From a virus: 43,931 nt of DNA. Positions 1 to 43,931 of the stretch are shown in pieces. Position 1 is the first letter of the stretch. Every line of letters begins with the position of its first letter. A program made the translations under genes and the position numbers. Where the stretch lies: IMG/VR virus record IMGVR_UViG_3300009551_000071, positions 1 through 43,931 of that record; one strand, 5' to 3'. A model generated the notes under the pieces. That model was not told the DNA's origin. It was given only the letters and a program-made list of their open reading frames with translations, and made no database searches.

Positions 1-284
1 ACCCCATTCTGTGCCACGGGGCCGTATTCCTTGACGTGACTTTCACGATGCCACGGCCAAAATCCGCGAAGCGTGACGCGCGGCCATCGACCCGGCCCGA
101 TCTGGACAAGCTCCTGCGATCGACGAAAGACGCGCTCAAGACCGCCGGGGTTTACGAGGATGACGGGCGCGTGGTCAGCCTGATAGCGACGAAAGTGTAC
201 CCCTGTTCGCACGGAAACGACGCCTGCGAGTGCGGGGACGCTTTGCCGGTACCGGGAGCCCTGATTCGCGTGGAGAGCGTGTGA
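1..284 (+). CDS. rusA: RusA-family Holliday junction resolvase, C-terminal part (gene continues from the window end)
   Basis: Bases 3-284 are open in the frame entered from the end of the window: the last base of the window plus bases 1-2 make one Asn codon. Joined, the protein has 145 residues, a usual RusA length. This part carries the RusA signature: FTMPRPKS (residues 66-73), then RPDLDKLL with acidic D85 and D87, and YEDDGRVV with D105/D106. RusA family members use such Asp residues to bind Mg2+ and cut Holliday junctions, here probably resolving branched replication DNA before packaging. The next small frame starts at 284 in a TGATG overlap. Seen: motifs and frame continuity. Known: family chemistry. 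Very sure of family. Confidence 0.93.
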   Translation, partial: PILCHGAVFLDVTFTMPRPKSAKRDARPSTRPDLDKLLRSTKDALKTAGVYEDDGRVVSLIATKVYPCSHGNDACECGDALPVPGALIRVESV

Positions 285-325
285 TGGCGGCTTTAATCGC
301 GGAATATGCGCGGAGGATGCTGTGA
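284..325 (+). CDS. 13-residue overlapping micro-ORF
   Basis: An ATG overlapping the RusA stop opens a 13-codon frame (MAALIAEYARRML) that ends in a TGA overlapping the GTG of the next gene at 322. The double overlap suggests translational coupling across the junction. The peptide could be functional or merely a coupling frame. I do not recognise it. Confidence 0.3.
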   Translation: MAALIAEYARRML

Positions 326-555
326 CTGAATCGACCGGGAACGCGATAGCCCGCGCGGTGGTGCAGATATCGGTAGGAATCAGCAGTGGGCGGTTGTATT
401 CGCGGCTGTGCCACGAATGCGGAGACGTGAACTATCCCGGCCATATGTGTGCTGAAATCGCTCCACTAAAAGCGAAAGCCGCACCCCTGGAGAGTGCGGC
501 AGATCGTTTGCCCGAAGGCTCGAGAAGTGGTGACAAAAAAAGTTTACCACAATAA
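322..555 (+). CDS. Hypothetical protein with Cys/His cluster
   Basis: GTG start overlapping the preceding stop; 77 residues. The middle holds CHECGDVNYPGHMC, four Cys/His ligands that could hold zinc. The last third is low complexity and overlaps a perfect 7-bp hairpin (478-500), so the true end of the coding signal is less certain than the start. It is the last gene of the run that begins near 41888 and passes through RusA. I do not recognise the family. Confidence 0.5.
   Translation: MTESTGNAIARAVVQISVGISSGRLYSRLCHECGDVNYPGHMCAEIAPLKAKAAPLESAADRLPEGSRSGDKKSLPQ
478..500 (+). terminator. Hairpin, possible weak terminator
   Basis: GCCGCAC (478-484) pairs perfectly with GTGCGGC (494-500) around a 9-nt loop. 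The sequence after it, AGATCGTTTG, is not a clean T-run, so intrinsic termination is only possible. It lies at the end of the early operon, where a terminator would make sense, and before a candidate promoter near 568. Confidence 0.35.
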
Positions 556-573
556 TTCGATCTGTTGTAAGAT
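544..573 (+). promoter_or_regulatory. Candidate promoter
   Basis: TTGTAAGAT gives a -10 box TAAGAT at 568-573. The -35 is weak: TTACCA at 544-549 with an 18-bp spacer. Between them lies AATAATTCGAT (551-561), an 11-mer that also occurs at 39659-39669 just upstream of the early promoter. The transcript would run into the sparse region 574-967. Confidence 0.35.
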
Positions 574-610
574 GTTTTCAAGCCATTCGAGAGTCTGGCC
601 TTTGAGAGAA

Positions 611-796
611 GTGAGTGACATCATCCCCTCTCAAGCTAACAACACATTGTCAAACTTCCGGCGCTGTTCGGCTGGACCGGTGCGTGAGTGCGTGGCTTCC
701 GGCGAAAACAACATCGACCAGGCTTTACGGATTACAGACATTGGCACTGATGAATCAGATCGAAGCGGGAAACCCCGGGAACGGGCTGGTAGTTGA
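611..796 (+). CDS. Doubtful small protein
   Basis: A GTG-started frame of 61 residues after GAGAGAA, with plausible hydrophilic composition (for example the segment ENNIDQALRITDIGTDES). Overlapping +1-frame reading from 615 or 750 is equally open, so which frame is used, if any, cannot be decided by eye. No family recognised. Listed because otherwise 556-967 holds no gene. Confidence 0.25.
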   Translation: MSDIIPSQANNTLSNFRRCSAGPVRECVASGENNIDQALRITDIGTDESDRSGKPRERAGS

Positions 797-967
797 TCCA
801 GCAATCGCGGCGACGTCCGGGTCCCTGCCATCGAACAGACTAACCGTTTCGGTCTGATTCAAGAATCCTCAGAAGTGTGTTGAAGTATCAGAATAAGCAG
901 GCCATTGGTAGAGATGGCGTGGGATGCCGCGCTGACTCTGAAATACAGGTTAAAGGGAGAAAAAGAG
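797..967. other. Sparse intergenic stretch
   Basis: Between the doubtful small frame and the gene at 968 I see no convincing coding frame, tRNA or terminator. The end (950-967) supplies the purine-rich ribosome binding site AAAGGGAGAA for the next gene. Together with 556-796 it is the longest poorly explained stretch in this part of the genome. Confidence 0.4.
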
Positions 968-1387
968 ATGGGCGAACAGATACAGGTTTCAATTTCAAAC
1001 GACAGCGTGCAGTCGATCATCAAAGCTCACGTTCAGACGGCGGTCCTTCAGGCACTTATGCCTCACTCGGAGAAGTTCGTCCGCGAGATCGTTGAGCAGA
1101 GCTTGCTCCACAAGCCGGAAAATCACGACATGAACCGGTACAAGAAAGAGCACGAGCGCGTGACGCAACTCGAAATCATGGTCCGGCAGATCATCGCCAA
1201 AGAAGCGGAGACAGCTATCAAAGAATGGGCCGAATCTCATCGAATCCAAATCGCTGAACAGATCAGAAAATCAATTGCAGCACAGGGTTTCGCGAAAAAG
1301 TTCGCCATGTCAATGGTGGAATCCATGCTTCAATCGACAACCTACGGTTTCAAGGTGGAAGTGAAGGTCGGATCAAAGGACAGTTAA
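968..1387 (+). CDS. Hypothetical protein, mainly helical
   Basis: 139 residues from ATG 968, chosen because AAAGGGAGAA lies just upstream; an earlier ATG at 905 is in frame but has no such site. The protein is charged and predicted helical (ERVTQLEIMVRQIIAKEAET), with no recognised catalytic motif. It opens the run 968-5750 that leads to the methyltransferase and terminase. Function unknown. Confidence 0.7.
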   Translation: MGEQIQVSISNDSVQSIIKAHVQTAVLQALMPHSEKFVREIVEQSLLHKPENHDMNRYKKEHERVTQLEIMVRQIIAKEAETAIKEWAESHRIQIAEQIRKSIAAQGFAKKFAMSMVESMLQSTTYGFKVEVKVGSKDS

Positions 1388-1397
1388 GGCCACACGG

Positions 1398-1691
1398 ATG
1401 ACGGCTCACGACATCGGAGAACTGGTTTTGCATGCCTGGAAGAATCACCACAAGCGGAACTCATTCGAGACGCGGGACGCCGTTGTCGCGCACATCATGG
1501 GCATGGACGGAATCGACTGGGACGAATTCGCGATCAACGGGGCGATGTACCGGAAGCACTGGGACCGCGTGGGCTGGCAGTACAACAGCGAGACGTTACT
1601 CGCGTGGGTTCGAAATGGTTGCTGCCCGCCGCCGCCGGAACCAGAGACAGCGGAGCGGGCGAAGTTGAGAAGACTTGCAGGCGAGGAATAG
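1398..1691 (+). CDS. Hypothetical protein
   Basis: 97 residues starting MTAHDIGELVLHAWKN, rich in Trp, with a proline-rich CCPPPPEPE stretch near the end. Eleven bases after the preceding stop and 3 before the next start, so probably co-transcribed. No family recognised. Confidence 0.65.
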   Translation: MTAHDIGELVLHAWKNHHKRNSFETRDAVVAHIMGMDGIDWDEFAINGAMYRKHWDRVGWQYNSETLLAWVRNGCCPPPPEPETAERAKLRRLAGEE

Positions 1692-1694
1692 CCG

Positions 1695-2231
1695 ATGACA
1701 TTTCGCATGTTCGTGGGTGACCAGTTGGGACGCCTGGCGCAGTTCCGCGACTTCGGCACGCTGCCGGAAAGCGGGCGCAAAGAACTGATCGACTGGGTAG
1801 CCAAGGCTTCGGGGTTCCCGAATGACGACAAGCGCCAGTTACCGGGCTCGGAATGGATTGCGAACTTTCCCGCCGCGCAGCGCGTCCACGCGCTTGTGAA
1901 CGATCTGGTAGAGCAACCGTCGATCGGAGATCCCGGCCCGGCAATCAAAGCCACATGGAAACGCCTGTACCCCACAGTTGAGTCGCGTATCGCTTCCCCG
2001 GATTGCGAATTCTGCAGGGGCACCGGCTGGGAGGATCGCGAATTCACCGTTAAAGATGGCGTATTCGCCGGCGAGGTCCGTAACGGCGTCACGCGCTGCC
2101 GATGCGGAGGAATGCCACCTACGCCGAAGCCTGACGCGACGTTTACCCCGACTGAGGCGCAAAGACTGGCGAAGCAATCGGGACTGATGAAGGAGCCGCA
2201 ATCCGTGGCCGCGCGTGAGGCCGGGAAGTGA
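1695..2231 (+). CDS. Hypothetical protein with DnaJ-like zinc motif
   Basis: 178 residues. The second half contains CEFCRGTGW and, about 28 residues later, CRCGG: a CxxCxGxG knuckle like those of DnaJ-type zinc fingers, though the second knuckle is degenerate. The N-terminal part (about 1-100) is helical and unrecognised. It overlaps the next gene by 4 bases (GTGA). Similar knuckles occur in the methyltransferase at 2595 and the Gp157-like protein at 42088. Confidence 0.7.
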   Translation: MTFRMFVGDQLGRLAQFRDFGTLPESGRKELIDWVAKASGFPNDDKRQLPGSEWIANFPAAQRVHALVNDLVEQPSIGDPGPAIKATWKRLYPTVESRIASPDCEFCRGTGWEDREFTVKDGVFAGEVRNGVTRCRCGGMPPTPKPDATFTPTEAQRLAKQSGLMKEPQSVAAREAGK

Positions 2232-2620
2232 ACCGCTACGAGCACGTTGCAGCTGCAAACCGCGAAGCTCCGGACTGGAGAACCCAGCGCAAGTTCCGAA
2301 TCCGATCGGAAGACAGGATTTTCCTCCGTCGCCACCTGGCCGCATATTCGCAACTCGGAGACGCCGTGGCCGCCAGGCGGGCCACGATCCGGGTAGCCGT
2401 CGCCTTCGGGATCTCGCAGACCTCAGTTTGCAGGCACTTCGGGGTATCCAGGTACACCGTAGAACAGGCCATCAATGGGCCACGGGAGGCGATCAGCGAG
2501 CTTGCCAAGGCCCGGCAGGCCATCGCACGGGCGGAACGCGCCCTGAAGGTCTGGCGAGGCCGGGAACGCGCAGCACTGGAGCGAATCGAGCGGTATGGAT
2601 ACCAGACCTCTCGCGATTGA
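2228..2620 (+). CDS. Helix-turn-helix DNA-binding protein
   Basis: GTG start in a 4-base overlap; 130 residues, basic. Around residues 50-85, AVAFGISQTSVCRHFGVS followed by RYTVEQAI reads as a helix-turn-helix (AxxxGIS...VxRHFGVSR). The C-terminal part is a long charged helix. Position just before the methyltransferase and terminase suggests a DNA-recognition or regulatory role, possibly in packaging-site recognition. The role is inferred from position only. Confidence 0.65.
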   Translation: MNRYEHVAAANREAPDWRTQRKFRIRSEDRIFLRRHLAAYSQLGDAVAARRATIRVAVAFGISQTSVCRHFGVSRYTVEQAINGPREAISELAKARQAIARAERALKVWRGRERAALERIERYGYQTSRD

Positions 2621-3689
2621 GCTTTTCGCCGGCACGGGCTCGGCTACCGCGCCGTGGTGTGAACTCGGCGGACGCGCGGTCTGTTTCGATCTGGAATATC
2701 TCCTGCATCACGGAAAACCTCACGAGAGGCAGGAGCGCGTCATTCAGGACGTTTTGACGCTGCATGGTTCGCAATTCAAAGACGCGGCATTTATTTGGGG
2801 TTCGCCACCATGCCAGAACTACAGTTACCTTGCTATGCCGTGGTCCCGATCGAAAGACCCGGAGAACTCGAAAGCGGCAAAGGCCCTGCGAAAGAAGTGG
2901 GAAACCGAAGAGCCGGATAATCGCCTGTTCGATGCTTGTTTTCGGATTCAGCGGGAAGCAATCGAAGCCACACAGAAAACCTGTGAAGCGTGCGACGGAA
3001 GCGGATCGGAAGCCGACGATCCGGAAGACGGAACGCCGGGTTATACATGCTCAGATTGCGGCGGTCTCGGATGGACCGAACGCCGCTACATCCCCATGAT
3101 CGTTGAAAACGTCCGCGGCGCAGTTCCTTGGGTTGGCCGGGAGGCCGCGAAGTTCGGCAGCTTCTACATGTGGGGCGATGTGGCGCAAATCGGCAATCGC
3201 GTAATCGCCGGCAGAGACTTGGGGGATATCCGCGCCGGCCGGGGAAGGTTCGGTATGGGAGTGGCGCCGGAAAAAGTACCCGGATTCCGGTTCGACGGCA
3301 GCGGCAGGAGTTTCCAGACGGCATCGGTTGAGGCGCGCGGCGTGAAGGTTCCCGGCCAGATACAGGGCAAGGAATACGCGATGTGCAGAACCGGAGCGGC
3401 AGGGCAAAAGACGCTGGGCCACGTCAACAAGCGCGACGGGCACGGCCACACAAGGCACCTGACGAACCAAGCGGAATCGGATGCGGTACGCGCCGCGGCA
3501 ACGAAGGTGGGAGGGGATTGGTTTCGCGATCCCGCTTGCCACTCGAAGCACGGCAGCAAGAGCAACGCACGGAAAGCCGCCTCAGCCCTGATAGCTCGGA
3601 TACCTGAGCCTTTGGCTCGGTATATCGCTGAACAGCACTTACCTCTGGCGCAAGGCGCGGGGCTACGCGCCGCCGCAGGCAAAGACTGA
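2595..3689 (+). CDS. DNA (cytosine-5) methyltransferase with inserted zinc finger
   Basis: 364 residues; starts inside the previous gene. Motif I IELFAGTGS (8-16) binds SAM, motif IV GSPPCQNYS (69-77) holds catalytic C73, and ENV (171-173) is motif VI. These define the C5 cytosine methyltransferase family. Between motifs IV and VI lies a DnaJ-like zinc module: CEACDGSG (130-137) and CSDCGGLG (152-159). It probably methylates phage DNA against host restriction or marks it before packaging; the target sequence cannot be read. No cognate restriction enzyme is adjacent, so it is an orphan enzyme. Confidence 0.88.
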   Translation: MDTRPLAIELFAGTGSATAPWCELGGRAVCFDLEYLLHHGKPHERQERVIQDVLTLHGSQFKDAAFIWGSPPCQNYSYLAMPWSRSKDPENSKAAKALRKKWETEEPDNRLFDACFRIQREAIEATQKTCEACDGSGSEADDPEDGTPGYTCSDCGGLGWTERRYIPMIVENVRGAVPWVGREAAKFGSFYMWGDVAQIGNRVIAGRDLGDIRAGRGRFGMGVAPEKVPGFRFDGSGRSFQTASVEARGVKVPGQIQGKEYAMCRTGAAGQKTLGHVNKRDGHGHTRHLTNQAESDAVRAAATKVGGDWFRDPACHSKHGSKSNARKAASALIARIPEPLARYIAEQHLPLAQGAGLRAAAGKD

Positions 3690-3701
3690 AATTCTTCGGA
3701 C

Positions 3702-3739
3702 TTGTCGAAAACCTCACAGATGGGGTAGACTACGGAGAA
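3702..3739 (+). promoter_or_regulatory. Promoter for terminase genes (leaderless type)
   Basis: TTGTCG (3702-3707), 18-bp spacer, TAGACT (3726-3731), then 8 nt to the TTG start at 3740. No Shine-Dalgarno fits in that gap, so transcription would begin at or next to the start codon. Confidence 0.55.
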
Positions 3740-4279
3740 TTGCCGCGCAAAGAAGTACTAAACGGGAAAGAAGAGGGATTCTGCAGGGCGTATATCCGGC
3801 TGAACTCCGGTATCCAGGCCTACCGCGAAGCGTACAGCCAGACATGCACCGACGGAACAGCATACGTCGAAGCCAGTCGACTACTCGACAAGCCTAAGAT
3901 TTCCCTACGACTGGAAGAGTTACGCCAAAAAGCTGCAACTCGTTCAGAAGTAACGATTGGCCGGGTACTGGCTGAATACGGAAAACTCGCGTTTCTGGAC
4001 GTTCGCAAGGCATTCAACGAAGACGGGACGCTCAAGCCCATCCACACGCTGGACGATTCCACGGCGGCGGCAATCGCCGGGATCGAATTCGACGGAACTT
4101 CGGTGGCGAAGATTAAACTGAGCGACAAGCGGGCTGCGCTCGATTCTATCGCGAAGCACCTCGGCATGTTCGTGGACCGGACAGATCACCGATTTGTGGA
4201 CAAAGACGGTAACGACAGGCCGCTGCAACTCTCTGATTTGGACCAGATAGCGTCCGATGAACCCAGCAACGCGGCGTAA
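3740..4279 (+). CDS. terS: Terminase small subunit
   Basis: 179 residues from TTG 3740. The N-terminus (NGKEEGFCRAYIRLNSGIQA then YREAYS) matches the Terminase_2 family, with a helix-turn-helix-like DNA-binding region at about 10-60 and an oligomerising middle. It recognises the packaging site and hands DNA to the large subunit, whose gene overlaps it by 23 bases. The TTG start is chosen because the conserved motif begins almost at once and a promoter -10 lies 8 nt upstream. Confidence 0.88.
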   Translation: MPRKEVLNGKEEGFCRAYIRLNSGIQAYREAYSQTCTDGTAYVEASRLLDKPKISLRLEELRQKAATRSEVTIGRVLAEYGKLAFLDVRKAFNEDGTLKPIHTLDDSTAAAIAGIEFDGTSVAKIKLSDKRAALDSIAKHLGMFVDRTDHRFVDKDGNDRPLQLSDLDQIASDEPSNAA

Positions 4280-5750
4280 AGTCCGCGAAACAATCCACGA
4301 TCCCGCAAAGTTCAGCAAACACTGGCTGAAGCGGAAAATCTGGCAACGTCAGATCGACATCGCCATATCGGTCAGAGATAATCCACTGACCGCCGTAAAG
4401 GGCTGTCACGCCTCCGGCAAGACCTTCCTTGCATCTGGACTACCTCTCTGGTGGATCACTCGCTATCAGCGGGCCAAGGCGCTGAATACGGCACCAACCC
4501 TGCGCCAAGTCAAAGCGTTCTGGAACGAGATTGCCATCGCGCGGCAGAACTCGAACCTGAAAACCATCCTGCCGGAACCGACAACCAGCGGGCTGAAGAT
4601 CAACGATGAGCGCTTTGCGATCGGGGCGAGCTCGAGCCGCGGCGTCAACATGCAGGGGCTGCACTCGGAGAATGTCCTGATCATCGTGGACGAATCGCCG
4701 GGTGTGCCGACGGATATCTGGGACGCGATCGAAGGGATCCGCGCCGGCGGAAACGTCCATGTGTTGATTCTCGGGAATCCTGTTATCCCGACCGGAGCCT
4801 TTTTCGATGCCTTTCACCGTCACCGAAATATCTACAACTGCATTAGTATCAGCGCTTTCGATACTCCAAACCTACAGGATGAGACGACGGGACAACCGCT
4901 CACGATTGAACAGCTGCTGACTATGAGCGAGGACCGGCTGGACTACGTTCCGTACCCGGCACTGATTACCCGCCGCTGGGTCAAAGAGCGCTATCAGGTG
5001 TGGGGCCCGTCCCATCCGAAGTACCTTTCGCGCGTGCTGGCTCAGTTCCCGACGCAGGCGGATAACGCCGTCTTTGCGCTGCAATGGATCGAGAACGCGA
5101 AGCGGGAACCGACAGAGCGAGAACTTGAGCTGGCGAAGCGCCTCCAGATTCAGGTGGGCATAGACGTCGCTGGGGCTGGGAGCGACGAAACCGTGCTTTG
5201 CGCCCGGGTGGGAGGGATGATCATCGGGCTCTTGGTATGGCCGGATCCGGACCCGCGGGGCGCGGTCGTGAAAGTCCTGCAGGGGCTGCGTCGGCATCCC
5301 ACCTACCGGCTCGGCATGGTCGTGGTGGACACGGTAGGAATCGGCTACAACTTCGCCCTGCATTTGGCCGATCAGGGATTCAACGTCTTTGGATTCAAAG
5401 CTGGCGCGCGGGCAGTTGACGCGGCGCAATATGCCAATGCGAAGGCTGAGGCAACATGGCTGTGCCGCGAGTACTTCAAGCGCGGGGAGATATCAGGGCT
5501 CGGTTTCCTGACCACGGCGGCCGGGCTGACCATCCCCGAAGAGGAAACCGAGGCCCAGCTTTCCACGATGCTTTATCGGGAAACCAGCCGCGGGCTCACG
5601 GAAATCATACCGAAAGACGAAATGTTGAAGGACCACGGCGTACCGTCGCCCGACCGGGCCGAAGCGGTCATCATGGCATTTATGCGGGTTGTGGTGGCTG
5701 AACAGACGGTGGTCCACGATTCTAGCCAATACGTCATTTCGCCGATTTAG
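4257..5750 (+). CDS. terL: Terminase large subunit
   Basis: 497 residues. ATPase: Walker A GCHASGKT (49-56) and Walker B LIIVDE (141-146). RNase H-like nuclease: GIDVAGAGSDET (301-312, D303), VVVDTVGIG (D358) and PSPDRAEA (D466) give the acidic triad. It pumps DNA into the prohead and cuts it. The two-domain order and length are normal. Unusually, the portal gene does not follow: a glycan island of about 10 kb plus a micro-gene run separates them. Confidence 0.95.
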   Translation: MNPATRRKVRETIHDPAKFSKHWLKRKIWQRQIDIAISVRDNPLTAVKGCHASGKTFLASGLPLWWITRYQRAKALNTAPTLRQVKAFWNEIAIARQNSNLKTILPEPTTSGLKINDERFAIGASSSRGVNMQGLHSENVLIIVDESPGVPTDIWDAIEGIRAGGNVHVLILGNPVIPTGAFFDAFHRHRNIYNCISISAFDTPNLQDETTGQPLTIEQLLTMSEDRLDYVPYPALITRRWVKERYQVWGPSHPKYLSRVLAQFPTQADNAVFALQWIENAKREPTERELELAKRLQIQVGIDVAGAGSDETVLCARVGGMIIGLLVWPDPDPRGAVVKVLQGLRRHPTYRLGMVVVDTVGIGYNFALHLADQGFNVFGFKAGARAVDAAQYANAKAEATWLCREYFKRGEISGLGFLTTAAGLTIPEEETEAQLSTMLYRETSRGLTEIIPKDEMLKDHGVPSPDRAEAVIMAFMRVVVAEQTVVHDSSQYVISPI

Positions 5751-5753
5751 CGC

Positions 5754-5793
5754 TTGACAGCCGTTTCCATCGTGGTGGATACTATCCACTGGA
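5754..5793 (+). promoter_or_regulatory. Promoter of the accessory island
   Basis: Consensus -35 TTGACA (5754-5759), 18-bp spacer, GATACT (5778-5783), 10 nt to ATG 5794. It is the best sigma70-like match noticed in the window, immediately after the terminase stop, and would drive the glycan island. Confidence 0.65.
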
Positions 5794-6012
5794 ATGGAAA
5801 CACTCTCCGAACGAATCCGCGAACTCGGCAGGCGATGCCAGCAGTGCGGCCACGAGTGGATGAAAAAGCCTCATGCGCCAGAACCGGCCCGCTGCCCGAA
5901 TCACTCCTGCAGATCGAAACGCTGGGCGGAACAATCCAGCCCTAAAAACCACGGCACGCTGAAACTCAGCGAACCAGCAAGGGAGACGACGTATGAGCCA
6001 GTCTCTGAGTAG
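5794..6012 (+). CDS. Small zinc-ribbon protein
   Basis: 72 residues. CQQCGHEW and, after a short spacer, CPNHSC form a four-Cys zinc ribbon (about residues 15-40). The tail is unstructured. No Shine-Dalgarno; the -10 box lies 10 nt upstream. It overlaps the glycosyltransferase start by 20 bases. Probably nucleic-acid or protein binding; exact role unknown. Confidence 0.7.
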   Translation: METLSERIRELGRRCQQCGHEWMKKPHAPEPARCPNHSCRSKRWAEQSSPKNHGTLKLSEPARETTYEPVSE

Positions 6013-6886
6013 CCAGCCATCCGTTTGCGCGATCATGCTCACGGCGAACCGGCCTCAGTATGCGAAGCGGGCCGTGGAAGCGTTCAGAGCACAGACCTAC
6101 GCTAATAAACGGCTCTACATCTGTGATACGGGGATCGAGACATGCGGACTGGAGAACCTGTTCTCCGTGCAGATCGGCGTTTTCGATTGCCGTGATGCGC
6201 AACGCAAAGAACCGCGCACGATTGGCGACCTCCGCAACATGGCTGGGCGCAATATCACCAGCGACATTCTTCTGCATTGGGATGACGACGACTACTCGCA
6301 CCCCAACCGAATAGCGGAACAGGTTGCACTCCTGCAATCGAGCGGCGCCGATGTAGTCGGGTATAACGAGCTTTTATTTTGGCGGGAGCCGCAACGCAGC
6401 GTCCATCCGTATGGGACTGGCGGGAGTCCGATTGACATGGGAACGAACCCCGGCGAAGCGTGGCTCTACAGCAGCAAGAACCGGCAATACGCCCTCGGCA
6501 CGAGTTTTTGTATGTGGAGATCCGCATGGCAACGAAAGCCGTTTGAAGCAACATCTATCGGCGAAGATGAGCGATTCTTGCGCGGTCTGAAAGTCGCGGC
6601 GGTTTCGTCGCTTCCGCAAAAGTGCAGCGGATGCTATGAGCGCCAACACCTCGGAATCAAGGGCGAGTGGTGCATGGACTGTCTTGAGCGTGGCTTCAAC
6701 AATCCACGGATGCTGGCCCGCATCCACGGCTCGAACACCAGCACGGCATACCGGGATAGTGAGTTGAGAGTGAAGCCGGAATGGCAGCGGGTACCTGAGT
6801 GGGACAGCTACTGCCGCAGCATTATGTCTGGATTCGTGGATGGCGGCGCGGTCAATCCCGGCACGCCCTACGTGGTGGGCCAATGA
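5993..6886 (+). CDS. GT2-type (GT-A fold) glycosyltransferase
   Basis: 297 residues after a GGGAGA ribosome site. The N-terminus SVCAIMLTANRPQYAKRAVE is the nucleotide-sugar-binding start of family GT2, and LLHWDDDDYSHPNRI (94-108) holds the DxD metal site. GEDERF further on is the typical acceptor-side acidic motif. A C-rich stretch (CSGCYERQH, then CMDCL) near 215-240 may hold zinc. It would transfer a sugar from a nucleotide donor in the cytoplasm. First sugar gene of the island. Donor and acceptor are unknown. Confidence 0.85.
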   Translation: MSQSLSSQPSVCAIMLTANRPQYAKRAVEAFRAQTYANKRLYICDTGIETCGLENLFSVQIGVFDCRDAQRKEPRTIGDLRNMAGRNITSDILLHWDDDDYSHPNRIAEQVALLQSSGADVVGYNELLFWREPQRSVHPYGTGGSPIDMGTNPGEAWLYSSKNRQYALGTSFCMWRSAWQRKPFEATSIGEDERFLRGLKVAAVSSLPQKCSGCYERQHLGIKGEWCMDCLERGFNNPRMLARIHGSNTSTAYRDSELRVKPEWQRVPEWDSYCRSIMSGFVDGGAVNPGTPYVVGQ

Positions 6887-7356
6887 TCGAGCGGCGCACC
6901 CCATTGAAGCGCTCAACGAATCCGATACCGCGCGGCAAGCGTCCGAATGCAAAGAGGCCGGGACCGGCGCGGCGCGGCAGGGTAATTGACAAGCCGTATC
7001 TGGACTACATCCGCCGTCTGCGTTGTATGCTCTGCTATCGGGATTTACTGACCCCGCAAGCTGACGCTGAAAAAGCGGCGCACGGTGAAAAGATTTGGAG
7101 TCCGCGATTCCCTCCGAAATGGCCTTCGGAGGACTGCCACCAACAGACACCAACCGAAGCGGCACATGTTGGAGAACGTGGGCTCGGGCAGAAGTGCAGC
7201 GACCGCGAAACTCTTCCGTTGTGCATGGAGCATCATCGGACTGGGCCGGCGTCCCATCATGTTTTGGGAAAGAAGTTCTGGAAACGATGGGGAATTGATA
7301 GAGATTCTGTCATCGCTGAACTGAACAGGATTTACGAAATGGAGCACGCAAAATGA
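6883..7356 (+). CDS. HNH-type nuclease
   Basis: 157 residues from an ATG overlapping the previous stop (ATGA). CMLCYRD (about 48-54), then EAAHVGERGLGQKCSDRE and LPLCMEHHR: the Cys, His and HH pattern of phage HNH proteins of the DUF968/Ref-like kind. N-terminus is basic (PNAKRPGPARRGR). Phage proteins of this kind are linked to recombination; here it interrupts the sugar genes. Biochemical specificity is inferred from family only. Confidence 0.7.
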   Translation: MIERRTPLKRSTNPIPRGKRPNAKRPGPARRGRVIDKPYLDYIRRLRCMLCYRDLLTPQADAEKAAHGEKIWSPRFPPKWPSEDCHQQTPTEAAHVGERGLGQKCSDRETLPLCMEHHRTGPASHHVLGKKFWKRWGIDRDSVIAELNRIYEMEHAK

Positions 7357-7520
7357 CTCTCGGAATAATCGGTGTCTGGCTTTTGGCCGTCGCGACAATC
7401 GGCGTCAAGGCCTGGCGGAAACGAAACCGCCGGCGCGAAGCCGATCTACTTAAGCGCCACGCGCAGACCAACTACAAGAGCCTCAATTACTGTGAGCCAG
7501 AGGAATGGTGGGTGAAGTGA
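7353..7520 (+). CDS. Small membrane-anchored protein
   Basis: 55 residues in ATGA overlap with the HNH gene. Residues 3-18 (LGIIGVWLLAVATIGV) are one membrane helix followed by a very basic KRNRRRE, giving an N-out orientation. No family recognised. Several similar one-helix micro-proteins lie in this island. Confidence 0.6.
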   Translation: MTLGIIGVWLLAVATIGVKAWRKRNRRREADLLKRHAQTNYKSLNYCEPEEWWVK

Positions 7521-7852
7521 AAACAGAGCACGAAGTTCGCGAGATGAGACGCATGATTGCGCTGCTGGGGAATCCGGGGCCGGAAGCGCTTCGCGCCTTG
7601 GATTGGGTGCTGGATGATTATCCACCCCAGCCACCGGCACCACCTCCCGAATTTGAATGGCGCGGGCTGCGTTACTACCATCGCGGGAACCTGATCGCTA
7701 CGGTATACCTCCGCGACCGCACCGCGCCGCCCGAAAAGATCCGCTGGGATGTTCAGTCCCCGGACGAAAAAATACTTGCCGCGCACTTTGAGACTGAAGC
7801 GGCGGCAAAACAGGCCGTGGAAGAACACGCGCCAGTGTGGGTGTCACGATGA
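7517..7852 (+). CDS. Hypothetical protein
   Basis: 111 residues from GTG 7517 in a 4-base overlap; an ATG at 7505 is also in frame. A proline-rich hinge (YPPQPPAPPPE, about 35-45) separates an N-terminal helix from a small alpha/beta-looking domain. It ends in a 4-base overlap with the next glycosyltransferase-like gene. No family recognised. Confidence 0.6.
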   Translation: MKTEHEVREMRRMIALLGNPGPEALRALDWVLDDYPPQPPAPPPEFEWRGLRYYHRGNLIATVYLRDRTAPPEKIRWDVQSPDEKILAAHFETEAAAKQAVEEHAPVWVSR

Positions 7853-8601
7853 TGCCGCGGAGCTGGTTCTGTATCCCAAGTGCGAGGCCAGTGGATGAAG
7901 TTATTCCCGTCGTAAGGGCGTGGAAAAAAATGGGCTACGGTGTGGCGCTCTGGCGCAATCCCGGCGGCCCCTATCCCGATTGCGATTACCTCCGCGTGGG
8001 TGAGTATCCCGGCTACGCCAAAGCCGTCAACGAACTGGCCGCGACGATCCTGCGAGATCACCCAGAGGTGGACTGGATCTGTTGCGGCGGAGACGACACC
8101 TACCCGGACCCAAACAAAACAGGGGATGAGATCGCCGGGCAACTCATAGCGCATTTCTTTATTCACCACTTCGATATCGGGGCAACCTTCCCGATTGATC
8201 CGTGCATGGGAACTTTCGGTGTGATGCAACCTACCGGCGACCCTTGGGCTGACAACCTCGGCAGGATTATCGAACGGATCGCCGGTTCGCCGTGGCTCGG
8301 TAGAACCTGGTGTGAACGCGCGAATGCGGGGAAAGGCCCACTCTGGCCCGAATTTCGGCACATGTTTGTCGATGAGCATCTGATGCAGTTCGCTCAATCC
8401 CTCGGCGTATTCCTACAGCGGCCGGACCTGACTCACTACCACGCACACGCGCAGCGTATACCCGGCAAAGACGTTTCCGGCAATGCACCACCAGCTCCAC
8501 ACATGAAGGAGTGGAACTCTCAGAAGCACTGGCAGGAATCGAAGGCGATATTTGAACGCCTGAAGTCCACCAACTTTGCGGAGTGCCAGCCGATCCCATG
8601 A
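7849..8601 (+). CDS. Putative GT-A glycosyltransferase
   Basis: 250 residues from ATG 7849 (ATGA overlap). The N-terminal SWFCIPSARPVDEVIPVVRA reads as the start of a GT-A fold, and WICCGGDDTYPDPN (about 75-88) carries the DxD-like metal site. The middle (PTGDPWADN, FVDEHLMQF) resembles acceptor-site segments of phage glycosyltransferases. Soluble, cytoplasmic. It could act on a virion protein or on a lipid-linked glycan. Family by pattern, specificity unknown. Confidence 0.7.
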   Translation: MMPRSWFCIPSARPVDEVIPVVRAWKKMGYGVALWRNPGGPYPDCDYLRVGEYPGYAKAVNELAATILRDHPEVDWICCGGDDTYPDPNKTGDEIAGQLIAHFFIHHFDIGATFPIDPCMGTFGVMQPTGDPWADNLGRIIERIAGSPWLGRTWCERANAGKGPLWPEFRHMFVDEHLMQFAQSLGVFLQRPDLTHYHAHAQRIPGKDVSGNAPPAPHMKEWNSQKHWQESKAIFERLKSTNFAECQPIP

Positions 8602-8714
8602 AGAGACTGCGGAAATGGATAATCGCTGGATGGTGCGAGGAAGAGATTGCAGTTCTCATTGTGCTTTTCGGAATCGCAGCAGTATTGGTATTAGGTAGAT
8701 TTCTGGCGCAATAG
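8598..8714 (+). CDS. 38-residue one-helix membrane protein
   Basis: ATGA overlap with the glycosyltransferase. After a basic start (MKRLRKW) comes a membrane helix at about 17-35 (IAVLIVLFGIAAVLVLG). Its stop lies inside the next promoter region. No family recognised; possibly a membrane tether for the sugar enzymes, but this is a guess. Confidence 0.5.
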   Translation: MKRLRKWIIAGWCEEEIAVLIVLFGIAAVLVLGRFLAQ

Positions 8715-8740
8715 CGTTACAGCGTGGTAAGATAATCCGC
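8710..8740 (+). promoter_or_regulatory. Promoter with tandem 8-bp operator repeats
   Basis: Three adjacent octads AATAGCGT, TACAGCGT, GGTAAGAT (8710-8733). The last contains the -10 TAAGAT (8728-8733), 7 nt before ATG 8741; GATAAT at 8731-8736 is an alternative. No good -35. The same layout occurs at 16169, 38969 and 39388, and with a shifted register at 39686. Confidence 0.6.
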
Positions 8741-9073
8741 ATGGCCAAAGAAAACGAAGATCGAAACGCGGTAAAACTCATCTGCGATCTGCACGCGAAA
8801 GACGGGATACCGGGCATCGGCAAGTTGCCGGAACCGTGGAAGCGCGTTATCAACTCGCAATGGGTCATATGGGTCAACGGGCAGATGACGACACAGAAAG
8901 TTGCGGAAGGCTTCCCCCTGGAGCCGGGTGGCGTCTATGTCGAGTACAACGGATTCCCGGCTGGCTCATTCAACATGATTCATCGCGACGGTGACGAAGC
9001 GATCATGGCCGCTGGCCAGGCCGCGAACTACTCCACGTTCTGTGATGCTCTTGAAGAGGCGATAGCATCGTGA
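8741..9073 (+). CDS. Hypothetical protein
   Basis: 110 residues from ATG 8741, with no ribosome site and a -10 box 7 nt upstream, so likely leaderless. Content is globular (EPWKRVINSQWVIWVNGQ), ending in a helix. It overlaps the next gene by 4 bases. No family recognised. Its own regulated promoter sets it apart from the sugar genes on each side. Confidence 0.65.
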   Translation: MAKENEDRNAVKLICDLHAKDGIPGIGKLPEPWKRVINSQWVIWVNGQMTTQKVAEGFPLEPGGVYVEYNGFPAGSFNMIHRDGDEAIMAAGQAANYSTFCDALEEAIAS

Positions 9074-9312
9074 CCACCGACCAAAAGTTTCTGAAGTCTT
9101 CGGGCATCCGGCCCGACGATCCAAAGGCGGACAACTGGATGGAATGGCGTGCGGACGAGGTAACGCAGTTGCGACTCTCTGTTGCCAAATGGATAAATCA
9201 AGCGGCGTCTCTTGACGCGCTGGCGAAGCGGTGGCGCGTAGTTGCTGTGCTCGGTTGGCTGTTCGCTGGCATGTTGTTTGTCGCTCCACTCATTGAACGG
9301 TGGACACGTTGA
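9070..9312 (+). CDS. Small membrane-anchored protein
   Basis: 80 residues from GTG in a 4-base overlap. Helical N-terminal part, then one membrane helix at about 58-75 (VVAVLGWLFAGMLFVAPL) and a short C-tail. The stop overlaps the TTG of the GDP-mannose dehydratase. No family recognised. Confidence 0.6.
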   Translation: MTTDQKFLKSSGIRPDDPKADNWMEWRADEVTQLRLSVAKWINQAASLDALAKRWRVVAVLGWLFAGMLFVAPLIERWTR

Positions 9313-10274
9313 GAGCGCTTATATCCGGCTGCACCGGGCAGGATGGATCGTATCTTGCCGATCTCCTCCTCTCGAAAGGCTACGAGGTCCACGGCATCAA
9401 ACGCCGAAGCTCCAGCTTCAACACGGCCCGCGTGGATCACCTGATCGACAATCCAAAATTCCATCTGCACTACGCAGACCTGACAGACCCCATGTCGATC
9501 ACGCAAGTCATGGAGCGAGTCAAGCCGGATGAAATCTACAACCTCGGGGCGCAGTCTCATGTCGCGGTCTCATTCGAGATGCCGCGATACACAATGGACT
9601 CCGTGCTCGGGGGAACACACGCGATGCTCGAAGCGATGCGGCAGTGCGTGCCAAATGCGCGGTTCTATCAGGCCAGCTCATCCGAGATGTTTGGCAACTC
9701 CCCGGCGCCGCAATCGGAAACCACGCCGTTCGCCCCGCGGTCTCCCTACGGAGTCGCGAAGGTCGCAGCGCATCATATGGCGGTCAATTACCGGGAATCC
9801 TATGGACTCCATGTTAGTTGCGGGTTACTCTTTAATCACGAATCTAACCGCAGGGGTGAAACTTTTGTAACACGGAAGATCAGCATGGCGGTGGCGCGAA
9901 TCAAAGCGGGTGAGCAGGACTTCGTTACGCTCGGGAACTTGGAAGCGCAGCGCGACTGGGGCTGGGCTCCTGAGTACGTGGAAGCCATGTGGCGGATGCT
10001 CCAATGGGGAAGTCCGCGAGACTTTGTTATCGGTACGGGTGTAACTGAAAACGTCCGAAACTTCGCGGCGATGACGTTCGGTTCGGTCGGTCTGGACTGG
10101 CGGCAATTCGTGAAGTACGACGCGCGGTACGAGCGGCCGGCTGAAGTTCATATCCTGAAAGCTAACCCGGCAAAGGCACTTGCCGAACTCAACTGGCAAT
10201 CCGAAACGTCGGTATCTGAGATTGCACGACGGATGGTGGCTGCTGACATGGAGGCGTTGAAATGCGGGAAGTGA
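9309..10274 (+). CDS. gmd: GDP-mannose 4,6-dehydratase
   Basis: 321 residues from TTG 9309 (TTGA overlap; GTG 9300 is an alternative). The family start ALISGCTGQDGSYLA is the NAD(P)-binding GxxGxxG loop; HYADLTD, SSSEMFG and SPYGVAK follow, with catalytic Tyr147 and Lys151 of the extended SDR family. It converts GDP-D-mannose to GDP-4-keto-6-deoxymannose in the cytoplasm. Slightly shorter than bacterial Gmd, but all motifs are present. The next gene performs the following step. Confidence 0.93.
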   Translation: MRALISGCTGQDGSYLADLLLSKGYEVHGIKRRSSSFNTARVDHLIDNPKFHLHYADLTDPMSITQVMERVKPDEIYNLGAQSHVAVSFEMPRYTMDSVLGGTHAMLEAMRQCVPNARFYQASSSEMFGNSPAPQSETTPFAPRSPYGVAKVAAHHMAVNYRESYGLHVSCGLLFNHESNRRGETFVTRKISMAVARIKAGEQDFVTLGNLEAQRDWGWAPEYVEAMWRMLQWGSPRDFVIGTGVTENVRNFAAMTFGSVGLDWRQFVKYDARYERPAEVHILKANPAKALAELNWQSETSVSEIARRMVAADMEALKCGK

Positions 10275-11188
10275 TCCTCGGACACAGGGGTATGGTGGGG
10301 TCAGCGCTGAGGCGCGTATTGCCGGAAGCGATGTTCGTAGATGGATCGGTCGATCTGCGTTATCAATACGAACTGTCAGAGTACTTGTGGCCATTCAACC
10401 CGGAGCATCCTCGCGTCGGTGGTCCGATCGACGTCCTGTACCTATGCGCGGCCCGCGTGGGCGGCATCCAGCGCAACATCGACGAACCCGGCTCGATGAT
10501 CTACGACAACCTGATGATTCAGGCGAATGTAATCGAAGCGGCACGGCTCGCTGGCGTGAAGCTGATTGTATTCCTCGGATCGAGTTGCATTTACCCGGCG
10601 CGCGGCGCGATTCTATCTGAACAGGACCTGATGACCGGCCCGCTGGAGCCCACAAACGAACCCTACGCAATCGCCAAGATCGCGGGAATCAAGATGCTGG
10701 AAGCCTACCACCGGCAGTACGGCATGGAATACCTGGCGGTGATGCCCTGCAACCTGTACGGCCCCGGTGACAACTTCGACCCGCAAACTTCGCACTTCAT
10801 TCCTGGAATGATCCGCAAGTTCCACGATGCGAAAGTATCCGGCGCGGAATCGGTTACACTTTGGGGAACCGGGACGCCACGGCGAGAGGTCATGCACGTC
10901 GACGACTGCGCGCGCATAATCGTGGAACTGGTGCGGCAGGGCGCACGCGGCCTGATTAACATCGGTCCCGGCGTCGATCACACGTTAGATTTCTACGCGG
11001 ACTGCGTCGCATCGGTCGTTGGGTTCGCTGGAAAAACAATTATCTGGGATAACTCAAAGCCGGATGGCGTGATGCGCAAGCTGATGGATGTGTCGCGAAT
11101 GCGCGGATACGGGATTGAGCCCGCGATTCATTCGATGGCCGGCATCCGGTCCACTTACGAATGGTTCCTGAAAAACGAGGCGAAATGA
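10262..11188 (+). CDS. fcl: GDP-L-fucose synthase
   Basis: 308 residues, overlapping gmd by 13 bases. GHRGMVG (7-13) is the cofactor loop. S107 and C109 in GSSCIYP, Y135 and K139 in PYAIAK, and H178 in SHFIPGMIRKF match the catalytic residues of Escherichia coli GDP-fucose synthase (Ser107, Cys109, Tyr136, Lys140, His179). WGTGTPRREVMHVDD is the usual C-terminal motif. It epimerises and reduces the Gmd product to GDP-L-fucose using NADPH. With gmd it gives a full two-step pathway from host GDP-mannose. Confidence 0.93.
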   Translation: MREVILGHRGMVGSALRRVLPEAMFVDGSVDLRYQYELSEYLWPFNPEHPRVGGPIDVLYLCAARVGGIQRNIDEPGSMIYDNLMIQANVIEAARLAGVKLIVFLGSSCIYPARGAILSEQDLMTGPLEPTNEPYAIAKIAGIKMLEAYHRQYGMEYLAVMPCNLYGPGDNFDPQTSHFIPGMIRKFHDAKVSGAESVTLWGTGTPRREVMHVDDCARIIVELVRQGARGLINIGPGVDHTLDFYADCVASVVGFAGKTIIWDNSKPDGVMRKLMDVSRMRGYGIEPAIHSMAGIRSTYEWFLKNEAK

Positions 11189-11787
11189 CAGACACATCGC
11201 AGTACAAAGAAGGCACTTTCATCTGCGAACACTTCGCCGGGAGGCTCGGCAGGTTTCTGGACATCGGAAGTTACGACGGAAAGCAACTCAGCAATACGTG
11301 GCCACTCTCGCAACTCGGCTGGTCCGGGGTCTGCGTAGAGCCTTCCCCGCTACCCTTCGCTGGACTGATGCGGAACTACGAAGGCAATGCCGACGTCATC
11401 CTTGTGAACGCGGCTCTGACATTCGGACCCAAGCGCATCATGCAGTTCTTCAGCACCGGAGATGCTCTCAGCACTTCACAAATTGAGCACCGTAGGCGCT
11501 TCGCAGAATATCCGTTCACCAGCATCCTGATTCCCGGAGGGATCGGCTGGGACGAACTGCTGGCGGCCGTTGACTACGGGGACGGCGTGGCACCGTTCAG
11601 CTTCGTAAACATCGACGTGGAGGGCCGGAACGCCGCGCTATTGGAAGTGATGCCGATCCGGCCGGAAATGATCTGCGTGGAGTACGACCCGGAAGCGGAC
11701 GGAATAGAGACGGTTCACAACATCCTGAAGGGATGGGGATACAAGATCACGGTGATTGGCGGGAATGTGCTGGGGGTGAGAGATTGA
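11185..11787 (+). CDS. FkbM-family methyltransferase
   Basis: 200 residues from ATG 11185 (ATGA overlap). RFLDIGSYDGKQLSNTW is the SAM-binding motif I, GVCVEPSP the acidic motif II, and FVNIDVEGRNAALLEVM the characteristic FkbM segment. Family members O-methylate sugars or polyketides. Context suggests methylation of a glycan sugar such as fucose. A second FkbM gene follows at 12871. Substrate is inferred. Confidence 0.82.
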   Translation: MTDTSQYKEGTFICEHFAGRLGRFLDIGSYDGKQLSNTWPLSQLGWSGVCVEPSPLPFAGLMRNYEGNADVILVNAALTFGPKRIMQFFSTGDALSTSQIEHRRRFAEYPFTSILIPGGIGWDELLAAVDYGDGVAPFSFVNIDVEGRNAALLEVMPIRPEMICVEYDPEADGIETVHNILKGWGYKITVIGGNVLGVRD

Positions 11788-11930
11788 CGGAAGCAATCCT
11801 GATTGAGATCGCGCAGCGGTTCCGCAAATTAGAGGACCAGCAAGCCGTTCTCCTGACATTCGTTAAAGAGTGTGAGCGGAACAAGTGGTGGCCTAATCGT
11901 CGCAAGCGTGATGACGAAAGCTCAGATTGA
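11784..11930 (+). CDS. 48-residue hypothetical protein
   Basis: TTG start in TTGA overlap. One helix (EAILIEIAQRFRKLEDQQAV) and a basic, Trp-containing tail. No family recognised. The next gene starts close after it. Confidence 0.5.
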   Translation: MTEAILIEIAQRFRKLEDQQAVLLTFVKECERNKWWPNRRKRDDESSD

Positions 11931-11967
11931 AAAGGGGATGGTCCCTAGAAAAGGCTTTGACAACCAA

Positions 11968-12717
11968 ATGAAGGTGATTATCACTACCGTAGCTCATGGC
12001 GGACATTACCCGAGAGCGGCAGCAAGAATGATAGAAAGATTCAACTCCGCATCTCCGGGATACGAAATTCAAGCGTGGGTTAACTGTTATCCGCCAGGAT
12101 CTCCGGGTGACGTTGTTGTGAACGATTGGAATTTCGGCCCGTATTGCGCAAAACCATTCGCTCTCGAATACGCGCGGCAGTGCGGGGCCGACGTCGCAAT
12201 CCTCTTGGACGCATCTTTCTTCCCCTGCCGGCCGATTCAACCGCTGGTGGAGCACATCCAGCGCAACGGGTACTACCTGTGCCGGAACGGGTTCAATGTG
12301 GGAGAGTGGACCTCGGACGCGGCTCTCGAATTCTTCGGCGTATCGCGCGATGCCTCTTTCGAGATGGATGAAATTTCGAGTTACTGTGTGGGCGTGGATC
12401 TCAATCACCAGCAAGCGTTAGACTGCGTGCTTCACTGGCCATCCTCTACGCCATCGTTTCCCGGCCCGCACACTGCAACCGGACAACCGGGACGAAACCC
12501 CGGCTTCGTATCGACGGACCCGCGCGTAAAGGGCCACAGGCACGATCAATCGGCACTGTCGATCATCGCCAACCGGCTGGGCATGGACCGGCTGTCGGAG
12601 CGCCCGTTTCTGACGGCGTACCACCTCGGGTATGGCGGCCTGTTTCCGAACGAAAACACAGTGCTGGTGAACCACGGAGTTATCGAAGGATGGACGGAGG
12701 GGAAAGACCTGAAATGA
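11968..12717 (+). CDS. Putative glycosyltransferase
   Basis: 249 residues from ATG 11968, chosen because the domain begins directly there (MKVIITTVAHGGHYPRAA); in-frame ATGs at 11938 (after AAAAGGGG) and 11911 are alternatives. ADVAILLDASFFPCRPI (about 73-89) fits the metal-site strand of a GT-A fold with DAS in place of DxD, and KGHRHDQSALSIIANRLGM near 190 is a motif seen in several glycosyltransferase families. Likely soluble. Donor could be GDP-fucose given the neighbours. Confidence 0.68.
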   Translation: MKVIITTVAHGGHYPRAAARMIERFNSASPGYEIQAWVNCYPPGSPGDVVVNDWNFGPYCAKPFALEYARQCGADVAILLDASFFPCRPIQPLVEHIQRNGYYLCRNGFNVGEWTSDAALEFFGVSRDASFEMDEISSYCVGVDLNHQQALDCVLHWPSSTPSFPGPHTATGQPGRNPGFVSTDPRVKGHRHDQSALSIIANRLGMDRLSERPFLTAYHLGYGGLFPNENTVLVNHGVIEGWTEGKDLK

Positions 12718-12881
12718 GCATGATCGAAGCGTTCGGCCATACGAATCAATGCACTATCTGGATATGCGAAGGGTGCCACCAACACCTGAAGGATCACGAC
12801 TGGAGCCCGCGCGAAGCCAGCAACAAGCCGGTATTTATCGCCGGGCCGTGCAACTGCGGAGGCCGCAAGGATGGCAACTGA
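12714..12881 (+). CDS. Small zinc-binding protein
   Basis: 55 residues, ATGA overlap. CTIWICEGCHQH and CNCGG offer four to five Cys plus His ligands, so a small zinc knuckle is likely. Overlaps the next gene by 11 bases. Family unknown. Confidence 0.6.
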   Translation: MSMIEAFGHTNQCTIWICEGCHQHLKDHDWSPREASNKPVFIAGPCNCGGRKDGN

Positions 12882-13512
12882 ACAGGAACAAGCGGCGGTA
12901 ATCCGCGCACTCAGCGCTCACGTGCCGCTGACCGTGATTGATCTCGGCTCTCACCACGCGGACGAATACGATTGGATCTCCCGCGCCTTCGGACCGCTCT
13001 CTATCTGGCATTACATCGCGGTCGAAGCGGACCCGAGAAACGCGGCGGTAATTCGCCAACGTCCACTCGGGAAGCATGAGCCATTCACGCTGATAGAAGC
13101 CGCAATCGCTTCATTCAATGGAACGACAACCCTGCACCTGTGCGACAACACAGCGGATCAGGCGAAGGGCTCCAGCTCGATCCACAAGCCGACCGGGCAT
13201 CTGGAGCACTTTCCGTGGTGCACATTCGACGCATCCGTCGAGGTCGTGGCCGTGACGCTGGACCACCTTGTCAGCAACCAATTGACGCCGGATATCCCGA
13301 TAGACCTGTTGTGGGTGGATATCCAGGGCGCGGAAAAGGACATGATTGCGGGCGGGCACGAAGCGCTGAAGCGCACGCGCTACATCATGATCGAAGCGGA
13401 GAGCGTGGAACTTTACGAAGGCCAGGCGCTCAAGCCGGAACTGCTGGCGCTGCTGCCGGATTTCGAGGTAGTTGAGGATTTCGGGTACAACCTGTTTTTA
13501 CGGAGGAAATAA
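12871..13512 (+). CDS. FkbM-family methyltransferase (second copy)
   Basis: 213 residues. TVIDLGSHHADEYDWI (21-36) is motif I, HYIAVEADPRNAAVI motif II, and LLWVDIQGAEKDMIAGG the FkbM hallmark. It shares fold and motifs with the protein at 11185 but is clearly diverged. Presumably methylates another position or sugar of the same glycan. SAM-dependent, cytoplasmic. Stop overlaps the next start by one base. Confidence 0.85.
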   Translation: MATEQEQAAVIRALSAHVPLTVIDLGSHHADEYDWISRAFGPLSIWHYIAVEADPRNAAVIRQRPLGKHEPFTLIEAAIASFNGTTTLHLCDNTADQAKGSSSIHKPTGHLEHFPWCTFDASVEVVAVTLDHLVSNQLTPDIPIDLLWVDIQGAEKDMIAGGHEALKRTRYIMIEAESVELYEGQALKPELLALLPDFEVVEDFGYNLFLRRK

Positions 13513-13718
13513 TGCAACTGACAGAAGAGCATTATCGACAAGCGGAAGTCGCCTACAACGGTTACTGCAAACAGACCGGATGGAAGTCTCTGGCGACCGG
13601 AGATCAATTGCCACCATTTGAAGGATTGCGTCCAGCAATCAAAGACGCATGGGCGGCCGCGTGCATCGCTCTTGCGCTTGACAATGACATGCGGGCTCGG
13701 CGCGCCACCCAAGTCTGA
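13512..13718 (+). CDS. 68-residue hypothetical protein
   Basis: Preceded by GGAGG, so translated from a conventional site. Helical, ending AWAAACIALALDNDMRARR. The arrangement W-K-x-LATGDQLPPFEGL resembles small phage proteins of unknown function. No role can be given. Confidence 0.6.
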   Translation: MQLTEEHYRQAEVAYNGYCKQTGWKSLATGDQLPPFEGLRPAIKDAWAAACIALALDNDMRARRATQV

Positions 13719-13721
13719 ACT

Positions 13722-14444
13722 ATGCGCTACCGATCCAATCTTGAACCGCCCGACATGAGCGGTTTCACACTCCATAGCCCTGTCCTGCAAAACTGCGGGC
13801 ACGACTGCCCGTCAGATCCGGACTTCGATCCCGGCTGCACGTTCATGACAGAGGACGAAATCGCCATCCTCTACGCCACCCTGCACGGCCCGCACCTTAA
13901 CCGCAAAACAACCGTAGAGATCGGCTCACGGTTCGGATGGACCGCAAAGGCAATCAATGGGGCAACCGGAGGCTGCGTGCTTTGCGTGGACCCGATTCTG
14001 AAGTACGGCTCCCCGGAGCAACAGCGCTTCAAGGAGAACCTCGGCCCGGCATTCGGCTCCGTGATAGCAATCCCCAGGACTTCCGAGGTGTTCTTTCGCG
14101 ACCGTCACCTTGAAAGCACGCGGAGCCACTACAGTGCGTTCGTGATTGACGGCAACCATGAAGACATCCAGCCGACGAACGACTGCAAGGGGGCGCTCTC
14201 GCTGGCCACGGAAGACTGCATTGTGATCCTGCACGATGCCCGCGGATTGCCAGTGTGTCGGGCTGCCGAGTTTCTGATGGAGCAGGGTTTCCGGGTGCGG
14301 TTCTACGTGACGCCTAACGGCGTGTTCGTGGCGTGGCGCGGATTTGAGGGATGGGAACCGCCGGCGCACGATCCTGACCCGAAGCTGGTAGAGCCGATAA
14401 TGCGGCAGATGAGAGGGCAGATGGAAATGGGGATGATGAGTTAG
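13722..14444 (+). CDS. Class I SAM-dependent methyltransferase
   Basis: 240 residues. TTVEIGSRFGWTAKAI is motif I and VLCVDPILKYGS motif II; AFVIDGNHEDIQP followed by an acidic region fits the Methyltransf_24 type. CGHDCPSDPDFDPGC near the N-terminus may bind a metal. Third methyltransferase of the island, not FkbM. Substrate unknown; a sugar or peptide group is plausible from context. Confidence 0.75.
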   Translation: MRYRSNLEPPDMSGFTLHSPVLQNCGHDCPSDPDFDPGCTFMTEDEIAILYATLHGPHLNRKTTVEIGSRFGWTAKAINGATGGCVLCVDPILKYGSPEQQRFKENLGPAFGSVIAIPRTSEVFFRDRHLESTRSHYSAFVIDGNHEDIQPTNDCKGALSLATEDCIVILHDARGLPVCRAAEFLMEQGFRVRFYVTPNGVFVAWRGFEGWEPPAHDPDPKLVEPIMRQMRGQMEMGMMS

Positions 14445-14650
14445 TGCCTGATCCCGGTTTTGAGCAAGTAGAAATCAAAGGTATGCCGACGGTGCGCGAA
14501 CAGATCGACATGATAAACGCGCTGGCTGAGGCCGCAATCGTGGCGGAAAGAATTGATCCTGAAATATCCGGCAAGCAATGCGCCGCCGCCTTGGCCCGCG
14601 CCTGTGATCTTGTAACGAAGCCAATACTTAGAATTGAGACTGGCAAATGA
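14444..14650 (+). CDS. 68-residue hypothetical protein
   Basis: GTG start one base into the previous stop. Mostly helical (TVREQIDMINALAEAAIVAE). ATGA overlap with the next glycosyltransferase, so co-translated. Family unknown. Confidence 0.55.
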   Translation: MPDPGFEQVEIKGMPTVREQIDMINALAEAAIVAERIDPEISGKQCAAALARACDLVTKPILRIETGK

Positions 14651-15534
14651 TCGTCGCCACAATGCCCGTTCGTAATGAAGATTGGATTTTGGCTTTGAGC
14701 CTCCGTGCTCTCCTGCGATGGGTAGACGCCGTTTGCGTTCTGGACCATTGCTCCACAGACAAGACACGCCAAATCATCTCAGAGATCGGCTCAGAGCACC
14801 CCGGCAGAGTATCCGTGCTCTACGAAGATTCACCCGTCTGGGAGGAGATGCGGCACCGGCAAAGGTTGCTGGACCGGGCTCGGGAACTCGGCGCCACGCA
14901 CATTGCGATTGTGGACGCGGACGAGGTTTTATCGGGTGACCTCCTGCCGACCATCCGAGACATGGTGTATGCCTGCCCAAAAAACGCCACCATGCAGTTG
15001 CCGTGGCTCTGCCTGCGGGATTCACACCTCCAGGTACACCGGAGCGGCGTATGGGGCGAACAGAGCGCAAGCATGGCGTTCGTGGATTCGCCGGAATTGC
15101 ACTGGTCCAGCGCGGGGCGGGGGACATATGACCATCACCACCGGCCGCCGATGGGAAGGCCATACAGCGCATACAATCCCGTGACAGGGCGCGGCTCGGG
15201 GCTGATGCACCTTCAATTTTCTTCCCGCACTCGCCTGAACGCAAAACAATTTTGGTATGTCTGCTCAGAGCTGTCGCGATGGCCCGGCCGCGAGACACCC
15301 GCACAGGTCCGCGAAAAGTACTCCCTTGCGGTCTACGGCCACAAGAACCCGGCAAGCGCACCGCCTCATGACCTGATGCCGACGCCTGACGCCTGGTGGG
15401 CACCGTATGCCGATCTGATGCATCATTACCGGCCCAACGCGGAGCCGTGGCAACTGAAGGCCGCGCGGGAGATCGTAGCGGCGCACCCGGGCATGGACTT
15501 CGGCGGGGATGACTTCGGGACGCATATCCTGTAA
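14647..15534 (+). CDS. GT2-family glycosyltransferase
   Basis: 295 residues. IVATMPVRNEDWILALSLRA is the typical start, LDHCSTDKT the donor loop and IAIVDADEVL (about 87-96) the DxD-type metal site. The C-terminal half is His- and Trp-rich (TYDHHHRPPMG). Related in style to Glyco_tranf_2_4 proteins. Soluble; no membrane helix. The downstream radical SAM gene begins 4 bases after its stop. Confidence 0.82.
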   Translation: MIVATMPVRNEDWILALSLRALLRWVDAVCVLDHCSTDKTRQIISEIGSEHPGRVSVLYEDSPVWEEMRHRQRLLDRARELGATHIAIVDADEVLSGDLLPTIRDMVYACPKNATMQLPWLCLRDSHLQVHRSGVWGEQSASMAFVDSPELHWSSAGRGTYDHHHRPPMGRPYSAYNPVTGRGSGLMHLQFSSRTRLNAKQFWYVCSELSRWPGRETPAQVREKYSLAVYGHKNPASAPPHDLMPTPDAWWAPYADLMHHYRPNAEPWQLKAAREIVAAHPGMDFGGDDFGTHIL

Positions 15535-15538
15535 GTCA

Positions 15539-16147
15539 GTGCGCCAGCCGATTACCTGCGTAGCTCTCGAAATGACCACGGTGTGCGACCGCGCCTGCCC
15601 TGATTGCTGTGCAAACATCAACCGGGGCGAACGGGATGCGGTCCATCACCCGTGGGAGTACTTTGAGGACGCGGCAAGGTTACTGTACGGGATTCACCGC
15701 ATCCACCTGACCGGAGGGGAGCCGACAACGCATCCACGCTTTGCCGAGTTTGTCCCCCGGTTCCGGCAACTGTTCGGCTGCACGCTCCTGACCCTGCAAA
15801 CCGACTGTTTTAAGACGGTCCAATACCACGAAACCCTGAAGCACTTCGACCACATATATCCCAGCCGGTACGATTCACGGAACGCCAAAGCCGTCGAACT
15901 TGTAATGATTTCTTACAAGTCCACCGAATGGAGCGGCGAATTCACCCCGCGTTCAAGGCGCGGCTCTGGGGCCGTCTGCTTTCGCGGACTCTCGGATACC
16001 GTGGCCTATGCGGACGGGAAGCTCCACGGCTGCTGTGTGTCACCGGGGATACCGGGAGCCGCAACACTGGAGCCATGCGCGGATTGGCGGGATAAAATCG
16101 CTGGATTGGCGCTGCCGTGCGGGGATTGTTTCTTTTCCCCGGATTGA
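15539..16147 (+). CDS. Radical SAM protein
   Basis: 202 residues from GTG 15539; an ATG at 15509 is in frame and would overlap the glycosyltransferase. VCDRACPDC (C16, C20, C23) is the CxxxCxxC ligand set for the [4Fe-4S] cluster and HLTGGEPTTHP (57-67) the SAM-binding GGEP motif. C-terminal Cys residues in GCCVSPG, PCADW and CGDC could bind a second cluster (SPASM-like). Radical SAM enzymes of this size modify peptides or sugars. Last gene of the island, so glycan or virion-peptide modification is a fair guess. Compact for the family. Confidence 0.85.
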   Translation: MRQPITCVALEMTTVCDRACPDCCANINRGERDAVHHPWEYFEDAARLLYGIHRIHLTGGEPTTHPRFAEFVPRFRQLFGCTLLTLQTDCFKTVQYHETLKHFDHIYPSRYDSRNAKAVELVMISYKSTEWSGEFTPRSRRGSGAVCFRGLSDTVAYADGKLHGCCVSPGIPGAATLEPCADWRDKIAGLALPCGDCFFSPD

Positions 16148-16160
16148 TAACTTCCGGCAG

Positions 16161-16198
16161 TATTGCGTAACAGCGTTGTAGCGTGGTAAAGTCTGGTC
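16161..16198 (+). promoter_or_regulatory. Promoter with tandem 8-bp operator repeats
   Basis: Octads TATTGCGT, AACAGCGT, TGTAGCGT, GGTAAAGT run from 16161 to 16192. TTGCGT (16163-16168) and TAAAGT (16187-16192) form a -35/-10 pair with an 18-bp spacer. ATG 16199 follows after 6 nt, so the message is probably leaderless. Confidence 0.65.
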
Positions 16199-16264
16199 AT
16201 GACTTGGATCGAATCGGATGAAGTGGCGCTGGCCGACATGAAGAAACTGGCAGGTGTCGAATGA
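16199..16264 (+). CDS. 21-residue peptide
   Basis: MTWIESDEVALADMKKLAGVE: acidic, helical, starting at the predicted transcription start and ending in an ATGA overlap with the next micro-gene. Could be a leader peptide. No family. Confidence 0.4.
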   Translation: MTWIESDEVALADMKKLAGVE

Positions 16265-16344
16265 CATGGCAATCAATCGTCTGGCTTATCGCCGGGTTCG
16301 TGGCGCTTCAGAGTCTCAGGGCGGCGCTCAGGGGTTCGCGGTGA
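16261..16344 (+). CDS. 27-residue membrane peptide
   Basis: Hydrophobic residues 5-20 (SIVWLIAGFVALQSLR) followed by a basic tail make a single membrane helix. Linked by 4-base overlaps on both sides (ATGA and GTGA), which argues that it is translated. Function unknown. Confidence 0.45.
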   Translation: MTWQSIVWLIAGFVALQSLRAALRGSR

Positions 16345-16499
16345 ATTCGGACTGGCTGGAACTTCTGGACGCCGCAAAAGCCGCGCTGGAAGAAATGTGC
16401 CACACTACTGCGCCGCGCACCTCGTTCACTGACTCCGTAGACAGGTTGGATGCGGCAATCACCAGATGTGAAAACTATACAGTGGCGAAATTCCGATGA
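16341..16499 (+). CDS. 52-residue hypothetical protein
   Basis: GTG start overlapping the previous stop. Two helices: WLELLDAAKAALEEMC and SVDRLDAAITRCE. Ends in a 4-base overlap with the next gene. Not recognised. Confidence 0.55.
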   Translation: MNSDWLELLDAAKAALEEMCHTTAPRTSFTDSVDRLDAAITRCENYTVAKFR

Positions 16500-16792
16500 C
16501 CGACCTCAACGCCACCATCGCCCGCAAGAAAGACCAGAATACCGTTGCAATTGATCGTTTGTATCGCGCGGTAGCGCACTACGTGAAGCTGAATGGTGGC
16601 GTGGTTATCGTGGCGGGAGGAATTCAGGTTCAACAGTGGCCCGGAGAAGGCTCCATGAACTTCCATATATCCGTGACATGCACTGGTGGTAGGCTGCCTG
16701 CTTTTGCGGAACCTGAAGTGTCTCGTAAAACAAAACGAGAAGCCGCCCGCGACATGAAAGCCGACATGTACGGAGAAAACGGCAATGGATAA
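16496..16792 (+). CDS. Hypothetical protein with NATIAR N-terminus
   Basis: 98 residues, ATGA overlap. Begins MTDLNATIARKKDQ, the same NATIAR segment as the next gene. The middle (GGVVIVAGGIQVQQWPGEG) is beta-rich. Overlaps the next gene by 8 bases. Function unknown. Confidence 0.6.
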   Translation: MTDLNATIARKKDQNTVAIDRLYRAVAHYVKLNGGVVIVAGGIQVQQWPGEGSMNFHISVTCTGGRLPAFAEPEVSRKTKREAARDMKADMYGENGNG

Positions 16793-17078
16793 TTTGAACG
16801 CCACCATCGCCCGCTGTTTCGAGCACGTGGAGCGCATCGAACGAGATCCGCGAATTGATCCGGCTGTGGGGGATTTATTCCGCAAGCCCCGGCGTTGCAG
16901 GATCGTTCCTGAACCTCGATTCGTTGATTATGAAGTACTCGAAGTGACGGCATCCAAACTCGGTATCTTTCTGCGATACGCAAGCGGTCCGAACAGGGGA
17001 TGCGCCACCCGCAAACACCGGAACGACTTTCGCAAGTGGGCTGCTACCGCCGAAGTGATAAAGCGAGGTGACGCATGA
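16785..17078 (+). CDS. Hypothetical protein with NATIAR N-terminus
   Basis: 97 residues starting MDNLNATIARCFEHVERIE. Its first dozen residues mirror those of the preceding protein; the rest differs and looks like a small beta domain (DYEVLEVTASKLGIFLRYAS). Stop overlaps the ATG of the zinc-finger frame at 17075. Confidence 0.6.
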   Translation: MDNLNATIARCFEHVERIERDPRIDPAVGDLFRKPRRCRIVPEPRFVDYEVLEVTASKLGIFLRYASGPNRGCATRKHRNDFRKWAATAEVIKRGDA

Positions 17079-17275
17079 GCAACACCGAGTTTCGCTGTTC
17101 GTTCTGAGGCGTAGCGGATGACAATTCCCGTCTGATGATTTCTACGCCGGGAAAGCAGTGGACTCGCTCCTATATCTGCGCGGAGTGCGTTCTGGTTTGC
17201 ATGAAGATTCTGGATGAAGAAATCGGGGTGGATATCGTGGCGAGTGAAATCTGGTTAGTGGGGGAATGTCGATGA
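17075..17275 (+). pseudogene. ClpX-type zinc finger with in-frame TGA at the second Cys
   Basis: From ATG 17075 the frame reads MSNTEFRCSF, then TGA (17105-17107), then continues open through a ClpX-like zinc-binding domain (STPGKQWTRSYICAECVLVC) to TGA at 17273-17275, where the next ATG overlaps. In ClpX-type fingers the pattern is CSFCG...YICxxC, so the TGA stands exactly where the second Cys belongs; C8, C35 and C38 remain. Directly after the TGA, GGCGTAG (17108-17114) can pair with CTACGCC (17142-17148). It may be a nonsense mutation, a sequence error, or a recoded codon. Restart at ATG 17135 is possible. Confidence 0.55.
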
Positions 17276-17319
17276 GAGGTCAGGAGTTGTTCAGGATGAG
17301 GAAGAAGGAGGCGGCATAG
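17272..17319 (+). CDS. 15-residue peptide
   Basis: MRGQELFRMRKKEAA, strongly basic, coupled by ATGA to the interrupted zinc-finger frame and followed at once by the next ATG at 17320. May only serve coupling. Confidence 0.3.
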   Translation: MRGQELFRMRKKEAA

Positions 17320-17496
17320 ATGTTAACGGGATGGAAATACTACTGGAATCGATACCTCGGCTGGATTCCCGTGCAGCCGTGCCGCATGTGCCGCGCGTGG
17401 TACTGGGGTGGCTGGCCGATGCGGGGATGGACCGCCAACATGCGGGAATATTGCTCGAAATCCTGTTATGAAGAAGCTGGTGGAGGTCTACTTTGA
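17320..17496 (+). CDS. Small Trp- and Cys-rich protein
   Basis: 58 residues starting directly after the previous stop. PCRMCRAW and YCSKSCYEE give a CxxC...CxxxC zinc-like set, with nine Trp residues. TTGA overlap with the next gene. Family unknown. Confidence 0.55.
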   Translation: MLTGWKYYWNRYLGWIPVQPCRMCRAWYWGGWPMRGWTANMREYCSKSCYEEAGGGLL

Positions 17497-17945
17497 GCCG
17501 ATCAGGATATATAGACGATATGGATGATGATCTGGCGATGGGACGTTGGCGCGCGCAGGTAGCCAGCGCGACTCGCGGAAAGCGCGGCCAAAAGATGCTG
17601 ACTGATCTTCTCGCGGCACTCGACGCCATGCCCGATAAAGCTCTTATCGTTGGAGAACTGGAGCAATTCGACGCAGATGCTGGATGTTTGAATGTTTGCG
17701 CTCTAGGCGCACTTGGACACGCACGCGGCATAGACATGCAGAACTTGGACCCATCCGAGCCGGAGCAGGTAGCTGCTGCTTTTGACATAGCGCCGCAGTT
17801 GGCAGAGGAAATCGTCTACATGAACGACGAATACTTCGATTTCGAGTACGTCGGAAATGTCCGCACAGACATCACCCCAGAAAAACGCTGGGAGAAAATG
17901 CGGGAGTGGGTAGCGAAACAAATCACACCAGAGATACCCGCATGA
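17493..17945 (+). CDS. Conserved phage hypothetical protein
   Basis: 150 residues from TTG in a 4-base overlap. The run MGRWRAQVASATRGKRGQK, then CALGALGHARGID and IVYMNDE, belongs to a protein type I recognise from many phages of proteobacteria (RGKRGQ ... LGALG ... NDE), function not known. Intact and of normal length. Together with the neighbouring micro-genes it probably acts early. Confidence 0.72.
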   Translation: MSRSGYIDDMDDDLAMGRWRAQVASATRGKRGQKMLTDLLAALDAMPDKALIVGELEQFDADAGCLNVCALGALGHARGIDMQNLDPSEPEQVAAAFDIAPQLAEEIVYMNDEYFDFEYVGNVRTDITPEKRWEKMREWVAKQITPEIPA

Positions 17946-18070
17946 CTCTGCACACCATAGAGGCCCGCAATCGATCAAGGGAAAAGGATCTGGCGAAGTA
18001 CTTCGGGCAAACCCTGCTGATTACGCTGGCGGCGCTTGGATGGGTTACTTTCCTGATCCGAATAGCTTAG
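17942..18070 (+). CDS. 42-residue one-helix membrane protein
   Basis: ATGA overlap. Charged N-terminal half, then a membrane helix at about 22-41 (GQTLLITLAALGWVTFLIRI) running to the C-terminus. It is the end of the rightward operon; its 3' end overlaps the 3' end of the minus-strand gene by 26 bases. Confidence 0.55.
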   Translation: MTLHTIEARNRSREKDLAKYFGQTLLITLAALGWVTFLIRIA

Positions 18071-18365
18071 CGATTGCGCCGTGGGCTCCGGTAACCGAAT
18101 CGCTGTACAGGATCAAAAGCACGGCGACCGCTACACGAATGAACAAGCGCTCTCCGCGCCCGTAGCTCTTGGTGATTCTCTCGTTTGACAATCTGAGCGC
18201 CTTCTCGATTGAGTCAAGCTGGCGCATCGCGATGTTGATATTCTGGCAGGCGCTGGATAGCTCTTTGCGGGTTTCGTCATGCTGGTTCAGCAGCCGGGTA
18301 AACTGTGACTCCAGAGAGCCGAGTCTCCCCTTTATTTCTCCGATCATCTCTGCATAGTCAGGCAT
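18045..18365 (-). CDS. Coiled-coil membrane-tail protein
   Basis: 106 residues from the ATG at 18365-18363 (an upstream ATG at 18380 is in frame). Residues 1-75 are coiled coil (LGSLESQFTRLLNQHDE, QLDSIEKALRLSNERI), followed by one hydrophobic segment at about 80-93 (FIRVAVAVLLILYS). Topology resembles small phage inner-membrane proteins such as spanin-like or superinfection proteins, but neither is shown. Overlaps the upstream minus-strand gene by 8 bases. Confidence 0.62.
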   Translation of the reverse strand: MPDYAEMIGEIKGRLGSLESQFTRLLNQHDETRKELSSACQNINIAMRQLDSIEKALRLSNERITKSYGRGERLFIRVAVAVLLILYSDSVTGAHGAIAKLFGSGK

Positions 18366-18702
18366 GAGGACCAGTTCCATCCTTTGAGTCTGACACTTCA
18401 GCGGCCACAGTGGAACCGCTGACTGTGGATTCTTTCACAGATTCAACACCTCCATCGGGATTCTTTTTGACACGCTCTGAGGACTGTATTTCGGGGCCGT
18501 GGGGAATTGGCCCGCGCAGGCTAATCAACGTAAGAACCGCCTCCCGGAACCATTCATAGGACCATTCAAGGGGCTCTATGCGGTTGAAGGGCCACGGTAA
18601 AGTTTTCCGCATGGTGACGGCGCCCGCGATCGCAAACAGTTCCAACCCGTCTTTGTGACGGCTAGCAAAAGCGATAACCGGTCCCCAGTTCATTTCCCGC
18701 AT
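18358..18702 (-). CDS. Hypothetical protein, minus strand
   Basis: 114 residues if started at MREMNWGPVIAFASRHK (ATG at 18702); an earlier ATG at 18732 exists. Globular first half with aromatic residues (EPLEWSYEWFREAVLTLIS), then a disordered Ser/Lys-rich tail. Divergent from the portal gene, from which its start is 30 bases away. Function unknown. Confidence 0.55.
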   Translation of the reverse strand: MREMNWGPVIAFASRHKDGLELFAIAGAVTMRKTLPWPFNRIEPLEWSYEWFREAVLTLISLRGPIPHGPEIQSSERVKKNPDGGVESVKESTVSGSTVAAEVSDSKDGTGPHA

Positions 18703-18710
18703 TGTACCCC

Positions 18711-18732
18711 AGCTATGGGATAATCCACACAA
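18711..18732 (+). promoter_or_regulatory. Portal promoter with extended -10
   Basis: TATGGGATAAT gives an extended -10 (TGG then GATAAT, 18719-18724), 8 nt before ATG 18733. No clear -35 and no ribosome site. It would start the head operon as a leaderless message. Confidence 0.5.
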
Positions 18733-20718
18733 ATGCGCGAACTAATTACCGGACTCGGAAACCGATTCAAGGCCTGGGCGACCGCGCCCGCTGTGCAGAC
18801 GCTCTCGCCACCCGTACCCGAACGCCGGGAAGACCTGCGCCCGCTGGTCAGATCGCTCGTCGAAACTCTGGCAATGAAGTCCGTCGAAGAGGATTTCCGC
18901 AAGCGGGACATCATGGAATTCGCCGGCGAGTTGCAGGAAGCGGCCATGATGGGAGGCTCGGGGCCATGGCTGGGGCCAATGACGTTCGCGGAATCCTCGG
19001 TACCGGGCGGCCTGAAAAAGGCGCATGAGCAGGGGGTCCGTGCCCGGGAGTCGTTCATGAATGCGCAGGGAGCCAACGGCATCTTCGAGCTGGAACTCAA
19101 TAACTGGGAATGGCGCCGTGAGGCCGCTTTCGGCTGGCTGGAGTTCTCGCGTTGGGGCATCCAGCAAATCATCCTGATTTCCCGGCTGTACTACATCAAG
19201 AACCCCATCGTGCGCAGGCTGGTCAACGTGTGCGCGATCTACGTATTCGGGCGCGGCGTTGAGGTCAGTTCCCCGGACAAAGACGCGAACGACGAAATCA
19301 AGCGGTTCTTTGATCGTAATCAGAAAGTGCTCGGACAGGTTGCGCTCACGGACATGGAGCGGCGCAAAGACTACGACGGAAATCTGTTCTTCGTGTTTTT
19401 CGCAAATGGGGACACGGGCGAAACAGACGTCCGAACCATCGACGCGACCGAAGTGCAGGAGATCGTGACGGACCCGGAAGACTGCGACGTGGAGTGGTAC
19501 TTCCATCGCATGTGGGTGCAGCGCACCTTCAATCCGGAGACGGGACAGTTCCAACAGATCACGGGCGACTGCTGGTACCCGGCAGTTGGCTACGAACCGG
19601 CCGCGAAACCCGCAACGATCAACGGCAAGCCCGTAATGTGGGACAACCCGGTCTATCACCGGAAGTGCGGCACGGTAGGCAAGTGGCTGTTTGGATGTCC
19701 GCGGATCTATCCGATGCTCGACTGGGCGAAGGCATCGCGCAAGTTCCTGGAAGCGTGCGCCGCCGTCAAAGCGGCTCTCGCTCAGATTGCCATGACGATC
19801 ACGACGAAGGGCGGTCAACAGGCGCTCGAAGGAATCAAGCGGCAACTGGAAACGACGGTCAACACCGGGAACTCATCGTGGTACGACCAGAACCCCACAG
19901 CGGTAAACGGTTCGATCTGGGCATCGGGGCCGGGAACCGCACTGGCTGCGTTCAAAAGCTCTGGCGAAGGCGGCGATCCTGAAGAGGTCCGGCAGTACAA
20001 GCTCATGTGCTGCATGGTTAAAGACGTGCCGGAAACATTCCTTGCAGACGTGAGCACGGGCAACCTGGCGACGGCTACGACGCTGGACCGGCCCACGGAA
20101 CTGGCGTTCAAATCGTTGCAGGAGGAATGGCGGGAGGATCTGTGCGTCATCGTGACGTTTGCGCTTCGCAATTCCGCGAAGGCGCCGAACTCGAAATTCC
20201 GTGAAGCGCTGGCCGCGCGGAAACTGAACATGGACAAACCCGTCCTGATCTACGAAGCGAAGCGGGTACGGAATCACCGGGGCGACTGGCACTACGTGGT
20301 ATCCGAAGCGAAACCGGAAGTCACGAACGCAATCGAAGTAACCGTAACCTTCCCTGAGATCCGCGAAGGCGATATCCCGGCTTTGGTGACTGCGACGGTG
20401 GAAGCGATGACGCTGAAGAATACGCAGGGACAGGTCGTAGGCATCGACCAGAAGACCGGCGTGCAGCACCTGTTTACGTTGCTGGGTATCGACAAGGCTG
20501 ATGAGATCGTAGAGCAGATGTACCCGGACGGTGAGTACGATCCGAACCGCGAGAACCAGGCCGATGCAGAAGCGGAGCGCACAGCACAGGCCGCGAAAGC
20601 AGTGGCAGCACTGAAACCGCAACCGGACCCAGCGAAGAAGCCCACCATGGAAGCGGCGTTAGACCGGCTGGCTGGTGCAATGGACCGCATCAAAGAATCC
20701 TGGAAGGACGCGGCGTGA
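18733..20718 (+). CDS. Portal protein
   Basis: 661 residues, large but normal for Mu-like or actinophage-like portals. Recognised by the order portal, minor head, protease, capsid and by segments such as NPIVRRLVNVCAIYVFGRGV (about 158-177) and the C-terminal VKDVPETFLADVSTGNLATA, typical of portals that clip around the DNA channel. The last 60 residues are Ala/Lys-rich and disordered. A dodecamer of this protein forms the packaging vertex and is driven by the terminase at 4257. Ends in a GTGA overlap. Confidence 0.85.
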   Translation: MRELITGLGNRFKAWATAPAVQTLSPPVPERREDLRPLVRSLVETLAMKSVEEDFRKRDIMEFAGELQEAAMMGGSGPWLGPMTFAESSVPGGLKKAHEQGVRARESFMNAQGANGIFELELNNWEWRREAAFGWLEFSRWGIQQIILISRLYYIKNPIVRRLVNVCAIYVFGRGVEVSSPDKDANDEIKRFFDRNQKVLGQVALTDMERRKDYDGNLFFVFFANGDTGETDVRTIDATEVQEIVTDPEDCDVEWYFHRMWVQRTFNPETGQFQQITGDCWYPAVGYEPAAKPATINGKPVMWDNPVYHRKCGTVGKWLFGCPRIYPMLDWAKASRKFLEACAAVKAALAQIAMTITTKGGQQALEGIKRQLETTVNTGNSSWYDQNPTAVNGSIWASGPGTALAAFKSSGEGGDPEEVRQYKLMCCMVKDVPETFLADVSTGNLATATTLDRPTELAFKSLQEEWREDLCVIVTFALRNSAKAPNSKFREALAARKLNMDKPVLIYEAKRVRNHRGDWHYVVSEAKPEVTNAIEVTVTFPEIREGDIPALVTATVEAMTLKNTQGQVVGIDQKTGVQHLFTLLGIDKADEIVEQMYPDGEYDPNRENQADAEAERTAQAAKAVAALKPQPDPAKKPTMEAALDRLAGAMDRIKESWKDAA

Positions 20719-21143
20719 AAATGGAGCCCGTTCAGTCATCGAATGTCGCCGAGATCGGCTGGGAGAACGACACCTTGGCCGTGAACTACAAGAGCGGCAC
20801 GTCCATCGAACTTCCCGGCGTCACCAAAGCACAGTACGAAGAACTGATGGCCGCGCCATCGAAGGGAAAGGCACTGAATGGATTGATTGCGCTGCGGGCT
20901 GGCGTCACGCTGAAATCGTGTGCGCCGAACAGTGCGGCGTCCGTGGCGGCCGGAATCCCGATTCACACAACGCAGGCAGACGGATGCTGCGGGAAGGCGC
21001 TGAACCGCGCATCACTCACCGGGAAGCTGGATAATCTGGAGCCGTTCCAATGCCCACGATGCGGCATCGAATACAGACCGGCGGCGAAAGGCCCGCTGGT
21101 GCTCTGGCAAGCCGTCTGTGACGTGATGGTGTTCAAGGTATGA
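20715..21143 (+). CDS. KTSC-domain protein with zinc ribbon
   Basis: 142 residues from GTG 20715. Residues 4-60 fit the KTSC domain: VQSSNVAEIGWENDTLAVNY, then IELPGVTKAQYEELMAAPS and KGKALNGLI. The second half carries ADGCCGKAL and QCPRCGIEY, a likely zinc ribbon. KTSC proteins are common in phages; their role is not settled. It sits between portal and minor head genes with 4-base overlaps, so virion association or assembly is plausible. Confidence 0.8.
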   Translation: MKMEPVQSSNVAEIGWENDTLAVNYKSGTSIELPGVTKAQYEELMAAPSKGKALNGLIALRAGVTLKSCAPNSAASVAAGIPIHTTQADGCCGKALNRASLTGKLDNLEPFQCPRCGIEYRPAAKGPLVLWQAVCDVMVFKV

Positions 21144-21952
21144 CGCCGGAAGCGGAACTGCTGGAGGCCGTCAACGATCTCGCCTCCCTGCTGGAATCAG
21201 AGACACGGCCAAAGCTCCAGCTTCGCCGCGACAAAGCCATAGCCGGGCCATCGCGCGTCATTCAGAAACTCGCACGGTCCCGGTTCCGATCGCAACTGAA
21301 AGCCGTCCTGCAATCCCATGCACTCCGCAACCTGACGCACCTGAAAGAAGCGGAGACTGAAGCCGAAGCCCGGCAGCGCGTTATCGACGAAGCGACACTC
21401 ACGCTCGGGACAGTGATCTACCACCAGCCCGTCACCGCTGTAGATTCCCTGCGATACGACACAGCCATCAGAGCGGCAATTCAAAGCGGAGCGGAGAGCG
21501 CGGCGGAAGTACTGGCATCGGCACCGGCGAACCCGGAATCCTTCATCGCAGAATATCTGAAGTCGAACGGGTTCACGAAGCTGACCGGCGAGATTGACAA
21601 AACTACGGTGGACCGCATTGCTACCGCCATCGCAGAAGCCTACGAAGAGGGCGCGGACTTCGATGCAACGGTAAAGGCCGTGCGCGCGGAGTTTGTGGAC
21701 ATGACCGCGAACCGGGCGAAGATGATTGCACACACAGAATTGAACGATGCCTACAATCAAAGCATTCTGCACTTTGGGGAAGAGGCTGGAGCCACGCGCA
21801 AAAGCTGGCAAACGGATTTAGCGCCGTGCCTGATCTGCATAGCGAATTCCCTGCAAGGTGAGATCGCATTCGATGAAGATTTTGAAAGCGGCGACGAGGC
21901 TCCCCCTTCGCATCCTAATTGCATGTGCTCCCTGATGCTTCACGCCGGATAA
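21140..21952 (+). CDS. Minor head protein (Mu gpF / SPP1 gp7-like)
   Basis: 270 residues, ATGA overlap. The C-terminal third shows the family signature: NRAKMIAHTELNDAYNQSIL, then CLICIANSLQGEI, and PPSHPNCMCSLML. The Cys/His set (CLIC, HPNCMC) probably binds metal. Proteins of this family sit at the portal vertex and help head assembly or DNA ejection. N-terminal part is helical. Confidence 0.87.
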   Translation: MTPEAELLEAVNDLASLLESETRPKLQLRRDKAIAGPSRVIQKLARSRFRSQLKAVLQSHALRNLTHLKEAETEAEARQRVIDEATLTLGTVIYHQPVTAVDSLRYDTAIRAAIQSGAESAAEVLASAPANPESFIAEYLKSNGFTKLTGEIDKTTVDRIATAIAEAYEEGADFDATVKAVRAEFVDMTANRAKMIAHTELNDAYNQSILHFGEEAGATRKSWQTDLAPCLICIANSLQGEIAFDEDFESGDEAPPSHPNCMCSLMLHAG

Positions 21953-22036
21953 TTTCCTTTACAGCTTCAGTCGTGCCAGAATCTCGCCATCGCGGAGCGT
22001 GAAGCGCGGCCCATGAGTCTCTTTGCGGAATCGGCG

Positions 22037-22048
22037 TAGAATGGTGGC
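22037..22048 (+). promoter_or_regulatory. Possible -10 element
   Basis: TAGAAT (22037-22042) lies 6 nt before the GTG at 22049, with no ribosome site. The -35 is weak. Position matches the other leaderless-type promoters. Confidence 0.35.
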
Positions 22049-22474
22049 GTGAACTTCCGCGCCTCAGCCCGCTACGTCCCGCTTAACCTCTCGGTCATCC
22101 AAAAGACCTATGCCACAGCAAACCGGCTGAGCGTGGAGCAATCCGCGGAAACGATTCTGGAAGCGGCCGAATCTATCGTTCCGGTTGACACGGGCGAACT
22201 CCGCGAATCCGGTCACACGGAAATCGAAGTCAGCGGCGACAAAGCTACTGGGTACGTCGTATTCGACGCGCCGCACGCGGCCTACGTCGAGTACGGGACC
22301 GGGATCCGCGGAGAAGCTTCACCAGGGGCGGGCGACGGACCTTACGATCCCAACTGGCCAGGAATGCCGGCTCAACCTTACGCACGTCCTGCACTGGACT
22401 CCACGCGCAGCGAAGTGGCGGAAATCTTCCGCGACAACTACACGGCGGCTACCCGGCTAATCGGCGGGAAGTAA
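22049..22474 (+). CDS. HK97 gp10-like tail/neck protein
   Basis: 141 residues from GTG. VPVDTGELRESGHTEIEVSG (about 50-69), then HAAYVEYGTGIRGEA, and QPYARPALDS are the hallmarks of the HK97 gp10 family (VDTGxLRxS ... YxxxVExGT ... PFxxPAL). The family takes part in head-tail completion. Its 3' end overlaps that of the minus-strand gene by 18 bases. Confidence 0.88.
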   Translation: MNFRASARYVPLNLSVIQKTYATANRLSVEQSAETILEAAESIVPVDTGELRESGHTEIEVSGDKATGYVVFDAPHAAYVEYGTGIRGEASPGAGDGPYDPNWPGMPAQPYARPALDSTRSEVAEIFRDNYTAATRLIGGK

Positions 22475-22795
22475 ACCAGACGTGTTACAGAGCCGCACCA
22501 GCCGCGCGGCCTCATTCCCTGAAATCATCGCTCCCCGGATCTTGCCTTCAAACTCCCGCGCAAGGAAATCTTTAGCGGCGGAAACGCCGGCTGCGAAGCC
22601 TCGGGACTCCGACATGTCCTTAACCGTGGCATTGTAGGCGTTTCGATGTTTCGATCGGCAGGCCTTGCACCAGAGCGGGTATCCGCTGGTGTCCAAATCC
22701 TTACCGCACGCCTTTCCGTCATCCCCTACCCGACGACAAACCGCCTGTGTTTCACGTGAAACATCGGGCGCGGATTCCGCTGCTTGGCTGGCCAT
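22457..22795 (-). CDS. Hypothetical zinc-knuckle protein, contains parS
   Basis: 112 residues from ATG 22795. CRRVGDDGKACG, then YPLWCKACRSKHRNAYN is a CxxC-type zinc motif, followed by a helical C-terminus. The codons for DVSRET spell the parS sequence (22748-22763). A minus-strand promoter stands 7 nt from the start. It is the only reversed gene inside the head module, which suggests an independently expressed accessory gene. No enzymatic motif. Confidence 0.65.
   Translation of the reverse strand: MASQAAESAPDVSRETQAVCRRVGDDGKACGKDLDTSGYPLWCKACRSKHRNAYNATVKDMSESRGFAAGVSAAKDFLAREFEGKIRGAMISGNEAARLVRLCNTSGLLPAD
22748..22763. promoter_or_regulatory. parS: Perfect parS centromere site
   Basis: TGTTTCACGTGAAACA is a perfect 16-bp palindrome equal to the chromosomal parS consensus (TGTTNCACGTGAAACA) bound by ParB/Spo0J proteins of most bacteria. 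It lies within the minus-strand gene, in frame so as to encode VSRET. I see no parA or parB gene in the genome, so any partner would be the host ParB. The match is seen; the binding is inferred. Confidence 0.75.
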
Positions 22796-22802
22796 TGGGT
22801 GA

Positions 22803-22812
22803 ATTCTACCAC
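22803..22812 (-). promoter_or_regulatory. Minus-strand promoter -10, leaderless type
   Basis: Read on the minus strand, GTGGTAGAAT ends 7 nt before the ATG at 22795. The GTGG-TANNNT pattern equals the -10 regions at 8726, 16185 and 38985. No ribosome site between. Confidence 0.45.
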
Positions 22813-22868
22813 AAAGCAATTGAATCCATTATTTCGGGCTTTTGTTTTCATCACGCCGGGTTCCACTG

Positions 22869-22883
22869 TACTATCGCGCTCAG
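22869..22883 (+). promoter_or_regulatory. Possible -10 element
   Basis: TACTAT (22869-22874) lies 9 nt before ATG 22884, with no ribosome site. -35 uncertain (TTTTCA, 18 bp upstream). Would start the protease-capsid transcript. Confidence 0.35.
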
Positions 22884-24551
22884 ATGAAGTTGCGGGCCGA
22901 AACCATTCTGATCGCGCAAGACTTGCAGGAATCCTCCGACGCTCTCATGTCGGGCGATACCCGGTCTGTGCTCTCCGATGCCGTCGATGCGATCCACAAG
23001 GACGGCGGCTATGGATACGTTTTAGACCATTACGGCGATGACGAATCCGGAGACGTGGTTTATCGCTCATCCGGCGAGACTATGCAGGCTCCGTACTCAA
23101 TGAGCGGCGGCAACGGGTTCGCGAAGAAAGCCAGCATTGACACCGCGAACGCAATGAAAGTGCGCGGGCGCATGGTGTACGAACCGATGCAGGACGAAGC
23201 CGATCACTATGCGGCCATGTCCGAAGCGGCGATCTCGGCAAAGCTGTACTCGGAAGTCCCGGTTTACGAGCGCTTCGTGTCGAAGGCGGAACGTGATTCC
23301 GCAGGAGAATCTGACTTCGCGGGCAAAGGGAAATCGTTCCCGATCCTGAAGCGTGAAGACGTGATGGCGGCGGTTCGGTCGATTGGCCGGGCCGGTTCCG
23401 GCAACTCCAGCGCGGCCACAATTAAGGCCAACATTATCGCGATTGCGAAGCGCAAGGGATGGGAAGACGAACTGCCGAAGGCCTGGCGCACGAAGAAAAC
23501 AACGGAAGCGGCAACCGGCCCCGCGGCGGGCGTGAAGCTCATTGAATCGGCGCCGGCTTCGTTCGTTGGCGAAGTGAAACTCACCGAAGGCCAGCGGAGC
23601 ACCTACCCGATTTTGATGATATCGCCGGGCACGGGTTCGAGCGCTCACTACCCGGCTGAAGTCCTGAAGAAAGCCGCCGAAGCTGGCGTCTTCAAAGCCA
23701 AAACGTTCATGTACTGGAACCATCCGACCGCAGCGCAGGAAGCCGCGCGGCCGGAAGGCGATCTGGACAATCTCGCGGCCATCACCACGAAAGACGGCGT
23801 GTGGATGGAAAACGGGCCGAAAGGTCCTGGCGTGTACGCAGAAGCCAAACCCATGGCCGACTATGCTCAGAAGATCGAAGAGCGCGCACCGCACATCGGT
23901 CTCTCTATCCGCGCCGGCGGTACGGCATCCGGTCAGACCAAAGACGGAAAGCCTGTACTCGCATCGATCGATCACGTCGAGTCCGTTGACTACGTGACCC
24001 GGGCCGGGCGCGGCGGTATGGCGCTGGCCGAATCCGACAAATTTACGAAGTTGCTCGAATCATTCAACGAAGGAGGCCAGGTCGATATGACTGAAGCCGA
24101 AGTAAAAGAACTGAAAGAAAGCGTTACCGCCCTTCAGGCCGACAACGCGAAGATGAAAGCTCGAATCCTGTTCGCGGACGCCACAAGCCTCGCGGGCGCG
24201 GTGCTCTCAACCACCTCGCTGAATGAGGCGCAACGGGCCTTCGTGATTGGCTCCGTCATCGGCACCGTGGAAGCCCCGCGCGACCTGCCCGTCAAAGACG
24301 GCTCTCTGAACGCGACGGCTCTTACCGAAGCAATCAACGCGGGCGCCAAAGCCTACAGCGCCACTCTTCCGGCAACGGGCGGCGTGCGTGGCATGGGCGG
24401 AGCGGCTCCGGTTGTCATGACCGAAACCGCCGACGCCAAAGCGGCGCGGGAAGCTCGGGAAAAAGAATTCAAGGCGGCGGATGTTCGGGCGCTCATGCAG
24501 CTCGGAATGTCCGAAGCCGCGGCGAAAGCTCAAGTGGGGGTGGCAGCTTAA
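22884..24551 (+). CDS. Capsid maturation protease with scaffold-like C-terminus
   Basis: 555 residues from ATG 22884. About 145-205 (GKGKSFPILKREDVMAAV ... IIAIAKRKGWEDELP) is a domain of the DUF6582 kind common in prohead-core proteins. About 230-390 (YPILMISPGTGSS, TFMYWNHPTAAQE, then HIGLSIRAGGTASG and SVDYVTRAGRGG) matches phage capsid maturation proteases. The remainder, with LKESVTALQADNAKMKARIL, is coiled coil and Ala-rich, as in scaffolds. It would organise the prohead, cleave itself and head proteins, then leave. The catalytic residues cannot be fixed by eye. Confidence 0.75.
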   Translation: MKLRAETILIAQDLQESSDALMSGDTRSVLSDAVDAIHKDGGYGYVLDHYGDDESGDVVYRSSGETMQAPYSMSGGNGFAKKASIDTANAMKVRGRMVYEPMQDEADHYAAMSEAAISAKLYSEVPVYERFVSKAERDSAGESDFAGKGKSFPILKREDVMAAVRSIGRAGSGNSSAATIKANIIAIAKRKGWEDELPKAWRTKKTTEAATGPAAGVKLIESAPASFVGEVKLTEGQRSTYPILMISPGTGSSAHYPAEVLKKAAEAGVFKAKTFMYWNHPTAAQEAARPEGDLDNLAAITTKDGVWMENGPKGPGVYAEAKPMADYAQKIEERAPHIGLSIRAGGTASGQTKDGKPVLASIDHVESVDYVTRAGRGGMALAESDKFTKLLESFNEGGQVDMTEAEVKELKESVTALQADNAKMKARILFADATSLAGAVLSTTSLNEAQRAFVIGSVIGTVEAPRDLPVKDGSLNATALTEAINAGAKAYSATLPATGGVRGMGGAAPVVMTETADAKAAREAREKEFKAADVRALMQLGMSEAAAKAQVGVAA

Positions 24552-24962
24552 ATGATTAACCAGATTTTTTCGGTCACACCGACCAAAACACGCAACGCGC
24601 AGTTGCCGTCCACGGAAACGTTGGCCGGTACTCCGCAATTCATCGGCGATCTGCCGTGCATCAACCTCGATTCGTACCAGGCGAATGTGGGCGGCGCTAC
24701 CTGCTACTTCGACGGTGCCTATTCGGTATCGGTCACGGCGAAATCCTCGCTGTCTCCCTCGGTGGGAGCGGCCATCAAGCCGGGTGACCCGATCTATGCG
24801 GTTGGCGGCTCTCGGGACGCCACAACGAACGTGCTCACCGGCTTTACGCTGTGCGCCGATTCGAGCGGCGATCTCTGGGGTTATCTCGATCCCACAGAAA
24901 CCACCATCGCTTCCAGCGACACAAACGACGCGGCGACCGTCTCTATCGCCAATAAAATTTAA
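24552..24962 (+). CDS. Capsid decoration/stabilisation protein (DUF2190-like)
   Basis: 136 residues starting directly after the protease stop. Small beta-rich protein with VSVTAKSSLSPSVGAAIKPG and DPIYAVGG, typical of DUF2190-like proteins found between protease and major capsid. Would bind the outer capsid surface. Position is a strong argument, sequence only moderate. Confidence 0.65.
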   Translation: MINQIFSVTPTKTRNAQLPSTETLAGTPQFIGDLPCINLDSYQANVGGATCYFDGAYSVSVTAKSSLSPSVGAAIKPGDPIYAVGGSRDATTNVLTGFTLCADSSGDLWGYLDPTETTIASSDTNDAATVSIANKI

Positions 24963-24977
24963 GGAGCCACCGAACAC

Positions 24978-26324
24978 ATGATCCGCACAACTTTTGACAC
25001 CATCAACGGCGACATGTCGCAGGAAGTTCTGGGCTTTGGGCGTCCGCGCAACATCATGAAACTGCCGGCCGCTTCGCCGGTTCGGCAACGCGCACTTGAA
25101 GCGGCGCGGCTCGTGGCTGGCGTCGTATCGGGCGAAGTGGACCCGTACTGGCTCCGAGTTGCAATGGCCCCGCCCAGCGACGGCCACATTGCGATGCTCT
25201 CGGAAGCTGGCTTTCCGCGACTTTACCCGCAGGGCCAGAACCTTCAGGGATTGCGCGAAACAATGTCGCGCACGGACTATCAGGCACTCTTCGCGGACGT
25301 GCTGGATATCCTGTTCTACGGCCAGTTTCAGGCATTCGAGATTTTCAACGAAACCCTGTGCAAGGTCGTCGACTTGGCGGATACTCGCTTTGTCAAGCGC
25401 TACATGCTCGACGGCTTGGTGGAGCCCGCTGAATTCATGGACCTCGCGGCCCCGGCTCCGCAGCAGTCCTACAGCGGCCCTGTTCCGCAGGATGGCGCAA
25501 CCTTCCCGACCACCAACACGGCCGCGGTGGAATATCAGCCGCGCCTGTGCCAGTCGAAAGCCTCGATCAACTGGAGCGCGTTGCTCAACGACAATCTGGG
25601 TATCTTCACGGAAGTACCGCGCGACCTGATGACCACCATCAAACGCCGCATCGCAATCTTCATTCACTCGCTCTACGTGGGTGACGGCGTTCTGAACACC
25701 ACGCTCTTCCAGTCCGGTTACCGGAATCAGATACTCATCGCCAACGGGGCCAGCGCAAACAATCCCGGCCTCTCGGCTCAGGGCATTATGGAAGGCACCA
25801 AGATCCTCGCCGGCCAGCGTGACGCCACGGGCCAGCCGATCATGTTCGGTGGCCGCGTGAAAATCACCTACGGCTCTGCCAACATCGCGACCGCGCGCAA
25901 CCTGCAGAACGCCATCCGCAACCAGATCAGCGTGGAAGGCGGCAGCGCGAACGCGCAGGGCTTCCCGTCTCAGTTCCTCGAAACCAACGCCTGGTTCAAC
26001 CAGAATGTGGATTGGATTCACGATCCCTACTGGGATACCGGCTCGGCAGCGGCGGGCTTCTCTTCTCTGCCGAACGGCTGGACGATGAGCCTCGACCCCG
26101 GCACGGTGGCGCGTCCCGGGCTGGAACTCGGATACCTTCGCGGCTTCCGCGGTCCTCAGCTCTTCCAGAAAGTCCCGAACACCATGCGGCCAGGCGGCGG
26201 CGTAGAACCGATGATGGGCGATTTCTCCTCAATGAATCAGGAGATGAAGGCCATGTCGGTACTGGGCGGCACACAGATCGACGGGCGCAGTTGGGTGGGC
26301 TCTACCGGAACCGGCAACGCATAG
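24978..26324 (+). CDS. Major capsid protein (Mu gpT-like)
   Basis: 448 residues after a textbook AAGGAG site. Place and size are those of the major head subunit. Segments FGGRVKITYGSANIATARNL and IHDPYWDTGS fit Mu gpT-like coat proteins of the HK97 fold. Beginning MIRTTFDTINGDMSQEVLGF. An inverted repeat follows the stop. Very probably the most abundant virion protein. Confidence 0.85.
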   Translation: MIRTTFDTINGDMSQEVLGFGRPRNIMKLPAASPVRQRALEAARLVAGVVSGEVDPYWLRVAMAPPSDGHIAMLSEAGFPRLYPQGQNLQGLRETMSRTDYQALFADVLDILFYGQFQAFEIFNETLCKVVDLADTRFVKRYMLDGLVEPAEFMDLAAPAPQQSYSGPVPQDGATFPTTNTAAVEYQPRLCQSKASINWSALLNDNLGIFTEVPRDLMTTIKRRIAIFIHSLYVGDGVLNTTLFQSGYRNQILIANGASANNPGLSAQGIMEGTKILAGQRDATGQPIMFGGRVKITYGSANIATARNLQNAIRNQISVEGGSANAQGFPSQFLETNAWFNQNVDWIHDPYWDTGSAAAGFSSLPNGWTMSLDPGTVARPGLELGYLRGFRGPQLFQKVPNTMRPGGGVEPMMGDFSSMNQEMKAMSVLGGTQIDGRSWVGSTGTGNA

Positions 26325-26344
26325 AGCTTCTCCCCGAAGGCAGC

Positions 26345-26388
26345 AAGCGCCGTTCGTTTGGTTGAGATGCCAGCGGGCGGCGCTTTTG
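26345..26388 (+). terminator. Inverted repeat after the capsid gene, possible attenuator
   Basis: AAGCGCCG (26345-26352) and CGGCGCTT (26378-26385) are perfect complements with a 25-nt loop, followed by TTGAG. The arrangement resembles the terminator at 39337 (long loop, T-start). Would lower expression of genes after the capsid. Confidence 0.4.
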
Positions 26389-26411
26389 AGTTTGAAACAG
26401 GAGTTTTGAAA

Positions 26412-26804
26412 ATGTGGATTCTACTCGAAAAAGTTACTGACATCACTTCGGCGCAAATCCTTGCCATGGCCTCAACGCCAGTTGAAATCATCCCCGACCC
26501 AGGCGACGGATTTATCACTGTGCCGGTAGGAATTTGCTGGGACGTCCAGCCGGGAACCGCATACTCTGGCGCTGGCAGTATCACCACTGCGTTTGACGGC
26601 GGCGCAACGGCGTTCACCACCTTCACGCCGGGCCTGGATGCGGCGGTGCAGACGATTGGCGCGGCGCTGGCACCTTCCGAAGCAGCAGCCGCAGCGACGA
26701 CCCGCGCGGGTGCGGTGACGGCCTCCCTGGCGGATCCGCTGACCACGGGAACCGGTACACTCCGCATCACAGCCAAGTACTACGTTCAGGATCTTCAGTC
26801 GTAA
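26412..26804 (+). CDS. Hypothetical virion protein
   Basis: 130 residues from ATG 26412, preceded by AGGAG; an in-frame GTG at 26358 lies within the inverted repeat and is less likely. Beta-rich, Ala/Thr-rich (ALAPSEAAAAATTRAGAVTA). By position a head decoration or connector protein. Family not recognised. Confidence 0.6.
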   Translation: MWILLEKVTDITSAQILAMASTPVEIIPDPGDGFITVPVGICWDVQPGTAYSGAGSITTAFDGGATAFTTFTPGLDAAVQTIGAALAPSEAAAAATTRAGAVTASLADPLTTGTGTLRITAKYYVQDLQS

Positions 26805-26813
26805 CGAGGGCGG

Positions 26814-27299
26814 ATGCCGCAGACCTACACGTACGATCCGCTGGACCCCGGCCCGATTGACTACGTTCGTTTTTTGATCCCCGATACCGAATTCATCCCC
26901 GGCACCAATCCTCCGGTAATGATCTTCTCGGATCAGGAAATAGAGATTATGTTCACGATTCAGCGGGGCTCAGGGTTTCAAAGTTCCATGTTCTTCAGCG
27001 GATCACAAGGGCGGCAGTTGCCAAACCAACCAGTCAGTTACTACCGAGTCGCAGCGATCGGGCTCGACACGCTGGCAAACAACAAAGCGAAACTGGGCGG
27101 CGTTCTGAAGTTGCTCGACGTCACGCTTCAGCGCACAAAAGAAGTAGTGGACGCGCTCCGCGATGGCGCGAATAACTATCGCGAACAGGATGACAACGCC
27201 GGCTCATTCGTTCTGATCGAGCAGACCAACACCGAATGGTCCTTCCGTGATCGTTGGTGGAAGCAATTTCAGCGGCAGGCATCCGGCACTTTTGCATAG
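26814..27299 (+). CDS. Head-tail connector protein
   Basis: 161 residues. Begins PLDPGPIDYVRFLIPDTE and holds FSDQEIEIMF with long helices (AAIGLDTLANNKAKLGGVLK), the layout of HK97 gp6-like adaptors that extend the portal ring. C-terminus is Trp/Gln-rich. Position after the capsid supports this. Confidence 0.72.
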   Translation: MPQTYTYDPLDPGPIDYVRFLIPDTEFIPGTNPPVMIFSDQEIEIMFTIQRGSGFQSSMFFSGSQGRQLPNQPVSYYRVAAIGLDTLANNKAKLGGVLKLLDVTLQRTKEVVDALRDGANNYREQDDNAGSFVLIEQTNTEWSFRDRWWKQFQRQASGTFA

Positions 27300-27311
27300 G
27301 AGACAACGGCA

Positions 27312-27605
27312 ATGATGGGAACCAAGAGCGTAAAAATCATCTGCGACGGGACGGTGCAGAATCTCGGGCAGATCCTCGGCGAGACCGCGCAGTTCGCATG
27401 GGGCCAGTTTCTCGCGGGCGATCCCGGCGCGGCGGTGTTCATCGGCGGGGAAGATTGCGACACGCAGGGCTTTCCTCTCGCGTCAGGAGCGGGCCAGCTA
27501 TACCCGCGAAACACGGGCGAAATTTTCAACCTGTATCTGGCGCCGAAAGTCTTCTTTGTCGGCGCGACAGATGATGTTCTTTATTTTCTGTACCCGGTAG
27601 GTTAA
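27312..27605 (+). CDS. Hypothetical virion protein
   Basis: 97 residues with AGGAGA upstream. Small beta-looking protein (NLYLAPKVFFVGATDDVLYF). Phage proteins of this size and place are often annotated as hypothetical; possibly a decoration protein. No motif. Confidence 0.6.
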   Translation: MMGTKSVKIICDGTVQNLGQILGETAQFAWGQFLAGDPGAAVFIGGEDCDTQGFPLASGAGQLYPRNTGEIFNLYLAPKVFFVGATDDVLYFLYPVG

Positions 27606-27607
27606 TC

Positions 27608-28738
27608 ATGCGAACTCTGTTGTCTTTCATCTTCGCGGTGTTTCTGCTTTCGGGGACCCTCTCCGCTCAGTACTCGAATAGCCCTTTCAATTCGAGCAGC
27701 ACGGCTCCGTCTGGAACGTGTACGGCCAATACCGGGCGGCTCGTTGGGCCTTCAGGGACGATCTACACGTGCCAAAACGGGCATTGGGGGCAGGTTTCTG
27801 GGGGCGCCGGTGGTGCTCTCCCTGCCGGTTGTCCGGGTGCCGGGAGTGTGCAGTTATACGCAACGAGTGCGACTTTCGGGTGTGATGCCAATTTCATTGT
27901 AGATACCAGTGAGCATGTTTTAATATACCCGTCATTTCTGACGCAAAACACTATAGCCAATACTGGAGATCTACCTCTTGGCGTATGGTTATGGGGAAAC
28001 CGCACCTACGGATGCGCGGCATCCCCAGGCGCTGATGATCCTCTGTTCGGAGACTGCCCTGTGATCCAAGTTGAGCATGTGTTCCCCGATGGGTATGACG
28101 CGGATGTGATCGAAAACAATATAAGTTATTTCACTGCATCGTCTTTGAGTCTGAACTTCGGTGGAGCGGTCCAATACAATGTTGGTCTTACTGGCAGCGG
28201 CAACTATATAGCCAATCCGTCTTACCTGCCAGTTTCCGCACTAAAGGCAAGTATCACGAGTCACACTTCCGGAACGGTCGATTTTATGTCCTCCATGAAC
28301 CTGTATGGTGGTGTAACGGGCGGTGGTACGGTGGCCAATTGGGCACAGTTGTTTTTCACTACGATGTCTGTTAATTCAGACGGCAGTTCGCTGACAAATG
28401 GATTCGACATTTACATGACGAACCTTGATACAGCGTCGGGAAAAGCTACCAACCCTTATTACAGTTGGATGGACTCGCGGGGAGTCCGTCGGGTAAAAGA
28501 AGACAATACTTTCAATTCTGTGGGGCAAGCAATCGAAGCTCTCTATAATCCCCAGTTCACGAAGTATACGCCTGGAGCGGTGAACTATGAGCGGATCGTT
28601 CTCGGAGAGTGGGACACGAATGTAGCGAAGATCGGAACGGAATGCGGCGGTACCGGCACATGTCGGGCGACCGCTATTCTCTCCGAGGGCAAGACCTGCA
28701 CGATCAACACGGCAACGGGAGTGTGGACGTGCTCCTAA
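27608..28738 (+). CDS. Secreted-looking protein of unknown function
   Basis: 376 residues. Clear Sec signal peptide: MRTLLSFIFAVFLLSGTLSA then QYSN, cleavage near residue 20. The next 50 residues are Ser/Thr/Gly/Cys-rich (GTCTANTGRLVGPSGTIYTC); the rest is beta-rich with Cys. Codon use is visibly less G+C rich than in neighbouring genes, hinting at recent acquisition. A signal peptide is odd for a virion gene. It may be a cargo gene exporting a host-modifying protein, or a fibre-like protein. No family recognised. Confidence 0.65.
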   Translation: MRTLLSFIFAVFLLSGTLSAQYSNSPFNSSSTAPSGTCTANTGRLVGPSGTIYTCQNGHWGQVSGGAGGALPAGCPGAGSVQLYATSATFGCDANFIVDTSEHVLIYPSFLTQNTIANTGDLPLGVWLWGNRTYGCAASPGADDPLFGDCPVIQVEHVFPDGYDADVIENNISYFTASSLSLNFGGAVQYNVGLTGSGNYIANPSYLPVSALKASITSHTSGTVDFMSSMNLYGGVTGGGTVANWAQLFFTTMSVNSDGSSLTNGFDIYMTNLDTASGKATNPYYSWMDSRGVRRVKEDNTFNSVGQAIEALYNPQFTKYTPGAVNYERIVLGEWDTNVAKIGTECGGTGTCRATAILSEGKTCTINTATGVWTCS

Positions 28739-28956
28739 GAATCTGCTTTGCGTTTGTCGCCCTGTCCCTGTTTGCACAGGAAGGAAGCCCGCCTCCAACA
28801 AAAACCGTTGAGCAGCAACTCGCCGAAGCGAAGGCGGAAAACGCGAAGCTCTCAAAACTTCTCAATGCGTGGGCGCTGAAGGCTCAGGCATGCGACATCG
28901 CGCTCACGAACGCGCAGGCCATCGGATTCCCGGAAAAGACGGATCAGAAACGGTAG
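28729..28956 (+). CDS. Small secreted coiled-coil protein, possible spanin
   Basis: 75 residues from GTG 28729 (GGGAG 7 nt upstream; another GTG at 28723). N-terminal hydrophobic segment VLLRICFAFVALSLFAQEG is a signal peptide or anchor, followed by a coiled coil (QQLAEAKAENAKLSKLL) and one Cys. The topology suits a spanin or small periplasmic lysis factor, and a lysozyme gene lies 430 bases on. Overlaps the previous gene by 10 bases. Confidence 0.55.
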   Translation: MLLRICFAFVALSLFAQEGSPPPTKTVEQQLAEAKAENAKLSKLLNAWALKAQACDIALTNAQAIGFPEKTDQKR

Positions 28957-28960
28957 ACAC

Positions 28961-29377
28961 GTGTATCAGGGCCAAGGCTACACCTTCGACGCCGTTGTGC
29001 CGGCAGTCATTGACGCCGGGATAGCGAACAGCCTCGCAACCTTTCAGGCTCCGACGGGTGCGCTGATCGGGGCTGGACAACCCGACCCGGATGGCTGGGA
29101 AGACGTTGTCGGCTACGTCGGAATCGTGTGCATGGACGCTCCGACCTCAGACAGCCGGATCACGGCGAATGAAAAGAAATCGGAAGCGTTCATCGAATCC
29201 GACAACTCGGAACACATTTGGCTGGCAGGGAATTACCCGGAGATCGCAAGCCACACGGAATGGCGCTGCATCGTGACGGCCGCCAACGGGGTTACGACAA
29301 CGTATGACGTACTCGGGGCCGAAAGCGACTCACAGGGAAAGACAACTCGCGTTCAGGTGAACGTGTCAACGGTGTAG
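28961..29377 (+). CDS. Head-tail stopper/joining protein
   Basis: 138 residues from GTG 28961. Beta-rich; SDSRITANEKKSEAFIESDN, then IWLAGNYPEI and VLGAESDSQGKTTRVQVNV, which is the pattern of short head-tail stopper proteins closing the neck. Context between connector and tail-completion genes agrees. Confidence 0.65.
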   Translation: MYQGQGYTFDAVVPAVIDAGIANSLATFQAPTGALIGAGQPDPDGWEDVVGYVGIVCMDAPTSDSRITANEKKSEAFIESDNSEHIWLAGNYPEIASHTEWRCIVTAANGVTTTYDVLGAESDSQGKTTRVQVNVSTV

Positions 29378-29384
29378 CGGAAAA

Positions 29385-29816
29385 ATGAAGACCTCGGCAA
29401 ACGGCATCGCGCTTATCGAACGGTTTGAGGGCTTGCGCCTGAAAGCCTATCAGGACGGTGCGGGCGTTTGGACAATCGGTTACGGTCACGCCGGCGCGCG
29501 CAAAGACGAATATGAAACGCAGGCGCAGGCCGAAACGGATCTGTGCGCGGACGTGGAAGCCGCAGAGAGCGCGGTCAGTTCGATGGTCCACGCGCGGTTG
29601 AATCAGAATCAGTTCGATGCGCTGGTGAGTTTCACATTCAACGAAGGGGCTGGGCGGCTCAGATCATCAACGCTTCTATGGCTCCTGAATAGCGGCAAAT
29701 ATGCTGAGGCCGCGCAGCAGTTCCCGCGCTGGGATATCGTGGCCGGCGAAGTATCGCCGGGCTTGCTCAAACGGCGCGTGGCTGAACAGGCGCTGTTCCT
29801 GAAGGCGGTGGTCTGA
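29385..29816 (+). CDS. Lysozyme, GH24 (endolysin)
   Basis: 143 residues. FEGLRLKAYQDGAGVWTIGY has the T4-type catalytic triad spacing E15-(8)-D24-(5)-T30, and NQFDALVSFTFNEGAG is the second family motif. It cleaves the glycan backbone of peptidoglycan at lysis. No signal or anchor sequence, so it needs a holin. Unusually placed between neck genes rather than with a lysis cassette; could also be virion-borne. Next gene starts on its last base. Confidence 0.93.
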   Translation: MKTSANGIALIERFEGLRLKAYQDGAGVWTIGYGHAGARKDEYETQAQAETDLCADVEAAESAVSSMVHARLNQNQFDALVSFTFNEGAGRLRSSTLLWLLNSGKYAEAAQQFPRWDIVAGEVSPGLLKRRVAEQALFLKAVV

Positions 29817-30304
29817 TGCCGTATTCCTCGCCGGAACTGAAGCTCCGCACTCTGGCCGTTCAGGACCCAACAATGCAGGCCGACTTCGGAGGCTCGGACC
29901 CTTCGACGTTCCGCTGGTACGACGAAACTCTCCTGCAAAACCAGATCGGAAAATTACTGGTGACCGGCGCATGCGCCACGGTGAAGCGGGTTTCAACGAT
30001 CCGGCAGGGTAACCAAGGTGGAATCGGAAATCTGAGTTGGCCGCTGATTCAGATCGACGTTTACGACCGTGTGTCGGAGCAAGCGCGAATCGTCGCCAAC
30101 GATGTGATTGATTTCATGCAAGGCGTTGACCTCGCATCGCTGGGCCAGTTTGAATCGCCGCGCACGGGACCGGCGCAGAATCCGTCGGTGCTCCTGAATC
30201 AGCGGCAGGGAGTTTTGCAGGGGCAACAGTCGCCTGGCGGCCCAGTCTTTTATCAGTCAATGGATTTCCGCATCGCGAATGCGGAGAACCTCAGTATCAG
30301 TTAA
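29816..30304 (+). CDS. Tail completion protein (DUF3168-like)
   Basis: 162 residues. The middle (WPLIQIDVYDRVSEQARIVA, then NDVIDFMQG) is the DUF3168/gp17-like tail-terminator core. It caps the tail end that joins the head. The gene is followed by the reversed HNH gene, whose 3' end overlaps it by 8 bases. Confidence 0.78.
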   Translation: MPYSSPELKLRTLAVQDPTMQADFGGSDPSTFRWYDETLLQNQIGKLLVTGACATVKRVSTIRQGNQGGIGNLSWPLIQIDVYDRVSEQARIVANDVIDFMQGVDLASLGQFESPRTGPAQNPSVLLNQRQGVLQGQQSPGGPVFYQSMDFRIANAENLSIS

Positions 30305-30734
30305 GACCATGACGCCGATCAAACCTGCATTGACGACAATTTCTGGCACCATTCGATGGATTGGTGTATGTGTTCCTTTCATCGAAAAGATGGCCTCGTT
30401 CGCAATGCGTTTGATTTCGCAGGGCACTGAGCTTGCCGCGCCTGACATTTTCTTTGGCGGTCACTGGCTCCAAATGGCGGGGATTTACGCACGAGCGAAC
30501 GCGGCACAAATGATCGAGTTGCATGCCGGCCGGGATTGGTCCGATGAAGTTTTCGTAAGCCCATCTGTGGGCATACATGGATTTGCATTTCGCAATTCCA
30601 AAACACCCATAGCCATTCAGGTTGCCGTTACCGGGCGCGAGAATGCAGCCAGTCCAAAGCCAGCAACCGGAGTTCGGCTCAGGCGAAACGAACTTCCAAA
30701 ACCTTTCAAGTGCTGTAGGATAGCGTCTAGGCAT
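30297..30734 (-). CDS. HNH homing-type endonuclease
   Basis: 145 residues on the minus strand. NSGCWLWTG, then AHRWAYENFIGPIPAGMQ, LDHLCRVRSCVNPRHLEPV and TAKENVRRG are the hallmarks of the HNH_3 homing nuclease type; C-terminal CERGHLFDERNTYTNPSNG and CRQC form a zinc module. Such free-standing genes spread by cutting homologous phages. Its orientation, opposite to all tail genes, and insertion between tail completion and tail tube fit a mobile gene. Confidence 0.9.
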   Translation of the reverse strand: MPRRYPTALERFWKFVSPEPNSGCWLWTGCILAPGNGNLNGYGCFGIAKCKSMYAHRWAYENFIGPIPAGMQLDHLCRVRSCVNPRHLEPVTAKENVRRGKLSALRNQTHCERGHLFDERNTYTNPSNGARNCRQCRFDRRHGLN

Positions 30735-30761
30735 CTGATCTCGTTGGGATCACGTTGCTTA

Positions 30762-30806
30762 GGGCTGCGCGAAGCGGGTAACTTCGTTGCGGCCCGTTTT
30801 TATTTT
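30762..30806 (+). terminator. Rho-independent terminator
   Basis: GGGCTGCGCGAAG and CTTCGTTGCGGCCC form a stem with small mismatches around a CGGGTAA loop, followed by GTTTTTATTTT. It lies 55 bases before the tail tube start. It separates neck transcripts from tail transcripts, so a new promoter or read-through must feed the tail genes. Confidence 0.7.
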
Positions 30807-30861
30807 ACCCCTCTTTTCAGCCAGTAGGAAATGCAACAGAAGGACACAGGAGCGTCAAATC

Positions 30862-31329
30862 ATGCCATTGAACCCCGTAAACCTTACCGAGTCTGGGATT
30901 CCAGCGGTCGGAACTCAGTTAGCCGTCTCAAACGGCTCCAGCCCGATCACCTATCTCTCGCTTGGTAATCAGGCGAAAATCACCACCAACACAAAGACCG
31001 ATTCCGCAGACACTACCAATCAGGGCGTGGACTGGGATCAGTCGATTCCCACGCTAAAGGTTGGCGGCGAGATCGGCGTCGAGGTTTTCTACATCCCCGA
31101 CTCTCACAACACGGCCAGCTTACTGGGCCACTGTGCGACCGACGGCGATACGCTCCTCGGCATGTTCCTCGCGCAGACCGTTACCGGCTGGCGGCTGACC
31201 TTCCCCGATGGCAAGGGTTGGTTCTTTGACGCCTATGTGCTCGAAGTTCCTGTGACCTCCGACCCCACGGGCAAGGCGCTGATGATCTCGACGAAGATCA
31301 AGATCACTGGTTCGATGGTGCCCTTTTAG
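30862..31329 (+). CDS. Major tail tube protein
   Basis: 155 residues from ATG 30862 after AGGAG. Beta-sandwich composition with many Thr/Gly; KITGSMVPF end and DSADTTNQGVDWDQSIPTLK resemble siphovirus tail tube proteins. Position before chaperones and tape measure is decisive. Polymerises around the tape measure. Confidence 0.82.
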   Translation: MPLNPVNLTESGIPAVGTQLAVSNGSSPITYLSLGNQAKITTNTKTDSADTTNQGVDWDQSIPTLKVGGEIGVEVFYIPDSHNTASLLGHCATDGDTLLGMFLAQTVTGWRLTFPDGKGWFFDAYVLEVPVTSDPTGKALMISTKIKITGSMVPF

Positions 31330-31337
31330 GAGCCATC

Positions 31338-31769
31338 ATGCAGACCAACACGATCGCGGCACCTCCGACAGTGCAAATCGGAGGACGGCCGTACCATGTC
31401 CGTTATTCGACGGGCGCGTTTTATCTTCTCTCCACCTGGGGCATTGACGTCACAGCCGTAGCGCAGACGCTCAACGATAAGTTCCAGAACGGCCACTATA
31501 CCGAAGCGATGTACAAGCTGGCGGCCGCGGGGCTCGGGACTATCGACAAAGAGGGCGACTGGGAGACACTCGGCATCGAACCGCTGAAGCTGGCTGATCG
31601 GCTGAAAGACGGGGAAGCCGCGGCGCTCATGGAAGTTGTCTGGCGGGAATTCTCGGGAAAACTTGGGCTGGTGACGACGACGGCCGGGACGGCTCCAGCT
31701 CCGCTGAATCCCTCGACCGAGACGCCTGGATCCGGCACTGGGCCTTTGGAACCAGCACCGCAGGCTTAG
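31338..31769 (+). CDS. Tail assembly chaperone, short form (gpG-like)
   Basis: 143 residues. Helical N-domain (RPYHVRYSTGAFYLLSTWGI) and a Pro/Thr-rich tail. The class is known from its position between tail tube and tape measure and from the frameshift signal at 31655. It coats and protects the tape measure during tail assembly and is absent from the finished virion. Confidence 0.8.
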   Translation: MQTNTIAAPPTVQIGGRPYHVRYSTGAFYLLSTWGIDVTAVAQTLNDKFQNGHYTEAMYKLAAAGLGTIDKEGDWETLGIEPLKLADRLKDGEAAALMEVVWREFSGKLGLVTTTAGTAPAPLNPSTETPGSGTGPLEPAPQA

Positions 31770-32164
31770 GGCTCACTACCCGGCAGTTCTGGGGCTTGAC
31801 TCCGCGGGAGTTTCAGGCCCTGTATCGGGAGTGGAAGAACCGGAGGGAGTTTGAATGCGCTCAGTTCGCAGACCTTCAGGCAACCATCCACAACGGGCTA
31901 TGGAAGCGCGACGACGGCAAAGTATGGACTCGGGCCATGTTCATGCCGGGCTATGTTCCGCCTCCGATTCAGGACGACTGGCGCACCCAGAAAGCCGTGT
32001 TTGCGGCAATGGCTGCCAAGCGCAACCCGCCATCCCCGGAAGAACGGAAGCAACGCAAACAGGCCGTGAGGGACCGCGCAGAGCGCAGCAAACGTGCTTT
32101 GGAAGCGGCAGCACGTGGAGTCACTGGCGAACAGATTCAACAGATCATGCTCGGAAAGGCTTAA
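31338..32164 (+). CDS. Tail assembly chaperone, long form by -1 frameshift (gpGT-like)
   Basis: Translation to Lys108 (bases 31659-31661), then a one-base slip back, reads on in the -1 frame from 31661 without a stop to 32164, giving about 275 residues. The extension begins after SGK with TWAGDDDGRDG and contains TTRQFWGLTPREFQALYREW, a typical T-domain start, and a basic C-terminus. The -1 frame lacks a good separate start (only TTG 31796, inside the motif), which argues for fusion rather than an independent gene. The T-domain recruits tail tube protein. Confidence 0.8.
31655..31661 (+). promoter_or_regulatory. Slippery heptamer for -1 ribosomal frameshift
   Basis: G GGA AAA in the zero frame (codons TCG GGA AAA) is a canonical X XXY YYZ slippery site of the same class as lambda G-T (GGGAAAG). 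Slipping leads exactly into the frame of the T-domain. Confidence 0.82.
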
Positions 32165-32167
32165 ATC

Positions 32168-34141
32168 ATGGCACGTGAATCAGCGGGTGCAATCTATGTC
32201 TCGATCGACGGCGACAACTCACCATTGCTGGCGAAGTATGCACAGACAGAAGCTCAGAGCCGGGCCGCCGGGCAGCGGATCGCTCAGGGGCTCGGGGCCG
32301 GGTTCCAGCAGGGTACTGGGCTGGTGGATCAGTTCGGGCGCACGGTCCAGTCCACCGTCCCGCCGTTGGTTGAGGCGACCGAAGCGACGGAAGCGCTCGG
32401 GGCGGCAAGCGCCCACACGGTCACGGAGATTCAGGCCATGTCGGGCGCTCTCCGCACGCTCGACGGCAACGGCGGTATCCGTGCCGCGGAGCGGTTTCTG
32501 GCTACCACCTTGGGGCTGGGTGGCGCGGTACAGGCACTCTTCCCAATTATCGGATTGATTGCCGTTGCCGAGTTGCTGGACAAGGTGATCAGCAAGTTCT
32601 CCAAAGCTCATGACCAGAGCGAAGAATTCACCCAGGCGCTGAAGTCCACAGAACAGGCCGCGCGTGGGCTGGTGAACACGCTGGACGACATCAACGTAGA
32701 CAAGATGCGTGATGCCTTTGGGGGAGCTGCGGGGGAGCGCATGCGGGCGGCTGTGCTCGAAATGCAGTCCTTCGACAAGCTCACTGAAGCGGCTGGAAAA
32801 CGCGCTCTCATCAAATCAGCCGGCGAGAACGAAAACTGGATCACGACGGTATTCGGAAAGCCAACGGACATCGCGGCGGTCAAACAGCAGATTGAGCAAC
32901 TGTCCCTTGAATCTCAGGCCCTCGCCGCGCAAGCGGACGAAGCCCGGCGCCACGCGAACGAAGTCACCGGACCCCATGAAGCGCAGGAGGCCGCACGCAA
33001 GGCGGAAGAGGAACGGAAACGGCAGTCCGCCGAACTGAAGCGCGAACAGGAAGAGGCCGCACGGCAGGCCCGGGTCATTATCGAAGGCGTTCGCATTGCG
33101 CGGCGCGAATCCGCTGCCGAAGAAAAGAATCTGATTCGTGAGAACAAAGATGAATTGATGCGCGGGCTGGAAGAAACCAGCCGGGAGTTTGAAAACGATG
33201 AGCGCAATCGCCGGGCTGAAATCGTAGCCGAAACAGCAGCACGGAACCGGGCCAATGAAGAATCCATCCGCGCGGGCGGCGTGCGGCAGGGTTCGGCGGA
33301 TGAAATAGCGCGGCTTCAGGTTGAGCAAACCTATGCGCTCCAGTTGTCCCACACGCGGGCCGAAGAACTTCAGTACGTCAAAGACATCGCGGCATCCGAA
33401 GAGCTGGCACTCCAGCACAAGATAGACGCACTGCAAACGCTGAAGGATTACCAGACACAGAATCTGCTTTACGACGAAGCAAACCGGACGGATCTGGAGG
33501 TGGAGCGGGCGAAAGCGGCTCTCCGAAAGCAGCAGATGGAGGATGCTATGCGCATAGCGACCGCACGGCGCGGGACGCAGATCGGAGCGGGGCTGACTGG
33601 AATCGCGGCTGGTGTGCCGGGACAACTCGGCGGCGCACTCGCAAGCGGCATAACGGGCGGTAACATCGGCCAACAGATCAAACAGGCACTGACCGGCATC
33701 GGAAAGGAAATGATGGGCGACGTTTTCAAAGACCTGATTGCGTCGATCCTCGGCAATTCTCTGGTGACGTTGGCGAACACAGCCAGCGTGGAATTGAATA
33801 CCTTCTGGCTGGCAATCAAAAGCTTTGTCGGTGGGATATTCGGCTTCGCTTCGGGCGGCAGACCTCCGGTAGGCGTCCCGTCTATCGTCGGGGAGCGCGG
33901 GCCGGAACTCTTCATACCTGACGGCCCCGGGCTCATCATCCCCAACACGATGACGCAGAATCTTCTCTCTGGACCATCCGCGAATCTCCTGACAGCCAGC
34001 ATGATCAGCAACTCAAATTCAAGCTCACTCTCGATTGGGTCGTTGCATCTGCACGGGGTTCAGAGTGTGGAGCAGTTCGCGCGGCGGCTCCCGAACGTGC
34101 TGAAGTCGCGGGCGCCCAACTTCTCACCAGCCTCACGGTAA
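32168..34141 (+). CDS. Tape measure protein
   Basis: 657 residues. Long coiled-coil centre (EAARKAEEERKRQSAELKRE), hydrophobic stretches near 115-135 and 515-540, and a C-terminal GFASGGRPPVGVPSIVGERG (about 557-576), which is a common tape-measure ending. Its length sets tail length; at roughly 1.5 angstrom per residue this implies a tail near 100 nm. It may also form the DNA channel in the inner membrane. Confidence 0.9.
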   Translation: MARESAGAIYVSIDGDNSPLLAKYAQTEAQSRAAGQRIAQGLGAGFQQGTGLVDQFGRTVQSTVPPLVEATEATEALGAASAHTVTEIQAMSGALRTLDGNGGIRAAERFLATTLGLGGAVQALFPIIGLIAVAELLDKVISKFSKAHDQSEEFTQALKSTEQAARGLVNTLDDINVDKMRDAFGGAAGERMRAAVLEMQSFDKLTEAAGKRALIKSAGENENWITTVFGKPTDIAAVKQQIEQLSLESQALAAQADEARRHANEVTGPHEAQEAARKAEEERKRQSAELKREQEEAARQARVIIEGVRIARRESAAEEKNLIRENKDELMRGLEETSREFENDERNRRAEIVAETAARNRANEESIRAGGVRQGSADEIARLQVEQTYALQLSHTRAEELQYVKDIAASEELALQHKIDALQTLKDYQTQNLLYDEANRTDLEVERAKAALRKQQMEDAMRIATARRGTQIGAGLTGIAAGVPGQLGGALASGITGGNIGQQIKQALTGIGKEMMGDVFKDLIASILGNSLVTLANTASVELNTFWLAIKSFVGGIFGFASGGRPPVGVPSIVGERGPELFIPDGPGLIIPNTMTQNLLSGPSANLLTASMISNSNSSSLSIGSLHLHGVQSVEQFARRLPNVLKSRAPNFSPASR

Positions 34142-34147
34142 ACAGAA

Positions 34148-37100
34148 ATGGCCTGGAACACCCTCACCTCCGAAGCATCGCTCAAAACCTTCGACAGCCG
34201 TGCGCTGTCACCGGGCAACTATTCCGCGCACATGGAGTGGGCGAACTCGGCAGTGATAAATCAGGGCGTCATGGTGGCGCTGTCGAACGCAGGCCGGGTG
34301 GTTCAGAGCATAACGAATTCGCACACAGACGGCGGCGGATTCACGACATGGACAATCACACTTCCAGATGATAATGCGGCGGGTAATGCTCTTGTGCTTG
34401 ATATGTGGTTCAACGCGGGCACGGCCATTGCTGGCCCCGTGACCGTGAGCGACAGAAACGGCAACACCTGGACCAACGAGGTACTGTCTCACCCAGCATT
34501 TCAGGGCCAGTTCGCTGGAATATTCGTTGCTCTCGGTATTGCGGCCGGCCCAAACACAGTAACAATCACGATGGGGGGGGATCATCCGTTCACGGATCTC
34601 GCCGTGGCCTTGCACGAATACCCCGGCGCAACGGCCGTGCAATCCAGCGTCTACGGATGCGGTGGACTGTTTGGTACGGGAAGCCCTGTAGACGTCACTT
34701 TGACCTCAACCGGCAGCGCAGTGCTTCATCTGGCCGTGGCTCCCGAAACCGCTCTGACTCTGGTGAGTGGCGGTGGATTCGTGGGATGCACTCCAGCGTG
34801 GCTCATGATCTACGAGGGGGAGCCTGCCGAGGCGAATGCCTGGGTAGATCAATCCCATCGCCTGCATGTCTCGGAGTCCATCTCGATCTCATGGATTGTG
34901 CGGCAGCGCGGAACCGCGAAAGTCCCGCTGATAATCAGCGGCGACGACGATTACATGCCTACCATCGGCTCTCAGGTCTGCCTCTGGGACATCACCGAAA
35001 CCGATGACTTTGAGGTATTCAGCGGGACGATTGACGATCTTGAGGTGAAGTGGTTCGGTCAGGATGGGACTAAGGTTGTCACACTCACATGTGTTTCGCT
35101 GGAGCAGGTCTTCGATACGATCCGGCTGCCAAATCTCCTGTTCGAGAACAAAACGGCGGGATTCATTTTCACTACGCTGTTCGCCTATGCTGCCGGATCT
35201 CCAGTAACACTCGGAACCGTGGATGCGGGCGCGACAATCGCCAATTTCGCTATCTCGGATTTCCCGTCAATCAGCGATGCGTTTACGCGGCTGGCTACGC
35301 TCTCGGAGTACGTCTGGGGCGTGGACCCAGGAACCGGCGCGGCTTACTTCACGCCGCCGAATACAGCACCTTCCCCGTTCACGCTTGCGGCCACGGATGT
35401 ACTGTGGGAGCAGTTCACTTTCAAAGAAGAGCGGCACGATTACCGGAACTGGCAAGCAATCAAGATCCCCGATAACGTGGCCGTTCAGTCAAAGGAATAT
35501 TTCGACGGAGCCGGGCAGTCGAATTTCACGACACTGCGGCCGATCGCGCAGATCACAAATGCGTGGCTCACGCAAAACACGGCGAATATCGCAATCGGAA
35601 CTTTCACTGGGCAGCCGTCGCCGGGAGACACCATCTCTTTCGGATTCACTTCGGGCTGGACCGCAAGCGCGGCGATCGGGATGGATCAAATTATCGTCGA
35701 TGGCAACGGCTACGCGCAGAAATGCACGGTGCCGGGAACCACGGGATTAACAGAGCCTTCCTGGGTGGAGCTGTACGGCGAATTCACGACGGACAACACG
35801 GTCCAGTGGCAGAATCAGGGCATCGCCGGTTTCGGATCGGGGCTTGTCGCCGCCTACACCTTCGTGACGGCGCTGGACAATACGCAGTTCGGCCAGGTTC
35901 TCATCGGGGCGAACCTTGCGGCGACGATTCAGAATCTCGCGGATGCCATCAACTCAATTCAGGCACAGGCCGGAATTACATTCTCGCTGCCCACGTGGGA
36001 AAACCCGGAAGTCAATGCGGACGAGCCGCCGACCTCAACGCAGATCACCGTCCGAAGCAAGCCTGTGGGCGCCGGGTTCGTGACGGCCGTCAGCGAGTCT
36101 TGTGCCAACTTCTCGTGGGACCGGGCCAACACGAGCGGTGGGGTGACGACATTCGGTACCGATGTGATCACGTTTGGAGTCCGCGGGCAGACCGCCGGCG
36201 GACCGATCTTCACGATTGTCTATACGCCGGGCAGTAATATCATTTCGAGCGCAACTCCACTGGACGTGGGCAACCGTCTGGCAGTTCAGTATCAGGCTTC
36301 TGACGCTGGATATATTCGCGTGGAAAATTCAGACGATGTGGCGCAGCGCGCATTGATAGAAAGCGGGACCGGAAAGTATCAACAGACCTCGAGCGACGAT
36401 CAGGCATTGACATTGCCGGAAGCTCTGCAGCTCGCGCAACAGCAGCTCGCGGCCTTCGGGGTGATCCCGCAGACCTTCCAATTTACTACGATGCGGGCGG
36501 GGCTCTACGTGGGCCAGGTGCTGGCAATTTCGATGGACAATCCGGTAGGGCTCAATGCGATCCTCGGAGCCGGTCCAGCTGGCCCGACCGACTATACGGC
36601 GACCCAAGTTCCAACCGGAGGCACGGAGCCGTGGGGTATCTGCTACGACGGCAACGGCCACGTGTGGAGTTGTGACACCGTAGCCGGCGCAATCCTGAAA
36701 ATAGACGTTGCAACGCAGACGGTGATAGATACGGTTGCAATCCCCGGGGGCGATGCGCGGGGATGCTGCTACGACGCAGGAACCAATACCGTCTGGGCTG
36801 TTTGCAATGGCGGGGACACGGTGACAAAGATCGATGCCACCTCGGATGCAATCATCGGAACCTATGCGATCGGCAGCGGCGGAACGGGATTGATCTCGGA
36901 CGGCACGCGCATATGGATCTGCAATCACAACGACAATACGGTCACGGTTCTATTAGCCGCGGATGGGAGTCTGGTGGCGACGGTCGGGGTTGGCGGCGGC
37001 CCGAATGATATCTGTTTCGATGGAACGAATCTATGGACCGTCAACCAAGGCGGAAACAGCGTCACGAAGATCACGGCGAGTACCCAGGCGGTTGTGGGAA

Positions 37101-37936
37101 CCTACACGGTCGGAAACCAGCCCACCGGCATAGCGTTCGACGGGACGGATATATGGGTGACTGACGGCGGATACACAACTACATTTCTACAATCGCTCGA
37201 ACGGATCAACGCCGGGACCGGATCAGTGTCAAACACCTACGCGCTAGGCGACGATGGCACGCTGGATTCATTCGCGGGGCTGGCGTGGGATTCCTCGACA
37301 GGGATTCTCTGGATGTGCAACGCACGCGGAGGCCCGGGAAACAATCTGATCTATGCGGTAGATGTTTCCACCGGGACGATTGCCGCGACTTACGACGGAT
37401 ACCCGGGTGGCGCGCCTTTCCTTGTGTGCATCGCGGGTACTTCAGTCTGGGCATCGAATAACAATTTCGGTTTCCTGACGGAACTGATTCCCGCACAGGG
37501 CACAAGCTGGTTCATTCAGGAGATTCAGGCGGAAGTGGTCCCAGTGTACGGCGAGAATGGGGAATCAAATCGCTGGCTCCCGGGCGGAGGTCATTTCCGC
37601 TACACGGTGACGTGCATCGATGTGGCGCAGATCGGCTCATGGATTGATTTCTGGCTCGGGCTGGGCGGTGGATCTTCATCCGGCGGCGGTTCGTTCTCTG
37701 GCTCGGGTGCCCTCGGGCCGGGAGGTGGCGGCGGCAGTTCCTACTCGCAGACCTTTACCGGCGTCACCACGCTGACAGTTACGCATGGACTTAACACGGA
37801 GAACGTGGTGGTATCGGTCTACGACGGCAGCGGGAATATGATTATCCCGTCGAGTGTGCAGATCACCGGAGCAAACACAGTGGATCTGGTGTTTGGAGTG
37901 GCGACGGATGGCAGAGTAGTGGTGCTGGGAGGCTAA
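34148..37936 (+). CDS. Large tail protein with inserted seven-bladed beta-propeller
   Basis: 1262 residues. About 1-800 is a tail/baseplate-hub type protein ([20 protein letters not shown], then [20 protein letters not shown]). [19 protein letters not shown] near 785 and [17 protein letters not shown] near 1118 normally adjoin in such proteins; between them lie about 300 residues with seven repeats of the YncE/NHL type (for example [37 protein letters not shown]). The C-terminus is Gly/Ser-rich and ends in a small beta domain ([20 protein letters not shown]). Likely tip protein with a displayed binding domain. Confidence 0.8.
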
Positions 37937-37941
37937 GACGA

Positions 37942-38973
37942 ATGACGAAACGAGAGCGCAGTTTTGGGATGCTGATTTTCGCTGTGATATTCGCGGCGTG
38001 CCTTTGGTCCGCAGTTGTCAATGGATGGCTGGATTTCACTCAGATGACCGCGCCCAGCGCGCCGGGAAGCGGATACGGGCGCGTCTACGTGTCCAGCGGA
38101 GCAAGTGGATTGCTCGGGTGCAAGCTGCCCAGCGGACTGAGTTGCATGCCAACATCAACCGGAGCGACAGGGCCGACAGGCGCAACGGGTCCGACTGGGG
38201 CCACGGGAGCCACGGGGGTTACGGGTGCCACTGGTCCCACGGGAGCTACCGGAGTCACTGGGGCGACCGGCGCTACGGGGACAACAGGTGCGACGGGGGC
38301 AACCGGAGCGACAGGGTCTTCGATCACGCTCCAGACCAATGGGACAAACAACGGCTCTCAGTCAGTGCTGAATCTCAAAGCCGGAACAAACATGACGCTG
38401 ACTGATAACGGCTCAGGTCAGATCACATTCGACGCGGCGGGGGGCGGCGGGGGCGGTGGGCTAACTCAATTGGCGCAAACCACGGTTGCGGGAAGCTCGA
38501 CCAACTCGATCACATTTTCCACGATTTCAGGGTCGTATTCCAATCTTGAGATTTGGGTTATGGCGCGCTCCGATCTGGCATCTAATCATCTGGCCACGAT
38601 GTACATACAATTCAACACCGACACAGCCGCGCATTACAATCACTCCGTTATCTATGCTGGCGGTTCAGGCGTGGGACAGTTCAATTCAACGTCCACGGCG
38701 CAACCTGAAATTTTCAACATACCGGCTGCGAGTGCCAGTGCGAACGTAGCTGCTGGAGTGGTGATTTACATCCCAGCCTACGCAGGTACGACATTTTACA
38801 AGAATGCGACTGCTCCGGGGTACACTCCGGATTTTTCCAGCGGTCAGGTTGTCGCTCTTGAAAACGCTCAATGGTCCTCCACGGCGGCTGTTACGTCGGT
38901 TACGCTGGGGCTTCAAAATGCTACCGCGCACTTTGTGGCCGGATCAGTATTCACGCTCTACGGGCTACAGTAA
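37942..38973 (+). CDS. Collagen-like tail fibre protein
   Basis: 343 residues. N-terminal hydrophobic segment 8-29 ([20 protein letters not shown]) may be a membrane anchor or fibre attachment helix. Residues 74-125 are 17 Gly-X-Thr triplets, mostly GAT and GPT, giving a collagen-like triple helix with Thr always in the third place. A glycine run (about 168-174) and a 170-residue beta domain follow, probably the receptor-binding tip. In Bacillus BclA, Thr of such triplets carries glycans. The last structural gene of the long late operon. Confidence 0.8.
38161..38316 (+). repeat. Collagen-like Gly-X-Thr coding repeat
   Basis: Seventeen 9-bp units encoding Gly-(Ala/Pro/Val/Thr)-Thr plus a final Gly. 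Third bases vary widely (GGA GCG ACA, GGG CCG ACA, GGG GCC ACG), so the repeat is kept at protein rather than DNA level. Confidence 0.9.
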
Positions 38974-38999
38974 CGCTCTAACGTGGTATCATTTCCGGC
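38969..38999 (+). promoter_or_regulatory. Promoter with tandem 8-bp operator repeats
   Basis: Octads AGTAACGC, TCTAACGT, GGTATCAT (38969-38992); the third holds the -10 TATCAT (38987-38992), 7 nt before ATG 39000. No good -35. Same register as at 8710 and 16169. Confidence 0.6.
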
Positions 39000-39290
39000 A
39001 TGTCAGCAACCAACACAATCAATCAGATCACAGCGGCGGAACTCCAGTATGCTCCCGCCGTTCTCGCAGGCGTCCAGGCGGCGGAAGTCTCCGGGGCATC
39101 GGGTTCCGCGAAGGCTCAGGCTGTCATTGACGGCATCATGACGGGCGCGGGCGCTCTCGCTCAGACGCAGGGCATTCCGCCATCGGTAAGCGGTATCGCC
39201 GCGCTGGTGAACCTCACAGTGTCAATCCTGAACGCTTTGGGCGTATTCCGCAAAAAGAGCCAGCCAGTTGCAGCCGCGCCGGGAGCCTGA
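39000..39290 (+). CDS. Small hydrophobic-ended protein, possible holin
   Basis: 96 residues, Ala-rich. One helix around 60-80 (SGIAALVNLTVSILNALGVF) is mildly hydrophobic and is followed by KKSQ; the N-terminal part is an amphipathic helix. Proteins of this type occur near the end of phage late operons and could be a holin or a small structural protein; the sequence does not decide. Has its own regulated promoter and is followed by a terminator. Confidence 0.55.
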   Translation: MSATNTINQITAAELQYAPAVLAGVQAAEVSGASGSAKAQAVIDGIMTGAGALAQTQGIPPSVSGIAALVNLTVSILNALGVFRKKSQPVAAAPGA

Positions 39291-39336
39291 TACGATTTCA
39301 GCAATGCAGTAAACTCTCAAATCAATCCATAGCCTG

Positions 39337-39384
39337 AACGGGCTGTTCGTAAACTCCGGGGGGAGCACCGGCAGCCCGTTTTTG
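39337..39384 (+). terminator. Rho-independent terminator of the late operon
   Basis: AACGGGCTG (39337-39345) and CAGCCCGTT (39372-39380) pair perfectly over 9 bp, with an inner CCGG/CCGG that can shorten the loop, followed by TTTTG. The T-run overlaps the -35 of the next promoter. Confidence 0.75.
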
Positions 39385-39418
39385 CTTTACAACGTTGTAA
39401 TGGTGCATAATAGTTGCC
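39382..39418 (+). promoter_or_regulatory. Promoter with palindromic operator
   Basis: TTGCTT (39382-39387), 18-bp spacer, CATAAT (39406-39411), then 7 nt to ATG 39419. The spacer begins with TACAACGTTGTA (39388-39399), a perfect 12-bp palindrome and the clearest form of the shared operator. Likely autoregulated by the encoded protein. Confidence 0.7.
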
Positions 39419-39628
39419 ATGGCCAAACCCGAAGCAAAAGACGAAGTTCGCGCAACCGTATACTTTGACCGCAAGACGCATCGCCGCATGTGGGAGCTGG
39501 CCGATGACATCGCAGACGAGCGCCGCCGGGCCGGAACCAAGGGACCAAAGGTAACGCTATCTCTGGTTATCATTGAGGCGTGCGAAGCTCTGCTGGCATC
39601 CCGCAAGCCGAAGCGCAAAGCAGCGTAA
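39419..39628 (+). CDS. Small DNA-binding regulator, ribbon-helix-helix-like
   Basis: 69 residues. A short beta strand (VRATVYFDRK) followed by two helices (THRRMWELADDIADE, then TLSLVIIEACEALLAS) fits the ribbon-helix-helix fold, with a basic tail KPKRKAA. Such proteins bind tandem short repeats as dimers. Its promoter carries the best copy of the operator found at several other promoters, so it is the leading candidate for that regulator. Leaderless by position of its -10 box. Family call is by fold pattern, not by close similarity. Confidence 0.65.
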   Translation: MAKPEAKDEVRATVYFDRKTHRRMWELADDIADERRRAGTKGPKVTLSLVIIEACEALLASRKPKRKAA

Positions 39629-39644
39629 GCCAATAGTTAACACT

Positions 39645-39665
39645 GAATTATTTTCAAAATAATTC
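39645..39665. repeat. AT-rich 21-bp perfect palindrome
   Basis: GAATTATTTT and AAAATAATTC are perfect complements around one C. Strikingly AT-rich in a G+C-rich genome, 20 bp before the -35 of the early promoter. Its right end and the following GAT (AATAATTCGAT) recur at 551-561. Could be an operator, an UP-like element or part of an origin. Confidence 0.6.
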
Positions 39666-39684
39666 GATATTTCGCATTTAGCTA

Positions 39685-39714
39685 TTGCAACGCTGTAACG
39701 TTGTAGTGTATTCT
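39685..39714 (+). promoter_or_regulatory. Early operon promoter with tandem operator repeats
   Basis: TTGCAA (39685-39690), 18-bp spacer, TATTCT (39709-39714). The spacer holds octads TGCAACGC, TGTAACGT and TGTAGTGT (39686-39709). Unlike the sister promoters it has a leader of about 22 nt with a hairpin. TAGTGT at 39704 would be the -10 in the common register. Confidence 0.65.
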
Positions 39715-39718
39715 GGTC

Positions 39719-39738
39719 TTGTCGCTGGGAGGCGACAA
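39719..39738 (+). promoter_or_regulatory. Leader hairpin over the ribosome site
   Basis: TTGTCGC and GCGACAA pair perfectly around TGGGAG. The GGGAGG purine run lies in the loop and stem, so folding could regulate translation of the gene at 39744. Confidence 0.5.
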
Positions 39739-39743
39739 CCAGA

Positions 39744-40193
39744 ATGAAACAAGAAACAGAAGAATTAACAATGTCTGGTTTGATTCGCGGCCTCCGTGCT
39801 TGCGCTGACTGGCTGGAGCTCACCCCGAACGTTCCGCTCCCTTATGATCCGAAGTTGCAGATTTTCTCTGTCAACACGAAAGAGGACATTGCCGCTCTCG
39901 CCCGCAAGATGGGGAAATGCGATAAGGTTTTCAGTAACGAAATGTTCAGCGTCGTGAAGCACTTCGGGCCTTTCAAGGTGCAGGGAGTTGCTTACCGAGC
40001 CCAGGTATGTGAACGGGTCGTGGTGGGCTATGAAACCGTTGAGATTCCGGCGCAGCCCGCAAAGCCAGCGGAGACACTGGCCCGCGAAATCGTGGAATGG
40101 AAATGCGGTTCCCTGATGACGACTGTTGAGGTTCAGAAGGAACTCGCGGCGGCTCCCCTCCTGTTAACCGAATCCGAAGAGGTGCCGTTTTGA
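39744..40193 (+). CDS. Hypothetical early protein
   Basis: 149 residues from ATG 39744; ATG 39771 (MSGLIRGLRACADW) is an alternative. ALARKMGKCDKVFSNEMFSV, then HFGPFKV and YRAQVCERVVVGYETVEIP resemble a protein type I have seen in other phages and actinobacterial genomes, without known function. First gene of the early operon under the octad promoter; TTGA overlap with the next. Confidence 0.65.
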   Translation: MKQETEELTMSGLIRGLRACADWLELTPNVPLPYDPKLQIFSVNTKEDIAALARKMGKCDKVFSNEMFSVVKHFGPFKVQGVAYRAQVCERVVVGYETVEIPAQPAKPAETLAREIVEWKCGSLMTTVEVQKELAAAPLLLTESEEVPF

Positions 40194-40456
40194 ACTCGCG
40201 CACGCAGTCCCCATCTGCGCTCCACCCCGTACCGGGCGACGGGGGCGCAACCCCGGTAAAATCTGAAGTCATTTGGGTGGATTGCCCGAACTGCAAATCA
40301 CCCATGCGGGCCGACCGCGATGAATGCCGGAACTGCGGGCATGACGTTCGCGGGCTCTGCCGGTATTGCGGACAGACACATTGCACCTGCGACGGAGTTA
40401 CGCGGATGATTGCCGACCGTGAGCGCAATCTGGCCGGGAAGGTGAGGTACATCTGA
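40190..40456 (+). CDS. Double zinc-ribbon protein
   Basis: 88 residues from TTG in a 4-base overlap. DCPNCKSPMRADRDECRNCG is one zinc ribbon and LCRYCGQTHCTC a second. Short basic C-terminus. Probably binds nucleic acid; partner unknown. Next ATG overlaps its last base. Confidence 0.65.
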   Translation: MNSRTQSPSALHPVPGDGGATPVKSEVIWVDCPNCKSPMRADRDECRNCGHDVRGLCRYCGQTHCTCDGVTRMIADRERNLAGKVRYI

Positions 40457-40662
40457 TGAAACGGAGACCGAACGGCACGCTGACGCGGGTGGAAATGTTC
40501 CGGCTCAAATTCAAAAGCCAGACCTACACCTACAACTTTTTCCGTGGCGCATGGGAGCGCAGATTCGGAGGCTTGGACGCCTACGGCGTGCTGGTGTCCC
40601 AGTTCCCGCACTGGCGCTCTTATGATACTGGGCACGTCAAGCCATCAGTGGAGGCAGCGTGA
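40456..40662 (+). CDS. 68-residue hypothetical protein
   Basis: Basic and aromatic (FRLKFKSQTYTYNFFRGAWE). GTGA overlap with the next gene. No family recognised; composition would suit nucleic-acid binding. Confidence 0.55.
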   Translation: MKRRPNGTLTRVEMFRLKFKSQTYTYNFFRGAWERRFGGLDAYGVLVSQFPHWRSYDTGHVKPSVEAA

Positions 40663-40802
40663 CGTACTGTCATTGCGGCGACTACTGCGAATGGTGCAGA
40701 CCCGACCTGTGCGAATCATTGAGCCCTTCGGAAGCAGAAGCTATTCACCGGGCGATCAGGCGGGAAGAGGCAGCAGAAGCGGCTGCGGAGCGTGGCGAAT
40801 GA
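40659..40802 (+). CDS. 47-residue Cys-rich protein
   Basis: MTYCHCGDYCEWCRPDLC provides six Cys and one His within the first 18 residues, probably a compact zinc site, followed by an acidic/Ala helix. Linked by 4-base overlaps on both sides. Function unknown. Confidence 0.55.
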   Translation: MTYCHCGDYCEWCRPDLCESLSPSEAEAIHRAIRREEAAEAAAERGE

Positions 40803-41083
40803 TCCTCGGACCAGACGCAAAGCCGATCGAAGGCACGCAGCCAGAAACCTCGGCCCGACAGGTTGAGATAGTTCGCTCGGTGTCGTTCAAGCTCAATCTC
40901 GGCAACTATCAGAGCATGGATTTTTTCTGTTCGCAGAAAGCGGCATGTCTGCCGGAAGAGGCGGACACGGTGAGCGCCGATCTCTACGAATGGTGCTTTG
41001 ATCAGGTCATGCAGTCCGCGAACGAAGTGAAGGCGAAGCAACTGAAGAAAGAGGCCCAACGGGCCGAAAGGAATGTAGCGTAA
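40799..41083 (+). CDS. Hypothetical early protein
   Basis: 94 residues from ATG 40799. SVSFKLNLGNYQSMDFFCSQ is a strand-rich core seen in small phage proteins next to SSB genes; the C-terminal half is a charged helix (EVKAKQLKKEAQRAERN). Shares its last base with the SSB-like start. Role probably in replication or recombination, inferred from place. Confidence 0.6.
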   Translation: MILGPDAKPIEGTQPETSARQVEIVRSVSFKLNLGNYQSMDFFCSQKAACLPEEADTVSADLYEWCFDQVMQSANEVKAKQLKKEAQRAERNVA

Positions 41084-41604
41084 TGGCAATTGTGGCAAAA
41101 GCAGGAGCGAGTTTTGAAGTGTGCCCGGCTGGTTCGTATTCGGCGGTGTGTTGCGACATAGTTGATATGGGGCTCGTGGAAACGAACTATTCCGGCAAGG
41201 TGAAGAAACAGCACAAGGTTCGTGTCATTTGGCAGGTTGATGAAAAGAAGTCATCCGGCGAACGATTTCAGGTTTCCAAGCGGTATACCCTGAGCCTTCA
41301 CGAAAAAGCGGCTCTCCGCAAGGATCTGGAGTCATGGCGCGGTGTTCCGTTTTCCGAAGAACAACTCGGCGGATGGGACATCGAAGCGGTTCTGAACGCG
41401 CCCTGCATGGTCAGCATCGTCCAGAATGCGGCCAACGGCAGTGTGTACGCCAACGTGACTGCGATCATGCGACTTCCCAAAGGAATGACCCCTCTGACCG
41501 TGGACCCGGCTTACGTCCGCGTGCAGGATCGTCCGAAGGATGGGGAACAGGCACCTCCAGACGACGGCGAGTGGCACGCGACCGATGACGACGTTCCTTT
41601 TTAG
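41083..41604 (+). CDS. Single-stranded DNA-binding-like protein
   Basis: 173 residues. Beta-rich domain (KKQHKVRVIWQVDE, VSKRYTLSLHEKAALRKDLE) and an acidic disordered tail ending ATDDDVPF, the same kind of tip as the SSB C-terminus (DDDIPF) that recruits replication partners. No homologous motif proves DNA binding, but the tail and the early location agree. It would coat ssDNA during replication and recombination. Confidence 0.7.
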   Translation: MAIVAKAGASFEVCPAGSYSAVCCDIVDMGLVETNYSGKVKKQHKVRVIWQVDEKKSSGERFQVSKRYTLSLHEKAALRKDLESWRGVPFSEEQLGGWDIEAVLNAPCMVSIVQNAANGSVYANVTAIMRLPKGMTPLTVDPAYVRVQDRPKDGEQAPPDDGEWHATDDDVPF

Positions 41605-41680
41605 TTCCCGCTTGTCTGGTAATTCCCTTGCTGCATGATGTTACGGAACAGCGAGTGGAGGTCGATGCAGATGGCGGATT

Positions 41681-41709
41681 AGCCCGGCGTTCTCGCAGCG
41701 CGCCGGGCT
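41681..41709 (+). repeat. Perfect 9-bp inverted repeat
   Basis: AGCCCGGCG (41681-41689) pairs with CGCCGGGCT (41701-41709); loop of 11 nt. Followed by TAACC, so a weak terminator at most. It stands just after the SSB-like gene. Confidence 0.6.
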
Positions 41710-41761
41710 TAACCAGGTTGACGCGGCTGGCGTCGCCCTCCGGTGGGCTAGTTGGATCACG

Positions 41762-41775
41762 GTACAGCGCTGTAC
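41762..41775. promoter_or_regulatory. Operator-like palindrome
   Basis: GTACAGCGCTGTAC is a perfect 14-bp palindrome whose core TACAGCGCTGTA differs from the operator at 39388 (TACAACGTTGTA) only in the two symmetric central positions. No clear -10 follows. Confidence 0.55.
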
Positions 41776-41887
41776 AAAACTGCCGCCGACAACCGGGTAA
41801 TAAACCAGCAAGTCCGAGAGCGTAACTGCGAGGTCGGGCGAACGCGGGGCGGCGCGTAATCCGCCCACAATTTCAATCGGAGGTCGG

Positions 41888-42091
41888 ATGGCAGACACAG
41901 CAGCATTCAAACAAGTATTGAAAGATGCCTCAGACGAAGAGGCGAAAGAGTTGTATGGGTGGGCGACCGTGTGTATGGAGGTCCGCGGATTGATCCCGCT
42001 GGCCGGGACGCGCAAGCGCCGGTCTGATGCCGGTCAGCCGCGCACCACGAATACAGGGGATCAGTTGCAACTCAGGGAGCCGGGACAATGA
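41888..42091 (+). CDS. 67-residue hypothetical protein
   Basis: GGAGG 5 nt before ATG. Helical N-terminus (AAFKQVLKDASDEEAKELYG), basic centre. Overlaps the Gp157-like gene by 4 bases. Not recognised. Confidence 0.55.
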   Translation: MADTAAFKQVLKDASDEEAKELYGWATVCMEVRGLIPLAGTRKRRSDAGQPRTTNTGDQLQLREPGQ

Positions 42092-42906
42092 GCGAACTGA
42101 ATCTGTCTCTCTTTCAGATCGAAGACGGGCTGCGGGATCTGTACGCGATGCGCGAAGAGGCGCGGGAACGATATGCCGATTCCTTCGGACGGCCTGAACA
42201 CGAGGACGCATCGAAAGAACTGGATGTGATCGAAAAGGCCATCTGCGATTACATCGGCGCGGAGCTTCGCAAGGTGGACGGCACCGCAGACTTCATGCTG
42301 ATGCTGGACCGCCTCTGCCACGAGCCGCGCGAACGCAAGGGAGCCACAGAGCGCTGCGAGATCGACCGGGAGATAGACCGCCTGAAGGCGCGGCGGGAAC
42401 AATTGCGGGGCGTTCTGGAGCACATTCAGGAGTCGGTAAAATTCGTCATGCAGGGTATGCAATGGCGCGATGGGAAGCCGAAGAAACTGGAAGGCGTGCG
42501 GCACTCAATCACGCTTCGCGGCAACGGCGGCGCACAGCCAGTTGAGATCACAGACGAAAGCCTGGTGCAGGATGATTTCAAGCGCATCACATTGACGCTG
42601 AATCTGGAATTCGCCAGCAAACTCATGGTCTCGTTGGCCATGGAGGGCTGGCAAGACGAGGCGGATTTCGAGGTACTTCGCGAAGCGTTCGACAAAGGTA
42701 AGTGCGAGGTCAGCAAGTCCGCTATTGCGGCAGCACTCGAAAAGCCGTGTCCGCGCTGCGACGGTAAAACCTTCGTTACCGTGCAGGATACGTGGAGCAA
42801 AGGTCACACGGAAGACGTTCAGTGCAGTGCGTGTGGCGGCAGTGGAAAGCAGGGAATACCCGGCGCTCGATTGGCTCCGCGTGGGGAAAGTCTGGTGGTT
42901 AAATGA
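42088..42906 (+). CDS. Gp157-like protein with DnaJ-type zinc finger
   Basis: 272 residues, ATGA overlap. Coiled-coil N-terminal half and the segment VRHSITLRGNGGAQPVEITD match siphovirus Gp157 proteins, which lie in early regions of many phages. Residues about 225-260 add CPRCDGKTF and CSACGGSGK, a DnaJ-like zinc module not usual for Gp157. Likely early replication or recombination accessory factor. Family fair, function not established. Confidence 0.68.
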   Translation: MSELNLSLFQIEDGLRDLYAMREEARERYADSFGRPEHEDASKELDVIEKAICDYIGAELRKVDGTADFMLMLDRLCHEPRERKGATERCEIDREIDRLKARREQLRGVLEHIQESVKFVMQGMQWRDGKPKKLEGVRHSITLRGNGGAQPVEITDESLVQDDFKRITLTLNLEFASKLMVSLAMEGWQDEADFEVLREAFDKGKCEVSKSAIAAALEKPCPRCDGKTFVTVQDTWSKGHTEDVQCSACGGSGKQGIPGARLAPRGESLVVK

Positions 42907-43130
42907 GAGCTTTTGTTGTGACGATAAGGCCCGGTACATCGGATCGCTACACCGACAGCGTGTGGCTCTCCGAGGACCACGCGAATCAAAGAGTTTCAGA
43001 CCTCACTGAAGAATTCGCGCGGCGTGGCAAAGGGTCCGTATCGACCAAGGCAACTAACGAAGGCTGGGCCGTTTGGGTCAGTGGAATCACGATTCAGGAT
43101 GGCTGCATAGTTGACGCGAAAGCTAAGTAG
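42903..43130 (+). CDS. 75-residue hypothetical protein
   Basis: ATGA overlap with the Gp157-like gene. Small alpha/beta protein (MRAFVVTIRPGTSDRYTDSV). 24 bases separate it from the next gene, which has its own GGAGG. Not recognised. Confidence 0.55.
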   Translation: MRAFVVTIRPGTSDRYTDSVWLSEDHANQRVSDLTEEFARRGKGSVSTKATNEGWAVWVSGITIQDGCIVDAKAK

Positions 43131-43154
43131 TCCGCGCGGAGGCGCGATAAACGA

Positions 43155-43781
43155 ATGAGCAAAACACTGAAAACGGTAAACGCGCTCTTGATCGGATTCG
43201 GGCGCAAGAAAGATTCTTCCGGCTGGGCGCGGGTGAAGTTCCAACTGACAGCCGCTGTCACGAAATCTCTCGGCTGGCCCGATATGCCGGAAGGCACGGC
43301 GGAATGGATTCCCGACGTCGATACCCTGAAAGCGTCCGTGGTGGAGTTGACGCCGAACGCGCCGGAACTCGCGAAACATGCGATGGAATTCGACTGCCAG
43401 ACGATTGGCGATTTCATGGTCCAGCGCAAGAAAAAGAAGGCGGGAAAGAACTCCGTCAAAGCGGACAAGACCGTGACGGAGGTCGCCTGCCTGATTACGT
43501 TCGCGGACCCGCTGGGTTGCGCCAAGTTGGAGCAATACAAGCTATCCGCCGCGCGGTCAGAAATGACGGTGACCTACACGCCGGAACCGACGCAGGACGA
43601 ATTGCCGGGCACGCGGGTAGACGTGGTATCCGGTGAAGTCCACGCAACGAAAGAGCAGCGGCAAGCGCAGATGGAAATCACCGAAGTAAACCCGGCACCG
43701 ACGGCGGCCGAAAAAAAGAAACAGCGCGAAGTTGAGCGCGAGAAAATGGCGGAACTCCGCAAGCGGATTGAAAAGAAGTGA
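43155..43781 (+). CDS. Hypothetical early protein upstream of RusA
   Basis: 208 residues with GGAGG upstream. N-terminal beta-rich domain (ARVKFQLTAAVTKSLGWPDM), then a basic KKKKAG segment and a long charged C-terminal helix (KKKQREVEREKMAELRKRIE). Its stop overlaps the RusA GTG. The place suggests a role in recombination, but no recombinase motif is visible. Confidence 0.6.
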   Translation: MSKTLKTVNALLIGFGRKKDSSGWARVKFQLTAAVTKSLGWPDMPEGTAEWIPDVDTLKASVVELTPNAPELAKHAMEFDCQTIGDFMVQRKKKKAGKNSVKADKTVTEVACLITFADPLGCAKLEQYKLSAARSEMTVTYTPEPTQDELPGTRVDVVSGEVHATKEQRQAQMEITEVNPAPTAAEKKKQREVEREKMAELRKRIEKK

Positions 43782-43931
43782 CGATCACGGTTTACGGTCT
43801 GCCAGCTCCACAGGGATCGAAGCGGGCCTTCGTGCTCAAAGGAACCAACCGCGCTGTGATGGTGGAATCGTCCAAAAACGTCAAGCCGTGGCGCGCGGCG
43901 GTACAAGCCGAGGTGCTGGCCCTGTTCCCCA
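43778..43931 (+). CDS. rusA: RusA-family resolvase, N-terminal part (continues at window start)
   Basis: GTG start in GTGA overlap with the preceding gene. TVYGLPAPQGSKRAF is the RusA family N-terminus (GxPxPQxSKR), followed by a basic helix (KNVKPWRAAVQ). The frame runs off the window after 51 codons plus one base, and the base joins bases 1-2 of the window to make Asn52. Together both parts give a normal 145-residue enzyme. Confidence 0.92.
   Translation, partial: MTITVYGLPAPQGSKRAFVLKGTNRAVMVESSKNVKPWRAAVQAEVLALFP

Follow-up and report, generated by a model that had tools for sequence, protein, structure and literature searches.

We consider it likely that a gp27-like tail hub has recently gained a beta-propeller as an adhesion module, with which the tail tip would bind a glycan or a protein of the host surface. 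The hub gene lies in a stretch of 43,931 bases (hereafter the window), which is a whole virus record, and the phage is probably a tailed one with a long non-contractile tail. Up to now, the gain of host-binding parts without breakage of the tail has mostly been deduced from distant comparisons. In the present case, two phages whose hubs are 96% identical differ by one clean module of 319 residues, so that its place, age, and effect are directly testable.

The Tail Hub Gene and Its Neighbors

The tail hub gene (34148–37936, 1262 aa) is open throughout in one unbroken frame and lies directly 3′ of a probable tape-measure gene; the hub gene, its parts, and both of its neighbors are on the plus strand. 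The protein starts with an N-terminal accessory domain (residues 1–235; 34148–34852) that is common to the sister phage L002 (IMGVR_UViG_3300026041_000005) and differs in the relatives L076, L099, and L056; among these four relatives, the N-terminal domains differ completely. The first part of the hub core (residues 236–478; 34853–35581) was delimited with the hub family HMM and the model, and it is followed by a first accessory insertion of about 190–195 residues (approximate limits 35582–36166). This insertion has low confidence in the AlphaFold2 model and is common to the window, L002, L056, L065, and the close relatives L076–L088. According to the alignment to the family, the second part of the hub core (36167–36544) ends in a 14-residue strand at the insertion point, and the last part (37502–37669) begins with an 11-residue strand, where the hub restarts. 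Between them lies the inserted seven-bladed propeller (36545–37501; residues ~800–1118, ~319 residues), which was recognized by HMM, structure match, and empty-site comparison. A Gly/Ser-rich linker and a small C-terminal domain (37670–37936) with a PHROG match to phrog_21918, a family with no function assigned, complete the protein.

The upstream gene (32168–34141, 657 aa) has weak PHROG matches only, and from its position and a C-terminal VGERGPELFIP-type motif we take it to be a probable tape-measure gene. On the other side, a collagen-like fiber protein, found by domain and PHROG matches, adjoins the hub gene (37942–38973); its identity to the counterpart in the sister phage is 56%, compared with 96% for the hub.

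Elsewhere in the window, a set of sugar genes spans 5993–15534. It includes a GDP-mannose 4,6-dehydratase (9300–10274, E=3e-124), a second epimerase (10262–11188), and glycosyltransferases (5993–6886 and 14647–15534), and it may glycosylate virion parts or change the host surface. In addition, the two ends of the window (1–323 and 43779–43931) match stretches of the sister phage only 15 bases apart; the window may therefore represent an entire genome, circularly permuted. The relatives of the portal protein were distant and spread over several hosts, and no host was identified from them.

Hub Family and Fold

To gather the hub family, we aligned vir515 (an archaeal-virus relative), L008, and L002 and used this alignment to scan IMG/VR. 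The hub HMM, whose input included the 96% identical L002 protein, matched the window protein in two domains that flank the insert (E=9.8e-170 and 3.1e-17). In addition, vir515 matched the baseplate hub family phrog_196 (E=4e-4). L013, a family member with no inserts, was modeled at pLDDT 83.5, and the model matched the 43 kDa tail protein of MuSo2 (E=3.7e-14) and also the Mu hub, VgrG, the phage 80alpha baseplate, and T4 gp27. The gp27/Mu gp44-like fold was thus seen in L013 and passed to the window protein by alignment, and on this basis the ORF is assigned as a gp27-like (Tal-type) tail hub. The initial annotation, which was made from the letters of the window alone, had called the product a tail tip protein with a hub-like domain, and the fold of L013 agrees with this.

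Several members of the family carry further domains. For instance, a hub of 1703 aa (L050:783-5891) has an insert of ~980 residues with a match to 3keto-disac_hyd (3-keto-disaccharide hydrolase-like), L036 has a Laminin_G_3 domain upstream of the hub part, L085 has a pectate-lyase-like domain downstream of it, and in L081 an early loop of the hub holds an insert of 215 residues (ORF residues about 163–378). The close outgroup hub L076 has an unrelated N-terminal domain of ~450 aa (L076:498-1850) with an Asp-box-like STDGGATW motif. This domain had no match in Pfam or PHROGs, and the motif suggests that it may be a sialidase-type propeller. In L008, L031, and L033, the hub is divided into two ORFs ~1 kb apart.

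Sequence and Predicted Structure of the Propeller

The inserted segment begins with an entry linker of 23 residues (36545–36613), which includes a probable closing strand read from the sequence. The blades were delimited by the repeats and the model: blade 1 starts at residue 823 (44 residues; 36614–36745), blade 2 at residue 867 (42 residues; 36746–36871), blade 3 at residue 909 (40 residues; 36872–36991), blade 4 at residue 949 (40 residues; 36992–37111), blade 5 at residue 989 (50 residues; 37112–37261), blade 6 at residue 1039 (48 residues; 37262–37405), and the partial blade 7 at residue 1087 (32 residues; 37406–37501).

The NCBIfam repeat model TIGR02276 (beta_rpt_yvtn) matched with 40.8 bits against a curated cut-off of 27.85 (E=1.6e-10), and with E=5e-13 when the propeller segment was searched alone. 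The closest solved structure by sequence was 1l0q (E=8e-19), an archaeal S-layer YVTN propeller. It has the same repeat family and fold, but it is a cell-surface protein of an archaeon and no phage tail part.

These searches also bear on whether the propeller is an enzyme (a glycan lyase, lactonase-like protein, or esterase) that breaks down a polymer of the host surface and is not a binder. Several propeller families are enzymes, the L085 hub of the same family has its pectate-lyase-like domain, and streptococcal phage Tals bear lysin modules inside the gp27-like domain (PMC9437275). However, no enzymatic family exceeded its cut-off in the window propeller: the Pfam families NHL, SGL, and YNCE (PF21783; 12.5 bits vs. 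a cut-off of 27.1) were sub-threshold, Lactonase (PF10282) gave no match, and the top matches were TIGR02276 and 1l0q. An enzymatic role seems unlikely to us.

AlphaFold2 was run on residues 236–1189 together with 22 relatives, and the overall pLDDT was 61. Over the propeller, the alignment contained the window row only, so the propeller was modeled from its own sequence alone. In the model, six blades are complete with four strands each, and the seventh has two strands. The pLDDT of the blades is mostly 50–89 (mostly 76–89 for blades 1–4 and lower for the later ones), and the seventh blade and the entry linker, including its presumed ring-closing segment, were modeled only at low confidence. 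In a Foldseek search, the top PDB match was again 1l0q (E=2.6e-18), and all listed matches of the window model were propellers; seven-bladed WD40 domains were matched with TM up to 0.82 (rmsd 2.3 over 293 columns). As modeled, the inserted segment is a YVTN/YncE seven-bladed propeller.

The initial annotation had placed seven repeats of YncE/NHL type at 36600–37500, read them as a seven-bladed propeller, and named structure prediction as a check. The model does contain a propeller there, in agreement with the TIGR02276 and 1l0q matches. Of the proposed repeat type, the YVTN/YncE-like part can be kept, and the NHL label was rejected because its match is below threshold. The limits also change slightly, to a wider interval that is set by DNA homology and given below.

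Insertion Point and Empty Site

The hub of L002 consists of 950 aa, has 85% DNA identity to the window, and bears an 11-residue loop, DNPSPSLTNADWF, at the insertion site. DNA homology between the window and L002 ends at 36543 and restarts at 37507. The corresponding points in L002 (8396 and 8421) are only 24 bp apart, and the limits of the insert by DNA homology are 36544–37506. On the L013 model, the alignment places the insert between strand 380–385 and strand 390–405, after helix 345–359. The slot is in the last hub subdomain, assigned by the order of the subdomains along the chain and not by coordinate superposition. The pseudo-hexameric ring with which Tal proteins stack on Dit is built from their subdomains 1 and 4 (PMC9437275). 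The insert marks this turn in the ring subdomain as a place that tolerates a large insertion. Two earlier proposals, that the propeller sits in a loop of the hub-like domain and that its flanking segments are normally side by side, are both confirmed by L002, the first also by the strands of L013.

The empty site is the rule in the family. Among the 45 hubs that cover the site, 44 have 5–15 residues there (several of these 44 are near-duplicates), compared with 326 in the window. Two more scans added about eleven close relatives, each from a separate contig, and all of them are without a propeller at the site. Thus, an ordinary part of the family, a reading that the initial annotation proposed to check by comparison with relatives, was rejected: the layout is absent from L002 and all other sampled relatives. 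An assembly chimera was also rejected, because the insert is present in the same form in a second contig, IMGVR_UViG_3300025924_000107, with 99.98% identity over 15.8 kb.

In the hub-core tree, the window and L002 were paired at 100/100, L076 and L099 came next, and the terminal branch of the window was 0.011. A deletion in L002 rather than a gain in the window is unlikely, as the outgroups L076 and L099 also have no propeller. Since L002 and both outgroups are empty and the branch is short, the propeller appears to have been gained recently in the window lineage, most simply on its short terminal branch once L002 had split off.

The same comparison speaks about a structural role, in which the propeller would be a spacer or stabilizer that reinforces or seals the tip by packing on neighboring tip proteins. 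Some phage propellers are indeed structural and not adhesive, such as those of the T7 and SU10 nozzles (PMC9509320, PMC10607447). However, the sister phage, in which the rest of the hub is 96% identical, and every sampled relative manage without the propeller, and therefore it should have no essential role in the tip. We regard a structural part as rather improbable.

Only 58% of the window aligns to the sister phage, and many non-tail genes differ too. Thus, the difference between the tip proteins of the sisters is no specific evidence of a host switch.

Origin of the Propeller

The nearest propeller that we found is inside a 1578-aa protein (L095) of the phage contig IMGVR_UViG_3300028654_000012, with 38% identity over 259 residues, and the two propellers have a 14-residue motif in common. 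The L095 propeller sits among tail-fiber-type repeats and not in a hub. The next one is a separate propeller protein of 612 aa in the same phage, located beside tail-fiber genes (34% identity). In this phage of 117 kb, related propeller repeats occur in at least four large ORFs (L093, L094, and L095). In another contig, IMGVR_UViG_3300014325_000012 (L073:5269-7107), a YVTN propeller of ~300 residues is inserted in one of three tandem paralogs, and the other two are without it. In addition, a 1336-aa protein of phage G006 (L096:3362-7372) has propeller repeats at its N terminus (PF10282, E=4e-20), which seem to make up two propellers. It looked hub-like by eye, but profile tests gave no match, and we do not claim it as a hub.

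The initial annotation had suggested that the module was acquired from a bacterium. Plasmid-borne bacterial propellers, among the matches listed, have 24–31% identity, which is lower than the two phage propellers above. Bacterial chromosomes were scanned with exact patterns (for the hub and for two blades), a kind of scan that is weak for repeats, and gave nothing. Among INPHARED phages, a propeller match was never better than E=0.7. On these matches, with chromosomes poorly sampled, a phage donor appears no less likely than a bacterial one, and the proposed bacterial origin is not supported. Furthermore, no foreign composition was seen: the GC content of the insert is 0.588 compared with 0.584 for the genome, and its codon distance is at the 18th percentile.

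It is also conceivable that the propeller has no function and entered the loop by chance, as a passenger that is neutral to selection and was tolerated there. The propeller is present in one lineage only, and the very short branch leaves little time for selection. However, the ORF is intact, the seven blades are well kept, the codon use is typical of the genome, and similar propellers are inserts in, or neighbors of, other phage structural proteins. A functionless insert is therefore quite improbable in our opinion.

More tentatively, YVTN propellers could be adhesion cassettes that are passed from phage to phage and settle in loops of structural proteins with no kinship to each other (a hub, a long fiber, and a tandem-repeated protein). 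The turn in the last hub subdomain would then be one permissive slot, and the window and its sister would be a before/after pair. We give this wider picture a fair chance, though a less than even one.

Proposed Function in Adhesion

An adhesion role is most likely for the propeller, as judged by its position and fold, the fiber context of its relatives, the lectin-like domains on sister hubs, and the analogy with CBM-decorated Dit proteins, which bind the host (PMC7291167). The nearest propellers are in tail-fiber contexts of another phage, other hubs of the family bear lectin-like or lyase-like domains (L036, L050, and L085), and the neighboring fiber, too, differs strongly from one sister to the other. 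In addition, the propeller of the phi11 receptor-binding protein (RBP) is the proposed holder of a GlcNAc site (PMC4901313).

We propose that, after the split from the closest known relative, the lineage gained a complete propeller of about 319 residues, which would have taken the place of a short turn between two neighboring strands of the last hub subdomain. Because its entry and exit are side by side, the propeller could ride on a hairpin and leave the hub fold unbroken. The hub is expected to be trimeric, so three propellers would probably stand around the tip and would be displayed outward. They may bind a host surface glycan or protein, and adsorption would then become stronger or be redirected, beside the collagen-like fiber.

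Comparison with Known Systems

Decorated hub and Dit proteins, gp27-like domains that contain lysin modules, and phage receptor-binding proteins with propellers are already known. The evolved Dit/Tal proteins of siphophages (PMC7291167) resemble the window hub in that an extra module is in a loop of a conserved tip protein and its presence varies among lineages. As in an evolved Tal, the module of the window is inside a gp27-like domain and missing from relatives. However, the evolved Dit/Tal modules are CBMs that are displayed from the tip and have demonstrated binding, whereas the window has a seven-bladed propeller for which outward display and binding are predicted. We do not class the window hub as an evolved Tal proper, because the fold of its module is not a CBM beta-sandwich.

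The Tal proteins of the streptococcal phages SW13 and TP-778L (PMC9437275) also have domains within the gp27-like hub, and these modules are predicted to point outward from the axis of the trimer. They are two lysin modules that lie, on linkers of ~40 residues, between subdomains 3 and 4, whereas the window has one propeller with a shorter linker inside the last subdomain (by order). In lambda gpJ, the HDIV insert (PMC10721106) is likewise a domain between two neighboring strands of the last hub domain, but it is a beta-sandwich of 87 residues and not a propeller; when the window slot was mapped onto gpJ by sequence, there was no usable alignment to the hub family.

Host-facing propellers that are proposed receptor binders include those of phi11 RBP (five-bladed), PRD1 P2, and PhiKZ gp131C (seven-bladed) (PMC4901313). 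These are separate receptor-binding or peripheral baseplate proteins, whereas the propeller of the window is inserted in a hub loop. A propeller RBP of phi11 type, with five blades after a coiled-coil stem, was rejected, since the window has seven blades within the hub domain. The fiber-like protein L095 has an internal propeller as in the window, but between fiber-type repeats and not in a hub.

In a limited literature search, we found no propeller inside a hub ring subdomain, and the papers on siphophage adhesion devices among its matches did not contain the word "propeller". What is new here is the type of module, its site inside the hub ring subdomain, and a natural pair with and without it. 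Propellers thus join CBMs, lysins, and Ig-like domains on the short list of modules that decorate gp27-like hubs.
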